The notes under the pieces are model-generated. The model did no database searches. It saw only the letters and a list, made by a program, of their open reading frames with translations, and was not told the origin of the DNA. This document shows, piece by piece, positions 1 to 64,000 of a stretch of DNA of 64,000 bases. This DNA is from Bacteroidia bacterium (lineage in GTDB: Bacteria; Bacteroidota; Bacteroidia; UKL13-3), in assembly GCA_014376805.1 (NCBI GenBank), contig JACMQU010000017.1, positions 47,167 to 111,166 on the forward strand. Direction: 5' to 3'. The position numbers were made by a program, and so were the translations under genes. The first letter of the stretch is position 1. Every line of letters starts with the position of its first letter.

Positions 1-392
1 GGTTCATTTCTTTTAATCCTGATTAAAATATAAAGCCTTAAAATATTGCTGATTTGTATTAAAATAAATGACAGGGGTATATAGCATAAATATGCCTTTA
101 AATTTGATCTGAACGCAAAGATAAAGCAAAGTACACTAATCCATACAGCTATACCATTGCATCCTTCCTTTATATTAACAATAACGCTCTCCTTATCCAT
201 AATCTTATAACCGGGTATATTTGTAATCGTTTGATAGGTAAGATCCGGAAACATAGCTATTGTTAACCTCGTTACACCAAGCGTAAAAGGGTCGGGCAGG
301 GGAGACCAGGTGTACAATATTGCCTGGTAAACTAGGTTAAAAACAATATAGGCAGCAGCAAAAAGAAGCAGAAATTTTAAAGGTTGTTGCAT
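1..392 (-). CDS. Exosortase/archaeosortase family-like membrane protein, C-terminus truncated by the window edge
   Basis: Not in the ORF track. Manual minus-strand translation from ATG at 392 is open for 130 codons: MQQPLKFLLLFAAAYIVFNLVYQAILYTWSPLPDPFTLGVTRLTIAMFPDLTYQTITNIPGYKIMDKESVIVNIKEGCNGIAVWISVLCFIFAFRSNLKAYLCYIPLSFILIQISNILRLYILIRIKRNE. The EGCNGI Cys motif followed by hydrophobic segments and a later Arg fits exosortases. Confidence 0.7.
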   Translation of the reverse strand, partial: MQQPLKFLLLFAAAYIVFNLVYQAILYTWSPLPDPFTLGVTRLTIAMFPDLTYQTITNIPGYKIMDKESVIVNIKEGCNGIAVWISVLCFIFAFRSNLKAYLCYIPLSFILIQISNILRLYILIRIKRNE

Positions 393-540
393 AAAGTTTT
401 TAATCCTTAACCGATTTAAATTTAATGTAATACCAGTTAAAATTAGTATAACCAACTGCTTTTAATACAGGAATAAAGAGTATGTGAACTTTTATTTTCA
501 TAGGGCAATTTATTAATAAATTTTACCTTAAGCGGTTAAT

Positions 541-1686
541 TTATGCATCTATAATTTTAAGCAGGGTTGTAGCAATATAAGTTATCATTTGCGCATTCAT
601 TTCTGTATGTATTGGTAAGGAGATTACGGCCTGACATAAATGAAAAGTTACAGGTAAATCGTTATCCTGTATCTCCGGATTTAAAAAAGCTTTTTGATGA
701 AACAATGGTATAGGATAGTAAACCATAGATGGAATACCAGCTTCTGCTAATTTTTTCCGCAATTCATCGCGGTTTAGCTTAAGTTCTTGATTTTTGGAAT
801 GTATCTGTAAGGTGTACTGATTAAATACATGGGTGGATTGTGTATTACGTTTTGGTAAACATAAAGCCGGATGATTACCTAATAAACGATCATACATATC
901 AGCCACTTCATTGCGGGCTTTTTCATAGCTTTTTAATTGCTTCAGTTTTGCCAGTAACACTGCTGCCTGTATAGTATCGAGCCTCGAGTTTACCCCTATA
1001 TAATCATGTATATAAGGAGAACTCTGGCCGTGGTTCGCTACCATTCTTATTTTTTTTGCCAGCTCATCATCATTGGTTAATAAAGCACCACCATCACCAA
1101 AACAACCTAAATTTTTTGATGGAAAGAAACTTGTTGTTCCAATAGTTCCTATACAACCTGCCCTTTTTTTCGTGTTGTTTTTAAAGGTGTATGTTGAACC
1201 TAGTGCTTGTGCCGTATCTTCTATTATATACAACTTATGCTTTGCAGCTATTGCTGTTACTTCATCCATATTTACGCATTGTCCGAATAAATGTACCGGC
1301 ACAATTGCTTTAGTTCTACCCGTAATTTTTTCTTCAATTAATGAAGTATCCATGTTGTAAGTATCTCTTTCCACATCTATCAATACCGGCTTCAAACCTA
1401 ATAAACAAATAACCTCTGCGGTGGCAGCATAAGTGAAGGCTGGCAGTATAATTTCATCACCTGGTTTCAAATTTAAAACCATCATAGCAATTTGCAAAGC
1501 ATCAGTACCATTTGCACAGGAGATCACATTTTTTACATTCAGATAAATAGCTAATGCTTCTTCAAATTGTTTAACCTGTGCACCTTTAATAAATGCAGCA
1601 TTATTAATTACCTCCTGAATGCCATTATCAACTTCTGCTTTTATTTTTTCATATTGACCTTTGAGATCAACCATTTGTATTTTCAT
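541..1686 (-). CDS. DegT/DnrJ/EryC1/StrS aminotransferase, WbpE/WlbC-like
   Basis: MVDLKGQY start, ANGTDALQIA, PAFTYAATAEV, PVHLFGQ, PSKNLGCFGDGGA (PLP lysine region); adjacent to WbpD- and WbpB-like genes. Confidence 0.85.
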   Translation of the reverse strand: MKIQMVDLKGQYEKIKAEVDNGIQEVINNAAFIKGAQVKQFEEALAIYLNVKNVISCANGTDALQIAMMVLNLKPGDEIILPAFTYAATAEVICLLGLKPVLIDVERDTYNMDTSLIEEKITGRTKAIVPVHLFGQCVNMDEVTAIAAKHKLYIIEDTAQALGSTYTFKNNTKKRAGCIGTIGTTSFFPSKNLGCFGDGGALLTNDDELAKKIRMVANHGQSSPYIHDYIGVNSRLDTIQAAVLLAKLKQLKSYEKARNEVADMYDRLLGNHPALCLPKRNTQSTHVFNQYTLQIHSKNQELKLNRDELRKKLAEAGIPSMVYYPIPLFHQKAFLNPEIQDNDLPVTFHLCQAVISLPIHTEMNAQMITYIATTLLKIIDA

Positions 1687-1816
1687 TTCATTTATTGATT
1701 TACCTTTTCCGGCCGGTTAGGCAAAGGTTCTTGTTTTAAGGCTGATAATGTTACCCGTTTTTTAAACCATACCCTAATAATTGGATTCAGTTTATAGGTA
1801 TTTTTTCTTTCAGGTG

Positions 1817-2392
1817 TTATTCAATTCTGGAAACTTTTTTATCCAGTAGCTGGTATTTCTGCGCAGACTCCAAACATACAGCAAAACCATTAGAATCAAA
1901 ATGAAGTCGATGGCCGTATTCCGATACCCAACCTGTTTGTTTAGCCGGATTACCGATGACCAATGCGTAGGCCGCTACTGCTTTGGTTACTACTGCACCT
2001 GCGCCAATAAAAGCATATTCCCCTATATTATTTCCACAAACTATGGTTGCATTAGCTCCTATGCTGGCACCTTTTCTTACAATAGTTTTTACAAAATGAT
2101 CTTTGCGGCTTATGGCACTGCGCGGGTTAAGAATGTTTGTAAATACCATAGAGGGACCAAGGAAAACATCATCTTCGCATGTTACTCCGGTATATATAGA
2201 AACATTGTTCTGAACCTTTATATTTGATCCTAATATAACATCAGGAGAGACTACCACATTCTGACCAATATTTGTATTAGCCCCTATTTTACTACCGGAC
2301 ATTATATGAGAAAAGTGCCAGATTTTAACGCCATCTCCAATCTCACACCCTTCCTCTATAATGGCTGTTTCATGTACGAAATATTTATCCAT
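1817..2392 (-). CDS. Hexapeptide-repeat N-acetyltransferase, WbpD/WlbB-like
   Basis: Left-handed beta-helix hexapeptide pattern (IGDGVKIWHFSHIMSGSKIGANTNIGQNV..., IGANATIVCGNNIGEYAFIGAGAVVTK). Confidence 0.85.
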   Translation of the reverse strand: MDKYFVHETAIIEEGCEIGDGVKIWHFSHIMSGSKIGANTNIGQNVVVSPDVILGSNIKVQNNVSIYTGVTCEDDVFLGPSMVFTNILNPRSAISRKDHFVKTIVRKGASIGANATIVCGNNIGEYAFIGAGAVVTKAVAAYALVIGNPAKQTGWVSEYGHRLHFDSNGFAVCLESAQKYQLLDKKVSRIE

Positions 2393-2492
2393 TGTTGTTT
2401 ACTGCTTATGTTAACATTTGTTGTAAAGTGATAATTGATATAGGTGAAATTATAAATTAATTACAACTAATAAACCAGTTAATTATTTAATA

Positions 2493-3605
2493 CTACGGCA
2501 ATTTATTTTTTAAATTTACTAAATCCCTTTGCTCATAAATTCTTTCAATAATATCTACAACCTTTAATCCTTCAGCCGCATTTGCGGTAGCTGTATCTGT
2601 ACCCTTTAACGTATTTACAACATTCTCTATTACATAATGGTGGTTGGCGGCACTACCTTTAAACGGTCCGTAATCATTTGGAGGATTCGTTTCAGCGAGT
2701 TCAGGCATCTGGTAGTTTTTAATATGACAATAAGTTACTTCATTCATATATTGTCCGCCAATTCTGAAACTGCCATTTGCTCCCAGCACAGTTATACTAC
2801 TTTCCATATTTGTATCCCACACCGATGTTGAAAAATTAATACAACCTAAACCACCGTTTAAAAATTCAAAATTAACTACGCCACTATCTTCAAACTCAGT
2901 ATTGTTGCTGTGGTTAAAATCCGCAAAAGTTGCTTTAATGTTTTTTATATCGCCAAATACCCAATACATTATATCTATAAAGTGACTGAATTGTGTAAAT
3001 AGGGTGCCGCCATCATATTTAAGAGAACCTTTCCAGTTTGTTTGTAAAGTATTTTTAACTGTTTCACCTAAAATATTACCTTCCTGTTTTTTTATTTCTT
3101 CAGGTTTATAATAGTGCGCATCCCTGTTCCAAAAGCAATTGATCTGAACCATAAATACCGGGCCTGTTTTTCCGATACTTACTATTTCTTTCATCCATTT
3201 AACGGGTGGACTATACCGGTTTTGCTTCACTACAAAAACTTGTTTATTAACTTGCTGCGATTTTATTATTACCTGTTCACATTCTGATTTAACAAGACCC
3301 ATAGGCTTTTCAATAACCACATGGTAACCTGCATCAAGCACTTTTAACGCATAAGCACAATGATAGCCATTAGGAATTGCAAGAGTAACAACATCGGCAA
3401 AAACAGGTGTATCTAAAAACTGATCAATACTTTTAAAAAATTTCGCTCCAACAGGAAAAAGTGCATGATTTACCACCTCCGCATTAATATCTACAACTGC
3501 CACTACACTTGCCCCCGGATATTCATTCGCTATGGTTGCATGTCTTTTACCGATATGACCAAATCCAATAATAACAAATTTTATTTTATCCTCGTTAATT
3601 AGCAT
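2493..3605 (-). CDS. Gfo/Idh/MocA oxidoreductase, WbpB/WlbA-like
   Basis: N-terminal Rossmann motif FVIIGFGHIGKRHA, VIEKPMG signature, gene context. Confidence 0.85.
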   Translation of the reverse strand: MLINEDKIKFVIIGFGHIGKRHATIANEYPGASVVAVVDINAEVVNHALFPVGAKFFKSIDQFLDTPVFADVVTLAIPNGYHCAYALKVLDAGYHVVIEKPMGLVKSECEQVIIKSQQVNKQVFVVKQNRYSPPVKWMKEIVSIGKTGPVFMVQINCFWNRDAHYYKPEEIKKQEGNILGETVKNTLQTNWKGSLKYDGGTLFTQFSHFIDIMYWVFGDIKNIKATFADFNHSNNTEFEDSGVVNFEFLNGGLGCINFSTSVWDTNMESSITVLGANGSFRIGGQYMNEVTYCHIKNYQMPELAETNPPNDYGPFKGSAANHHYVIENVVNTLKGTDTATANAAEGLKVVDIIERIYEQRDLVNLKNKLP

Positions 3606-3732
3606 GTTTTAAAATTATAGGGTTAGAGCATCCCTTTTTTGTGAGCAAATGGAAAGTCTGACAAGCGAATTTAATATCATATATGTGTTTAAAAACGGCT
3701 AATTTAGTGTAAACTTTACAAGCGGTATAAAT

Positions 3733-3762
3733 AAAAAAACCGGTCTCGCCGGAGCCGGTTTT
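3733..3762 (-). terminator. Rho-independent terminator between the 3803-4933 gene and the WbpB-like gene
   Basis: On the minus strand AACCGG-CTC-CGGC-GAG-A-CCGGTTTTTTTAT: 6-bp GC-rich stem, one bulge, 3-bp inner stem, then a T tract. The plus strand also carries a short T run, so it may be bidirectional. Confidence 0.75.
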
Positions 3763-3802
3763 ATCAGAATAGAAATACACTACATTTTATTCAGTTTAGG
3801 TG

Positions 3803-4933
3803 TTAGTTAAAAAGTGTTTTCATTTTTTCAGTTACACGCTTCAAATCATCCATTGTTAAATTTGATCCGGAAGGTAAGCATAAACCATTTTCAAAAAGTT
3901 TTTCTGCTGTACCATCTCCATAAAAAGGATATTTCTCAAAAACCGGCTGCAAATGCATTGGTTTCCATAGTGGCCGACTTTCAATGTTTTCGGTTTCAAG
4001 GGCCAGGCGTATATCTTCTCTGCTTATACCGTTTGTTTTCTTTGGATCAACCAAAATACAGGAAAGCCATCTGTTACTAAAAAAGCCTTCAGGTTCTTTA
4101 ACAAACTGAATAGGTAAATCTGCCAGTTGCTGCTCATAATAGGCATGATTGAATCTGCGTTGTTTAACCCTGTCGTTAAGAACAGTCATTTGTCCTCTGC
4201 CTATAGCGGCACACACATTGCTCATACGGTAATTATAGCCAATGTGCGAGTGCTGGTAATGCGGAGCAGCATCTCTGGCCTGTGTTGCTAAAAAGCGGGC
4301 TTGTTTAATATAGTTTTCATTTTCAGAAATCAATGCACCACCGCCACTTGTGGTAATTATTTTATTACCATTAAATGAAAGTATTCCTAAATCACCAAAA
4401 GTTCCGCATGCTTTCTCATTTATTTTTGATCCTAATCCTTCGGCGGCATCTTCAATTACGGCAATATCAAATTCGTGGGCAATGGCCATTATTTCTTTCA
4501 TTTGAGCTGGCATGCCATACAAATGAACAGGAATGATTGCTTTAGGTTTTCTGCCTTTAGAAATCCTGTCTTCAATAGCAATCCTCAGGTACTTCGAACT
4601 CATATTCCAGGTGTCAGTTTCAGAATCAACAAATATGGGAATTGCACCCTGGTAGACTATTGGATTTGCTGATGCTGAAAAAGTAAAACTCTGACACAAT
4701 ACCTCGTCATCACGTTCTACACCTAACAAGATTAGCGACAAATGTATAGCAGCAGTTCCTGCACTTAAAGCAGCAGCATTTTTTGAGCCGGTAAAGTCAC
4801 ATAAGTCTTTTTCAAAACCATCAACATGGGGCCCTAATGGAGCTATCCAATTGGTGTCGAATGCCTCTTTAACATATTCAAATTCTTTGCCTCCCATATG
4901 GGGAGATGAAAGCCAGATTTTCGGTTTAGTCAT
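3803..4933 (-). CDS. DegT/DnrJ/EryC1 aminotransferase, PglE-like
   Basis: KIWLSSPHMGGKEFEYVKEAFDTNWIAPLGPHVDGFE, SAGTAAIHL, SFNGNKIITTSGGG (PLP lysine); followed by a PglD-like gene. Confidence 0.82.
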   Translation of the reverse strand: MTKPKIWLSSPHMGGKEFEYVKEAFDTNWIAPLGPHVDGFEKDLCDFTGSKNAAALSAGTAAIHLSLILLGVERDDEVLCQSFTFSASANPIVYQGAIPIFVDSETDTWNMSSKYLRIAIEDRISKGRKPKAIIPVHLYGMPAQMKEIMAIAHEFDIAVIEDAAEGLGSKINEKACGTFGDLGILSFNGNKIITTSGGGALISENENYIKQARFLATQARDAAPHYQHSHIGYNYRMSNVCAAIGRGQMTVLNDRVKQRRFNHAYYEQQLADLPIQFVKEPEGFFSNRWLSCILVDPKKTNGISREDIRLALETENIESRPLWKPMHLQPVFEKYPFYGDGTAEKLFENGLCLPSGSNLTMDDLKRVTEKMKTLFN

Positions 4934-4938
4934 TAATA

Positions 4939-5553
4939 TTATTTTATACTGTTTTTTATAATTTTTGCAGGAACGCCAACAGCGGTGGAGTAATCAGGGA
5001 TATCGTTTATAACAACAGCACCTGCTCCTATGTTACAAAATTTTCCAATGTTTATATTTGGCAAAATTACAGCACCACTGCCAATAAAACACCCTTCTCC
5101 AATTTTTACATTACCGGATACATGAACGCCGGCCATTATGGAAACATAATCTTCAACAATAGTATCGTGTCCAATAGTGGAGTAAATATTAATGATTACA
5201 TGATTTCCAATCAACACATTTACGGTTAAAATTACACCGGCACAAATGATATTGCCAATACCTAATTTATTTGATTTGTTTATTTTTGAAGAAGGATGTA
5301 TAATATTAAAAAATTGTATCTGATTATCCAGATTACTGATTTTTTTTCTTATTGCCGGATCAGCTATAGCGATCACACAACTGGAGTTTTTTTCAAGTTC
5401 TTTCCTTACGGGCAGCTCTTCAAATAAATGTTCTCGTTTAAAATCATCGATAAAGCCAAGTACGTTAAACTTTTTATCTTCTATATCTGAAATTAACCAA
5501 AGCGTTTCTTTCCCCATTCCGCCCGCACCATAAATCCAGATAGTATTAATCAT
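4939..5553 (-). CDS. NeuD/PglD-family sugar O/N-acyltransferase
   Basis: N-terminal IWIYGAGGMGKE nucleotide-sugar domain plus hexapeptide repeats (IGEGCFIGSGAVILPNINIGKFCNIGAGAVV, VGVPAKII). Confidence 0.82.
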   Translation of the reverse strand: MINTIWIYGAGGMGKETLWLISDIEDKKFNVLGFIDDFKREHLFEELPVRKELEKNSSCVIAIADPAIRKKISNLDNQIQFFNIIHPSSKINKSNKLGIGNIICAGVILTVNVLIGNHVIINIYSTIGHDTIVEDYVSIMAGVHVSGNVKIGEGCFIGSGAVILPNINIGKFCNIGAGAVVINDIPDYSTAVGVPAKIIKNSIK

Positions 5554-5569
5554 TAAGCAAATAAATGAT

Positions 5570-7417
5570 TTATTTCCTTACCCATTTGTTATACCAGTTA
5601 ATAAATATCTGAAACCGGATTAAATACTCCAGGTTAGATTTTAACTGCGGTTGGTTTTTTATACGCTTAATAAATTGATAAATTTCTTCATTAATTGGTC
5701 TAAATGTCTCCAGGTATTCATCTATAACCGATATAAAATCATTATCCTGAATCCAGTCTCTGAGCGGAGGTGTAAAGCCCTGTTTTTTTCTGTGAATTAT
5801 TCCCGATGGAATATTCGGAAGATTATTTTCAAAATATTCTTTAAGTAGAATTTTATTATTATTTATACTGCATTTTAATTCAGTGGGTATTCTTAAACTA
5901 AATTCAATTAACCGGTAATCTAAAAATGGACTTCTCACTTCAATAGAATTATACATGCTGGCTTTATCTACTTTGGTAAGGTATTTATCTGCTAAAGAAT
6001 AATATAATAAATCAAACATTCTAAGTCCTTCAGATAAATTGTTATTGGTAAGGTCTAAACATTCTTTAAGCCTTTCACTTGACCATTTTTTAAAACTCTC
6101 TGAAATATATCTTTCGTTGTCTAAAAAATCACTTATAAAATTTTCGTTTTTTAATAAGGAGAGTTTTAGTGCTTCTTTAACAGGCCTTAATTTGGAGCTG
6201 TTTTGTTTGTTTAAAATGTTGAGAAATGTTTTACGTAAAAAAGCCGGGATTAACCTCACCCGATCTATTATTATAGCTCTGCTGTAAGGTTCATAACCCC
6301 CAAATATTTCATCCCCTCCATCTCCGCTTTGCACTACAGTAACGTGCTTTTTAGCCATTTTAGAAACATACATAGTTGGATACCCTGAATAATCTCCAAA
6401 GGGTTCATCATATACGAATGCATAATTTTCCTGATTCTCTTTCCAGTCATATTTATGATAATATTCATGGTGATGAGTTACATTTTTCAATTCATTAGCT
6501 GCCATGTTTATGTATGACGTTTCATCAAATCTGCCTTCAAAACCTACTGAAAAAGTATGAAAATGTTTTATGTCATATTGCTTTAATATTCCATAAACAA
6601 TGCCAGTGCTGTCAATGCCTCCGCTTAAAAAAGAACCAACAGGCACATCACTTCTCATTCTTAATTTTATGGAATCTTTAAATAAATAATCAAGTTCCGC
6701 TGTTAGTGTTTTTTTATCGTAATTTACTTTCTGAATTTCCGGTTTAAAATACCTGTATGTTTTATATTCACCTTTGTTTAAATCAAAAAGCAGGTTATAA
6801 CTAGAATTTAGTTTAGACACATTATTAAAAATAGTTAATGGCGATGGAATAAAGCCACATGAAAAGTATAATTCTACTGCCTCGGCACATATATTACTCT
6901 TTATATTTATATTTAATTCCGCATGCTGCAAGATGCCCTTTAATTCAGAACTAAAAATGAAAATACCGTCTTTAAAATAATAGTAAAATGGTTTTACTCC
7001 TAAACGATCTCTTGAACAAAACAACACTTGTGTTTGAGGGTTATAAATACAAAAAGCCCACATTCCATTAAACTGGTTAACACAATCTTCTCCCCAGTAA
7101 TCATAAGCAGCTAAAATTACTTCTGTATCACACTGCGTATAAAATATATAACCTTGCTTTTTTAAAGTTTCTCTAACTTCAATATAGTTATATATTTCTC
7201 CATTAAAAACCATTACGTATGAGCTGCCTTTACACTTATAATGAAACGGTTGATTTCCAGCATCTGTTGTATCAATAATAGACAGTCTTACATGACCAAA
7301 AGTAAGTTTATCGGTGCTCCAAACGCTTTGGTTATCAGGCCCCCTATGAATAATCTCCGTATTCATGGCTACTGCTAACTTTTCGTTTTTAAAATTAAAT
7401 CCGTTTATCCCGCACAT
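5570..7417 (-). CDS. Asparagine synthetase (glutamine-hydrolysing)-like amidotransferase, paralog 1
   Basis: MCGINGF with Cys2, RGPDNQ, FNGEIYNY, SGGIDSTGI PP-loop, SGDGGDEIFGGY. Confidence 0.92.
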   Translation of the reverse strand: MCGINGFNFKNEKLAVAMNTEIIHRGPDNQSVWSTDKLTFGHVRLSIIDTTDAGNQPFHYKCKGSSYVMVFNGEIYNYIEVRETLKKQGYIFYTQCDTEVILAAYDYWGEDCVNQFNGMWAFCIYNPQTQVLFCSRDRLGVKPFYYYFKDGIFIFSSELKGILQHAELNINIKSNICAEAVELYFSCGFIPSPLTIFNNVSKLNSSYNLLFDLNKGEYKTYRYFKPEIQKVNYDKKTLTAELDYLFKDSIKLRMRSDVPVGSFLSGGIDSTGIVYGILKQYDIKHFHTFSVGFEGRFDETSYINMAANELKNVTHHHEYYHKYDWKENQENYAFVYDEPFGDYSGYPTMYVSKMAKKHVTVVQSGDGGDEIFGGYEPYSRAIIIDRVRLIPAFLRKTFLNILNKQNSSKLRPVKEALKLSLLKNENFISDFLDNERYISESFKKWSSERLKECLDLTNNNLSEGLRMFDLLYYSLADKYLTKVDKASMYNSIEVRSPFLDYRLIEFSLRIPTELKCSINNNKILLKEYFENNLPNIPSGIIHRKKQGFTPPLRDWIQDNDFISVIDEYLETFRPINEEIYQFIKRIKNQPQLKSNLEYLIRFQIFINWYNKWVRK

Positions 7418-7504
7418 ATTAATATTGGTAGTAAAATTCGAATCTCATAATATATTCTTAATAATAATAATAAATTATGAAAATTAATTATTATTTAATA
7501 TTAT

Positions 7505-8581
7505 TTAAAATTTTCCATTAAAACTTCTTAAAAGTTCAGACTCTTTCATTAAAACAGGTAATGAATCTACATCTCTTAAGAAGATCAGATCTTTTTCAAA
7601 TTCATATAAAATAAAGTCCTTTTTAAAAGTAGTGTCATTGTCTAATAATCTAATGGTATCCTCCGCAAAATTAGCTCCACCCGCTGCAAAACATTGTGTA
7701 AATGCTACATGTCTCACATTTATTTCTGTTATATATGGTTTTTTATTTTCATCCTCTTTAAAATCTACCGTATAAAAGCCATGTTGTTTAGCACCTGTAT
7801 GGGCAAATAAATGATCCATTGCCTTCTTCGCTTCAGCAAACAATTCAGGTTCATTCAATAATCGTCCGAAAGATGTATTACCTGTAATACCTGAAGGAGC
7901 TACTTTAGACATGATGTAGTTCACTCTTTCTCCACAGGCGGATCGTAGCAGTTTACCTTCATAATATAACAGTTTACAAGCAAGATTCCTTCCGGGTAAA
8001 AATTTGCTGGCTAAAAATTCTTTTACCCCGGGGTTAATTTGAATCCAGTTTTTCAGGGCATCTTCACTCTCTACTTTTAAAGAACCTAAACCGCTTGTAC
8101 CTGAGGTGCTTCTTACCCAAAAAGGGAAATTCAATGTATCATATACATTTCTTAAATCTTTATCATCGCTGTTAAATGAAACTGATAAAGGGACTATATC
8201 AAGTTCCTTCAGGATATTTGTCATTTTGGCTTTATCAACCAATAATTCAGCCATGCTTAAATCCGGTAATAGTACCTTACATGGCAAATCATGTGTTTGC
8301 ATTCTTTTGCTCCATTCCATTACCTCCAACTCTGGTAAGATAACGGCAATTTCGATCTGATTTTCTTTGATGATTTTTTCAATTTCTTCCCAATAATTTT
8401 TATCGGTAGCCCTCGGTACTATATAAGATTTATTGTATAACTCTGTTTGATATAAACCAATTGATAAAGGATTGATATCGGTTGCAATTATTTCGAAACG
8501 TTTATAAAAGCTGTATTTTTTTAATGCAATGGCAAAACTGCGTGGAGTAGGCCCACCCACACCGGTAATTAATATTTTCAT
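7505..8581 (-). CDS. ATP-grasp protein (carbamoyl-phosphate-synthase-like fold)
   Basis: MKILITGVGGPTPRSFAIAL N-terminus, FPFWVRSTSGTSGLGSLKV, YITEINVRHVAFTQ ATP-grasp C-terminal motif. Confidence 0.75.
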   Translation of the reverse strand: MKILITGVGGPTPRSFAIALKKYSFYKRFEIIATDINPLSIGLYQTELYNKSYIVPRATDKNYWEEIEKIIKENQIEIAVILPELEVMEWSKRMQTHDLPCKVLLPDLSMAELLVDKAKMTNILKELDIVPLSVSFNSDDKDLRNVYDTLNFPFWVRSTSGTSGLGSLKVESEDALKNWIQINPGVKEFLASKFLPGRNLACKLLYYEGKLLRSACGERVNYIMSKVAPSGITGNTSFGRLLNEPELFAEAKKAMDHLFAHTGAKQHGFYTVDFKEDENKKPYITEINVRHVAFTQCFAAGGANFAEDTIRLLDNDTTFKKDFILYEFEKDLIFLRDVDSLPVLMKESELLRSFNGKF

Positions 8582-8863
8582 TTTTCGTAAGTTTAATTTT
8601 AGTTAAATTTTTTCTCACTAATCAGAAGCTAGATAGCCCGTAAAAACTTTAATTACGGATGCCATTAATTCTTTTAATAGTAGGATTAAAACTCAATTTT
8701 AATAGAGTTGGTAAATAAACGTTATAATTATACAAGTGGCTAATTAGTCTAATAATAAAACATTAATTTTATAGTTTAGTTTTCTATTGTTTTTAATTTT
8801 ATACAGCTAAGTAATATTTTTTACACACTTAGACTTTTATAGAACATATCGCCCAAAATATAC

Positions 8864-9874
8864 TTATGCCTTCAGATAAGATTCAAGAACTGGTTTCAAA
8901 CCTTTTTTTACGGGTAATTGCCATAATAGCTTACACCAATCATGGTTCCCCTCAATTAATTCTGCTCCATTATTGGTGATAGCTATATCCCAACCGATAG
9001 ATTTGTTGGATACGTTTTTTAAAGCAGCTTGTTTAATCATTTTTATGGTCTCTGGCCAGAATGGCACTTCAAACCCAACTATTTCTATACCTGTAACCGG
9101 ATGAAAATATTCGTCTTTTTTAGTAATATCGCTATATACGCCTGGCCCGGTTACCTTACCACTTATTTCATCTATAGGAGCAGCAATATTGCCAGCGGCC
9201 ATATTATCTATGGGTGAATTTATAGTGATTCTTAACCTGCATCCTAATATATCTACTTCATTCTTTTTATTTATCTGGGTGATTATCCGGATTGTATTTA
9301 AGCCAGAAGGAGAGAGTTCCATTAGCTTGCTGTGTTGCACCACAAACTCTTCTACAAAATCATTCGAGGTTTCCAGTAATCGGGCAACTAAGGTGTCCGC
9401 ATTTAACTCATTGCTTTTTCTCACTTCAATACCATTACCGCATTGCCCCCGCGAGTCTTTAAGTACAATCTTACCGGAGGTATTGGATAACATTCTATCA
9501 CCGGTTTTTTTATCTTTTTGTAAATCATTCAATGATGCAAATGAATGTTTTACAAAAGTTCCGTACTCCTTTAAAAATGTAAGTTTATCCTCCAGTACAC
9601 TCCTGGTCTCCTTCGGATTCATCTTTAATTGAAACTCATACATATAACCTGTTCCGGCATAAGTTAGTTTTTCCTTTTCAGAAATTTCATAAAAGCGAAA
9701 GTTAAAATATTCCAGTAATGATATGTTGTAAGTTATGCTGGAGCGCACCATATCCAGCCAAATACTTGCTTTAGATTTCTTGGTGGTGTTGCTGGCAAAA
9801 GTTAGAAACTTATTTAATTTAGATTTATCAAGTTCTTTAAAATAGTAAGCTAAATATAATATACGTTTGATCAT
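8864..9874 (-). CDS. Sugar-transfer-associated ATP-grasp-like protein
   Basis: KIVLKDSRGQCGNGIEV, LNTIRIITQ, NMAAGNIAAPID, IGWDIAITNNGAELIEGNHDW; adjacent to the sugar transferase gene. Confidence 0.75.
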   Translation of the reverse strand: MIKRILYLAYYFKELDKSKLNKFLTFASNTTKKSKASIWLDMVRSSITYNISLLEYFNFRFYEISEKEKLTYAGTGYMYEFQLKMNPKETRSVLEDKLTFLKEYGTFVKHSFASLNDLQKDKKTGDRMLSNTSGKIVLKDSRGQCGNGIEVRKSNELNADTLVARLLETSNDFVEEFVVQHSKLMELSPSGLNTIRIITQINKKNEVDILGCRLRITINSPIDNMAAGNIAAPIDEISGKVTGPGVYSDITKKDEYFHPVTGIEIVGFEVPFWPETIKMIKQAALKNVSNKSIGWDIAITNNGAELIEGNHDWCKLLWQLPVKKGLKPVLESYLKA

Positions 9875-9876
9875 AA

Positions 9877-10512
9877 TTAATTGTTTCCGTTAAAAGGTTG
9901 CATAGGTCTGTTTTCAGATTGATTTACACCTTCAGTTTTTATAACTTTAAGAAAAGTTAACCAAATTATTTTTACGTCTAATATAAAAGATACATTATCT
10001 ACATAATAAATATCCAGATTAAACTTTTTTGACCAACTAATGCTATTTCTGCCATTAACCTGAGCCCAGCCTGTTATGCCGGGTTTAACCAGGTGTCTTC
10101 TTTTCTGATGCTCATTAAATAAAGGAATATATTTATACAATAGAGGCCTTGGACCAACAACACTCATATTGCCAATTAAAACATTTAGTAACTGTGGTAA
10201 TTCATCAATGGAAGTTTTTCTAATAAAAAATCCTAAGGGTGTAATGCGGATATTATCAGGCAAGAGTTTTCCATTTTCATCTCTGGCATCGTTCATTGAT
10301 TTAAACTTTATTATGCGTATGCTTTTTTCGTTCTTACCCGGCCTCTCCTGCGTGAAGAATGGATTTCCTTTTAAACTAACAGCATTAGCGATGGCAACAA
10401 ATAATATTACAGGGGAGGTAATAAGTAGCCCTACAATTGAAATAATTATATCAAGCAGTCTTTTAAAAATTTTAAGATACATAAGATTGAAGATATTTAC
10501 CGGCATTCGCAT
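9877..10512 (-). CDS. Initiating sugar-1-phosphate transferase (bacterial sugar transferase, PglC-like)
   Basis: KRLLDIIISIVGLL, FFTQERPGKNEKSIRIIKFKSM, RKTSIDELPQLLNVLIGNMSVVGPRPLL, GITGWAQVNGR. Confidence 0.92.
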   Translation of the reverse strand: MRMPVNIFNLMYLKIFKRLLDIIISIVGLLITSPVILFVAIANAVSLKGNPFFTQERPGKNEKSIRIIKFKSMNDARDENGKLLPDNIRITPLGFFIRKTSIDELPQLLNVLIGNMSVVGPRPLLYKYIPLFNEHQKRRHLVKPGITGWAQVNGRNSISWSKKFNLDIYYVDNVSFILDVKIIWLTFLKVIKTEGVNQSENRPMQPFNGNN

Positions 10513-11629
10513 TTGTAAAAAATTGCGCTGCTATTTTAGAATTTTCTGATAATAATTTTTGCTTGTCCGGATGGTTTTTCATGTTGAGAATAAAATCTAT
10601 GATCCCCTGTTTATCATTTTTGGGAAAACACTTACCATTATGAAATTGTTCAATGTGTTTGTTTAATTCAGAATCCATACTGGCAATGCCTAAAAGTGGA
10701 ACACCTACTGCCTGAAGATTGTATATCTTACTTGGAATACTTACATGGGATGTTTTATCGTCAAGCAGTACCACACCTAAATCTGCCGCAGCCAGCGAAT
10801 AATTTAGTTCATTATCTGCCTGAAATGGCATTAAAAGGCAATTGTTTAATTGATAAGTTGTAATTAATTCCTGTATTAATTTAACTTTCTCGCCTCTGCC
10901 AATTATCAAAAAAATTAAATCCTTTTCGTTTTTCAATTCTTTCGCTATTTCAACTAATTCCTCTACATTATGTGTGTATCCAATATTACCCGAATACTGT
11001 ACGATGAATTTATTTTCAAGTATATTTCTTTTTATCCATGGATTATTTTCTTTGCTTACACTATGTAATTTTGTTAAACCAGACCAGTTAGGAATTATTA
11101 CCATTTTGTTCCTGCTCATGTAAGCATCCACTAATTTGGCCATGCCCTCACCAATGGTATATACTCTATGTGCTTTAGCAAATATTTTTTTATTTTGTCT
11201 GCCCCAAAATTTATAAAGCCAGTTACCTTCATTTATATTATATATTTTTAAAACATCAGGATAAACATCAAATATAAGTATAGAAAACTTATTCTTTAAA
11301 AATGCGGATAAGAGATAAGCAGAAGGTGGTATTGTAATATAAAATATATCATAGCTGCGGTATTTGGTTAATAGTAAGAAGTAAATCTGCAATGTACCTA
11401 TCAACCATGAAGTTAATTTTCTTGCGGGATTTCCTCTGTCATATTTAATGATAGTAGAAAACGTTACATTTTTATTTAATTCAATATCCTGTACCCTTAT
11501 ACTGCCGGATATCAATGCTACTTTATCAAAATCATTGGCAAATGCATTGATTATGTCAATTGTTAAATAACCTGTAGCCTGGTTAATAAATACAATTTTT
11601 TTTAACGCTGCTTTATTAGGTTTTTGCAT
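10472..11629 (-). CDS. Glycosyltransferase, GT4-like (GT-B)
   Basis: VYTIGEGMAKLVDAYM, VIIPNWSG, QYSGNIGYTHNVEEL, GVVLLDDKTSHVSIPSKIYN. Confidence 0.82.
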   Translation of the reverse strand: MQKPNKAALKKIVFINQATGYLTIDIINAFANDFDKVALISGSIRVQDIELNKNVTFSTIIKYDRGNPARKLTSWLIGTLQIYFLLLTKYRSYDIFYITIPPSAYLLSAFLKNKFSILIFDVYPDVLKIYNINEGNWLYKFWGRQNKKIFAKAHRVYTIGEGMAKLVDAYMSRNKMVIIPNWSGLTKLHSVSKENNPWIKRNILENKFIVQYSGNIGYTHNVEELVEIAKELKNEKDLIFLIIGRGEKVKLIQELITTYQLNNCLLMPFQADNELNYSLAAADLGVVLLDDKTSHVSIPSKIYNLQAVGVPLLGIASMDSELNKHIEQFHNGKCFPKNDKQGIIDFILNMKNHPDKQKLLSENSKIAAQFFTNANAGKYLQSYVS

Positions 11630-12732
11630 AAATTTATATAACTCAAAGCTCTTTCTTCTGCTGTTTTAAAAATAATTCGTCGTTCTTTACCTTTGGTTAT
11701 AAGTTGTTTCTGGAGTTCAGTATTTTCCATCAGCAAGTGCAATTTGTTGCTTATATCTTTTTCATTTAACGGATCAAAATAAATCGCTGCCTCTTCGCAT
11801 ACTGTTCTTGCAAAGCCTAAATCAGCAGTAACTATCGGCTTTTCCATAAACATGGCTTCTACATACGAGGCCGAAAAGCACTCTAATAAAGTGGGTAAAA
11901 ACATAGCATCACATTCTTTATATAACGAGGCACATTCTGCTACCGGAACCGGACCAACATTATAAATATAAGGGTGATATTTTTCCTGAAAAATCCCTGT
12001 AAATATGGTTTCAGGTAGGGTTAAAACAAACCTCATTTTTGTATCAGGATTGTCTTTAATTTCGAGGTCAATTACTTTCCTTATAATTTCAAAATTTTTA
12101 TGAGGATGGTATGCTGACAGAAGCAAAAATCTATACTCATTTTTTTTTCTGTCTTTTAACTTATCAGGAAAAACAAGCGGATTAAAATAATGAGAACTGC
12201 AACTATTTGATACGGTAAATACATGAGGCGTTTTTAACCATTTTTTTACCCTTAAATTTACATCATCCGTTTGCACAACATAAGCGTCTGTTTCTTTTTT
12301 AAAGAAATGTGCTTTAAGTTTCCCCCTTATTTTCCATCTTATTTGCTTCCAGAAAGGAATGATTTTAAAAAAAGGCGAATCTGTATAAATATAATGACCT
12401 AAGTTGAAGCCAACAAGATGAGGAGCTTCGGGAGTCCAGTAAGCCGGTCCTGAAGTTGTGAATACTACATCCGGGTTTACTTTTTTTTCTACTTCTTGGA
12501 AGAAAGATGTTACAGGTTTAAGTGAAAATATTTTGGTAGCAGGTCTTACGTCAATGTCGTAAAAGTAGAAATTATCAGGAAAACTTTTTTTGTTTATAGT
12601 CTGTCCTATATTACCTCCTAAAATCACATGAAATTCGTGCTCCTTAAATTTCTTACATTCCTCAATAAATGATTTAGCTACCTGTAAGCCTCCACCTTTA
12701 AGTGTAGAAGCGGTATTAATAATTAATCTCAT
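11602..12732 (-). CDS. Glycosyltransferase, GT4-like
   Basis: STLKGGGLQVA, FLLLSAYHPHKNFEII, DAMFLPTLLECFSASYVEAMFMEKPIVTADLGFAR. Confidence 0.82.
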   Translation of the reverse strand: MRLIINTASTLKGGGLQVAKSFIEECKKFKEHEFHVILGGNIGQTINKKSFPDNFYFYDIDVRPATKIFSLKPVTSFFQEVEKKVNPDVVFTTSGPAYWTPEAPHLVGFNLGHYIYTDSPFFKIIPFWKQIRWKIRGKLKAHFFKKETDAYVVQTDDVNLRVKKWLKTPHVFTVSNSCSSHYFNPLVFPDKLKDRKKNEYRFLLLSAYHPHKNFEIIRKVIDLEIKDNPDTKMRFVLTLPETIFTGIFQEKYHPYIYNVGPVPVAECASLYKECDAMFLPTLLECFSASYVEAMFMEKPIVTADLGFARTVCEEAAIYFDPLNEKDISNKLHLLMENTELQKQLITKGKERRIIFKTAEERALSYINLCKNLIKQR

Positions 12733-13808
12733 TTGGAAGTTAAAAAAGAATAATATTTATCGCAGATATCTTCTGAAGAGAATTCTTTGATTTTCAACAT
12801 TGCGTTTTGTTCAAATTGAGTTCTTAATTGTTCATCATTCATTAGCAGCTCCAGTTTATATCTGAATTCCGAAATGTTATTCTCTTCTATCAGATAGCCA
12901 TTATTGTTATCGGTAATTAAATCTGCCGGCCCGGCCGAGCAATCATAAGAAATACAAGCCAGTGGTGTTGCTAAGGCTTCTGCCAGTGCGTTTGGAAAGC
13001 CTTCCAGAATAGAGGTAAATGCAAATATTTTACTTTTCTTATAGTAATCATCAACATTTTTAACTTCTCCTGTAAAATCTACTTTATTTTCTATTCCTAG
13101 TAACTTTACTTTATTTTTGGCCGCTTCCAAACATCTTCCATTTCCTATTAAAACTAATTTCCAGTTTTCGGTTTTAATACCTGCAAATATTTCAATTAAT
13201 TGTATTTGTTGTTTTGTTGTTTCAAACCGCCCAACATTTACAATAATATTTTCTCTTACAATATTTTCATTTTGCCCGAAGTTTCTTATTGGATTGCCAA
13301 TTGTGATTATATTTTTATGGTTTGTAACAGAAAAAATTTTAGCGTTTGCATGGCTCGTTTGAGCTATTATTCCAATGGTTTTACGATATAAAATGCCTCT
13401 CAGAATTTTATGCATTATGGAGAGTTTTAACTTTGGTGAACTTCTGTCTGAAACAAATAATTTATATTTTGTAAATAGTAACAATAGAATATTGAATGAA
13501 TTCCACTTTTCTCCAAAACTTAATACAATATCCGGGTTGATTTTTTTTATCGCTTCTCTGGTAAATAGTAAAGTTTTTAATGTAAATAAGATTTTGTAAT
13601 TTTTATTATATTTTACGGGTGGCTCTATAACTTGTATAGCTGGATCAAGATCATAAAATCTCTTGTTTCTACTGAGCAGTATAAATGTAACTTCAGCATT
13701 TTTATTGCGAATAAAATTATGAGCAATTTCAACCATTACGCGTTCCATACCGCCACCAAATAAAGAAGGCAGGATAAAACAGAAATGCTTTTTTGTATTT
13801 TTTATCAC
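12729..13808 (-). CDS. Glycosyltransferase, GT4-like
   Basis: LFGGGMERVM, VNVGRFETTKQQIQLIEIFA, SKIFAFTSILEGFPNALAEALATPLACIS; 4-nt overlap with the next gene. Confidence 0.85.
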   Translation of the reverse strand: MIKNTKKHFCFILPSLFGGGMERVMVEIAHNFIRNKNAEVTFILLSRNKRFYDLDPAIQVIEPPVKYNKNYKILFTLKTLLFTREAIKKINPDIVLSFGEKWNSFNILLLLFTKYKLFVSDRSSPKLKLSIMHKILRGILYRKTIGIIAQTSHANAKIFSVTNHKNIITIGNPIRNFGQNENIVRENIIVNVGRFETTKQQIQLIEIFAGIKTENWKLVLIGNGRCLEAAKNKVKLLGIENKVDFTGEVKNVDDYYKKSKIFAFTSILEGFPNALAEALATPLACISYDCSAGPADLITDNNNGYLIEENNISEFRYKLELLMNDEQLRTQFEQNAMLKIKEFSSEDICDKYYSFLTSK

Positions 13809-14026
13809 GGGTTTATAGACTTTATATCATAGAGCAATTTTTTTAATACAATTTGTTTAATATTCCATGTAAATTATTAAAGAATAAATAATTTTATAAA
13901 TCTATATGTTAACAATAGCACTTGTACTTTTATATATATTTAATGGACTCAAAATTTGAATTTTTCCTAACTCATTTATCAATGGTATAATGAAAATTAA
14001 ATTATATCTGCAATCGTATCTGCTGT

Positions 14027-15058
14027 TTATTTAATTATATTTTTTTCTTTAATGTTTTTAACTATTAAATCTACCATCCATGCCTGTGAATTAAATGAAC
14101 CTTCAAAGAAGTTCATTTCCATGTCCCAGTAACCAACGCATGGATAGTAAACCTGCTTTACATAACCATAGCTAATTTCTATAACATAAGGTTTGTCATT
14201 CTTATAAACAAAATCAATAGCAAGACAATCTGAATTTAATTTCCGCGCAATTTCAAATGATAGTTTTATCGTACTCTCATCAAAATTCTCTTTCTCATAT
14301 TTTATAAATCCACTGCCTGATGCTCTAAAATCATTTTCTCTAACCATTCTTTTAATGGCAAAAGCCTTTCCGTCAATTACTATAATTCTTATATCGCAAT
14401 TGTTATTCGGAATAAACTCCTGGAAGTAGATATATCCTCTTTCTTTTCCCGCGTATTTTGCAAATTTTGGAGGGTATACAAATCTTAATAACCCCTTCCC
14501 AATATCAACCAGTGTTGCCTTTCCGTTTTTATATTTTCTAATACGTTCTAATAAGTTCGACCACGCATTGTATTGGCTGAACCCACTATCAAAAGCTTTA
14601 TTAATTAAGGATTTAGCTTTTGAGTGTGAAAGCACTAATCTTACATTTGCTGATCCTGCTCCACACCTTAATTTAAAGACTTTTGGAAAAGAAGTAGTAC
14701 CAATCCATTTCAGAGCATCTTTTTTATCATAAAAAACGTGTGTTTTTACGAGATCAATTCCATGCGATTCTAATAAATATTTTTGTCCAACCTTATCGTC
14801 AAAATGCCAAACGGTATTATAGTTAGGAAAAACTACTTTACCGGTTGCTTCAAGAGAAAATATTAATTGCTTCGAAAACAGGAAATCTTTAGAACTTGAA
14901 TGATTTGGATGCCACATAAACGCATCACAATCCTGTAACTGCTCGATGATATCATTGCGGTAACAATCCACCAGTTTAAATGGAATTTTTTTGTCCAGAC
15001 AATATTGTATCCAGCGATCAGAAAAAGAGTCAAGGCTAGTTTGAATGGCTATTTTCAT
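14027..15058 (-). CDS. ATP-grasp protein (RimK-like appearance)
   Basis: FPKVFKLRCGAGSANVRLV, YIYFQEFIPNNNCDIRIIVIDGKAFAIKRMVREN, CLAIDFVYKNDKPYVIEISYGYV. Track start 15088 lies inside the upstream AsnB; MKIAIQ at 15058 is the likelier start. Confidence 0.78.
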   Translation of the reverse strand: MKIAIQTSLDSFSDRWIQYCLDKKIPFKLVDCYRNDIIEQLQDCDAFMWHPNHSSSKDFLFSKQLIFSLEATGKVVFPNYNTVWHFDDKVGQKYLLESHGIDLVKTHVFYDKKDALKWIGTTSFPKVFKLRCGAGSANVRLVLSHSKAKSLINKAFDSGFSQYNAWSNLLERIRKYKNGKATLVDIGKGLLRFVYPPKFAKYAGKERGYIYFQEFIPNNNCDIRIIVIDGKAFAIKRMVRENDFRASGSGFIKYEKENFDESTIKLSFEIARKLNSDCLAIDFVYKNDKPYVIEISYGYVKQVYYPCVGYWDMEMNFFEGSFNSQAWMVDLIVKNIKEKNIIK

Positions 15059-16958
15059 GATTTTCAAATTTTTGAATCCAAATTTCAAAACTCAACATAG
15101 TCCAGAGGGCATCTAATTGATGTGAATTAATGGTTGCAATATTATTGAACCAATTTTCAATTAATTTTCCATTGAATAGTTGTCTTTGTTTTATACTTAA
15201 TATTAATTTTTCTTTAAATGCTTTATTTTTCATAAATGAAAATATAAACTCTCTCAGTGGAATACCAAATCCCATCTTATTTCTGAAAGCGAATGACTTA
15301 CCGAATTTCTTTGCACAGATCTCCTTTAATAAAAGTTTTTCTTTGTTATGTGGATTAAAACTATCGGAAATTAAAAAATTTGCAGGGATATTAAATGAAT
15401 AATCCAAAACTTTATTATCAAGAAACGGCACCCGGTTTTCAATTGAATGAGCCATCGACATTTTATCCTGACGCATTAATAAGTCGGGAAGGTAGGTTTG
15501 TATTTCATATTTTACCTGCTTATCAAATGAATTACCCGTTAGCTGATTATACTTATCTCTTCTTTGAGCTATGGCAGCATCAAAGTTAAAGTCGGGTTTT
15601 AACATTTTTGCAATTCCCGGTTGCATATAACTTGAAAACAACGGAGCCCGGAGTGATGGATCTGTATAATACTTAAGGTAACCAAACAAATCTTTTTTAT
15701 TTCTATTAATGGAGGAAAGAAACATTTTGGAAAAGTATGGCCTGAGTGCACTGGAGAATCTTGGATAACCCCCAAACGTTTCATCAGCTCCCTCACCACT
15801 TAAGAGCACGGTAACGTTTTCTTTTGCACGTTGGCTGAGTAAGTATATCCCAATGCTATTTGGATGATTTACGGGACTTTCCAGATGCCAGGATACATTC
15901 TCCAATTGATTAAAATAATAATCAGTTTTTAGGGTATATTTATGTTGTATTAAAGAAAGTTCTTTACCTACATGATCAACAAATGGTTCTTCAGAATATT
16001 TTTTATCATCAAATATGATGGAGATCGTTTCTAAAGATCCTTTCTTCATTTTATTAGATGCAAAATAAGTTACCAAAGAAGAATCTACTCCCCCGGATAG
16101 TTGACAACCAACTTTAACATCACTTATCAATTGCCTTTCGACACTTTCATCCAAACAATTTTCTAAGCCATCAAATGCATCCTTAAAACTGATTTGGTTA
16201 TTTTTAACTCTTTGATAAGTATCTATATTAAAAAACCTTTTCTTCTTAAAATTTCCCGATGATAATATTACGTATTCTCCAGGCTCAATATTTTCAATAT
16301 TTTTAAATAATGTTTGATTAATACTATTTCTAAAAATAAGAAATTCATCAAGTAATGATTCTTTAAGTTCGAATTTAAAATCTGGTAAACAATAAAAACT
16401 TTTAAGTTCAGAAGCAAAAGAAAATGTGGAACCGTTATTATAAAAGTATAAAGGTTTTATCCCAAATCTATCCCGGCAAAAGTATATTTCATTAGAACGT
16501 AAATCAGCAATAACAATAGAAAACATGCCATTCAGTAACTGAATCATTTTATCAAAACCAAATTCTAAATATAAGTTTAAAACTACTTCAGTATCCGTTC
16601 TACTTCTGAATTTATGACCTTTTGTTTCCAGATTACTTCTGAAATCGTTGGCATTATAAATTTCTCCATTGAGCAAAATCATCACTTTTGCTGAGGCATC
16701 TAACATAGGCTGATGTCCGGCAGAAGAAAGATCCTGAATGCTAAGCCTGTTAAAACCAAAAATACAATTAAAGCCATTGGTATAACTTTCAATTTTATCA
16801 TTTGAAAGATTTGTGATAGAATCTCCATTATGGTTAAATCCAATTACACCTGAATCATCAGGGCCTCTGTGTTTCTGTATTTGAATCATTTTCAAAATAA
16901 TTTCATTTGAAAATGATTTATGATTATTTAAATTTATATATCCTGCAAAGCCACACAT
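15036..16958 (-). CDS. Asparagine synthetase-like amidotransferase, paralog 2
   Basis: MCGFAGY, RGPDDSG, LNGEIYNA, CQLSGGVDSSLV, LSGEGADETFGGY. Confidence 0.92.
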   Translation of the reverse strand: MCGFAGYINLNNHKSFSNEIILKMIQIQKHRGPDDSGVIGFNHNGDSITNLSNDKIESYTNGFNCIFGFNRLSIQDLSSAGHQPMLDASAKVMILLNGEIYNANDFRSNLETKGHKFRSRTDTEVVLNLYLEFGFDKMIQLLNGMFSIVIADLRSNEIYFCRDRFGIKPLYFYNNGSTFSFASELKSFYCLPDFKFELKESLLDEFLIFRNSINQTLFKNIENIEPGEYVILSSGNFKKKRFFNIDTYQRVKNNQISFKDAFDGLENCLDESVERQLISDVKVGCQLSGGVDSSLVTYFASNKMKKGSLETISIIFDDKKYSEEPFVDHVGKELSLIQHKYTLKTDYYFNQLENVSWHLESPVNHPNSIGIYLLSQRAKENVTVLLSGEGADETFGGYPRFSSALRPYFSKMFLSSINRNKKDLFGYLKYYTDPSLRAPLFSSYMQPGIAKMLKPDFNFDAAIAQRRDKYNQLTGNSFDKQVKYEIQTYLPDLLMRQDKMSMAHSIENRVPFLDNKVLDYSFNIPANFLISDSFNPHNKEKLLLKEICAKKFGKSFAFRNKMGFGIPLREFIFSFMKNKAFKEKLILSIKQRQLFNGKLIENWFNNIATINSHQLDALWTMLSFEIWIQKFENHENSHSN

Positions 16959-16978
16959 ACAATTGTTGATTACTTGAA

Positions 16979-18889
16979 TTAATTTTTAGAATTTATCCAA
17001 CAATCATACCACATCTGGAACATTAACATCTTCCAAATGAAGGTGGTATAATGAAGTTTGCCACTTTTAAATTCTTTAACCTGTGCCTCTACAAAATCAA
17101 CATTAAACAAACCTGATTTTGCTACCGCAATATTGTTTAGATATTCATCTATCAAAAAGGATAAATCTTTTTTTAACCATGAATAGATAGGCAGAGTAAA
17201 ACCTCTTTTTGGCCGATCCATTAACTCTTTGGGAATATATTTATGTACGATGTCTTTTAATATTTTTTTGCCGGTATTCCCATCTAATTTATACTCAATT
17301 GGTAATTGAGCCGCAAATTCAATTATTCTATGATCTAAAAGGGGTTCTCTGCCCTCTAATGATACTGACATAGTTGCTCTATCCACTTTTGTAAGAATAT
17401 CATTCTGTAAGTACATCTGATAATCTATTGCCATTGCAGTTTCGATAGAATTGTGAAAGCCGGTTATATCTAACTGATTAGAAGTGTCAATTTTTCTGAG
17501 ATAATTCTGGAATAATTTTTCATGATATTTTTTAGGTAAGCTATTCATGAAACCGGTTAAATCTGCAGCTTGATTTAAATCATCAGCTTGTAGGGCTTTA
17601 GAAATACCTTCAATTTTATGTTTTAAGATATAGGAATTATCAGGAATTACCGTTGAAGCAAACAATCCGATTTTTTTTGCCAAGGGCTTTAAATAGTTGG
17701 GTATTCTGTTCATTTGAGACAGATAGGAATTTAACCGGATATAATTAGAATATCCACCAAAAACTTCATCACCTGCATCAGCCGACAAGGCAACAGTTAC
17801 TGTTTGTCTTGCCAGTTTACTCACCAACATTGTTGGGATTGCAGAACTATCAGCAAATGGCTCATCAAAATAATACGGAAGCGTTGGAATTATTTGTTGT
17901 GCTTCGGTGGTGGTACAAATAAATTCGTGATGATCAGTACCTAAATAATCAGCAGTTTGTTTTGCTTGTGGTGCCTCACTGTTACCTTCTTCAAAACCAA
18001 TGGTAAACGTTTTTAGTTTATTTGATCTGCCTGTTTGCAGCATAGCAGCAACGGCAGCACTATCATAACCTCCACTCAGAAATATACCTACAGGTACGTC
18101 AGATACCATTCTGTATTCACAGGCAGATTTTATCGTATGATGCAGAATTATTTTTGCACTTTCATAATCAATTTTTAATTTGGGTAGTTTGTAGAAAGTG
18201 GAAACCTCCCAATAAGATTCTATTTTAAGTGAACGGTTAACTAAGTTTAATTTAATGAGATGTCCGGGTTTAAGCTTATACGTATTTTCAAATATGGTAT
18301 GCGGTGCGGGGATATAACCATGGTGAACCTGACTAAAATAAAGTTGAACTGCATTCTGATCAATTTTCTTTTCAAAATCGGGGTGAGGATGCAAAGCTTT
18401 TAATTCTGAACCGAATAAAAATAAGCCTTTATTCCAGTAATAATAAAAGGGTTTTGCACCAGCTCTGTCTCTAACAATTGTTATCTCATTTAACACTGAA
18501 TCATAGATAGCAAAGGCAAACATTCCGATAAATTTGTGGATTGACTCAATGCCCCATTTTTCGAAAGCCTGTAAAATCACCTCTGTATCACACTCAGATT
18601 TAAAAATGTGCCCCTCCTTGATTAACTCTTCTCTTATTTCCTGATAATTATAAATTTCTCCATTGAATACAATGCTAAAGTGCTTATAATTCATAGGCTG
18701 ATGACCGGCCTCGCTTAAATCTATAATAGATAAGCGAGCCTGGCCTAAACCTACTGAAGCAAAAGAATTTTTATATATTTCAACACCCTTATCGTCTGGT
18801 CCACGATGATTCATCGTATTAACCATCTGTTCTAAATGTGTTTGTGTTGATTTTAAATTGAAATCAAAAAAGCCGGCTATTCCACACAT
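16979..18889 (-). CDS. Asparagine synthetase-like amidotransferase, paralog 3
   Basis: MCGIAGFFDF, RGPDDKG, FNGEIYNY, IFLSGGYDSAAVA, SADAGDEVFGGY. Confidence 0.92.
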   Translation of the reverse strand: MCGIAGFFDFNLKSTQTHLEQMVNTMNHRGPDDKGVEIYKNSFASVGLGQARLSIIDLSEAGHQPMNYKHFSIVFNGEIYNYQEIREELIKEGHIFKSECDTEVILQAFEKWGIESIHKFIGMFAFAIYDSVLNEITIVRDRAGAKPFYYYWNKGLFLFGSELKALHPHPDFEKKIDQNAVQLYFSQVHHGYIPAPHTIFENTYKLKPGHLIKLNLVNRSLKIESYWEVSTFYKLPKLKIDYESAKIILHHTIKSACEYRMVSDVPVGIFLSGGYDSAAVAAMLQTGRSNKLKTFTIGFEEGNSEAPQAKQTADYLGTDHHEFICTTTEAQQIIPTLPYYFDEPFADSSAIPTMLVSKLARQTVTVALSADAGDEVFGGYSNYIRLNSYLSQMNRIPNYLKPLAKKIGLFASTVIPDNSYILKHKIEGISKALQADDLNQAADLTGFMNSLPKKYHEKLFQNYLRKIDTSNQLDITGFHNSIETAMAIDYQMYLQNDILTKVDRATMSVSLEGREPLLDHRIIEFAAQLPIEYKLDGNTGKKILKDIVHKYIPKELMDRPKRGFTLPIYSWLKKDLSFLIDEYLNNIAVAKSGLFNVDFVEAQVKEFKSGKLHYTTFIWKMLMFQMWYDCWINSKN

Positions 18890-19263
18890 AACACTATTGA
18901 TGTTTATTTTTTTCTCTCATACCTAGTTTGCTAAAAAATTAGCTGAAAATCCGGAGGTTAAGTTCACTTTTTTTTTAAATATTTTTTAAATCGCAGCTTA
19001 TTATACTATTAAATGATAACACTTAATTTCTTTTAAATAATATATCTCGTATGTGTTGCAATATATATATTAACTCTAAGATTCGGGGCATCAAAATTTT
19101 CAGTTGTTACTTTATAAACTTAATTGCAAGGATACCTGTAAACTGTAATATACGTTTTTATAAAAATTGATGTTTTGTGCCAATATGATATAACCTGTAA
19201 TTACTTATTTAAATTTTATAGCAGTTGTTGTTTTTTAGAAATGAAGTTTCTAACGAAACAGAT

Positions 19264-20400
19264 TTATAAGGTTTCGCTGCTCTTAATAATTTCACCCATT
19301 TTAGCAGATGAAACAAATTCAATATCCGGCCACCTGTTTTTAACTTCTTGAAGTAGTTTTTTAAGCAGGAGGAGATTTTTTTCGCTATTAACTTTATTAA
19401 TCGAACCAATATAATTAACTCTATGTGTGCTTACTATTGCGGGTTTCTTCCATCTAAAAGCAACAGATATTTCATTGAGGCAGGAATCTACCCAATCTTT
19501 ATTCCGGTCTGTAACCGGTTCAAATGTTACATTTCTTATCGTGTATATTTGATTCAGATCATTTTTCTGACCAGTAAATTTGCGTTTATATGTTAAGGCC
19601 TGGCCTTCCATACCTGGTATTAATTGTACTCTTCCCGACTGTATAAATTCAATTCCGTTTTCCAAAAAATAATTTTCTGCAATTGGGTGCCAGATATAAC
19701 AAGGCGCTATTACTGATTTTGACTTGTAACCCCATAACTTTTCAAAAATGTTACATCCTTCCACAATGATATTCTGAAGTTCCGTAAGTTGGTTCAGACT
19801 ATAAGTTCCAAATCCATCCAGATTTTCATTCCTGCATAAAGATCCAACACCGCGGGCAATTGTAAACATATTCTGATCGAAAGCCATTAGGGTTGGCTTA
19901 TCACCTTTTTGGAGGTAGTTAAACCAATTATTTATATTGATGTGTTCTCTGCCATGAAATTGGGGAATAAAAATTCCTTTGCCAATTCCTTCTTTATACA
20001 AATCAATTACCCTGTTATGTTGCGGATAATGCTTAAGTGTTTCCGTAAATATCTCATAATGATATTCTGTATATCCTGAAGCTTTTATTTTTTCAAAATC
20101 AGGGTTTGCTACAATATTATTAGCGGTTAGCACGGCATGATTTCCGTTACTATCTTTTATAGAACACAACTGTTCAAATAAGTTTTCGAGATCCATATTA
20201 CTCTCTAGTGAATCATTAGAATTATAGGGACATTTATCAACAGGAATACCTGCTTTTAAAAATTTGTCGTATGCGTTTTTTGAGGAGACCCTTATCGAAC
20301 CCCAGTCATCAGATTCCAAAACCAATAATTTACGGTTAGTATGCCAACCCCTCATATTGATAATATTTGTTTTTAAATTTTCTTTTAAATTTCGAATCAT
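19264..20400 (-). CDS. Polysaccharide deacetylase-like protein, tandem copy B
   Basis: LLVLESDDWGSIRVSSKNAYDKF, FIPQFHGREHININNW, IVSTHRVNY; clear paralog of 20402-21520. Confidence 0.65.
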   Translation of the reverse strand: MIRNLKENLKTNIINMRGWHTNRKLLVLESDDWGSIRVSSKNAYDKFLKAGIPVDKCPYNSNDSLESNMDLENLFEQLCSIKDSNGNHAVLTANNIVANPDFEKIKASGYTEYHYEIFTETLKHYPQHNRVIDLYKEGIGKGIFIPQFHGREHININNWFNYLQKGDKPTLMAFDQNMFTIARGVGSLCRNENLDGFGTYSLNQLTELQNIIVEGCNIFEKLWGYKSKSVIAPCYIWHPIAENYFLENGIEFIQSGRVQLIPGMEGQALTYKRKFTGQKNDLNQIYTIRNVTFEPVTDRNKDWVDSCLNEISVAFRWKKPAIVSTHRVNYIGSINKVNSEKNLLLLKKLLQEVKNRWPDIEFVSSAKMGEIIKSSETL

Positions 20401-20401
20401 A

Positions 20402-21520
20402 TTATTTATCGAGCATCATCTTCGCTAATTCTTTAACTGTTATAAACTCCACATCCGGCCAGCGTTTTTTAATTGTTTTAAGCAGGGTAGATAATTGCAT
20501 AAGACTATCTTCTCTGTTTGCTGGATTTAAATGACCGGCATAGTTGGCCCGATGTGAACTTATGATAGCAGGTTGTTTAAATTTAAAAGCATTTTCAACG
20601 TCTGATAAGCACCTCTGAATGGAATCAAAATTTTTATTGTCATTGGGTTCAAAAACGGCATTTCTTACAAGATAACGCTGGTTAAATTTTGTATTCTGAC
20701 CAATAAAATGATAATGTCTTTTAAATTCATTGTGGCCTATGGTTTCATTTTCAATCCTGGGCGAGTCTATCAACCTGATCCCTTTATCTGATAGCGTTTT
20801 ATATAATGCGTGATTAATGGTTGCATTTGGAGGTGTAAAATGAATGGCTTTATATCCTAACAATTGTTCAAATAAATCCAGCCCTTCAATAATTATTTTA
20901 TGTTGCGCATCAATATCCGATGGAGTGTCAATTTCAAGCGCAGGCTGATAATCCCAGTTAAGCATAGGTGTATATTCTTTGCTTAATGAAGTTATATTAT
21001 CCTTGAAAGCGGCTTTGGTAACATTTACATTATTTTGTAAATCACTCATCCACCTTCTAACATTCAGGTGTTCTCTGTTATGTGATTGAGGTACAAATAT
21101 GCCAAGTTCTATACCTTTTTCCCATAAACTAAATACCCTGTCATGATTTTCATACCTCTTTAATGTTTCAGTAAAGGGCTCATAAAAATACTCTTTAAAA
21201 TCGTTCTGTCTGATCTTCTCAAAATTAGGGTTTGCTACGCATACTGCCGGTGTAAAAGCTGCGGGATTGTTATGGATATCTTTAACGGAGAGGAGTACAT
21301 TAAAAAGTTCTTCTAAATCGGTATTTGATTCAATTGTTTCAAATTTACTGTAACGGCATTCTTCAAAATTAACTCCAATATCCGTAAGCCTGGTAAATGC
21401 ATCTTTGGATGACATGCGAATACTACCATAATCATCTACAACAAAAAGTAACAGTTTACGGTTAGTTTTATAACCCGGGATATTAAATATATTTTTAACA
21501 ATGTTTTTTATAATATTCAA
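20402..21520 (-). CDS. Polysaccharide deacetylase-like protein, tandem copy A
   Basis: LLLFVVDDYGSIRMSSKDAFTRL, FVPQSHNREHLNVRRW, IISSHRANYAGH; paralogous to the neighbouring gene. Confidence 0.65.
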   Translation of the reverse strand: MNIIKNIVKNIFNIPGYKTNRKLLLFVVDDYGSIRMSSKDAFTRLTDIGVNFEECRYSKFETIESNTDLEELFNVLLSVKDIHNNPAAFTPAVCVANPNFEKIRQNDFKEYFYEPFTETLKRYENHDRVFSLWEKGIELGIFVPQSHNREHLNVRRWMSDLQNNVNVTKAAFKDNITSLSKEYTPMLNWDYQPALEIDTPSDIDAQHKIIIEGLDLFEQLLGYKAIHFTPPNATINHALYKTLSDKGIRLIDSPRIENETIGHNEFKRHYHFIGQNTKFNQRYLVRNAVFEPNDNKNFDSIQRCLSDVENAFKFKQPAIISSHRANYAGHLNPANREDSLMQLSTLLKTIKKRWPDVEFITVKELAKMMLDK

Positions 21521-21529
21521 AATGCAATT

Positions 21530-22783
21530 CTATTTAATGAGGTTGATCAGAGGGATGTCATTATCAACTATAAAAGCTGCAAGTGGATTACCTAAAAGTG
21601 TCATAAGTCCTAGAAAATCAAATCCTATTCTTATTTCAACTATAAAAAACAGCAGGAGAGAATAGGTAGCAATTTTATTAAAGGTGAGAAATAGTTTATT
21701 TTTTTGAGTATTATTATTGGTGAACCAGGCATAAATTGCAAATACAAATAAAAAGGCAAAAGATAAAAATCGGTCTCCACTTGGAATTACTGAAATTATA
21801 TTGGCAAAGGCTAAAAATAACAATGTAAAAGCAAAAAGATTTCGCTGTGTAATATTTTCTTTAAAATATTCTTTGCCTTTAAAGTAAAGCAAAATTACAA
21901 TTACTGCAGCAGTCCATCTAAGCAAGGTTATATATAATTTGGCATACCAGTTAACTGCATCGGCGGCAACTGCAATTTCCTGTGCATACTCTTCATTTCC
22001 ATAACTGTTAACTCTTCCGCTATATACATCCGGTAATGATTCTGCTAAATCTATTAAACTATTTACATTAATTTCCTTAAAGAATAATGTTATGGCATAC
22101 AATCCAAAATATATATTTACTTTATTACCTGCCACCACATAAATCCATAATATTATAACAGCAAATAAGCAGGAGAAATGTGAAAAAATACTAAGTGAGG
22201 CAATCAACAAACCATACTTTTTTTTGTCAATAATGTATTTACAAACACCAAAAAAGAATAAATGCACTCCGATGGAAAATCGCGGTCCGTTGATACCGCG
22301 CCAAATTGGAAAAATTAAAGCAAAAACAAGTATGTAAATTATGGTACTCGTAATTAAATTGCCCTTTACTCTATCAATTATATACCAGATATTTCTGGAA
22401 TAGATGTAGCCATACAATAAACCAAGTACAGCCAGATAAAATTTAAAATTTGCACCTAAATTGTAAACAATAAATCCTACAATCGGAATAAAAATATCTG
22501 CCTGTGTGGTTTCTGCCGAAAAAAGAAATTCAAAAAATTTCGTGTAACTTCCATCGTATTTGTCATAACCTTCAAAATCATCCTTATACCTGAATAAATC
22601 CACATTATCATTAAACATAACTAAAGTGGCACCAAAGAAGATTGTAAAATACCAAACTATATTTTTAGAAACAGGAGACCGATAGTTTTTTAGTGACAAG
22701 TATAAAGATAAAACAGGTGAGACAAAAAATAGCAGTATTGCTAATTTGTCACTTCTGTCCGCGCTATTTATTTGACGTTCCAA
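21530..22783 (-). CDS. EpsG-like polysaccharide polymerase (Wzy role), multipass membrane protein
   Basis: Many hydrophobic segments; DLFRYKDDFEGY N-terminal loop and GPRFSIGVHLFFFGV fit the EpsG family; placed between GT and deacetylase genes. Confidence 0.7.
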   Translation of the reverse strand: MERQINSADRSDKLAILLFFVSPVLSLYLSLKNYRSPVSKNIVWYFTIFFGATLVMFNDNVDLFRYKDDFEGYDKYDGSYTKFFEFLFSAETTQADIFIPIVGFIVYNLGANFKFYLAVLGLLYGYIYSRNIWYIIDRVKGNLITSTIIYILVFALIFPIWRGINGPRFSIGVHLFFFGVCKYIIDKKKYGLLIASLSIFSHFSCLFAVIILWIYVVAGNKVNIYFGLYAITLFFKEINVNSLIDLAESLPDVYSGRVNSYGNEEYAQEIAVAADAVNWYAKLYITLLRWTAAVIVILLYFKGKEYFKENITQRNLFAFTLLFLAFANIISVIPSGDRFLSFAFLFVFAIYAWFTNNNTQKNKLFLTFNKIATYSLLLFFIVEIRIGFDFLGLMTLLGNPLAAFIVDNDIPLINLIK

Positions 22784-23926
22784 TTATGCAGGTATTTGCG
22801 CCAAGGGCTTATTAAATAATCTCATATAAGTGTTATTCATGTCGTTCCAGATATCTTCAATTAATGTATTTTTTATTTTTTTTAATCTGTATTTTAGTAT
22901 CAGGCATGGTAGTAAGGATACAACTAATGCATTAGACATTTCACTGGCGTAAAATAAGGAACTTGAATCATATCCTGCTATGAGGCTAAAATTTAAATCG
23001 GCATAAATAATTTCAATGGGTAAACTTACCGACATAAACAGCTCTTTATATTCGATTCCATTTTGGGTACAATACTCGGTTATCAGTTTTTTTTTATCGT
23101 TATTATCTTTGGGGTGATATTTTAGGTATACTACTAATTTAGCAAGATTAGCCCCTTTTAACATTTCCTTAAACATATCCATCTCATCTTCCGCCGGATT
23201 AGAAAAATCGGCACTGGTGGTGGATGAAAGATACAGTACATTATAGTTTAAAGGGTTATAACCAATTAATTTTTTTTCATTTTCTATAATGGTGTTAAGC
23301 GCTTCCGACTTATATAAATGAAAAGGGATATGCACATCATACACCCCTTCGTTTTGTTTTATAATGGAGTATCTTTTATAAATATTGAAACCAAATTCAC
23401 AATTATGGGTAGGGTATAAATATTTTGAAAATCCTTTTACGCCATTGGGTTCATAAATAAATTTATCAGTTATAAACTTCTTGAGACTTACTGATGCACT
23501 GCTGTTAAAACGTTTGTTTTTTACTATGGTGCAATAATGTGATACACCTTCTTCAAAAAAATGAAGACGCTTATCTTTATTTTTTTCCGCCAGGTATACG
23601 TAACTTAAATGATTAATATCTCCAAAATAGATATCGCTTATTTTGTTAGTTGTAAGGATGGAATTTATTTTTTTGTTAAATTTATTGAAATCAGATAAGG
23701 CGTGAACATGACTTTTGATATTAAAAATTCCATTATTCAAATCGCCAATTTTATGGGTTTGATCCCATAATGCCGGTATCAGAAGTATTTCAAAACTTTT
23801 ATAATAATGAGCGGCTCTTTCACCCGTATACGATAAAACGAGAATGTTATTTTTGAGTTTAAATTGCCCAACTATATTTTGAGCTGTAAGCACCTGTAAG
23901 GGCGTATGTACAAAAAACAGGTTCAT
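22784..23926 (-). CDS. Sialyl/polysialyltransferase-like glycosyltransferase
   Basis: MNLFFVHTPLQVLTAQNIV N-terminus, LHFFEEGVSHYCTI, VVYLKYHPKDNN; 1-nt overlap with the upstream GT; same operon as a CMP-nonulosonate module. Confidence 0.6.
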   Translation of the reverse strand: MNLFFVHTPLQVLTAQNIVGQFKLKNNILVLSYTGERAAHYYKSFEILLIPALWDQTHKIGDLNNGIFNIKSHVHALSDFNKFNKKINSILTTNKISDIYFGDINHLSYVYLAEKNKDKRLHFFEEGVSHYCTIVKNKRFNSSASVSLKKFITDKFIYEPNGVKGFSKYLYPTHNCEFGFNIYKRYSIIKQNEGVYDVHIPFHLYKSEALNTIIENEKKLIGYNPLNYNVLYLSSTTSADFSNPAEDEMDMFKEMLKGANLAKLVVYLKYHPKDNNDKKKLITEYCTQNGIEYKELFMSVSLPIEIIYADLNFSLIAGYDSSSLFYASEMSNALVVSLLPCLILKYRLKKIKNTLIEDIWNDMNNTYMRLFNKPLAQIPA

Positions 23927-25032
23927 TAAATTTTATCGAGAAAACTTAGCATTTTTTTTATGTACACCTGTTCACTAAATTTCATCACATGCTTTGATAG
24001 TTTTTGCCTGATTTCCATTAATTCATTTTCGGGTTTATTGATAAGGAGCCGGAACTTCTCTACAAACTCATCATCTTCAAACCTCAGTTCTTCATAAGGC
24101 ACTATTTCTTTTTGCCCTCCGGAGTTATGTACAAAAGGAATGGCTCCATACAACATTGCTTCAACGGTAGTAATTCCAAAATGTTCGTCTCTTGCGGTAA
24201 AAACATAAAACTTTGTTTTTAATAAATGTTCCACGAGAGTGGCATATGGCAAATTGGTTAAAATCTTGATATTGGTTAATTTTTTTGAATCAATTAGTTG
24301 CTGTAATTGATTCAGGAAATTTTCGTTTTCAGGAGCACCAATAATTTCAAAATTTTTATCTCTGAACTCTTCACTTAATTTAATAAGCATTTCCGGCCTT
24401 TTGTAGGGAGAAATTCTGGATAGAAAAGTAATGGTATCTTTAATTGCGTAATTAACCGGACTCTTTATTTCTACTAGATTGGATGGATATACCACATCTA
24501 TTTTCTCCTGGTAATTTTCTTCATACAGTTTTGCCGTATAGTTTGAATTTATAACGCAGTGAGGAGTTCTTTTTTTAAATTCATAAGTTGGAATGAAAAA
24601 TTTTAACAGATAATCATACACAAAGAATTTAATTTTAGGCAGTAATTGTTTACCAGAAAACCCCGGACTTCTGGGCGACATGGATAAATAATACATGTAT
24701 TTTACCTTTGAATTTATAATTATATTAGGTTGAAAAATGTACAGAAAATCGTACTGTTTTTTTAACCAGGAAGTTTTATAAAAATAGATAAGATCTATAG
24801 CTCCCTGAAGGTAGTTATTTAGCTTATCTTTATTTTTTTTGCTTACAGAGAAAGTTATAGGTTGAAGGATAACTTTCAGATTATGTTCAGCTACAATTTT
24901 CTGATTGATCGCTTCATCGGATAATAAATCCGGAATGATACCGATTTGGTTCAAGCCCTTTATTAATGAAATAATACAGGTTTGTACCCCACCATAACTA
25001 TTCAAACTAAAAAATATTCCTACTTTTTTCAT
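23926..25032 (-). CDS. Glycosyltransferase, GT4-like
   Basis: FSLNSYGGVQTCIISLIKGL, ITFLSRISPYKRPEMLIKLS, FGITTVEAMLYGAIPFVHNSGG. Confidence 0.85.
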   Translation of the reverse strand: MKKVGIFFSLNSYGGVQTCIISLIKGLNQIGIIPDLLSDEAINQKIVAEHNLKVILQPITFSVSKKNKDKLNNYLQGAIDLIYFYKTSWLKKQYDFLYIFQPNIIINSKVKYMYYLSMSPRSPGFSGKQLLPKIKFFVYDYLLKFFIPTYEFKKRTPHCVINSNYTAKLYEENYQEKIDVVYPSNLVEIKSPVNYAIKDTITFLSRISPYKRPEMLIKLSEEFRDKNFEIIGAPENENFLNQLQQLIDSKKLTNIKILTNLPYATLVEHLLKTKFYVFTARDEHFGITTVEAMLYGAIPFVHNSGGQKEIVPYEELRFEDDEFVEKFRLLINKPENELMEIRQKLSKHVMKFSEQVYIKKMLSFLDKI

Positions 25033-25035
25033 TTC

Positions 25036-26370
25036 TTATATGGAAATTGATTTATTATTTAACATATCATTAAAATTAAACCACGGCATTTTATATACTT
25101 TATTGCTATAAATATATATGATAATCATGGTTACAATGCTTACTAAAAAAGCGGATAAAGCGGCACCTAACGCACCCATTATATTCACAAGTAGCATCAT
25201 TAATAAAACCTGGAGCATTGAGGTGGATAGTGTTATTAAACTTAGGAATTTGGTGGATTTTGAATAATAAACAAACATGGATAAAACAATGTAGCATGAA
25301 TTGAAAAAGTTAAATCCTAATAAAAAAGGCAAGTAAATTATAGACTCGCCATATTTGGCCTTAAAGTAATAGTTAACAAGTAAAGTACTGGCTAAACCTC
25401 CTATTATTAAAACTATCAGATAAACTATTAGAAAAGCGTATGATTTTTTAACTATGTTTAATTTTACCTGATATTCATTTGACTCCTCTTTAATTTCTGA
25501 CAAAGTTTTATACACATAAGGGGAGAAGGCTGAAAAAAATGCATTTGATACCATTACAAAAATAGCACATATAGTTATGGCAAAAGAATATACCCCATTT
25601 TGACCTAAACCCAAGGAGGCGGTAATAAAGAACTTTTCGAAACCTGTTTTTATCCAAACGGCTAATTGATGAGGAAGCAATGGAAGTCCAAATACTAAAA
25701 TGCTTTTTAGCATGGCGGCATCCGGTTTTTTAAAGTGTTTAATGTATTTGATTGAATAATATAAACTAATCAATCCTGCGATACCTGAAGCTATAAATAA
25801 GCTATAGATTCTCCCTTCCCAACCCCATTTTAATAAAATCACAAATAAAACAGTGAGTGAAGCACCCAATGCTGAATTTAAAACATTTACGATTCCAAAT
25901 AATTTCGCATTTTCATCCATTCGTATTTTTGTGAAAAACAAATCGATTACCGCTGCAAAAATAGCTCCGGCAATTGCCAGGGTTATCCATTTTATGTTTA
26001 AACCAGACCATTTTTCGAAATAAGGATAGAATAAAAATATAACAGCAGATACCAGAATAAAGAGTACTAAATTAAGGTATAGTAAGTTTTGATAAACGCT
26101 TTTCGGATCGCTGTCTTTATTATAATATTCCACTGCCAGATATGAAGTAGCACTCATGCCTATAAATGGACCAATTACACTTATTAAGACATTGTAATTG
26201 GTTACAAGGCCGAATTCTTCTTTCGTTAAATAGTAAGCAATTACCGGAAAAAGAAGAAAGGGTAAAGCCTTACTTATTCCATCAGAAAATGCATAGACAG
26301 CAATTTTTTGAAGTAATGGATTTTTAATGTATTTGTTTATTTGCAACAATAAATTCCCTGTATTAATCAA
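25036..26370 (-). CDS. Polysaccharide flippase (Wzx-like, MATE/MOP)
   Basis: About 12 hydrophobic segments; FSDGISKALPFLLFPVIAYYLTKEEFGLV N-terminus typical of Wzx. Confidence 0.85.
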   Translation of the reverse strand: MINTGNLLLQINKYIKNPLLQKIAVYAFSDGISKALPFLLFPVIAYYLTKEEFGLVTNYNVLISVIGPFIGMSATSYLAVEYYNKDSDPKSVYQNLLYLNLVLFILVSAVIFLFYPYFEKWSGLNIKWITLAIAGAIFAAVIDLFFTKIRMDENAKLFGIVNVLNSALGASLTVLFVILLKWGWEGRIYSLFIASGIAGLISLYYSIKYIKHFKKPDAAMLKSILVFGLPLLPHQLAVWIKTGFEKFFITASLGLGQNGVYSFAITICAIFVMVSNAFFSAFSPYVYKTLSEIKEESNEYQVKLNIVKKSYAFLIVYLIVLIIGGLASTLLVNYYFKAKYGESIIYLPFLLGFNFFNSCYIVLSMFVYYSKSTKFLSLITLSTSMLQVLLMMLLVNIMGALGAALSAFLVSIVTMIIIYIYSNKVYKMPWFNFNDMLNNKSISI

Positions 26371-27403
26371 TCATTGATAAACGGAGCGGAGTACCTGTTT
26401 CGATATCTGTATTAACTTTTTTGCCTAAAATATTTTTCAATAGTTTAGGATGCAAGCCATAACCCGGTCTGATAGAACGAACATTCTTGGGGCTTATAGT
26501 TTCTCCCTTCTTTATATTCTCCACAACAAATAAGGAGCGGGCGAATTTTCTGTTTTTTTCTACTTTTTCTGATAATTCATAAGTTACCACCCCTAATGCT
26601 TTTTCAACATCCCGTACAGCATCTACCATACTTTTAAACTCAGCAGGATCTAAGGAAAACTCTGCATCTGGCCCGCCAACAGCTTTATTAACTATAAAAT
26701 GTTTCTCAATTACTTTAGCACCTAAGGAAGCAGAAACAACAGGTACGGTATTGCCCATGGTATGATCTGACAAACCAACCAGTACGCCAAACTTATTTTT
26801 CATATCCACCATCGTTTTCATATTTGCCAATTCAATTGGCGCCGGATATGATGAGGTACATTTTAATAAAATTATTTGTTCGTTGCCTGCCTGTCTGCAA
26901 GTATCTACAGCTAGTTGAATGTCATCTGCAGTTGCAATACCGGTGCTTAAAATAATAGGCTTTCCTTTAGAAGCGGTGTATTCTATTAATGGAATATCCT
27001 GAATTTCAAATGAAGCGATTTTATATGCAGGTGCATCAAGAGATTCAAGTAAATCAACAGCTGTATTATCAAAAGGGGATGAAAAGCATATCAACCCTTG
27101 TTTTTTAGCTTCCTCAAATAATTCCTTATGCCATTCCCAGGGGGTATAAGCCTCCTTATATAGCTCATATAAAGTTTTTCCATCCCAGAGTGTTCCCTTA
27201 TCAATTTGAAAATATTCATTATCGCAATCAATTGTTAAGGTATCGGGTGTATAAGTTTGAAGTTTAATAGCATCAGCACCGGCTAATTTGGCCGCTCTAA
27301 TAGTATCTAATGCTATCTGCTTATTTTGATTATGGTTAGCAGATAACTCAGCAATGATAAACACCGGACTGTTATCATTTATTTCAAAATTTCCAATTCT
27401 CAT
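26363..27403 (-). CDS. pseI: Pseudaminic acid synthase (NeuB/PseI family with SAF domain)
   Basis: FIIAELSANHNQNKQIALDTIRAAKLAGADAIKLQTYTPDTLTID, CFSSPFD, STGIA, KCTSSYPAP, LSDHTMG, EKHF, C-terminal SAF-like RSIRPGYGLHP. Confidence 0.92.
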   Translation of the reverse strand: MRIGNFEINDNSPVFIIAELSANHNQNKQIALDTIRAAKLAGADAIKLQTYTPDTLTIDCDNEYFQIDKGTLWDGKTLYELYKEAYTPWEWHKELFEEAKKQGLICFSSPFDNTAVDLLESLDAPAYKIASFEIQDIPLIEYTASKGKPIILSTGIATADDIQLAVDTCRQAGNEQIILLKCTSSYPAPIELANMKTMVDMKNKFGVLVGLSDHTMGNTVPVVSASLGAKVIEKHFIVNKAVGGPDAEFSLDPAEFKSMVDAVRDVEKALGVVTYELSEKVEKNRKFARSLFVVENIKKGETISPKNVRSIRPGYGLHPKLLKNILGKKVNTDIETGTPLRLSMID

Positions 27404-27420
27404 TTTACGTATCTTCTAAT

Positions 27421-28293
27421 TTATGAACCTAATTTACTACCGGTAGGAGGAAAAATACCTCCTTCAACCTTCCTGATTTCTATCAGATCAATAGCTCCGT
27501 TTGATGTCTTCACTGACATCATTTCACCATTACATTTTAAAACAGTTCCATTAGCAATATTGTTATTATATCCGATATCACTGTAGGCAATTTTATCAAT
27601 AATTATTTTAGTTGAATTATAAAAGGTAAAGGCACCAGGGTAGGGGAGGGCCTGTGCCCTAATCCAGTTATTGATTCTTTCCTTTTGCCAGTTCCAGTTT
27701 ATCTCTCCATCTTCAGGCGTTCTTTTATCAAAATACGTAGCTAATGCATGTTGCTGAGGTGAAGACTGAATAGCATTTTTTTTAAAGAGAGCTATAATTT
27801 CATTTATCATTCCGGGATAGATGGCAACATATTTTTGTAAGATGTCATTACCGGTATCTACTTCGTTAATTCCAATTAACTTTTGCAAAATAATATCGCC
27901 GGTATCGCATCCATCATCTATTATATGCGCAGTAATTCCTGTTTGTTTTTCGTTATTTATTATCGACCACACATGTGGCGTTCTTCCCCTGTATTTTGGT
28001 AATAAACTTCCATGAAAATTAATTGGATAAACAGCTAAAGAGATCATATCCGGTTCAATAATAAAAAGATAATTGATGGAGAATAATATATCCAATTGAA
28101 AGCCTTTAGCAAATTCAAAGAGTTTACCTTTTCGTGGATTACCTTTAAAAACAGGAATTGCCTTTTGTTCTGCAAATTCAATAATCCCTGCAGAGGCACT
28201 ATCAGTGGCAATAAAATCTATTTTATAGTTTTTGAAAATGTCTTCAATACATTTTAATCCAAGTCCACCCGATGCTAAAATTGCAATTTTCAA
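27421..28293 (-). CDS. Formyltransferase-family protein (Met-tRNA formyltransferase fold)
   Basis: INFHGSLLPKYRGRTPHVWSIINNEKQTGITAHIIDDGCDTGDIILQ is the formyltransferase signature; C-terminal OB-like domain. Confidence 0.85.
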   Translation of the reverse strand: MKIAILASGGLGLKCIEDIFKNYKIDFIATDSASAGIIEFAEQKAIPVFKGNPRKGKLFEFAKGFQLDILFSINYLFIIEPDMISLAVYPINFHGSLLPKYRGRTPHVWSIINNEKQTGITAHIIDDGCDTGDIILQKLIGINEVDTGNDILQKYVAIYPGMINEIIALFKKNAIQSSPQQHALATYFDKRTPEDGEINWNWQKERINNWIRAQALPYPGAFTFYNSTKIIIDKIAYSDIGYNNNIANGTVLKCNGEMMSVKTSNGAIDLIEIRKVEGGIFPPTGSKLGS

Positions 28294-29258
28294 CTTACTA
28301 ATGCTTTTATTTTTTGATTTAATCTTATTGATGACCGGCCATCAATTATGTTTTTTTGTATCTTACTAAAATCTTTTAGCTGTATGCTTTGTAGAATATT
28401 TAAGTCGTCAAAATTTGCCAGATCATAAAAGGCGTTCATTGCTTTAAACCCCTCATAAATACCTTTCTGGTTATCTACATAAAATCCTGAAGCCACTAAA
28501 CAACCGGCAGAAAGTACTTCATATAAAATGCCACTGGAAGGTACTATAGTCAAATCAGATTTTAGCATCAAATCCAACATAGTTTGTTCATTAACGGCAT
28601 GCCAGTGTTCAATCCTGTTATCATTTTCGAGCAGGCTGTTTATTGTATCTGAATATTGATAGGCCTCGCCGGTTACAGCTAGTATACTTTTAAATTCAGG
28701 ATTTTTAATACATGCTTTTAATACTTTTGAGGTAAGATTTTTGCTATCAGAACCACCAAAACAAATCAATACAGTTTCTATTGAAACTATCTTTCTTTGA
28801 TTTAAGGCTGCGGCGAGAAATGAGGGTCGGAGTAGGGCATATTCTACACCTAATGCAAAGTGGGTATAGTTTTGATACAGATATTTATTTTTGTCCATCA
28901 GTGGGGCATGGTTAATAATTAAATCTGCATAAAAAACGCTGTCATGTAAATCGTCTATAACCACCAGTAAATAGCCTTTGTTTTTTAAATTTAACTGGTA
29001 TGTAGATGAAAAATGATACCCGTCAAGTATAATTAAAGAGGCGGAATTTACGATTTGGGATAAATCTGCATCTGTTTCAATCAGGCTTACTTTATAAGTA
29101 TTGTGTTCAAAAAGGGTTCGGATTTTATCAGGAATGGAAGCGCATATAAATTCAATTTCGAAGGTGTCTTTCAACATTTCTGCCAGTGCAAAACAACGTA
29201 TCAAATGCCCGAGACCTATTTCTGAATTGCCATCAGCCCTGAAAATTATTTTTTGCAA
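28290..29258 (-). CDS. pseG: UDP-2,4-diacetamido-2,4,6-trideoxy-beta-L-altropyranose hydrolase (PseG-like)
   Basis: IIFRADGNSEIGLGHLIRCFALAE, LILDGYHF, VIDDLHD, ICFGGSDSKNLT, SDLTIVPSSGILYEVLSAG. Confidence 0.9.
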   Translation of the reverse strand: MQKIIFRADGNSEIGLGHLIRCFALAEMLKDTFEIEFICASIPDKIRTLFEHNTYKVSLIETDADLSQIVNSASLIILDGYHFSSTYQLNLKNKGYLLVVIDDLHDSVFYADLIINHAPLMDKNKYLYQNYTHFALGVEYALLRPSFLAAALNQRKIVSIETVLICFGGSDSKNLTSKVLKACIKNPEFKSILAVTGEAYQYSDTINSLLENDNRIEHWHAVNEQTMLDLMLKSDLTIVPSSGILYEVLSAGCLVASGFYVDNQKGIYEGFKAMNAFYDLANFDDLNILQSIQLKDFSKIQKNIIDGRSSIRLNQKIKALVS

Positions 29259-29262
29259 TTGA

Positions 29263-30570
29263 TTAATTTAGTCTTTTAAATCCACCATGGCAAATAGGTC
29301 CTTCCAGAAGCTCCATAATATTTTTACCCTCCTCACATTTTTTAATTGTTGCAAAAACAGGATCCAATTCATTAAAATATCTTTCAATATATTCCGGTTT
29401 ATGATCAATACATGAATACACGCCGGTAGATGCCAGGATATTTTTTTTCAGCATTTCCTGTGTTAGGTATGTTTTGTAAGCTAACGCATTTGTACTGTTA
29501 AAACTAAAGGTAATTAAAGCAGGCAAGCCTGATATATTAATATCGAGATGATGTTTATCAGCAAGTGTTTTCCATCCCTGAGCTATACTGTTTCCAATAT
29601 TGGTAATAATTTCCCACGACTTAATTCTTTCCATGATCTCAAGTGTTTTGAGAGCAGCAGTAGGGCCAACTCTTTCAGTCCAGAAGGTACTACTGATAAA
29701 AGTTTTCTGAGCAGCTTCCATTACTTGTTTTCTGCCCACAATAGCCGTAATACCAAAGCCATTACCAAGTGCTTTACCATACATGGCAATATCCGGTTCA
29801 ACACCATACATTTTATGCAATCCACCAAAGGTTTGGCGGAAGCCTGATGTACATTCATCAAATATCAATACGGCATTGTGTTTATCTGCCAATGCTCTTA
29901 CTTTTTGTAAAAAGTTGTCTTCAGGTCCTTTATTCCTTGATACTTCCATTTTAATTACACCCAAATCCGGATGCTTTGCGAACAGGTTTTCGAGTTCTTC
30001 AATTTTATTATAATTGAAGGGTAGAACAGAGCCTTTTAAATTTTTAGGAACTCCAGTTGGATCAAGGCCGGGAAGTAAGTGACCTGCAAGATTTTCATCA
30101 TCACCTAAGTTTGCAGATAAGTACCAATCATGCCAACCATGGTACCCGCAGATAGCCACCTGATCTTTTCCTGATGCTGCCCTCGCTATCCTTATGGCAA
30201 TTGAATTTGCTTCTCCACCGCTTCTGGCAAGTCTAACCATATCAGCCCAAGGATTTATTTCTACTAACTTCTCGGCTAAAGCTACTTCTTCCGGACAGTT
30301 AAGGGTAGCCATATTGCTGTTTCTAATGTTGTTTATAACGGCATTGTCCACTTCATCATTAGCATAACCAAGTGTGTTAGTTCCAATGGCCATAATACTC
30401 ATATCTAAGTATTCGTTGCCATCAAGATCCCAAACCGAGCAGCCTTTAGCTTTAGAATAATATGCAGGCCATTTTTCAGGTAAAAACATTTCGGGGCGTT
30501 TTGATAATAACATCGTACCACCCGGAATAAGATTTTTAGCTTTTTTGTAGAGTTCTTGTCCTTTTCCCAT
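29263..30570 (-). CDS. Class III aminotransferase (glutamate-1-semialdehyde aminotransferase-like)
   Basis: IPGGTMLLSKRPEMFLPEKWPAYYSKAKGCSVWDLDGNEYLDM, CGYHGWHDWYL, LIFDECTSGFR, MYGKALGNGFG. Confidence 0.88.
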   Translation of the reverse strand: MGKGQELYKKAKNLIPGGTMLLSKRPEMFLPEKWPAYYSKAKGCSVWDLDGNEYLDMSIMAIGTNTLGYANDEVDNAVINNIRNSNMATLNCPEEVALAEKLVEINPWADMVRLARSGGEANSIAIRIARAASGKDQVAICGYHGWHDWYLSANLGDDENLAGHLLPGLDPTGVPKNLKGSVLPFNYNKIEELENLFAKHPDLGVIKMEVSRNKGPEDNFLQKVRALADKHNAVLIFDECTSGFRQTFGGLHKMYGVEPDIAMYGKALGNGFGITAIVGRKQVMEAAQKTFISSTFWTERVGPTAALKTLEIMERIKSWEIITNIGNSIAQGWKTLADKHHLDINISGLPALITFSFNSTNALAYKTYLTQEMLKKNILASTGVYSCIDHKPEYIERYFNELDPVFATIKKCEEGKNIMELLEGPICHGGFKRLN

Positions 30571-30572
30571 AA

Positions 30573-31334
30573 TTATAAATTTTCTGAATTAATTGATTTT
30601 TCGTAACCTTCATTACGTATATATTTTTGATTAATTGCTTTTATTTCCGGATTGTTATTTAAAGTATTTACATAGGTTTTCCAATCCTTTTGTGTTCCTT
30701 CTATTTCTATTAATTTTTTAATTACTTCAAAATCTTCTGCAGTGTCTACAGTAAGCCTAATGGCAGAGAGATCCTCCTCATTTTCTAAACTGAAAGCTTT
30801 AAATAATGTACCCCCCTTAAGATCAGAATTTTTCCATATATAGGGAGTTACATGTTCTCTTTCAGAAGTTAATATTGCATCGGTATGTGCTTTTTCAAGG
30901 GCAGAAAATTTAAATACTTCCACATCAATTCCATCCGGGTAGGTAGGGTTTAGCGTATTAGAGGTATAATCTAAATTATTTGATATCGCGGCTTGTATCA
31001 CTTTGTCTATTACAGCCGGATCAATAAGCGGACAATCTGATGTTAAGCGCACCACCCATTCAGGTTTCTCCGGCAGTGCTGTTTGATAGAAGCGGTCTAA
31101 CACATCATTTAACGATCCCTGATAATACCCTACTCCGCATGTATTGCAAATATCTGTGATTTGCTCAACGCCATCTTCATGCGTAGTGGCAACTTTTAGT
31201 ACCGTTATCAGTTTTGATTGTAAGATACGTTTTAAATGGATGGCCAGTAAGGTTTCTCCGTTAATGGTTTTAATAATTTTTTCGGGTAATCTTGTTGATC
31301 CAACCCTTGCTTGTGTAATGGCTAAAACTTTCAT
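30573..31334 (-). CDS. pseF: Cytidylyltransferase (PseF/SpsF-like)
   Basis: MKVLAITQARVGSTRLPEKIIKTINGETLLAIHLKRI, VRLTSDCPLIDP, YPDGIDVEVF, RLTVDTAEDF. Confidence 0.88.
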   Translation of the reverse strand: MKVLAITQARVGSTRLPEKIIKTINGETLLAIHLKRILQSKLITVLKVATTHEDGVEQITDICNTCGVGYYQGSLNDVLDRFYQTALPEKPEWVVRLTSDCPLIDPAVIDKVIQAAISNNLDYTSNTLNPTYPDGIDVEVFKFSALEKAHTDAILTSEREHVTPYIWKNSDLKGGTLFKAFSLENEEDLSAIRLTVDTAEDFEVIKKLIEIEGTQKDWKTYVNTLNNNPEIKAINQKYIRNEGYEKSINSENL

Positions 31335-31336
31335 TT

Positions 31337-32233
31337 TTATGTCCAGTTTTTGGGATATAATAATTCTACTTCCTTAATGTTAATTTTGTTTATTTCTTCA
31401 ATCAATGTTGGAGTATATTCTTTTTTAAATAAGGCAATGTTCTTTATAAGCTGATCTTTATTCTCCACCCCTATAATAATTTCATCAATTGAGGGCTGCA
31501 ATACAACATAGGCTAAGGCTAATTCATCAATAGTCATTTGTAAATCTTTTGCAATATGATGCAAAGCATTAATTTGTTTTTTTAGCGGAGCTAACTGGTC
31601 TGAAAGCTTTTCGGCTTCTTTAAAAAATAAGCCCTGTAAATATATAGATCTTACTTGAATGGTTTTATTGCGAGCTTTTGCTTTATGAAGCAATTCGCCT
31701 CTCTGGTTAAGATTATCAAAACAATTAAAGGGCAATTGTATTACATCAATATCATCACAATTTATAGCCATTAAAAATTCTGTATTATCATAAACCGATA
31801 AGCCGATGCTCTTAATTTTGGCATCCTCTTTTAGCGTGTTCAGATACTTTAAACAATCAGGCTGTTCAATAAAATCGGTATAGCTATGAAAAAAATAAGT
31901 ATTTAAACCTGTTAGATTTAATTCGTTTAGGGTATTGCTTAATTGTTCATTAAGGGGTAGTTTATTTGATAGTTTAAATTTAGAATTTATTCGAAATTGC
32001 TTTTTAGTTTGTTGGATATATGCACCTATAACCTGCTGTGCATTTCCATAAGCCTCTGCTGTATCCAAGGTTAAAATGCCCTCTTGTTTTGCAAGGTCAA
32101 GCATTTCAAACACTTCTTCATGAGTAGGTATGCCGGTTGTATTGTTAATACCATAATTCAGTCCAAACTGAACGGTACCTAAAATAAGTTTATTAATAGG
32201 GTTAATCATGATTAAAGTTGGTAATTCCTTCAT
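31337..32233 (-). CDS. Aldo/keto reductase
   Basis: LILGTVQFGLNYGINN, GILTLDTAEAYGNAQQVIGAYI, TYFFHSYTD, IDEIIIGVENKDQL. Confidence 0.85.
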   Translation of the reverse strand: MKELPTLIMINPINKLILGTVQFGLNYGINNTTGIPTHEEVFEMLDLAKQEGILTLDTAEAYGNAQQVIGAYIQQTKKQFRINSKFKLSNKLPLNEQLSNTLNELNLTGLNTYFFHSYTDFIEQPDCLKYLNTLKEDAKIKSIGLSVYDNTEFLMAINCDDIDVIQLPFNCFDNLNQRGELLHKAKARNKTIQVRSIYLQGLFFKEAEKLSDQLAPLKKQINALHHIAKDLQMTIDELALAYVVLQPSIDEIIIGVENKDQLIKNIALFKKEYTPTLIEEINKINIKEVELLYPKNWT

Positions 32234-32762
32234 ATAAAGAAATCAGATCGAATGCATCGCTTATGGCAGTATGATTGTGATGGTGTGTACCTGAAATATG
32301 AAGTTTTTTTCTGATAGTTTCCCTTTCACAAACTTTGTCAAGCTTATAAATTTTCTGAGCAGCAAGCCTCATTAAATCAATATAATTTTCAGGATTAAGC
32401 GGGCACGATGAATATTGTTTTTTAGAATCGTTCTCCCAAAAAAGAAGATCTTCTTTACCCCAACTATAGCTGTTTGTAATGTTTAAGCAGCTAAGCCATT
32501 CAGAAATTTTAAAATTAACATCCGCGAGACTTTCCGCCTTATCTATATCGCTTGAATTAATGCCTGTAAGTTTGATACAATAAGAGCTAAGTTTTGAGTT
32601 TATAACTGGTCTCACAAATGTTTTAAAAGTATCTCTAACTTTTTTCTTATCATAACATACCAGCCCTATTTCAATTATTTCCGGTGGTAATTCCGGATTA
32701 CTCCAATTAGTTATTAAAGAGTTTTCATCACAGGTAAATTCAAGGTCGAAAAATAATATCAA
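32202..32762 (-). CDS. DEDDh 3'-5' exonuclease-like protein
   Basis: FFDLEFTCDEN...EIIEIGLVCYD (exo I), ADVNFKISEWL (exo II region), HHNHTAISDAFDLISLY (exo III H-x4-D). Overlaps both neighbours (ATGA overlap with PseH, 32 nt with the aldo/keto reductase). Confidence 0.8.
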   Translation of the reverse strand: MILFFDLEFTCDENSLITNWSNPELPPEIIEIGLVCYDKKKVRDTFKTFVRPVINSKLSSYCIKLTGINSSDIDKAESLADVNFKISEWLSCLNITNSYSWGKEDLLFWENDSKKQYSSCPLNPENYIDLMRLAAQKIYKLDKVCERETIRKKLHISGTHHHNHTAISDAFDLISLYEGITNFNHD

Positions 32763-33307
32763 GGTTTATAATCTTCTATACAAAGGCCTAACAATATTTC
32801 ATCATAATATTTGCCTTTTACCATCCATTGTTTTTTTAACAGGCCTTCTTTTATAAACCCAACTTTTTCAAAAGCTTTGGCTGAACCAACATTTTGTTCA
32901 TAGCAACCTGCTTTTATTTTATGCAGGTTCAAGGTAAAAAAGCCGAATTCTGTAACTAGCCTGATAGCTTCTGTTGCAATGCCTTTGCCCCAAAAATCCT
33001 GGTCGCCAATTAATAAACTAATATCACCATAACGGTGAATCCAGTTTATAGGACCTATTTTAATATTACCAATATGTTTATTGGTTTTTTTATCGCACAT
33101 AGCAAAAAATATTTCATTGCTAAGTCCATCCATGTGTTTTACATAATCGGCAATGTTTGCTTTAGACCTTGGATAGTATCGTGTTTCGAGATATTGGTTT
33201 ACCTCCGAATTATTTAGCCACGCATAGTAATTATCATTCACATCGCTTTCTCTTACTTCACGCAGATATATGGTGTTTCCTTCTATAAAATGTTTAATCT
33301 GGCTCAT
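32759..33307 (-). CDS. pseH: GNAT N-acetyltransferase (PseH-like)
   Basis: IYLREVRESDVNDNYYAWLNNSEVNQYLETRY, WGKGIATEAIRLVTEFGFFTLNLHKIKAGCYEQNVGSAKAFEKVGFIKEG. Confidence 0.85.
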   Translation of the reverse strand: MSQIKHFIEGNTIYLREVRESDVNDNYYAWLNNSEVNQYLETRYYPRSKANIADYVKHMDGLSNEIFFAMCDKKTNKHIGNIKIGPINWIHRYGDISLLIGDQDFWGKGIATEAIRLVTEFGFFTLNLHKIKAGCYEQNVGSAKAFEKVGFIKEGLLKKQWMVKGKYYDEILLGLCIEDYKP

Positions 33308-33311
33308 CGTA

Positions 33312-34316
33312 TTAATATTCTATTTTGGTTGATAGTCCTTTTTCGATCCATTCATTTGGAGTAATAAAACGATCACCGGTTTTAATTGTATTTGTAACCT
33401 CTGTTCCATTTTGGTTATATACATTTTTTAAAATTACAGAACCGTCTTTGGTAGCGATATATAGATAACCGTTGTATATTTTATAAACCAGTCCGGCCTG
33501 AAAAGGATGAAAGCCCCCATCATTGGTTTCAACTCTTGATTTTTTTATGCGCACCAGTTGCCCGTTTAGCTGGGTGCTTACACCTGCATACGGATCATCA
33601 AAAGCGCAGATGAATTTATCAATATCACAGGTATTCCATCGCCAGTCTACAAAAGCATTTTTTAAGGTATGCAGCCTTGGAAAGTACATGCTGAAATTAT
33701 TCTGTAAGGGGAAAGGTGTAAAAGTTTTTTTCTTAGAAACTTCATCAACAAATTCCTTTATCATATTAATTTCTTCACTCACTGCATAATTAAAATAATC
33801 ATCAGGAATTCTTGCATCCACAGGAAAAAGATACTCTTTAAATTTTACTATTTCGCCCGAATCAAAAACACCCTGAATCATATCTTCATTAATAACCTGT
33901 AGGTTACAGGCCCCAATTTTATTGCCTCTTAAAATTTGCCAGGTATAATGTGCACCACCGCGGTATTGTGGCAATCTAATTCCCATTAAATCAATTAAGC
34001 GCCCTTCCAGTTTTTCAATTATATGTTTATCAAAACTCCATGCTTCTCCCAAACCAATGGCTAATGTATTATTTGTAATATTTTCAATAAATTTTGGTTC
34101 AACATTAATATTTTCACAAACTGTATAAGGTAATTTGTTTTTTTCAAGATAGTCTTTAAAAGTTGTTCCATCGTTATAAATAACATCAGGCAACTGGCGG
34201 GGAGCAGTAAATATATGGTACTTAAATTTCCCTTCATCTCTCAGATATAAGGCTAATTCAGCAGTACACCTGGATCCTCCCAAAAGTACTATGGTATTAA
34301 TTTCTCCAAAGGTCAT
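33312..34316 (-). CDS. Second formyltransferase-like protein
   Basis: IDLMGIRLPQYRGGAHYTWQILRGNKIGACNLQVINEDMIQGVFDSGEIV, a formyltransferase-type core; divergent from 27421-28293. Confidence 0.72.
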   Translation of the reverse strand: MTFGEINTIVLLGGSRCTAELALYLRDEGKFKYHIFTAPRQLPDVIYNDGTTFKDYLEKNKLPYTVCENINVEPKFIENITNNTLAIGLGEAWSFDKHIIEKLEGRLIDLMGIRLPQYRGGAHYTWQILRGNKIGACNLQVINEDMIQGVFDSGEIVKFKEYLFPVDARIPDDYFNYAVSEEINMIKEFVDEVSKKKTFTPFPLQNNFSMYFPRLHTLKNAFVDWRWNTCDIDKFICAFDDPYAGVSTQLNGQLVRIKKSRVETNDGGFHPFQAGLVYKIYNGYLYIATKDGSVILKNVYNQNGTEVTNTIKTGDRFITPNEWIEKGLSTKIEY

Positions 34317-35595
34317 TGGTTGTAGTTTTTTTTATGAAACCTTTTGCAAAAAATTTTTCCAGGAACTCATATAAAGTTTTAAAAGGAATGTTAAACCTGT
34401 AACAAAGTTCAATAATAGAATTTTTGCCATCCACATTAAATTGAACCTGGTTCATGAATTTATCAAAGAGTTCAGGCTGATCTTTACTGTCAAAATACAA
34501 TCCATGTTTAGTTAACCAGGGCGGAAGAATAAAAACGTATTCAGGTATCGCATCTTTTTCTATTATGTCAACCAGGTAGGTAATAAAATCTAGTGCCTGG
34601 CTTAATAATTCGTCCGATAGTTTATCGGGAGTATCGGCGCTTGAATGGTACTCTTTAAACGGGAATCTTTGCAAAGCCACGCTTGGTACTTGTATGGTTG
34701 GGTATTCATACACTCTTTCTTCATTGCCATAGCCCCCAAACATGTCGGATGTTTTGTACTCACCCAGAATTTCTTTGGCGGCTACCACCATCAGTTTATC
34801 AATATAATTGTTTGCCTTAAACGATTCCTTTATGAGCCAATTTTCTCCTCTGCCCACAGTTTCGAGATTGATCATAGCCTTAGTTTTTTTAACATCATTC
34901 ATGTTATTTCTAACATAGAAAAATGTTCCTATAACTTCAGGGATCAATAACAGTTGATATGAATAATAAGGCTTAAAATTTTTATTCTCTGAAAGCGATT
35001 TAAAGTATTCTATTAACACCGCGCAACTTGATAAATTATCATTACATAGCTCATCAATATGAGCCGTAAAAGAAATGATGGCATCAGACTTACCTTTGAT
35101 CATCAGTTCGCCAACTTTCATTGTACGCTTGTAATCTTTTTCAACTTCAATAATAACTTCGTAATTGTCTTCCGGGAGGCTATCCCAAAGATTTTGTGGT
35201 AAAGTAATACCCCAGTCAGTAAGGCTATAATTATAAGCGTTTCTATGCTCCATAAAATAGGCGTCTTTCAGGATAGGGTGGCAACGAATGTGTTTAGCAA
35301 TTTCTGCTTTTGTAAAAATACCATTTATTGGTTCGCTGTATGCAGCAACAATTAAATGTGAATCTTTATCGGAAGCAATCAATTCGCCCTTACTATTTTT
35401 TATTTGTGCTTTTATAAGTTCCCAGCCAAAGGGTGTTTCCCAGTCATCTGCTTTTTCATCAGGCATGTATTCATGTACATGCATTTGGGGCAGGTGTTTT
35501 CTTACAATATTAAAAGCTTCGTCCATTCCTTTCGAATTGATCATTCGGCGAAGAGGATGAATTTCTTCTACTATTTTTTTTATGTTTGTATTCAT
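34297..35595 (-). CDS. DUF4910/DUF2172-like, M28-type aminopeptidase-like protein
   Basis: ISFTAHIDELCNDNLSSCAVLIEYF, GGYGNEERVYEYPTIQVPSVALQRFPFKEYHSSADTPDKLS (metallopeptidase-like). Track start 35754 runs into the hisF-like gene; MNTNIKK at 35595 is the likelier start. Confidence 0.75.
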   Translation of the reverse strand: MNTNIKKIVEEIHPLRRMINSKGMDEAFNIVRKHLPQMHVHEYMPDEKADDWETPFGWELIKAQIKNSKGELIASDKDSHLIVAAYSEPINGIFTKAEIAKHIRCHPILKDAYFMEHRNAYNYSLTDWGITLPQNLWDSLPEDNYEVIIEVEKDYKRTMKVGELMIKGKSDAIISFTAHIDELCNDNLSSCAVLIEYFKSLSENKNFKPYYSYQLLLIPEVIGTFFYVRNNMNDVKKTKAMINLETVGRGENWLIKESFKANNYIDKLMVVAAKEILGEYKTSDMFGGYGNEERVYEYPTIQVPSVALQRFPFKEYHSSADTPDKLSDELLSQALDFITYLVDIIEKDAIPEYVFILPPWLTKHGLYFDSKDQPELFDKFMNQVQFNVDGKNSIIELCYRFNIPFKTLYEFLEKFFAKGFIKKTTTNDLWRN

Positions 35596-35600
35596 TGCCT

Positions 35601-36386
35601 TTAAGAATGTACCCGGATATTTACTCCGGCATTTTTTATCTGGGAGCGTGTTTGCATGAAATTCTGATCGCGTTGTGCAAAGAATGTTCCTGCGGCAACT
35701 GCATCTGCTTTGCCAATTAAGTAACCATCGGCAAAATGTTGAGCGAGTCCACATCCACCAGAAGTTATTACAGGAATGGAAACATTTTCGGAAACCTGTC
35801 TTGTTACTTCAAGTTCAAGTCCAATCTTCATTCCATCATGATCAATACAGGATAGCAAAATTTCACCTGCACCTAATTTATCAGCCTGCATAGCCCACTC
35901 TATTGGGTTCAAGCCGGTATTGTAACTTCCATTTTTTGTAAACACTTTAAATTTGTTGTATTCGTCAAGCTTATAATCAATACTTACCACAACACATTGA
36001 GCACCGTATTTTTGTGAAGTTAAGGTAATAAATGAAGGATCTTTAACTGCAATGGTGTTAATTGAAATCTTATCGGCACCATTAGAAAGCAGAATCCTGA
36101 AATGATCTTCTGAAGTAACACCTCCGCCCACAGTTATGGGCATAAATATTTCTTCTGACACTTTATGAATAATCTTACTGAGCTTATGGATGTCTTTATT
36201 TTCCCTATCTATATTGATAAAAATAAGTTCATCGGCACCTTGGTCCTGGAATATTTTAGATTGAGAAACAGCATCACCAATTTCTGTAACCTGATCAAAT
36301 TTTTTAGTTACAACCAATACCATCCTGTTAGGATCATACGAACTTGTTTTGAGCTGCAGTTTTGGAATTAATCTTTTCTTCGACAC
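35601..36386 (-). CDS. HisF-like imidazole glycerol phosphate synthase subunit (sugar amidination partner)
   Basis: LIPKLQLKTSSYDPNRMVLV, DELIFINIDRE, MPITVGGGVTSEDHFRILLSNGADKISINTIAV, GEILLSCIDHDGMKIG; next to HisH-like and amidotransferase genes rather than his genes. Confidence 0.88.
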   Translation of the reverse strand: MSKKRLIPKLQLKTSSYDPNRMVLVVTKKFDQVTEIGDAVSQSKIFQDQGADELIFINIDRENKDIHKLSKIIHKVSEEIFMPITVGGGVTSEDHFRILLSNGADKISINTIAVKDPSFITLTSQKYGAQCVVVSIDYKLDEYNKFKVFTKNGSYNTGLNPIEWAMQADKLGAGEILLSCIDHDGMKIGLELEVTRQVSENVSIPVITSGGCGLAQHFADGYLIGKADAVAAGTFFAQRDQNFMQTRSQIKNAGVNIRVHS

Positions 36387-37003
36387 TATGGTTTCCAGTT
36401 AATAAAATTTTCTAAAATTTTTAAACCATGGTCCTGGCTTTTTTCAGGGTGGAACTGTGTTGCAATGATATTATTTTTCATAACAGCAGCAGTAACAGTC
36501 TGACCATATTGATAGGTTGCAACTACATCCAGTTGCGAATTACATTTCATATAATAGGAGTGAACTAAATAGAGATCTGATTTTTGAGGTACACCTTTGA
36601 AAACAACAACATCATTTTTAAAATCAATTTCATTCCAACCAATATTAGGAATGCGTAATGAAGGATCGGAAGGATGAAGCCTGACAACATCCGCATCAAA
36701 CCAACCTAAACCCTCGTATTCGCCGCCCTCATAACTTTTTTTAGCCATTACCTGCATTCCCAGGCAAATACCCAGCGTTGGCTTTGCTTTATTAAGTACA
36801 TGTTCATTTAAAGCCTCTTGAAAATTTTCGGATTTTAATTTACCAATACAATCTTTAAAAGCACCAACACCCGGTATAACAATTTTATCTACATCTTTTA
36901 AGTCCTCCGGGTGTTTGCAAATAGTAACATCAGCACCCAGGTAATCGAAGGCGCTATATACCGACAACAAATTGCCCATGCCATAATCAACAATACCGAT
37001 CAT
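36386..37003 (-). CDS. HisH-like glutamine amidotransferase
   Basis: IGIVDYGMGNLLSVYSAF, VIPGVGAF, LGICLGMQVMA (Cys nucleophile), FHPEKSQDHG. Confidence 0.9.
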   Translation of the reverse strand: MIGIVDYGMGNLLSVYSAFDYLGADVTICKHPEDLKDVDKIVIPGVGAFKDCIGKLKSENFQEALNEHVLNKAKPTLGICLGMQVMAKKSYEGGEYEGLGWFDADVVRLHPSDPSLRIPNIGWNEIDFKNDVVVFKGVPQKSDLYLVHSYYMKCNSQLDVVATYQYGQTVTAAVMKNNIIATQFHPEKSQDHGLKILENFINWKP

Positions 37004-38202
37004 TAACTGGCGGTTGATTTTTTCCAGCGTTCCAGTTGTTGCAAAGCATCTTCCCGTTTCATTTTACCATCCTGCGACCATTGATCGTAATCGGGAAGTT
37101 TTTCGCCAATCTGATTTTCAAACAAACTCATTTTCCAGGGAGAAACTGTATGAGATTTGGTAATTTCATAAAATTCTTCTTTTGTTAAACCAACAAACTC
37201 AAGAAATATTTCCAGACTTGGTGGTTCTTTACCTTCGTATTTATCAATCATTACTTCTCCATCTGCACGGGTTAACCTATCGTGTCTGATATCTATTGAC
37301 GCAAGATGCGTAGGACGCGTATATCCTCTTTTAATGTACTTGATATAATCTCTTACCCCTTGCATATAACATTCAATTTTTTCGTAATTGTATTGTGGCG
37401 GAACATTTTCAACCAGGTCTCCTTCCCATCCTAATTCCCTTCCAATAACTTCCGACTGCATTTTTACATCCCAGGCAATATATGATCCCAGGCAAACAGA
37501 ACGGTAGTTTAATTTTTTAAGATCTTTAAGGGCAGGGTAAGTAAATGGTTTTAAATCTCTATCATCAATTTTACCACCTAAGCGAACAGCCATATCCAAG
37601 GCAGTAATACCAAGATTAACGTACCTGTTAAATCTTTTTTCATCCACTTCTTCAGGTTGGTCATAACTGTAATAAGAAGTATATTCTGCAGAGGGTTCAC
37701 CCCAAAAAATCAAAGGCACTTTTTCTTTGATCGCCACATGCATAGGGTATGAAAAGATACCCGTATGACAATGCCAGCAAAAGTCACCTTTTTCAAGGAA
37801 GCTCTGCAACATGAGTTTCTGAACTACTTTCCAGTTAGGAGTAAATGTATGGAAATCTGCTCCCAGGTTACGTAAAACCTTTATAGTGTTTTCATTTAAA
37901 TTAGGGCGTAAAAAGCCATGGTCGAACCTAACTACCAATGGTTTTATTTTAAACTCTTTCATAAGGTAATACAAAGTCCAGGTACTGTCTTTACCTCCGC
38001 TAAACGGAACTATACAATCATAATCGTATTTGCCTCTATGGCTTTCTATCAGTTCAGCTAATTCTTCTTTACGTTTTGCCCAGTCTATTTTTTCGTTTTT
38101 AAATTCGTTCTGGCGGCAAATATTACATACACCTTCTTCATCAAAGATGATACTTTCATGGGTTTCGGGTAACAGGCATTTTTTACATCTCTTTAATTCC
38201 AT
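37003..38202 (-). CDS. N-acetyl sugar amidotransferase (PseA/WbpG/LpsO family)
   Basis: CKKCLLPETHESIIFDEEGVCNICRQ, DCIVPFSGGKDSTWTLYYLMKEFKIKPLVVRFDHGF, HCHTGIFSYPMHVAI. Confidence 0.9.
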   Translation of the reverse strand: MELKRCKKCLLPETHESIIFDEEGVCNICRQNEFKNEKIDWAKRKEELAELIESHRGKYDYDCIVPFSGGKDSTWTLYYLMKEFKIKPLVVRFDHGFLRPNLNENTIKVLRNLGADFHTFTPNWKVVQKLMLQSFLEKGDFCWHCHTGIFSYPMHVAIKEKVPLIFWGEPSAEYTSYYSYDQPEEVDEKRFNRYVNLGITALDMAVRLGGKIDDRDLKPFTYPALKDLKKLNYRSVCLGSYIAWDVKMQSEVIGRELGWEGDLVENVPPQYNYEKIECYMQGVRDYIKYIKRGYTRPTHLASIDIRHDRLTRADGEVMIDKYEGKEPPSLEIFLEFVGLTKEEFYEITKSHTVSPWKMSLFENQIGEKLPDYDQWSQDGKMKREDALQQLERWKKSTAS

Positions 38203-38219
38203 ACTGTTTTATTTTTATT

Positions 38220-39416
38220 TTAAGCGTAAAATTCTTTTATTTTATTGATAACAAATTCCTGCTCATGTGCGGTTAAGGTTGGATACATAGGTAAGCTGAT
38301 ACAACCTTTATAATAGCTCTCTGCATTTGGCATATCCCCTTCTTTCCATCCAAATTGTCTGTAGTAAGGCATTAGGTGAGTAGGAATGTAATGAATTTGT
38401 GCGTAGATAAGTTGCGTTCTTAAATAGTTATACAATTCATATCTTTTTTCAACTTCAATAATATATAAGTGGTATGCATGTCCTTCAACTGATCCTGATT
38501 GTGATTTAATAAAAGGGAGATTTTGAAAAGCGTCAAAATATGTTTTAGCAATTTCTCTTCTTCTTACAATTCCTTCATCGGCCCGCTTAAGCTGGCTTAA
38601 GCCTAATGCCGCCTGAAAATCTGTAAGTCTGTAATTATAGCCTAATGTTTGCATTTCCATATACCAGCCCGGGTATGTGGTGTCGGCTTCTGTTACTTCA
38701 CGGCCTATTGCAAACTCCAGCGAATTGGTATACTGATCATTTGATTTTGTAATGCCATGGGTGCGCAACATTAAAATTTTTTTATATAAAATTTCATCAT
38801 TGGTTGTAATCATTCCACCTTCACCACAGGCAATATGTTTCACCGGGTGGAAAGAGAATATAGCCAAGTTGGCGAACTTACTATTACCGCAGTTTTGAAC
38901 CGTTTTATTATTGTCAGTAAATGAACCACCGGGGGCATGACAGGCATCTTCAATTATCCAACAGCCATATTCATCAGCAAGTTTTCTGAAGGCTTCCAGG
39001 TTAACAGCACGCCCAGCAAAATCAACCGGAATTATACCTTGATAAGTACCTTTAGGTGAAGCCTCCAATAATTTTTTAACAGCATTAATATCTAACAGGT
39101 AAGTATCGGGATCAATATCAGCAAAAACAACCTCACCACCGCAATACCTCACACAATTAGCAGAGGCTGCAAAAGTTATAGGAGTTGTTATAACTTTTTC
39201 TCCTTCTTTTACCTCTAATGCCATAGCACATAAATGCAATGCAGCAGTTCCGTTTGCAACAGCTACTGCATATTTACTGCCAATATACTTGGCAAAGGCA
39301 TCTTCAAATTCTTTTATTTTTGGTCCTTGTGTTAAATACTCTGATTGTAAAGTTTCAATAACCGCATCTAAGTCTTCACGGGTAATGTTTTGTTTGCCGT
39401 ATGGAATAGTTTTCAT
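38220..39416 (-). CDS. pseC: UDP-4-amino-4,6-dideoxy-N-acetyl-beta-L-altrosamine transaminase (PseC-like)
   Basis: IPYGKQNITREDLDAVIETLQSEYLTQGPKIKEFEDAFAKYIGSKYAVAVANGTAALHL, FSFHPVKHIACGEGGMI. Confidence 0.93.
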   Translation of the reverse strand: MKTIPYGKQNITREDLDAVIETLQSEYLTQGPKIKEFEDAFAKYIGSKYAVAVANGTAALHLCAMALEVKEGEKVITTPITFAASANCVRYCGGEVVFADIDPDTYLLDINAVKKLLEASPKGTYQGIIPVDFAGRAVNLEAFRKLADEYGCWIIEDACHAPGGSFTDNNKTVQNCGNSKFANLAIFSFHPVKHIACGEGGMITTNDEILYKKILMLRTHGITKSNDQYTNSLEFAIGREVTEADTTYPGWYMEMQTLGYNYRLTDFQAALGLSQLKRADEGIVRRREIAKTYFDAFQNLPFIKSQSGSVEGHAYHLYIIEVEKRYELYNYLRTQLIYAQIHYIPTHLMPYYRQFGWKEGDMPNAESYYKGCISLPMYPTLTAHEQEFVINKIKEFYA

Positions 39417-39418
39417 TA

Positions 39419-40441
39419 TTATACTATAAAAGTTGAATCTACATGTTCTAAAATAAGTTCTCTTAGTCTTTCAACAGAATCCCACTCTGTATTATCGCCG
39501 GAGTTGTATTGAAATCCATAAGGCACTTTTGATGCTTTAAAATTCTTCACAAAATCATCCAGTTCCCAGTTTAAGGTAGCCGGTAAGATGGCATAATATG
39601 TACCTAAGTCCCAGGTATAAAATGAATCGGAAGAGGTAATCATTTCTTCATGAATTTTTTCACCCGGTCTGATACCGGTGATAGGTTTATCACATTCGGG
39701 GCCAATAGCTTCTGCCACATCTGTAATTTTATAAGAAGGTATTTTAGGCACAAAAATTTCGCCGCCCCATGCATGTTCAAGTGCATGCATTACCATATCA
39801 ACACCACCTTGTAAGGAGATGTTAAATCTTGTCATTGTTGGATCAGTAATAGGTAATACACCCTCTTTTTTCTTATTTATAAAGAAGGGTATTACAGAGC
39901 CGTTTGAACCCATCACATTACCATACCTTACTACCGAAAATTTGATTGGGTTCCAACCACGAATATTATTAGCAGCTACAAATAATTTATCTGAAGCTAA
40001 TTTTGTTGCGCCATATAAATTAACCGGAGCAGCAGCTTTATCTGTTGATAAGGCAACCACTCTTTCAACACCTGTTTCTAAACTCGCATTAATTACATTT
40101 TCGGCTCCCATTATGTTTGTTTTAACGCACTCCATAGGGTTATATTCTGCAATAGGAACATGTTTCATTGCTGCTGCATGAATAATATAATCAACCCCTT
40201 TAAAAGCGCGTTTTAAACGTTCAAAATCTCTTACATCCCCAATTAAAAAACGTAATTGCGGATATGTATGATTGGGGTATTCCTGCGCCATTACAAATTG
40301 TTTTTGTTCGTCTCTGGAATAAATAACCACTTTTCTCACATCCGGATATTTTGCCAGGATATGTTTAGTTAAAGCTTTACCTAAAGATCCGGTACCACCC
40401 GTAATCAAAACTACTTTATCTTTCAATGTAAAATCGGTCAT
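39419..40441 (-). CDS. pseB: UDP-N-acetylglucosamine 4,6-dehydratase (inverting), PseB
   Basis: VVLITGGTGSLGKALTKHIL, IYSRDEQKQFVMAQEYP, FLIGDVRDFERLKRAF, VALSTDKAAAPVNLYGATKLASDKLF, RPGEKIHEEMI. Confidence 0.95.
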   Translation of the reverse strand: MTDFTLKDKVVLITGGTGSLGKALTKHILAKYPDVRKVVIYSRDEQKQFVMAQEYPNHTYPQLRFLIGDVRDFERLKRAFKGVDYIIHAAAMKHVPIAEYNPMECVKTNIMGAENVINASLETGVERVVALSTDKAAAPVNLYGATKLASDKLFVAANNIRGWNPIKFSVVRYGNVMGSNGSVIPFFINKKKEGVLPITDPTMTRFNISLQGGVDMVMHALEHAWGGEIFVPKIPSYKITDVAEAIGPECDKPITGIRPGEKIHEEMITSSDSFYTWDLGTYYAILPATLNWELDDFVKNFKASKVPYGFQYNSGDNTEWDSVERLRELILEHVDSTFIV

Positions 40442-40462
40442 GATATATTTTATTATTTTTTA

Positions 40463-41599
40463 TTATTCGAAATAGTTCAATATTTTAAATCCAGCGTCTT
40501 GCAGGTATTTATCTTTCTGCATTAAATGTAAATCACTTTTCATCATTTCTTTTACCAATGCAGCTAAATCATATTTTGGTTTCCAGCCTAATTTAGTCAT
40601 TGATTTAGTTGGATCACCAATTAACAATTCTACTTCGGTAGGTCTGTAATATCTTGGATCAACCGACACTATTTCGCTCCCTACTTTTAACGGGCAATTA
40701 GAAATGTTGTTTAGTGTTAAAATATCAGCATCAATACTTTCTACAAAACCTACTTCATTTTCATTTTCGCCTTTAAATGCAATATGAATACCTACTTCAG
40801 CAAATGCCATCTGAACAAATTTACGAATAGATGTAGTAACACCCGTTGCGATAACATAATCTTCAGGCTTTTCCTGCTGCAGTATTAACCACATAGCTTC
40901 CACATAATCTTTAGCATGTCCCCAGTCGCGTTGCGCATTCATGTTACCAAGATATAATTTATCCTGCAAACCCAATACTATTTTACTTGCGGCACGTGTT
41001 ATTTTACGCGTTACAAATGTTTCACCCCGCAGCGGACTTTCATGATTAAACAGGATTCCATTGCAGGCAAACATTTTGTAAGCTTCCCGATAATTTACGG
41101 TAATCCAGTAGGCATATAGTTTAGCAACGGCATAGGGTGAGCGCGGGTAAAATGGCGTTGTTTCACTTTGCGGTACTGCCTGAACCAAACCATATAATTC
41201 TGATGTTGAAGCCTGGTACACTTTTGTTTTTTCTGTTAAGCCGCATATACGCAAAGCTTCCAGGATGCGAAGTGTTCCTATACCATCCGCATTGGCGGTA
41301 TATTCGGGTTCTTCAAAACTAACAGCCACGTGGCTCATGGCTGCCAGGTTATAAATTTCATCAGGTTGGGTTTCTTGTATAATTCTTATTAAATTACTGC
41401 TGTCTGTTAAGTCTCCGTAATGCAGTTTTAAGTTTACATTTTTTTCATGAGGATCCTGATATAAATGATCAATTCTATCTGTGTTTAATAAAGAACTTCT
41501 GCGTTTAATTCCATGAACAAGGTAGTTTTTCTTTAATAGAAACTCTGCTAAATAAGCTCCATCTTGTCCGGTAATACCTGTAATTAATGCTACTTTCAT
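40463..41599 (-). CDS. gmd: GDP-mannose 4,6-dehydratase
   Basis: [72 protein letters not shown]. Confidence 0.95.
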
Positions 41600-41631
41600 T
41601 TTTAATTTATTTTGATCCTATTATATAAAAA

Positions 41632-42585
41632 TCAGATTTTAACTTCCTTTATTTGATCTACGTGATTTAAGAACCATTGATAGGTTTGCTCTATACCTTG
41701 TTGCAAATTAACTTCGTGTTCCCACCCTAAATTTTTCATTGCCGAATTATCCATTAACTTTCTTGGAGTACCATCAGGTTTAGTGGCATCCCAGGTTATG
41801 CTGCCTTTATGTCCTGTAACTTTTTGCATTATTTCAGCAAGTTCTCTGATGGTTAAATCAACACCGGTACCCACATTATAAAGATAATTGGGTAATTTAT
41901 TTTGGAGGGCAAATAAAACAGCTTTGGCAAGATCATCAACATGTAAGAATTCTCTCATAGGTGTTCCGCTTCCCCAAAGTGTAACATCCGCATTATTATT
42001 TATTTTCGCATCATGAAATTTTCGCATCATAGCCGGTAATACGTGCGAGGTTTGTAAATCAAAATTATCAAATGGCCCGTATAAATTAGTAGGCATAAGG
42101 CTTACAAAATCTTTGTTATATTGTTTTCTTATGGCCTCGCATGCTTTTACGCCGGTAATTTTAGCAATTGCATACCATTCATTTGTAGGCTCTAAACTTG
42201 CAGTTAGTAAATATTCTTCTTTCAGGGGCTGTGGAGCTAATTTAGGATATATACAGGAGCTTCCAAGGAATATAAATTTCTCTGCATTATTTTCATGTGC
42301 TGCGTTAATCAGGTTATTTTGGATAAGAAGGTTATCCATTAAAAAAAGATAGGGATAATTGTTATTGGCTAAAATGCCCCCAACTCTTGCTGCTGCATCA
42401 ATTATTATCTGAGGTTTTTCATCCTTAAAAAAATCGTTTACCTGTTGCTGATTTCTCAGGTCAAGTTCTTTGCTTGATTTACCTATAACATGTAAATATC
42501 TATTTGCTTTAAGACTGCGGCAAATGGCTGAACCAACCATTCCATTATGGCCGGCTACATATATTTTGATGTTTTTATTTATCAT
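41632..42585 (-). CDS. fcl: GDP-L-fucose synthase
   Basis: IYVAGHNGMVGSAICRSL, AARVGGILANN, FLGSSCIYPKLAPQPLKEEYLLT, MPTNLYGPFDNFD, WGSGTPMREFLHVDDLA. Confidence 0.93.
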   Translation of the reverse strand: MINKNIKIYVAGHNGMVGSAICRSLKANRYLHVIGKSSKELDLRNQQQVNDFFKDEKPQIIIDAAARVGGILANNNYPYLFLMDNLLIQNNLINAAHENNAEKFIFLGSSCIYPKLAPQPLKEEYLLTASLEPTNEWYAIAKITGVKACEAIRKQYNKDFVSLMPTNLYGPFDNFDLQTSHVLPAMMRKFHDAKINNNADVTLWGSGTPMREFLHVDDLAKAVLFALQNKLPNYLYNVGTGVDLTIRELAEIMQKVTGHKGSITWDATKPDGTPRKLMDNSAMKNLGWEHEVNLQQGIEQTYQWFLNHVDQIKEVKI

Positions 42586-42749
42586 TTAAAACTTTTATTT
42601 TTATGTAATTTATTTAATATTATTTGGATTAATATTATTAAATATTAAGGCTGATATTTAATAATAAAATAAATGTGATAATTAAAGTATTGAAAGATAT
42701 TAAATTTTAAAAATGTTTTAGCTAAGTGTTCTAAATTTTGAAAATATAT

Positions 42750-43748
42750 CTATTTATTTTTATACCAGTCAAAAACAATTTCTAAGCCTTTGTTAAATCG
42801 AATTTTAGGTTCAAAACCCAAAATCGAATTAATTTTGTCTATACTTGCTTTTGAATGCTTTACATCACCTTTTCTCTCAGGACCATAAATTGCCTGGAGT
42901 TTATTTCCACTTAACATATTTAGTATCTCAATCATTTCATTCAGGGTAACCTGATCACCGCATGCCATATTCATTACCTGATGTTTTTCTAATTTGTTAT
43001 ACAACAATGCTTTTATATTTGCCTGTACTGCGTTTTCAACAAAAGTAAAATCTCTGCTTGTTAAGCCATCGCCATTTATGGTTGGTTGTTTATTTTCTAT
43101 AAATGCTTTGCAAAAAATTGGAATAACAGCTGCATACGGATTATTTGGATTTTGTTTAGGTCCAAAAACATTGAAATACCTTAGACCTATTGTATTTAAA
43201 CCATATATTTTACTGAACACATCAGCATACAATTCATTCACTAATTTTGTAACTGCATAAGGCGAAAGCGGGCTACCTTCATTGCCTTCTCTTTTTGGGA
43301 GGTCAGGACTATCACCATAAGTTGAAGAAGATGCAGCATAAACCATTCTTTTAATATTGGGTGCATCTTTTACAGCAGTAAGGATGTTTAAAAATCCACC
43401 AACATTTACATCGTTTGAGATAATAGGATCAGCAATAGAACGCGGCACAGAACCAAGCGCCGCCTGATGGGTGAGATAGTCCATCCCTTCCAGGGCTTTT
43501 TTACAAGTGTTTAAATCTCTGATATCACCTAAAACAAATTCAAAATTAGGCAAGCCCATAAAATCCTTGATATTTTCAAAATATCCATTTGATAAATTAT
43601 CCAAAACCCGCACATGACCAGCATTATATTTAATCAAATATTCCACAATATTACTCCCAATGAAACCGGCTCCACCCGTTATTAAAAATTTAGAGCCAGA
43701 TAAATCCTGATCGTGGTAAGGAGTATTATATAATTTATTATTAAACAT
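42750..43748 (-). CDS. NAD-dependent UDP-sugar 4-epimerase (WbpP-like)
   Basis: KFLITGGAGFIGSNIVEYL, RVLDNLSNGYFENI, QAALGSVPRSI, YAASSSTYGDSPDLPK, LRYFNVFGPKQNPN. Confidence 0.85.
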   Translation of the reverse strand: MFNNKLYNTPYHDQDLSGSKFLITGGAGFIGSNIVEYLIKYNAGHVRVLDNLSNGYFENIKDFMGLPNFEFVLGDIRDLNTCKKALEGMDYLTHQAALGSVPRSIADPIISNDVNVGGFLNILTAVKDAPNIKRMVYAASSSTYGDSPDLPKREGNEGSPLSPYAVTKLVNELYADVFSKIYGLNTIGLRYFNVFGPKQNPNNPYAAVIPIFCKAFIENKQPTINGDGLTSRDFTFVENAVQANIKALLYNKLEKHQVMNMACGDQVTLNEMIEILNMLSGNKLQAIYGPERKGDVKHSKASIDKINSILGFEPKIRFNKGLEIVFDWYKNK

Positions 43749-43816
43749 GTGTACTATTTTTTAAATTATTGAAGAGATAAATGAACAATTATTAGGTGTT
43801 GTGATAAAGTGAATTT

Positions 43817-44404
43817 TTATTTTTTCCAAAGGAGCAAATCGCTTGAGGATAATATTTTTTCTTTTTTTGTTTCAAATTCATTGGGATCAAAAACAAGATA
43901 TCTGATTTTTTTCTTAACGAATTTTTCTGTTTTAAAAATTAAATTATTTAAATACTCCCGGTTGATATTACCAACTAGAATCAGGTCCATTATCTCACTT
44001 TCGTTACCTTTTGCTAATGCACCTGTTAGATATACAAACTGTAAATCGCCAATCTGAGATATTACTCTTTTTAATAACTGATCTATACCTGTTATTTTCA
44101 TTAATATACTGTTGATATCAGAAAATAAAGGATGATCTGTATTTGATTGAAAAATCTTTTTATTACCTCGTGAAAAACTCTTTAGAAGTCCTGCATCTTC
44201 CATTTTATTGAGCTCTACTCTAATTGCATTCGTATTATCTCCCAACTCGGTTTCCAGGTTACGCAGGTAATCCTGATTGTTGGAATTCAAAAAGAACTTG
44301 AGCAAGAGTTTTATTCTTGTTTTTGATGTAATTAGCGCATCTAACAAATTATCCGGGATTATTTTTGCAGTTAATTTAGCACAGCTTCGCATGGTGAGTC
44401 CCAT
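43817..44404 (-). CDS. Winged-HTH protein with a C-terminal minimal nucleotidyltransferase-like domain
   Basis: N-terminal helical DNA-binding pattern (LLLKFFLNSNNQDYLRNLETELGDNTNAIRVELNKMEDAGLLKSF) plus FVYLTGALAKGNESEIMDLILVG, resembling a nucleotidyltransferase GG/GS...D-x-D-L motif. Start codon uncertain. Confidence 0.6.
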   Translation of the reverse strand: MGLTMRSCAKLTAKIIPDNLLDALITSKTRIKLLLKFFLNSNNQDYLRNLETELGDNTNAIRVELNKMEDAGLLKSFSRGNKKIFQSNTDHPLFSDINSILMKITGIDQLLKRVISQIGDLQFVYLTGALAKGNESEIMDLILVGNINREYLNNLIFKTEKFVKKKIRYLVFDPNEFETKKEKILSSSDLLLWKK

Positions 44405-44680
44405 AAAATAGGGTCAAAAGCATATAAAGCAGAATTTTAAAGTAATCAATATTGAGTACTTTTATTACGCAAAAATAAGATCGTTAAGGATAAAAAGCAA
44501 ACATCAAAATATATTTTCCTCCCTAATTTATTTTATTTTATTGATAATAAGACTGTTATTTATGAGTTAAGAATGAGTTTATAAAATTTTTTTACATAAA
44601 TGGAGCCTTCACCGAGGATATATTTATCTATATCTGACAGTTGAAGGCCCCGTAATTTTCTAATTTTTTAATCTGAGGTA

Positions 44681-47188
44681 TTATCTACCCATGAATCTTT
44701 GCCACCATGATTTTGTTTCTATTTCAGTATCTCCATATCCATACCCACTTCCGTACCCATATCCGTACCCATATCCGCTTCCATATCCACTTTTATAACC
44801 ATACCCATACCCATATCCATAGGCGCCATATCCGTATCCATATACAGCAGCAAAGTTCACATCATTGAAGATTAGTCCTATGTTTTTGTTTTTTTCATTT
44901 ACATATAATTCATTGATCAGATTGAGATAGTTTCTTTTAGAGACATTCTGACGTGCCACATATAAAATAATATCACTAAACTTCATAATATCTAATCCAT
45001 CAGCAACCAAACCAATAGGAGGGGTATCGAGAATAATATAATCATATTCTTTTTTATAGTCTTCAATTAACTGTTTAAAAGCGGCAGACATAATTAATTC
45101 GGAGGGATTGGGTGGAGTTGGCCCTGCAGTAATTACATCTAGATTTGGAACTTCAGTTTTTTGAATTATCTGGGAACGATCCAGTTTTCCGATCAGGTAA
45201 TTAGTTAAACCAAAACTGTTATCAAGTTTAAAATCCTGGAAAATTTTAGGCTTCCGTAAATCCACTCCAATCAATAAGGTTTTATAACCTCCAATAGCCA
45301 ATACCGAACTTAAATTCATACCAATAAATGTTTTGCCTTCTCCAGAAACGGTAGATGTTACCATTATTACCTTTTTTTTACTGTCTGAAGCAAGGTAATT
45401 CAGATTACTTCGCAAGTTTCTAAAGGCTTCTGAAACTTGTGATTTAGGATGATTTGCAATTACCAAGGCGGTGTCTTTGGTACTATGTACGATATTTCCA
45501 ATTAAAGGAATTTTAGTGATTTGCTGTAGTTGAGAATGATTATGAATGGAGTTGTTGAAAAACTCTAAGGTTAATATAATTAACAATGGTAAAATAATGC
45601 CAATAGTACCGGCAATCAGGTAATTATTAGAATTTTTTGGGTATGTTTTTTCAGTGATTACTGCCTTGTCTATAACTTTACTATCCGGATTAATGCCTGC
45701 TCCTGCAATGCCTGCCTCGGCTCTTTTTTCCAATAAATAAGTGTACAATTTATCGCTTAGCTGGTATTTACGGGTCATGTTTATCAATTTTTGTTCATTG
45801 CGTGGCAACCCGCTTATTTCAGTTTCAAACTTACCTATCCGCTGATTAAGGTCCTGCATCACAATTTTGGAAGCTGTTTTAATGCTATTTATGTTTTCAA
45901 GTAAGGTTAATTTAAGATTATTAAGATTTTGATTAGTCTCTATCAGTAATGGATTTTCAGCTCTAAATGATAATTCCAGGGTTTTCTTTTTGGTATAAAG
46001 TTCAACAAGTTTTTGAAGCACTGAATTTAATAAAGGCTCATTAATGCCCATAGAACTTGGTGCAATTAAATCGTCCAGAACATTACTTTGGCGTAAGTAA
46101 GTATCCAGGTAATTATAATATTTATTACGAAGTTCTTCTTCGGCTTTTAACTTTTCCAGGTTGCCAATATTTTCAATAATGGTAACACCCGTAGCACCCA
46201 GATCTACAATTTTATTATAACTTTTAAAATCCTGTAACTGGCTTTCAACTGCTCCCAGAGAATCACTAACGTTTGCCAGTTGGATATCAATAAAACGGAT
46301 GGTATTTTGTGTAACTTTATTTTTATCGTCTAAACCTAATTGAATATAAGACATACAGAGTTGATCTATAAAAGCTTTATCTTTTTCAGGCCATTCACCT
46401 TCCTTGCTGATTTCAAGAATTGAGGAAAGTTTATTGATAGTTTTAACATTATACCTGCCATTGTATTCTTTAACCAAATCTCCGAATAAGTTTAACTTTA
46501 CAGAATAATTAACCCCTGTATTGTGTAAGATTCTTGGATCAAGTACTTGCAATTTAAAACTGAACAGTTCGCTGGTAATATTCTGGTTAATGGGATATTT
46601 CTTTTTTTTGAATAAGCCGGTAGAATTTGTGAGTTCGCCGGTTTTAGGAACAAAACAATAGCCGGGATCTTCAATACTAACTTCAACTTCCTTATCACTT
46701 AAAAAATCAAGAACAACCTCCGTTTTACAAACCTGAAGGTGGTTGCTATCAATCTCTATAAAAAACGGTTGCGATCCGTAAAGGTCATTTTTTTTGATTG
46801 AACCTTTAGAGAAATAGCTAATGCCGAAGTTCCTTTGTTTAAGGGTTTCTTCAACCATAAACCTCGATTTAATAATTCCCTGTTCATTTTCGATATTACG
46901 GCTGGTACTTAACAACTGCATGCCTTGTAAAAAGTTTTCAGCCCCGTCCAATCCACCTTTAGATGCTCCTTTTTCTTTGATCAATAAGGATGCTCTGATC
47001 ATGAATTTTGGGGTAGAATACCGGTTCACCAAAAAGGCAATCAGCAAACTAATAATTAAGGAGATGATAAAATAGGGAAGAAATGCAAGAAATTTTCCAA
47101 TAATAACCTTTAAATCAAATCCACTTTCATTTACAGGACTTGAATTGTGAGAAACCTGGTTGTTATTATTTGTTGAATTATCGTTCAT
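44681..47188 (-). CDS. wzc: Wzc-like polysaccharide co-polymerase / BY-family tyrosine kinase with a Tyr-Gly-rich C-terminal tail
   Basis: Wzz-type N-terminus with two TM segments, Walker A VTSTVSGEGKTFIGMNL, A' LLIGVDLRKP, B YIILDTPPIGLVADG, tail YGYGYGAYGYGYGYGYKSGYGSGYGYGYGYGSGYGYG. Confidence 0.93.
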   Translation of the reverse strand: MNDNSTNNNNQVSHNSSPVNESGFDLKVIIGKFLAFLPYFIISLIISLLIAFLVNRYSTPKFMIRASLLIKEKGASKGGLDGAENFLQGMQLLSTSRNIENEQGIIKSRFMVEETLKQRNFGISYFSKGSIKKNDLYGSQPFFIEIDSNHLQVCKTEVVLDFLSDKEVEVSIEDPGYCFVPKTGELTNSTGLFKKKKYPINQNITSELFSFKLQVLDPRILHNTGVNYSVKLNLFGDLVKEYNGRYNVKTINKLSSILEISKEGEWPEKDKAFIDQLCMSYIQLGLDDKNKVTQNTIRFIDIQLANVSDSLGAVESQLQDFKSYNKIVDLGATGVTIIENIGNLEKLKAEEELRNKYYNYLDTYLRQSNVLDDLIAPSSMGINEPLLNSVLQKLVELYTKKKTLELSFRAENPLLIETNQNLNNLKLTLLENINSIKTASKIVMQDLNQRIGKFETEISGLPRNEQKLINMTRKYQLSDKLYTYLLEKRAEAGIAGAGINPDSKVIDKAVITEKTYPKNSNNYLIAGTIGIILPLLIILTLEFFNNSIHNHSQLQQITKIPLIGNIVHSTKDTALVIANHPKSQVSEAFRNLRSNLNYLASDSKKKVIMVTSTVSGEGKTFIGMNLSSVLAIGGYKTLLIGVDLRKPKIFQDFKLDNSFGLTNYLIGKLDRSQIIQKTEVPNLDVITAGPTPPNPSELIMSAAFKQLIEDYKKEYDYIILDTPPIGLVADGLDIMKFSDIILYVARQNVSKRNYLNLINELYVNEKNKNIGLIFNDVNFAAVYGYGYGAYGYGYGYGYKSGYGSGYGYGYGYGSGYGYGDTEIETKSWWQRFMGR
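44731..44850. repeat. Imperfect hexanucleotide tandem repeat inside wzc encoding (Tyr-Gly)n
   Basis: Plus strand reads ccatatccatacccacttccgtacccatatccgtacccatatccgcttccatatcc...: variants of ccatat/ccgtac. Confidence 0.85.
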
Positions 47189-47204
47189 AAAAAAATATTG
47201 AATC

Positions 47205-48020
47205 TTATTTTAGATTTTTAACAAGGATATACGTATTGAGAACCAAAAGTAAGGAGCTCAATAAAGGAGCAACTACATTAAATGAACTTTGAAGAGAAGT
47301 AAGGTTGCCAACTGAACGCATTTTAAGGGGCTGTACATACAATACATCACCAGGTTGAATGTACCAGTAAGGTGAACTAATCAAACTGCGATCTGTAAGG
47401 TCTAAAACATGTAATTTTACGCCTTCAGAATAAAGACGGTAAAGATGTACTTCGTATTTTTTTGCCAATTCCTGAAGATCACCTGCCTGAGCAATTGCTT
47501 CAATAATGTTAACCTTGTTTTGGGTAAAGAAAAACTGCCCGGGACGGTTAACATAACCAATTACACTAAATTTAAATTCAGCTACTTTAACCTGTAAGTA
47601 AAAAACTTTAAAGTATTTGCGCAACGATTCTTCCATTGCTATTTTAGCTTCTTCTATTGTTTTACCGGTAACAGATACTTTACCCAGATATGGAAGTTCT
47701 ACTTCTCCTTTGCCGTCAATTGTAAAACCTGTATAGTAGAAAGGAGTTCCAGCTGTACCCTGACTTTGTTGGTTCATTTGGCCGGAAACATTTGGAATAA
47801 AAATTTTATTTAATCGTTCATCATCAGTTGAGAGTGACAGATAAAGGATATCTCCATTCTGAAGTTTATAATTATAGTTCTGGGTTTTAATAACGCCGTT
47901 ACTATCATTTTGACTACCGCTTTTATTTTGTAGATAGTTAAACTTTTTGCTGGTAACACAGGAAGAAAACAGAAAAGGTAGAGATAAAACAAAAAGAATT
48001 AATGGGTGTATTTTTTTCAT
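47205..48020 (-). CDS. wza: Wza-like outer-membrane polysaccharide export lipoprotein
   Basis: Lipoprotein signal LPFLFSSCVTSK, YKLQNGDILYLSLSTDDERLNKIF, SLBB-like FSVIGYVNRPGQFFFTQNKVNIIEAIAQAGDL, YIQPGDVLYVQPL. Confidence 0.9.
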   Translation of the reverse strand: MKKIHPLILFVLSLPFLFSSCVTSKKFNYLQNKSGSQNDSNGVIKTQNYNYKLQNGDILYLSLSTDDERLNKIFIPNVSGQMNQQSQGTAGTPFYYTGFTIDGKGEVELPYLGKVSVTGKTIEEAKIAMEESLRKYFKVFYLQVKVAEFKFSVIGYVNRPGQFFFTQNKVNIIEAIAQAGDLQELAKKYEVHLYRLYSEGVKLHVLDLTDRSLISSPYWYIQPGDVLYVQPLKMRSVGNLTSLQSSFNVVAPLLSSLLLVLNTYILVKNLK

Positions 48021-48081
48021 TAGAAAATATAAGTTAGATTGAGGGTCTTTACAATTTAGAGATTTATTAGTATCAGTTTTT

Positions 48082-48624
48082 TTATGAACTTGATTTTACC
48101 ATTCGAATATATGCCTCAGGCATGCTTATAATAAGTGACTGTTGGATACTTTCCAATTCTATTATCACTTTGTTTTTTCCTTGGTTTTTAATCATTTTTC
48201 CTTTTTTTCCAGCTAAAGCTCCGGCAATAACTTCAACTTCGCTACCTGCCTGGATAATTTTAGAGCCAGTTTCAATATCTTCAAATTCACATAAAACAAA
48301 TTTTATTAACTCAATTTCCCTGGGGTCTACAATTGCGGGTGTTTTATCAAAGTTCACAAATTTAACAATTCCATTCACATTTAAAATATCATAATAATTT
48401 CGTTCCAGTTGTGTATATATAAAAATATAAGAATTAAACAATGGAACTTCTACCAATTTTTTTCTATCGCTCCATTGACGGAGTGTTTTATGTAAAGGTA
48501 AAAAAACATCAAATCCGCGCAGGCGTAATTCCGCATCTACTTTTTTTTCGGCCCGGGGATTAGTGTACAGCAAATACCAATGCGGAATTGAATTTGTCTC
48601 TTTGCTATCTGACATTGGAAGCAC
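48082..48624 (-). CDS. UpxY/NusG-family (NGN plus KOW) transcription antiterminator
   Basis: WYLLYTNPRAEKKVDAELRLRGFDVFLPLHKTLRQWSDRKKLVEVPLFNSYIFIY, KOW-like VEVIAGALAGKKGKMIKNQGKNKVII; immediately upstream of wza. Confidence 0.88.
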   Translation of the reverse strand: MLPMSDSKETNSIPHWYLLYTNPRAEKKVDAELRLRGFDVFLPLHKTLRQWSDRKKLVEVPLFNSYIFIYTQLERNYYDILNVNGIVKFVNFDKTPAIVDPREIELIKFVLCEFEDIETGSKIIQAGSEVEVIAGALAGKKGKMIKNQGKNKVIIELESIQQSLIISMPEAYIRMVKSSS

Positions 48625-48846
48625 AATTAATAAATATTTATATGGGATTGCAAGTTAAGAAGGTATTATCAGAAAAGTGTATCAGTTTAAACAGGGGTGT
48701 TAGATCTGCACAGTTAAAATTTATTTGCATTTTTACTGTAGATATAAGCAGGGTTCAAATGTTACACCAACAACTTGTATATTATTAATACGGATTATTT
48801 TTGTTTGAACCAATGAACTAAAAACATATAAAAATACCTGTTATTT

Positions 48847-50103
48847 TTAAAGTCTTCCGTCCACTAAATCTCTGTCAAGGCTTGATTTTACATCAAATAA
48901 TGCACCATTGGTAACCATTAAACCTTTTAGGTCAATGGATTTAAACTGCTCATGTGATACTGCATGTACAATAGCGTGATATTTTCCTTCAGGTTTTTCA
49001 ATCAGACTAAGATTATACTCATGCATCACTTCGCTTTTATCGGCATTAGGGTCGAAACAACTTACTTCACAACCAAATTCTTTCATTTCGTTAATAACAT
49101 CAATCACTTTAGAATTGCGTAAATCCGGGCAATTTTCTTTGAAGGTAATTCCTAACACCAAAACTTTGGCACCCTTTACAGGTTGGCTTTTCTGGATCAA
49201 CAATTTAATTACTTTATTGGCTACAAAGGCAGCCATATTATCATTGATACGACGACCGCTGTGAATCACTTGCGGGTAATAGCCCAGACTTTCTGCTTTA
49301 CTGGTAAGATAGTATGGATCAACACTAATACAGTGCCCGCCTACTAAACCGGGTTTGTATTTAATAAAATTAAATTTTGTACCTGCAGCTTCAATAACAT
49401 CATTGGTATCTATACCCATTTTATCGAAAATAAGAGCCAATTCATTTACAAAAGAAATATTTAAATCCCTTTGGCAATTTTCAATAACCTTTGCAGCTTC
49501 GGCTACTCTGATGCTAGCTGCCTGATAGGTGCCGGCAACTATAATACTTGCATACAGGTCATCTACTATTTTAGCTATTTCAGGCGTTGATCCGGAAGTT
49601 ATTTTACGAATTTTTGTTAGGGTACGTTCTTTATCACCCGGCACAATACGTTCAGGGGAATAACCACAATAGAAATCCACATTGTATTTTAAGTTGCTGT
49701 GTTTTTCCAAAACAGGAACACAATCTTCTTCTGTGCAGCCCGGGTAAACTGTACTTTCATAAACCACGATATCGTCTTTTTTAAGAACCTTGCCTATTGT
49801 AGTACTTGCGCTTATTAGCGGACGAAGGTCAGGCTTTTTATTATGATCGATGGGAGTAGGTACAGTAACAATATAAAAGTTGCAACTTTTTAAATCATCT
49901 AATTTACAGGATAAATTTAACTGGCCACTGTCCTGAAGCTGATCTTTATCCATTTCTTTGGTACGATCATAGCCATCATTTAATTCTTTCACACGGGCTT
50001 CGTCAATATCAAAACCAATGGTTGGATATTTTTTGCCTAATTCTACAGCCAGGGGTAGCCCAACATAACCTAAACCTATAACACCAATTTTTATGTTCTT
50101 CAT
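48847..50103 (-). CDS. Nucleotide-sugar (UDP-HexNAc) 6-dehydrogenase, TviB/WbpO/WbpA-like
   Basis: IGVIGLGYVGLPLAVELGKKYPTIGFDID, VYESTVYPGCTEE, GYSPERIVPGD, FNFIKYKPGLVGGHCISVDPYYL. Confidence 0.9.
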   Translation of the reverse strand: MKNIKIGVIGLGYVGLPLAVELGKKYPTIGFDIDEARVKELNDGYDRTKEMDKDQLQDSGQLNLSCKLDDLKSCNFYIVTVPTPIDHNKKPDLRPLISASTTIGKVLKKDDIVVYESTVYPGCTEEDCVPVLEKHSNLKYNVDFYCGYSPERIVPGDKERTLTKIRKITSGSTPEIAKIVDDLYASIIVAGTYQAASIRVAEAAKVIENCQRDLNISFVNELALIFDKMGIDTNDVIEAAGTKFNFIKYKPGLVGGHCISVDPYYLTSKAESLGYYPQVIHSGRRINDNMAAFVANKVIKLLIQKSQPVKGAKVLVLGITFKENCPDLRNSKVIDVINEMKEFGCEVSCFDPNADKSEVMHEYNLSLIEKPEGKYHAIVHAVSHEQFKSIDLKGLMVTNGALFDVKSSLDRDLVDGRL

Positions 50104-50287
50104 AATGGCACATTTTAAATGTTCAATATTCAGGGATTATAATGAGAAATAAAAATTAAATTGAGACAAACGTGGCATTATACACACTAACAACAATATA
50201 AATTTGTAGATTAACAAAGCTATTTAACCCGTTTAAAATGAAATTCTTTCGATTTTAAAACAAAATATTTATTGTGATGAATGCTAT

Positions 50288-50992
50288 TTACAAATTTTGA
50301 TGGTTATCCAACGATTCTTTTTTCATTTCTCCATTTATTCCGTAATAGCCGAAACCTTGTTTTAGTGCCCACGCAATTAATTCTTCATCGTAGTTAAGTT
50401 TCAGTTTTTTCATAATTCTTTTCTGATATTTGTAAAGTGTTTCTATATCTATTTCTGAATCGCGAGATATGATATGAATGCTTAAATTGTTTGCAAAACC
50501 ATTTAATATAGCCCTTTCACTCAAATTTAAAATGGTTAGCCAGGTACGCTGTTCGAGTTCGAACATGCAGAGCTCTGTGCCATTTACTATCCATGTTTGT
50601 TTAGTTTGGTCTTCATAAATTGTATTTCCAGCCACAACCTCAGAAATAAGTAGTTCAAGCAATGGGGCTTCTTTTCTTGTAAATGCATGCACTCCTGCTT
50701 CTATAAGTGCATTAGTCATACTCGGATAAATACCATAAGTGATGATGTAAGTTTTAAAATTTACAGCCATTCCTTTTAATTGCTCCGCTACTTCCTTTCC
50801 ACCCATCAAAGGAAGATGCATATCTATCAATAAGCAATCAAACGGAGGCAGGCTGTTTAAATTTCTTAAAAATTCGCTGCCATTACTAAATGTTTGGATT
50901 ACGGTAAATAAATTGTGATTTTTAAAAGTATGTAATAATACATATAAGTCGGCTGCCGAATCATCGACAATTATTAGCTTAATTTTTGACAT
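50288..50992 (-). CDS. Response regulator (REC domain plus C-terminal putative DNA-binding region)
   Basis: KLIIVDDSAADLYVLL, DCLLIDMHLPLMGGKEVAEQL phospho-Asp motif; C-terminus with ETLYKYQKRIMKKLKLNYDEELIAWALKQGF. Confidence 0.8.
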   Translation of the reverse strand: MSKIKLIIVDDSAADLYVLLHTFKNHNLFTVIQTFSNGSEFLRNLNSLPPFDCLLIDMHLPLMGGKEVAEQLKGMAVNFKTYIITYGIYPSMTNALIEAGVHAFTRKEAPLLELLISEVVAGNTIYEDQTKQTWIVNGTELCMFELEQRTWLTILNLSERAILNGFANNLSIHIISRDSEIDIETLYKYQKRIMKKLKLNYDEELIAWALKQGFGYYGINGEMKKESLDNHQNL

Positions 50993-51365
50993 AGGGGTTT
51001 CATAGATTATTCCTCGATAATAAATTATAGAAATTTAACATACAACATAAAACGGAATTAATGTTTATATGGTAGTATAATACTAATAATTGGCACGTTC
51101 TACTGAATAACTGGCAAATTAAATTTAAATTAAAATCAATTAACTATACATTTCTACACCTATTTTTAGCTGATTTTGCTAATGGATTTGTATGGGTTTA
51201 TGTTAAATAATCAACGGCATTTTATCCTAAATTATGTGTACAAAAAAAAACTTATAAAACAATCCTAAAAGCATGAAAAAGCTATTTGCAAAATAATTAA
51301 TTGCAAGAAATGGGATGTTATGGGAAAGTTATTAGTTTCAACTTGCATGTGTAATTAAACAAGCC

Positions 51366-52622
51366 ATGACACTTTCCACCATTAATTATTATCTTATTAT
51401 TTTATTATGTTTTAACCTATGTATTAAAGATGTTAAGGGCAATTCTGATGAGCGATTAAAAATTTTGAAGCAGGAATGCCGTATATTTAAAAAGGAAGCA
51501 AAATCATTAAATAAATATTTACGGAACAGAGAAAAATGTGAAGAAAAGATAAAAGATAGAATGTGCATTCATATAACTGATCAAACCTGTATAACGGCAA
51601 TAAAAAAAACAGGAAATCAACAAACTTCTATACGGTTAAATCATAACCCTTCACTAACTAAAGACAGCAACTATTATATACGTAAAATTATTTGGTACAG
51701 GAATGACATTGCGCAATCAAAAATAAAGATTGCGAATCTTGATAATTCCATGCAGTCTTATAAAGTTAAGATTAATGGTTTTACTCAAGATCCGCAAAAA
51801 AGTAAAACTTTTCAAAATGCCTTAAAAGACGATAAACGTTTATATTATCTGCAAACACAAATGTTAAGAAAGCAGCAGGAGCTATTTCAGAAAATAAATG
51901 TCCAATCATTTAAGAAATTAATTAGCCAAACTAAACAACAGAACAAGCTATTGAGTGCGCGGTTATTTAATGATCCTGCAACGCAAATACCTCCGCAATA
52001 CCAGACAAAAAGCAGGGTGCAGGCAACTTTGCCGCAAAACAATGTTGGTTTGAACCCTATGCAAAAGCAAGAATTACAAAGAAAGTTTGAGAATGTTTCT
52101 ACTGCTTTTGAAGAGCTAACAGATAGTATTAATCAACAAAAATTAAATGCAGATTCCATATCCTTTAAGCCTGATAAATATAGAAGTATGGCCCTAAAAG
52201 ATCGGATTGAAAGGAACTTTAACTGGCAAGCACAAAAGTCAAACGGATATTTTCCCGGCATAATAGATTTTTCCATTTCCATCGGATTCAAACTTAATAA
52301 AAAACTCACTCCACAATTAGGGTTACTATATAAAATAGGAGTAGGCAAAAGCCTTGAACAAATAGATATCAGCCAACAGGGTTTTGGACTTAAAGGAGGA
52401 GTAAATTATTTATTTTACAAAAAAGTAATGCTATTTATAAGCTACGAACAAACATACTATAGAGCTGTTAATTTAGAAGAGAAAAGAGCTTACCAGCCAA
52501 TGCCCGCTTTAATTTTGGGTTTAGGTATTAAAAGTAAATCTACTATTCAAATAGGCTATGATTTTCTAAGGCATTATAATCCTCAAAAGGGGAGTAGTAT
52601 AATTTTGCGATTTGGGTTTTAG
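51366..52622 (+). CDS. Secreted/outer-membrane protein: signal-like N-terminus, Cys-containing coiled coil, C-terminal beta-barrel-like region
   Basis: Hydrophobic N-terminus; long Gln/Lys-rich helical stretch; alternating beta-rich C-terminus GIIDFSISIGFKLNKKLTPQLGLLYKIGVG...IILRFGF ending in Phe. Only 112 nt upstream of the Rhs pair. Confidence 0.6.
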   Translation: MTLSTINYYLIILLCFNLCIKDVKGNSDERLKILKQECRIFKKEAKSLNKYLRNREKCEEKIKDRMCIHITDQTCITAIKKTGNQQTSIRLNHNPSLTKDSNYYIRKIIWYRNDIAQSKIKIANLDNSMQSYKVKINGFTQDPQKSKTFQNALKDDKRLYYLQTQMLRKQQELFQKINVQSFKKLISQTKQQNKLLSARLFNDPATQIPPQYQTKSRVQATLPQNNVGLNPMQKQELQRKFENVSTAFEELTDSINQQKLNADSISFKPDKYRSMALKDRIERNFNWQAQKSNGYFPGIIDFSISIGFKLNKKLTPQLGLLYKIGVGKSLEQIDISQQGFGLKGGVNYLFYKKVMLFISYEQTYYRAVNLEEKRAYQPMPALILGLGIKSKSTIQIGYDFLRHYNPQKGSSIILRFGF

Positions 52623-52734
52623 GATATTTATACAACTAATTAATTTAATTAGGATTAATTTATATCCACGAGTTTATTTTAAGATCAAACCAGTCACTTC
52701 AGGTGTGTACTAATAATTTTTAATATAAAATAAA

Positions 52735-55700
52735 ATGAAAGAAAAACTTGTTACTTTTTATTTAAGTCTATTTTTTAATAGCTTGATTTTCGCACAGAGT
52801 TCTCCGGAAATTCAGAATCCTGTATCGCCAACTGCCGCTGCTTTCGCAAAGTATATTGATATTCCAATAGGAGAGGCTACGGGCATTCCTCCCATTCATA
52901 TCCCACTCAATGAAATAAATGACCCTGGATTATCTCTTTCTATTTCGCTGGATTATCACGCTGGTGGGCATAAGGTAAATGACGTTGCAACGCATGTGGG
53001 ATTAGGCTGGTCATTAAATGCCGGAGGACAAATTTCAAGGGCGGTTAATGGGTTGCCTGATGATTTTACAGAAGGATATTGGAATTATTATCAGAGTATT
53101 CCAAATCATTTTTTGTATTATAATAATAGTTCAGATTTTAATTTTATGCGTCAGGTAGCAAATGGCTTGATTGATACCGAACCGGATATGTTTTATTATA
53201 ATTTTGATGGTATGGCAGGTAAGTTTTTTTTAGACCCTGTTCATCCTGATATTACCAAACCGAGAACAGGTCAGACTATTCCATTATCAAACTTAAAAAT
53301 TGAATATTTTGACAGTAAATTTAAGATTACCAATGTATCCGGAGTTGTTTATGAATTTTCTGTTACTGAAACAGTAACTGAGGGCTCTTCAGACCCGGTT
53401 ACGTATGTTTCTTCATGGTTGTTAAACAGAGTGAGCAATCCTGTTTCCGATAATACAATCAATTTTATTTATGATGAACCTGTTAACATAATCTATCCCA
53501 TTATACTCTCACAAACCTTAGATAATTTTGTATCTCAAAGTGGATCATTTGCTTCAGATCTACCTAATTACTGCCAGGACTATGTTGGAATAAAAAACGC
53601 TTATTTATTATCTGCTTTTTCTCAGAGAAGGTTAAATAAAATAACATTTACAGGTGGATATTTTTTGTTTGTTAAAGGAGCTTCGAGAACTGACCTTGCC
53701 AATGATTATATTCTTGAATACATTAAAAAGTACACTTCAACTGATGAACTTGTTACTGAATATAAATTCCAATATACTTATAAGGGAAATCGCTTGCATT
53801 TAAATAAGATATTTGAGGGTAAAAACGGAACTTATTTACCCCCTACAGAATTTGTATACAATACTTTAGATCTGCCTCCACTTAATTCGTTTGCCCAAGA
53901 TCATTGGGGCTTTTATAATGGTAAAAATAATGTTAATTTTATTCCTAAAGACGTTATTTCTAAGCCATATTTTTACTTTGCAAACAGGGAGCCCAATGAA
54001 ATTAGTACCAAGGCAAGTAATCTGGAACAAATAATTTATTCAGGAGGTGGCACGGTTACTTATGAATATGAACAAAACAAATATGGGATTGTTAGCGGTA
54101 ATTCTGCCCTCAGTTACGCTACAGGAATTCCTGCAATACTAAATACATCGGTTTCTGTTTTAGGGGGTGAAAGTAATTCTGAAACCTATACCTTAGCTAT
54201 ATCATTTCCTCAAACAATCATTGTGGCCTTTAGCACCACATTTGGAGTTGGAGCACCAACTTACCAGATTGTTGACAAGACTTTTAATATTTTATCGGGC
54301 ACACAAAGTTTAACATACACTCAGGTTGATATAAATACCCGTCAGTATAATCTTGCGGCGGCAGGCAATTATACAATTCAGTTAACTGCTTACAGTGAAT
54401 TTAGTGATGCAACCTATAGGGGAATTATTTCTTTTCAGTCCGGATTGATATTTAAAAAATCAAAAGATGGTCCTGGTTTGCGTGTAAAAAACATACTGAA
54501 AAGTGATGGTACTGGAAATGTATGGGGTAGAAATTATACTTATCAAATGGATAACGAAAACGATAGATCAAGCGGGATATTATTAGGTAATCCTAATTAT
54601 CTGCAGCAGATAAATGAATACCATTCCTTCACGGGCAATATATATTGTGGGTTCCCCTGTTATATTATGTGCAATTCTGAACTGGTTTCATCTCAAACAA
54701 GTGTGGGTGTAGGAAAAGTAAACGGAAGTTATATAGTATATAAGCAAGTAGTCTCCAAGGAAACGAATCCAAATTTTTCAAGTTTATCTAATGGGTATAT
54801 CCGTCGATATTTTGCCACATTAAATAATTTAATTTCTTCAGGTAGACCTGTGATCAATTCGCTTTTTCCAAATTATTTATATGGTTACCTTTTAAAAGAG
54901 CAAATTTTTGATAATGATGATTTAAAAAGAAAAGAAATTATATACAATTATGTTACAGACATTAATTGTGGATCTGCTATATCTAAAGGGTTTGCTGTAT
55001 GTAAAAAAGTTTTTGGTATAAGCCCGACGTCTTCTTTAGGTTTACCTTTTAATATGCCAATTTATCAATGGAAGAATTATGTGATTAGTACAAGCTGGTT
55101 AAAACTTACGAGTATAACGGAGAGTGATATTTCTAATAATAATAACAACCAATATGTAAATAAAAAAGTTGAATATTTTTATGAAAATCTGAACCACATG
55201 CTAATAACAAAAAAAGTTACGACCATGGAGGAGACGGTTATAATGGATGAGTACAGGTATCCTGGAGATATGAATGTAGAAAGTATTTCAATCAGCAATA
55301 CAAACTCTGATGTAATCGCTTTAAAATCTCTGGTATCTCTCCATATTTTAAATGTGCCAATTGAAGTAGTATCATCAAAACGAATCGGCACTTTATATAA
55401 AACTACAAAAGCAACTTTGTTTAAGTGGAAATTAAACAGTTTGAGGCCTCAGCTTTTCAATGAATATAAACTTAAACTATCACAACCGATGTCGGGATTT
55501 TTGAATTGCAGTTTAACTGCAGCCGGACTGGTTTATAACAGTAATTATTTTGAGATTTCCAAAATAAACGCTTACTCTAAATATGGAAGTCCGGGTGAAA
55601 TGGTGAATAGGGGTTTTTTAACTTCTAGTTTATATGCTGATCATATACCCTATAAAATTGCGGAATCCGCTAATGCCTCCATAAATTATATTGGTTATTG

Positions 55701-56262
55701 CGGCTTTGAAGATTATGAATGCAAAATGAATAATGGAACGGCAAATCTGATAAGTGGAAATTTATCACTTATCCGGAGTTCTGCTTCCTGCAACCCATTA
55801 AGTTATAATGATGCATATTCGGGTAATAATGGTTTTATTTTAGGTGGGACGTGTAATGCTAAAGTTGCAAATGCAAATCTACTTAACATAGGGAGCTATA
55901 AATTATTATTCTGGTTAAAGAGTGGGGGCTCATTTAGTGTTTATAATGGAACCGTATTGTCTACAACATTTCAAATTCTGAAAGAAATTAACGGTTGGAT
56001 TTTATATGAATACACGCTTACAGACTGCAGCTCCTTTTCAATTACAGGAGCCGGGGTTATTGATGAGGTTAAATATTACCCTTCAGGTGCTTTTATGAAA
56101 TCATGGGTATATAAATCATTAGTAGGTGTTTTATCAGAAACCAGCATTAGTAATTTTAGCACTCATTACGATTATGATAATTATAACCGGTTGGATAAAG
56201 TATTAAGTGATGAAAAGAAAATCATTAAAAAATTTATTTACAATTTAAGAGAGTCTCAATAA
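52735..56262 (+). CDS. Secreted Rhs/YD-repeat-type protein, N-terminal partner (1175 aa)
   Basis: Signal-peptide-like MKEKLVTFYLSLFFNSLIFAQ, then IPIGEATGIPPIHIPLNEINDPGLSLSISLDYHAGGHKVNDVATHVGLGWSLNAGGQISRAVNG, typical of Bacteroidota YD-repeat proteins. Confidence 0.85.
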   Translation: MKEKLVTFYLSLFFNSLIFAQSSPEIQNPVSPTAAAFAKYIDIPIGEATGIPPIHIPLNEINDPGLSLSISLDYHAGGHKVNDVATHVGLGWSLNAGGQISRAVNGLPDDFTEGYWNYYQSIPNHFLYYNNSSDFNFMRQVANGLIDTEPDMFYYNFDGMAGKFFLDPVHPDITKPRTGQTIPLSNLKIEYFDSKFKITNVSGVVYEFSVTETVTEGSSDPVTYVSSWLLNRVSNPVSDNTINFIYDEPVNIIYPIILSQTLDNFVSQSGSFASDLPNYCQDYVGIKNAYLLSAFSQRRLNKITFTGGYFLFVKGASRTDLANDYILEYIKKYTSTDELVTEYKFQYTYKGNRLHLNKIFEGKNGTYLPPTEFVYNTLDLPPLNSFAQDHWGFYNGKNNVNFIPKDVISKPYFYFANREPNEISTKASNLEQIIYSGGGTVTYEYEQNKYGIVSGNSALSYATGIPAILNTSVSVLGGESNSETYTLAISFPQTIIVAFSTTFGVGAPTYQIVDKTFNILSGTQSLTYTQVDINTRQYNLAAAGNYTIQLTAYSEFSDATYRGIISFQSGLIFKKSKDGPGLRVKNILKSDGTGNVWGRNYTYQMDNENDRSSGILLGNPNYLQQINEYHSFTGNIYCGFPCYIMCNSELVSSQTSVGVGKVNGSYIVYKQVVSKETNPNFSSLSNGYIRRYFATLNNLISSGRPVINSLFPNYLYGYLLKEQIFDNDDLKRKEIIYNYVTDINCGSAISKGFAVCKKVFGISPTSSLGLPFNMPIYQWKNYVISTSWLKLTSITESDISNNNNNQYVNKKVEYFYENLNHMLITKKVTTMEETVIMDEYRYPGDMNVESISISNTNSDVIALKSLVSLHILNVPIEVVSSKRIGTLYKTTKATLFKWKLNSLRPQLFNEYKLKLSQPMSGFLNCSLTAAGLVYNSNYFEISKINAYSKYGSPGEMVNRGFLTSSLYADHIPYKIAESANASINYIGYCGFEDYECKMNNGTANLISGNLSLIRSSASCNPLSYNDAYSGNNGFILGGTCNAKVANANLLNIGSYKLLFWLKSGGSFSVYNGTVLSTTFQILKEINGWILYEYTLTDCSSFSITGAGVIDEVKYYPSGAFMKSWVYKSLVGVLSETSISNFSTHYDYDNYNRLDKVLSDEKKIIKKFIYNLRESQ

Positions 56263-56274
56263 AAAATTACGATT

Positions 56275-59200
56275 ATGAATACAATAAGTTTAAAGTTGAA
56301 AATAGCAGCCATAATGTTATTAACTAATAATTTTTTAATGGCACAAAAAAACATGCCCGATAATACACCTGTTGTCTCCAGTTCTTTATCAGCAGAATTG
56401 CCTGCAAATATTACGGGTACAATTTTAATTAATTCCTTAAAAACAATTGAACCATTGGTGCCGGTTGGAACTGATGTTGAGTTAAATTACTTAGCACCAC
56501 AATATACTAACTGCCGTGTAAAAACAGATTATTTTGATTGCCAGGGGAGGGAATTGCAAACGGTTTTAAAGGCAGCAACAAGTGATAAAAAGGATGTTGT
56601 TCAATATTTTACGTATGATGCTTTCGGTCGGCAAAAAAATGCAATTCTACCGTTTGTAAAAGCCACAAATGCAGGTGGTTTTTGCAAAAATGTACAAACA
56701 GAATTATTAAACACCTACTCCAATTTGGGTTATGCTGACGAACAATTCTTATATAAAAGAAATACCTTTGAGTCATCACCATTAAATGTTTTGGTAAAGT
56801 CATATTCAGAAGGCAATAATTGGAGCGGTAATAACAAAGGTGTCAGTTTTAATAAAAGAGCAAATCTGAATAATGATATCATAAAAGGCTGGGCAATTTC
56901 TTCAACTACTAATTTACCGGTAACATTATACAATTATGCAAACAATAATATATGGATTAATACCAAAACGGATGAAGATGAGTTAGGTAATAAGGAGTTT
57001 TATGATTTGCAAGGTAAGCTTATAATGACCATGCAAATTAATCAATCTAATTTATCATCAGGTTTACTTACTTATTATGTATATGATGAGCTGAACCGGC
57101 TTCGGTTTGTAATGCCACCTAAAGCGATTCAACTAATAGAAGCAAATAGCTGGAATGTGAGTTCAATAATTGTAGAAAATTTATGTTTCGCTTATACTTA
57201 TGATGATCTTGGAAGAATTACACAAGTTAAAACACCAGGTGCAGGGCCTGTTTCTTATGTTTATAATAATAGAGATGAAGTGGTTTTTATTCAAAATGCA
57301 GTACAGAAAAGTGAGGATAAATGGCAGTTTAATAAATATGATATCGGAGGAAGATTGATTCAAACAGGAATTTTTTCTTCGAATAGTAATCAGGCGATAT
57401 TGCAAAATTTTGCAAACGTTTCTTCATTTTCTGATATCTTTATGGAGTATATATTTAAGAAGGAAATTATGGAACAAACTGATATTGTTAATACTTTCAC
57501 TAATGCACTTGTTTATCTGACTAATTATTATGATAATTATTCTTTTACATCTATCACATTTGATCAAACTAATGCTGCTCTCGTTGTTGGATATAATAAA
57601 CAACAAACATTAAATTCAAATGGACTCTTAACTGGTGTAAAAGCACTTGTATCAGACAATTTTTCAAACCCTAATAGTATAAATTATAATATAAAAGTAG
57701 ATTTTTATAATAACCGTTCCGAGCTGATTCAACAATATAAAGAATATTTTGGAACTCATACCAGCAGAACTTTTTTTGGATATGATTTTAGTGGCAGGAA
57801 AGTAAGTTCACTTATGAAGCAAAGCAGTTTTTCTATTTTTAAGAAATTTGCATATGATAATTTTAACCGTTTGTTAAATGTTCAGCATAAAATTAATAGT
57901 GCCACTGTTTATACCCGGATTGCATCTTACAGTTATGACAAGTTGGGGAGGCTAAATTTAAAGAGATTAGGAAGCATGCAGTATCCGTTAAATTATGAGT
58001 ATAATATAAGAGGATGGCTTACCGGTATTAACAAGACTTACTGCACGGATAAGAGAGGGGATCATTTTTTTGGAATGGAAATCAGTTATGAAAAAGGCTT
58101 TGAAAAAAATTATTTGAATGGGAGAGTGGCTGGAATAAAATGGCGAAATAAAGGCACAGCTAACGAACAAAGAACCTATGGTTATGAATATGATTTTGCA
58201 GGTAGGTTAACTATGGGTGATTATTATCAGAAAACTGATAATACAGGGGCCTCAAATCCTACATGGAGTAAGTTAATAAAAGATTATTCTGCCAGTAATA
58301 TTTCATATGATGAGAATGGAAATATATTAGCCATGAAACATCTTGGTATGAAAGGTAATTCTATTATTATTCTGGATGATTTAAGTTACCTTTATGGTTT
58401 AAATAGTAATGTGCTTTTAAGTGTAACCGAAAGTACTGGCTCACAAAGTAAAGACAGAACAGTACATGATAACCTTGCAGATTTCCGCGATGTGGCGGAT
58501 GGTTCAGACTATACTTATGACGTTAATGGTAGTTTAACCAGTGATGGTAATAGGGGAATCAGCAGTATTGATAATAACTGGTTTATTATTAACAAGCCCA
58601 TAAAAATTCAGTGTGGGAGCGGAAAAATGATTGAATATACCTATGATGCATCAGGGATTTTGTTAAGGAAAAAAATAACCCAGATTATTGCAGGAACTAA
58701 CAAAGTTACTGAGTATTTTTATTTTGATGAATTAACTTTTAAAGATAGTGTATTAGAATTAATCTCTCATGAGGAAGGGAGATACAGACCAGATGTTTCT
58801 GTCAATTATACGGGGTATGAATATTATATAAAAGATTATATAGGAAATATAAGAAGCATCATAGGGGAGGGCAAGAATATCGTAACTTCATACAACGGGA
58901 GTGGTTCTACTATTTTAGCCGATAATGGCGGTGGATCGGGCGGAGGTGTTAATTCTGGCTCTGGAAATATGACTTCTCAAAGTGCTATTAGTGCTTGTGA
59001 TACATGCCAGGTGGATTTTGTTGATACTAATTTAGTAGAAAATCCAACCGTTTATCTTGCAACGAGTGAAGTATCAAACAATACACTTGAAAATGAAATA
59101 TTTGATAACATTACTGAAACACGAGATTTGAAACCAATGAGCACTGATAGTTCTGATGTAAAGGATGCCAGATTAAATGCGGGACAAGGTAAAGTAATAG

Positions 59201-60582
59201 GGCCAGGTTTGTTGTTAAAAGTAAGTGCTGGTGATAAGATAGCATTAGGGGCGGAGGCATTTTATTTTAGCAACACACCCCCCGGAAATCCGGTTTCGAT
59301 AAATTCATTGGTAAGTAGTATCATAAGTTCAATGAGTGGGGTGGCAGCTTCTGTTGAAGGTGGGTTGGTTCAGAATATTTCCAACATTAATGTTGCAGGA
59401 TTAACATCAAGTTTAACACAATTGCAAAATAATGCAGGTGATACAACAGGACCACGAGGTTATTTAAATTATATTATATTTGATGAGAATATGAATTTTT
59501 TACCCCAAGCCAGTGGAGCAATAAAAGTGAATCAGGCTAATGCCTGGTCTGATCTTACCGTAAATAGATTTAATGTGCCACTTAATGGTTACTTATATGT
59601 ATTTACCAGTAACCTTAGTGCTATTTCTATACGGACAGATAACCTTTATATTATTCATTGGCAGGGACAATTACTGGAGGAGTTGCATTATTATCCGTAT
59701 GGTTTATGCTTCGAGCCATATAGGGCTTCAAATATTTTAAAGAGCAGCAATTATAAACACAACAGTCAGCATATGGAGCAGAACGAATTTAATGATGGAA
59801 CAAATGATTTTGGACTGGACTGGTACGATTTTGAAGCCAGAAGTTACGATGTGCAAATAGGGAGGTTTATGCAAGTTGATCCGATGGCGAAAGAAAGAGG
59901 ATGGTTAAATCCTTATAATTATTGCCAGGATAATCCGGTTAATATAACCGATCCGACAGGAGCATTGGATGATGATATTGTTGCCAAAAAAGATGGGAGA
60001 ATTGAAATAACAGAAACCGACGACAATTTTGACAGAATCTTTGTAGAAAATAATAATTGTGAAACTGAATTGGTAGGGCAGTTTGATAAGAATACAGATA
60101 ATTTAATACAGCTTCCTGCCACATTTTGCTTTACCAGTTCTGACGGAATTTCATTTGGTTGGACTTCCCATACTATTGATTCCAAAAGGAATATTTCAGG
60201 TGCTGTAGCTGGGGCATTAATAGGTGCATTGTATGAAAGGGGTATAACAGATGTATCTATCGGCCAATTTAGTCTTGCAGATGGAAAATCGCCAGCCCCA
60301 AGTACTTCACATAAACTTGGAAGAAATGGAGATTTAAGACCTTTAAGATCAGATGGATTAAATGCTCCAACCACTGTTTCTGATGAAAACTTTGATGTAG
60401 TGCGAAATATGGGTTTAGTAAGTGCATTGTATAAATATGGTTGGAAGGATATTATTTCAGAAAAAAATAATTCAGGTTTTATTTTACCTTTTACCAGTTC
60501 AGCAAAAGATAGAAAAATAGCATCCGATCATACAAACCATTTTCACTTACAAGGATTTAATCCAACTATTATAATTAAATAA
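56275..60582 (+). CDS. Rhs repeat-associated core protein with a C-terminal M15/M74-like metallopeptidase effector tip (1435 aa)
   Basis: Signal-like MNTISLKLKIAAIMLLTNNFLMAQ; YD motifs (YTYDDLGRITQVKTPGAGPVSYVYNNRDEV, YSYDKLGRLN, YEYDFAGRLT, YTYDASGILLRKK); core end YDFEARSYDVQIGRFMQVDPMAKERGWLNPYNYCQDNPVNITDPTGAL; tip with SHKLGRNGD and HTNHFH. Confidence 0.88.
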   Translation: MNTISLKLKIAAIMLLTNNFLMAQKNMPDNTPVVSSSLSAELPANITGTILINSLKTIEPLVPVGTDVELNYLAPQYTNCRVKTDYFDCQGRELQTVLKAATSDKKDVVQYFTYDAFGRQKNAILPFVKATNAGGFCKNVQTELLNTYSNLGYADEQFLYKRNTFESSPLNVLVKSYSEGNNWSGNNKGVSFNKRANLNNDIIKGWAISSTTNLPVTLYNYANNNIWINTKTDEDELGNKEFYDLQGKLIMTMQINQSNLSSGLLTYYVYDELNRLRFVMPPKAIQLIEANSWNVSSIIVENLCFAYTYDDLGRITQVKTPGAGPVSYVYNNRDEVVFIQNAVQKSEDKWQFNKYDIGGRLIQTGIFSSNSNQAILQNFANVSSFSDIFMEYIFKKEIMEQTDIVNTFTNALVYLTNYYDNYSFTSITFDQTNAALVVGYNKQQTLNSNGLLTGVKALVSDNFSNPNSINYNIKVDFYNNRSELIQQYKEYFGTHTSRTFFGYDFSGRKVSSLMKQSSFSIFKKFAYDNFNRLLNVQHKINSATVYTRIASYSYDKLGRLNLKRLGSMQYPLNYEYNIRGWLTGINKTYCTDKRGDHFFGMEISYEKGFEKNYLNGRVAGIKWRNKGTANEQRTYGYEYDFAGRLTMGDYYQKTDNTGASNPTWSKLIKDYSASNISYDENGNILAMKHLGMKGNSIIILDDLSYLYGLNSNVLLSVTESTGSQSKDRTVHDNLADFRDVADGSDYTYDVNGSLTSDGNRGISSIDNNWFIINKPIKIQCGSGKMIEYTYDASGILLRKKITQIIAGTNKVTEYFYFDELTFKDSVLELISHEEGRYRPDVSVNYTGYEYYIKDYIGNIRSIIGEGKNIVTSYNGSGSTILADNGGGSGGGVNSGSGNMTSQSAISACDTCQVDFVDTNLVENPTVYLATSEVSNNTLENEIFDNITETRDLKPMSTDSSDVKDARLNAGQGKVIGPGLLLKVSAGDKIALGAEAFYFSNTPPGNPVSINSLVSSIISSMSGVAASVEGGLVQNISNINVAGLTSSLTQLQNNAGDTTGPRGYLNYIIFDENMNFLPQASGAIKVNQANAWSDLTVNRFNVPLNGYLYVFTSNLSAISIRTDNLYIIHWQGQLLEELHYYPYGLCFEPYRASNILKSSNYKHNSQHMEQNEFNDGTNDFGLDWYDFEARSYDVQIGRFMQVDPMAKERGWLNPYNYCQDNPVNITDPTGALDDDIVAKKDGRIEITETDDNFDRIFVENNNCETELVGQFDKNTDNLIQLPATFCFTSSDGISFGWTSHTIDSKRNISGAVAGALIGALYERGITDVSIGQFSLADGKSPAPSTSHKLGRNGDLRPLRSDGLNAPTTVSDENFDVVRNMGLVSALYKYGWKDIISEKNNSGFILPFTSSAKDRKIASDHTNHFHLQGFNPTIIIK
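59839..59970 (+). repeat. 132-bp Rhs core-end repeat, copy 1 (in the full-length gene)
   Basis: Matches 62369-62500 at 129/132 positions by eye (3 substitutions, no gaps); ends exactly at the core/tip boundary. Confidence 0.95.
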
Positions 60583-60589
60583 AAATAAG

Positions 60590-61291
60590 ATGATAGCAAA
60601 TAAATTATTCTGCATAGGCTTGTTTAATCTGCTTTCTTGTTTTCCTTCGGGAAGTCAGTCAGGCACGGTAAGTCCTAACAATCCAAACATTCCTACCTTT
60701 TGTATAGAGAAGGTGAGTAAGGAGGTGTTTGTATCTGCCAAAAAGATCTATGTAGAAAAGTTGCTTAAAGATACATCAAGCCATAAAAAACAAAATGGCC
60801 AATTTAAGCTAACGTTAACCTCAAGTGCCGGTGCTTATAAAACATTTCAAGATTCCATTGCAGGGGCTGAAGATGAGAATAGAAAAGAATTTCGTTATTT
60901 GGGGCAATTTAAAGAGATTGATTTTTATATTGTATCCGTGACTTATTGGGAGCACTCTGAAATATTATTGATTGACAAAATGAGTGGAAATAACTACTCT
61001 ACCTGGTCAGTTCCAGGCTTATCCCCGGATAATAAAAGAATGGCCGCAATTCTTCCCTTTGGTTTGGAAGGAGAACCTATTGGGATTCAAATTTTGTCGA
61101 TTAATAGGGCTAACTTAACCCAAATAGAAAAATTAATTGAAATTGATCAAAAGCTGTGGGAGCCGAAAGATTTTGTTTGGGAAAATAATCATTCTATTCT
61201 TTTAAAAGTCACGGAATTGATAAAACCTTTTAAAGGTAATGAAAATAAAAGAGATAATGTCTTTAGTTACCTTCGATTGAGAATAAATTAA
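60590..61291 (+). CDS. Putative lipoprotein, candidate immunity protein for the Rhs tip (copy 1)
   Basis: Lipobox-like LFNLLSC; begins 7 nt after the Rhs stop; shares YLGQFKEIDFYIVSVTYWEHSEILLIDKMSG...SVPGLSPDNKR with the next lipoprotein. Confidence 0.6.
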   Translation: MIANKLFCIGLFNLLSCFPSGSQSGTVSPNNPNIPTFCIEKVSKEVFVSAKKIYVEKLLKDTSSHKKQNGQFKLTLTSSAGAYKTFQDSIAGAEDENRKEFRYLGQFKEIDFYIVSVTYWEHSEILLIDKMSGNNYSTWSVPGLSPDNKRMAAILPFGLEGEPIGIQILSINRANLTQIEKLIEIDQKLWEPKDFVWENNHSILLKVTELIKPFKGNENKRDNVFSYLRLRIN

Positions 61292-61588
61292 TAGTAGCCC
61301 CGGAAGAATTTATAGTATTTACTTTTTTACAATTTTCCATTTAACAATGTCAATAAAGTTATCAAGTTTTACATCAGAAAGGATTAATAAATCATTCTTG
61401 GTAACACTAGAAAGAATGCGCCCAAAACTATATTTATCATGTGGGCGGGCTCATTTGTATCTTAACTGAGAATGCATTAAAAGATGGACCAGCCTTATTG
61501 AAAACCTATTTTGCAAACGGAAATGGGGTATTTCATCATTGGCATCATATGCATTTACAGTGTTACAATTTTTAAAATATTAAATAAT

Positions 61589-62281
61589 ATGAAATTAAAT
61601 ATAATAATCTTTTCAATTTATATTTTACTCTGCGCATGTTCGCAAAAGGGTTCTGTAAACAATGATTTTATGAGCAATGACAGAGATACATTATTGCTAA
61701 ATGGACATACAATCTATTTAGATACAATAACGGATTTACAGTATTCAAAAGTCATTAAATTCAACAAAATTGTTTATGACACTTCCCCCATCATGAAGGT
61801 TAATGATAAAATTACCCTGCATTTGATTAATGGTAAAAATATTATTTTGGAGGATAGTTTTCCTAATTCTGATAATGATGATCAAGTTACCTATAAATAT
61901 GTTGGCTTTCTTAAAGAAGTTGGACTTTATATAGTGATAGCTCAATATTTTGAATCTGGTGAATATTTATTGATCGATAATAAAACCGGGAGTAAAACTA
62001 AAGTTTGGGGTATTCCTAAATTATCACCCGATAACATTCACATTATTGCTGCCTCTAGCGCAATTGGTTATGAAATAATGCCAAATGGTATTCAATTATG
62101 GAAAATACAAACAAATGGAATACCCAAACTTGAATGGGAGTATCAACAAAATAAATGGTCACCAGAAAATGTAGAGTGGGCAGATAAAAATACGATTTAT
62201 GTATTTAAGCGAACTCCGGAACAATTATCTTCAAATAATAAAGAATCTAAAAGTTACATTAAGTTACTAATAAAGGAATAA
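61589..62281 (+). CDS. Putative lipoprotein paralogous to 60590-61291 (candidate immunity copy 2)
   Basis: Start moved from 61511 to MKLNIIIFSIYILLCAC at 61589, giving a lipobox; YVGFLKEVGLYIVIAQYFESGEYLLIDNKTG...GIPKLSPDN matches copy 1. Confidence 0.6.
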   Translation: MKLNIIIFSIYILLCACSQKGSVNNDFMSNDRDTLLLNGHTIYLDTITDLQYSKVIKFNKIVYDTSPIMKVNDKITLHLINGKNIILEDSFPNSDNDDQVTYKYVGFLKEVGLYIVIAQYFESGEYLLIDNKTGSKTKVWGIPKLSPDNIHIIAASSAIGYEIMPNGIQLWKIQTNGIPKLEWEYQQNKWSPENVEWADKNTIYVFKRTPEQLSSNNKESKSYIKLLIKE

Positions 62282-62362
62282 AGTTTAGCTTAATTATTTA
62301 TTTGTACATCTCTTTCCTTTACTTTTAATTACTTTTATTTGTTGAATTCAAAACTCATAATA

Positions 62363-63134
62363 ATGACAAGAAGTTACGATGTGCAGATAGGGAGGTTTAT
62401 GCAAGTTGATCCGATGGCGAAAGAAAGAGGATGGTTAGACCCTTATAATTATTGCCAGGATAATCCGGTTAATATAACCGATCCGACAGGAGCATTGGAT
62501 TGTGCATCATACACGGATTTTAAAGATAAATATGGAAGACGGATCTAATGCAGTTTTTCAGCAAACCAGTAATGGAACTGATTTGCATTATGAATTTATA
62601 GGTTATGATGAAAAACAGGATGGCGAAGATAAAATTAATTTGGAAACCGCAATTAAAGAACAACAAAATTTAAATAATATGAACGATGCGCTCAAGGATA
62701 AAGGTGCCGGCACTCATTGTAATCAGGCAACACAGAATGTACAGCGAACAGTAAGTTCTGCATTGGGAGTGAACATACTAACGCCAGGAAAAGCGAATGA
62801 CGCTGCTGATGACAGTCTTCCTAACTCACCATATTACGCTATGACTGCAGATTTTGCTATAGCGCAAGAGGCTGCAAAAAATGGTAAATTGGTTGTAGGT
62901 GCATTTAGAAATACAAGACTTGATAAAAAAGGAATACCGTGCTCTGGTCATCTCTTTACACTTTCTGTAGGTGATAATATAGTAAAAGGTCCTATAGCTA
63001 ATATTGGAACCAAGCCTGCCACAGGATTTGTATTTCCTTTAGGAACCCCAGCTGCTAACTGGAAAGATGCTGTATTCAGAAAAGCGGATTGGAGCACCAT
63101 AAAATTTTATATTTTAAAAAATACATCCAAATAA
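62363..63134 (+). pseudogene. Orphan Rhs C-terminal cassette: core end plus Cys/His tip, apparently frameshifted near 62537-62548
   Basis: Core end is in frame 62339..62548 (ends KYGRRI stop). The tip GSNAVFQQTSNGTDLHYEFIGYDEK...GTHCNQATQNVQR...GIPCSGHLFTLSVG... is in frame 62502..63134. Same domain order as the full-length gene, in two different frames. Confidence 0.75.
62369..62500 (+). repeat. 132-bp Rhs core-end repeat, copy 2 (orphan)
   Basis: Encodes RSYDVQIGRFMQVDPMAKERGWLDPYNYCQDNPVNITDPTGALD without the rest of the core; 3 mismatches to 59839-59970. Confidence 0.95.
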
Positions 63135-63136
63135 CT

Positions 63137-63763
63137 ATGCATATTTTTTATTTAATTTTAGCTTTCCAATTCATAACTTGTCTTAACAAGTCACCTTTTG
63201 AAATGGATAAAAGTAAAACGAAGAAAATTGACTTAGGATACAATATAAGTATTGTAATCCCTTTAAATAATGAACCTTTCCAGCCTTGCGCACACTATAC
63301 TGACGTGCAGGTTTTTCAGAATAATATTAAAGTTTTTGAAGATAAATCGGACAGTGAATAAAGGTTGTTGTGTGATTCATCTTTTACGAAAATAAAAAAA
63401 CTTAAAGATGGTAGTTATGAATTAGTTCTTGAAATGTTTGATGGCCCAGATTATGACAAGCTTGTAGCAATACGCATAAAAAATGGTAAACTCTTAGGTA
63501 AACAAATTTTACCATATTTTAATTCTCCACCGGAAAATATGGACAATGATTCTTACCTGGAGTATTCAGGAGTGCTGCATTCTGTTGAAACACCCTGTGG
63601 CAATTGTGATTCCTGTTACTATAATCCGACGTTGTATTATGAAATTACTGATAGTGGAATTAGGTTGGATAGTTTGACGACAGTTAGAAAGAATAAAGAG
63701 AACTGGGGTAATTTCTATGGGTACTATCGTTCCGAAAACATTGCGTTGCCTTGTAAGCGATAA
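63137..63763 (+). pseudogene. Secreted protein (candidate immunity protein of the orphan cassette), interrupted by one in-frame TAA at 63359-63361
   Basis: MHIFYLILAFQFITCLNKS... and the ORF listed at 63365 are in the same reading frame, separated only by TAA then AGG. The ATG lies 2 nt after the orphan-tip stop. Confidence 0.65.
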
Positions 63764-63824
63764 AAATTAGTTGCTTCTTGGCCTTAATAGGTTTGGTCGG
63801 GTAACAAATAATATTTTAACTTTG

Positions 63825-64000
63825 ATGCAACTTATGAAATATATAATTGTAATTTTACTAGTAACATTATTTTCGTGTTCAACAAAGCCGGTTGAAACAA
63901 AAGAAAATAATGATAAAACTCAATGGACTACACATCGTGATACGATTGACGCCGGTTTCATTCTTACATTCAAGTACCCCAATCAAGCAGCGTTAGAAGA
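63825..64000 (+). CDS. Putative lipoprotein, truncated at the right edge
   Basis: Manual translation: MQLMKYIIVILLVTLFSCSTKPVETKENNDKTQWTTHRDTIDAGFILTFKYPNQAALEE..., lipobox LFSC. Not in the ORF track. Confidence 0.6.
   Translation, partial: MQLMKYIIVILLVTLFSCSTKPVETKENNDKTQWTTHRDTIDAGFILTFKYPNQAALE

Follow-up and report, generated by a model that had tools for sequence, protein, structure and literature searches.

The six AsnB-type and ATP-grasp genes in the DNA stretch analysed (64,000 nucleotides, hereafter the window) lie in a surface-polysaccharide gene cluster. The whole is probably best explained by an O-antigen or capsule locus carrying two separate amide-forming decoration cassettes. 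Behind this reading stand gene identities, intact key motifs, the folds predicted for G3 and U1, and the co-occurrence and conserved order of genes. Its new part is the tightly linked pair of the AsnB-type amidotransferase A2 and the RimK-like ligase G3; many Bacteroidota and related bacteria have this pair.

Gene content of the locus

To judge from its genes (Table 1), the locus is of the O-antigen or capsule type. PseB, PseC, PseG and PseI for pseudaminic acid, the acetamidino set WbuX/HisH/HisF and Wzx-like, EpsG-like, Wzc-like and Wza-like genes are present, together with WbpB/D/E-like genes and UDP-uronate enzymes of the TviB and TviC type. The genome assembly is 88.5% complete, which bounds every genome-wide statement on presence or absence. 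A scan of viral contigs gave a single weak match (25% identity), and a phage link was not upheld.

Table 1 Features of the decoration locus, in positions of the window
Feature	Position	Strand	Evidence
WbpE-like aminotransferase	541..1686	-	DegT-type families; best score 232 bits (PseC), under cut-off; kept in block
WbpD-like N-acetyltransferase	1817..2392	-	hexapeptide acetyltransferase families; kept in block
WbpB-like oxidoreductase	2493..3605	-	GFO_IDH_MocA; block conserved in genomes G014 and G036
PglE/LegC-like aminotransferase	3803..4933	-	DegT 5.2e-96; TIGR04181 392 bits
PglD-like N-acyltransferase	4939..5553	-	PglD_N 5.3e-10, Hexapep
A1, AsnB amidotransferase between G1 and PglD	5570..7417	-	Asn_synthase 9.9e-68
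G1, PylC/CarB-like ATP-grasp (cassette II)	7505..8581	-	PylC-like_N PF21360 4.6e-07
G2, sugar-transfer-associated ATP-grasp (cassette II)	8864..9874	-	ATPgrasp_ST PF14397 1.2e-42
PglC/WfpB-like initiating sugar-phosphate transferase	9877..10512	-	Bac_transf 1.6e-61; adjoins G2 and G1 in G014 and G036
GT_a glycosyltransferase	10472..11629	-	Glycos_transf_1 5.3e-12; relatives adjoin PglC-like gene in some loci
GT_b glycosyltransferase	11602..12732	-	Glycos_transf_1 7.2e-13; relatives similarly placed in some loci
GT_c glycosyltransferase, co-travels with G3	12729..13808	-	Glycos_transf_1 2.7e-37
G3, RimK/ArgX-like ATP-grasp ligase (cassette I)	14027..15058	-	RimK PF08443 1.3e-14
A2, AsnB-type amidotransferase, G3 partner	15036..16958	-	Asn_synthase 1.7e-69; overlaps G3
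A3, WbpS-like AsnB, probable uronamide former	16979..18889	-	TIGR03108 525 bits vs TIGR01536 459
U1, NodB/CE4-like deacetylase (probable)	19264..20400	-	fold and invariant D31 D32, H149 H153; no Pfam match
U2, second NodB/CE4-like deacetylase (probable)	20402..21520	-	DD and HxxxH invariant as in U1; 37% identical to it
EpsG-family protein, putative Wzy-like polymerase	21530..22783	-	EpsG 5.7e-10; upstream of U genes in many loci
TviC/WbpP-like UDP-uronate 4-epimerase	42750..43748	-	PRK15181 TviC 318 bits, below cut-off 760
TviB/WbpO-like UDP-GlcNAc 6-dehydrogenase (uronate supply)	48847..50103	-	PRK15182 TviB 533 bits, below cut-off 592

The three AsnB proteins

A1, A2 and A3 all matched Asn_synthase and GATase_7 in the profile search (E 1e-37 to 3e-93) and were the only Asn_synthase matches in the 88.5% complete assembly. 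Cys2, the glutaminase Arg/Asn-Gly-Glu/Asp and SGGxDS were invariant in all three when aligned with E. coli AsnB. With these Pfam matches and residues, the original prediction of three AsnB proteins with intact Cys2 and PP-loop SGG motifs was confirmed. The same prediction had called the density of such genes unusual, which was only partly right. In the order it is common for a genome to have several AsnB genes, so that a set of three is in itself no rarity: of 64 genomes, at least eight give three or more matches to AsnB at E<=1e-60, and in one of them (G037) three lie within 10.6 kb.

The general AsnB model TIGR01536 (cut-off 267 bits) scored 429-459 bits for the three proteins. Only A3 favoured TIGR03108 (525 versus 459 bits), A1 was about level (424 versus 432 bits), and A2 favoured TIGR01536 (429 versus 319 bits). 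WbpS and WbqG have been placed in TIGR03108, and PGN_1234 was shown by deletion to be needed for uronamide (PMC7468200). A3 shares with these proteins the AsnB type, the preference for TIGR03108 and a similar locus with wbp genes, whereas A1 and A2 do not favour that family. The cut-off of TIGR03108, 816.9 bits, was reached by none of A1-A3, the best being A3 with 525 bits; A3 is therefore called only WbpS-like, a likeness that rests on family models and not on alignment to the WbpS, WbqG or PGN_1234 sequences. By its sequence A3 is a probable uronamide former.

The motif at the site of E. coli Glu348, compared in 81 sequences, differs between the proteins: A2 has SGEGADE, as have 47 others; A3 shares SADxGDE with four close relatives; and A1 shows SGDGGDE, which four others have as well. 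These variants suggest different acceptors for A1, A2 and A3. For aspartate as substrate, the important residues in E. coli AsnB are presumably Glu348 and Arg387; A2 has Glu and Arg aligned with them, and Asp and Lys stand there in A1 and A3, in a weak part of the alignment.

The motif of A2 is close to SGEGSDE of E. coli AsnB, and neither AsnA nor a further AsnB was found in the 88.5% complete assembly. Hence one AsnB, most likely A2 or A1, might be the asparagine synthetase of the cell lodged in a glycan locus; AsnB-type enzymes of B. subtilis can complement an E. coli asparagine auxotroph (PMC8554201). We regard this as quite improbable. A2 was absent from 56 of 62 order genomes and found in the others only beside G3. 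In the tree, the relatives of A2 form their own clade (SH-aLRT 100), and a distinct, tight AsnB clade of about 590 amino acids, present in eight relatives, looks more housekeeping-like than A2. Moreover, the genome is incomplete, and tRNA-dependent asparagine synthesis would be an alternative route. A1 sits on a long branch of unsure placement, and a search of 61 further genomes of the order gave nothing matching it at E<=1e-100.

Cassette I: pairing of A2 and G3

Cassette I comprises U2-U1-A3-A2-G3-GT_c (12729-21520). Clear relatives of G3 were detected in six of 64 genomes of the order, own genome included. A2, searched independently, was found in exactly the same six genomes (6/62) and lies directly upstream of G3 in all of them. 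The chance of identical sets would be about 2e-8 for independent genomes, a figure that is too small because the order genomes share ancestry. Of 396 genomes surveyed in the phylum, 27 have G3; in 19 of these (own included) the identity is about 48% or more. A scan of genome contigs gave at least 521 loci with G3 relatives.

Gene order was evaluated for the best 80 of these at least 521 loci, 79 of which were usable named loci. The usual order was EpsG-U-(U)-CapA-A2-G3-GT_c. Within six genes of G3, U proteins were present in 61, GT_c in 60 and an AsnB in 41 of the 79 loci; A2 was directly upstream in 38/79, and in many loci the A2 and G3 genes overlap or almost touch. CapA (PGA_cap 1.7e-60) was detected in 51 of the 79 loci. 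No CapA was detected in the window; its slot is taken there by A3. The 79 loci show gene order and not an unbiased frequency, because they were chosen via G3; unbiased counts come only from the survey of the order, whose genomes have ancestry in common. Some G3 loci lack A2, and CapA, DUF362 or other ATP-grasp genes fill the slot; therefore, the reaction of G3 cannot depend on A2 everywhere. In some loci two G3 copies, or up to five ATP-grasp genes, stand in a row.

The C-terminal domain of G3 is RimK-like (PF08443, 54.7 bits, cut-off 21), and the score for the subfamily TIGR00768 (66.4 bits) is below the cut-off of 143.4. The start ATG at 15058, as originally given, is sound; it is better than the listed TTG at 15088 and leaves an overlap of 23 nt with the end of the A2 gene. 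The AF2 model of G3 (pLDDT 91.7) had ArgX bound to LysW/Glu, RimK and LysX as top PDB folds (Foldseek E 6e-16). ArgX, RimK and LysX couple an amino acid to a carboxylate. G3 resembles them in predicted fold and C-terminal domain, but identity is about 16%, Ser replaces the usual Asn in the ATP-grasp ExN motif, and the loci of G3 are glycan loci that also contain AsnB and NodB-like genes. D282 and E294 are invariant in 48 relatives.

For U1 and U2 the Pfam search gave no match; one relative matched only DUF2334 (8e-4, below cut-off). The AF2 model of U1 (pLDDT 95.1) was closest in Foldseek to the putative PG deacetylase HP0310, followed by ArnD, with modest TM-scores against known deacetylases (query-normalised 0.33-0.46 for the best). 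The metal/catalytic motifs DD (D31 D32) and HxxxH (H149 H153) are invariant in 45 U sequences. Because of the predicted fold and these motifs, the U proteins are probably N-deacetylases or N-deformylases.

Cassette II: the PglC block with G1 and G2

Cassette II has the order PglC-G2-G1-[A1]-PglD-PglE-WbpB/D/E (about 541-10512). G1 and G2 were found in exactly the same three of 62 order genomes; the identity of G1 is 73% in G014 and 64% in G036. Both these genomes share the order G2-PglC-(acyltransferase)-G1-(PglD)-PglE-WbpB-WbpD-WbpE. A1 follows G1 in the window only, and the same slot in G014 and G036 is without A1. The three ATP-grasp proteins are of three different kinds, as originally predicted: the profiles assigned G1 as PylC-like, G2 as ATPgrasp_ST (PF14397, 146 bits, cut-off 31.4) and G3 as RimK-like.

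G1 and G2 occupy the slot of the R-group genes, which serve the initiating sugar Qui2NAc4N. At the corresponding place Flavobacterium psychrophilum has the predicted Qui2NAc4NR R-group genes; these vary, adjoin homologues of PglC, PglD and PglE and are predicted to set the 4-N-acyl group (PMC6519341). There, KAS III/KR genes are predicted to make R1 (PMC6519341), whereas the window has G2, G1 and A1 instead. Near PglC, G1/G2 and KAS III/KR genes never occurred together (4 versus 18 loci, p=0.007), a test with only 27 named loci of sufficient sequence, since many G2 loci end at the edge of the retrieved sequence. Because of the R-group slot and this lack of overlap, G1 and G2 probably supply another 4-N-acyl group.

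One module or several

The original prediction joined all six genes in one amide-decoration module and was to be refuted if homologues did not co-occur outside this strain. Elsewhere A2 and G3, and likewise G1 and G2, were found strictly together, so that this test did not refute it. A single six-gene module was nevertheless rejected: each pair is distributed over its own set of genomes, and A1 is without close relatives in the order, which leaves two cassettes and one unlinked AsnB, A1.

These distributions could also mean that independent decoration genes landed in one variable locus and form no joint pathway, the more so as A3 relatives lie beside U genes and without G3 in G044, G035 and G036. 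For the locus as a whole we consider this rather unlikely: against it stand, within the order, strict pairs of adjacent genes, A2 with G3 and G1 with G2, and A2 and G3 genes that overlap or almost touch in many loci. For A1, mere co-location is the best explanation.

WbpB/D/E, the WbpS-like AsnB and CE4-like proteins are together in the locus, and the genome has 141 matches to T9SS C-terminal domains. WbpS forms the uronamide of the T9SS linking sugar (PMC7468200). Thus, A3, WbpB/D/E and the U deacetylases might make a linking sugar of the Wbp/Vim type, as in Porphyromonas gingivalis. This is unlikely, as WbpB/D/E belong to the PglC block and no Acetyltransf_6 (PF13480, VimA-type) match was found by family model in the 88.5% complete genome.

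Proposed functions of the cassettes

Substrates, step order and products of the two preferred cassettes are those that we infer. Cassette I would act in the cytoplasm on a sugar of the repeat unit. The NodB-like U proteins would take off an N-acyl group, and G3 would activate a carboxylate as acyl phosphate and couple it to an amine, most likely attaching an amino acid. With glutamine, A2 may then convert the remaining carboxylate on the G3 product, or that on a uronate acceptor, to the primary amide, and A3 would turn an N-acetylated uronic acid into the uronamide. In cassette II, the 4-N-acyl R-group on Qui2NAc4N, the initiating sugar, would come from ATP-dependent ligation, a route replacing the type-II-fatty-acid-like hydroxyacyl route of F. 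psychrophilum.

Going further, U-(CapA)-A2-G3 could be a widespread new pathway that equips a surface glycan with a side chain, aminoacyl or short and peptide-like; in it, a ligase of the RimK type would act on sugar instead of protein, and glutamine-dependent amidation would follow. This is possible, but we put it forward tentatively. If true, tandem G3 or up to five ATP-grasps would be longer-chain versions.

Glycan amidation, as originally suggested, is well supported by the TIGR03108 preference of A3, the UDP-uronic acid enzymes in the window and the amino-acid-ligase fold of G3. Glycans of Pseudoalteromonas rubra and Vibrio vulnificus contain uronamide together with 3-N-malyl and acetimidoyl sugars, and in that of Flexibacter maritimus a Qui-type sugar bears a 2-hydroxyglutaryl amide and a nonulosonic acid is also present (PMC3210612). 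Such groups are of the kinds that the cassette enzymes could make; acetimidoyl groups, present in two of these glycans, have their counterpart in WbuX/HisH/HisF. For Campylobacter jejuni the C-terminal amidoligase of Cj1438, an ATP-grasp, was shown to amidate capsule GlcA with an amine; it differs in being TupA-like and fused to a glycosyltransferase, and the accessible part of the report describes no AsnB partner (PMC11800379). In view of these glycans and of the C. jejuni enzyme, the general idea of amide decoration is sound. The expectation of undescribed chemistry was right only in part: the A2-G3 pair is new, but the chemistry is of a known kind, because such glycans have already been shown to carry uronamides and amide-linked acids (PMC7468200, PMC3210612). 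A literature search for an AsnB/RimK/CapA glycan module, with most subscription journals outside its scope, found none.

In bacterial surface glycans, both charge and antigenicity are altered by amides and amide-linked acids. To our knowledge, few of the ligases that add dicarboxylic or amino acids to the sugars of O-antigens have been assigned. A2-G3 with its deacetylase and CapA neighbours is a defined, recurring gene set, also present in culturable Flavobacterium and Fodinibius such as Flavobacterium paronense and Fodinibius sediminis, and could allow amide groups to be predicted from gene order.

Genes accompanying the ligase G3 in related loci

In several relatives (L167, L112, L113, L117, L166, L173 and L183), ATP-grasp genes were found consecutively or two copies of the RimK/ArgX-like ATP-grasp ligase G3 lie next to each other. 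The longest run, with five ATP-grasp genes, was identified in L167 (Aliifodinibius MAG), where G3 is flanked on either side by two ATPgrasp_ST-like genes. Such runs and adjoining G3 pairs hint at successive ligations.

At L159, L198 and about ten further G3 loci, a DUF362 protein (~443-499 aa) is encoded upstream of G3 instead of AsnB, often accompanied by a small protein of 172 aa.

Further features of the window and its host

Features of the window
Feature	Position	Pfam match (E-value)
Alpha-2,8-polysialyltransferase-like protein	22784-23926	PF07388 (1.5e-16)
Formyltransferase-like gene	27421-28293
Nonulosonic-acid block	29263-35754
Formyltransferase-like gene	33312-34316

The nonulosonic-acid block contains a class III aminotransferase, an aldo/keto reductase, an RNase_T exonuclease-like gene and a DUF4910/DUF2172 protein; its gene content is unusual compared with a plain pseudaminic acid set. 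The polysialyltransferase-like gene adjoins the decoration genes.

Furthermore, both formyltransferase-like genes are combined in this locus with two ArnD/CE4-like deacetylase genes (U1 and U2). By analogy with ArnA/ArnD, formylation followed by deformylation is conceivable here.

In the source genome (G000), 141 matches to the type IX secretion C-terminal domain TIGR04183 were detected; the host thus depends heavily on this secretion system.
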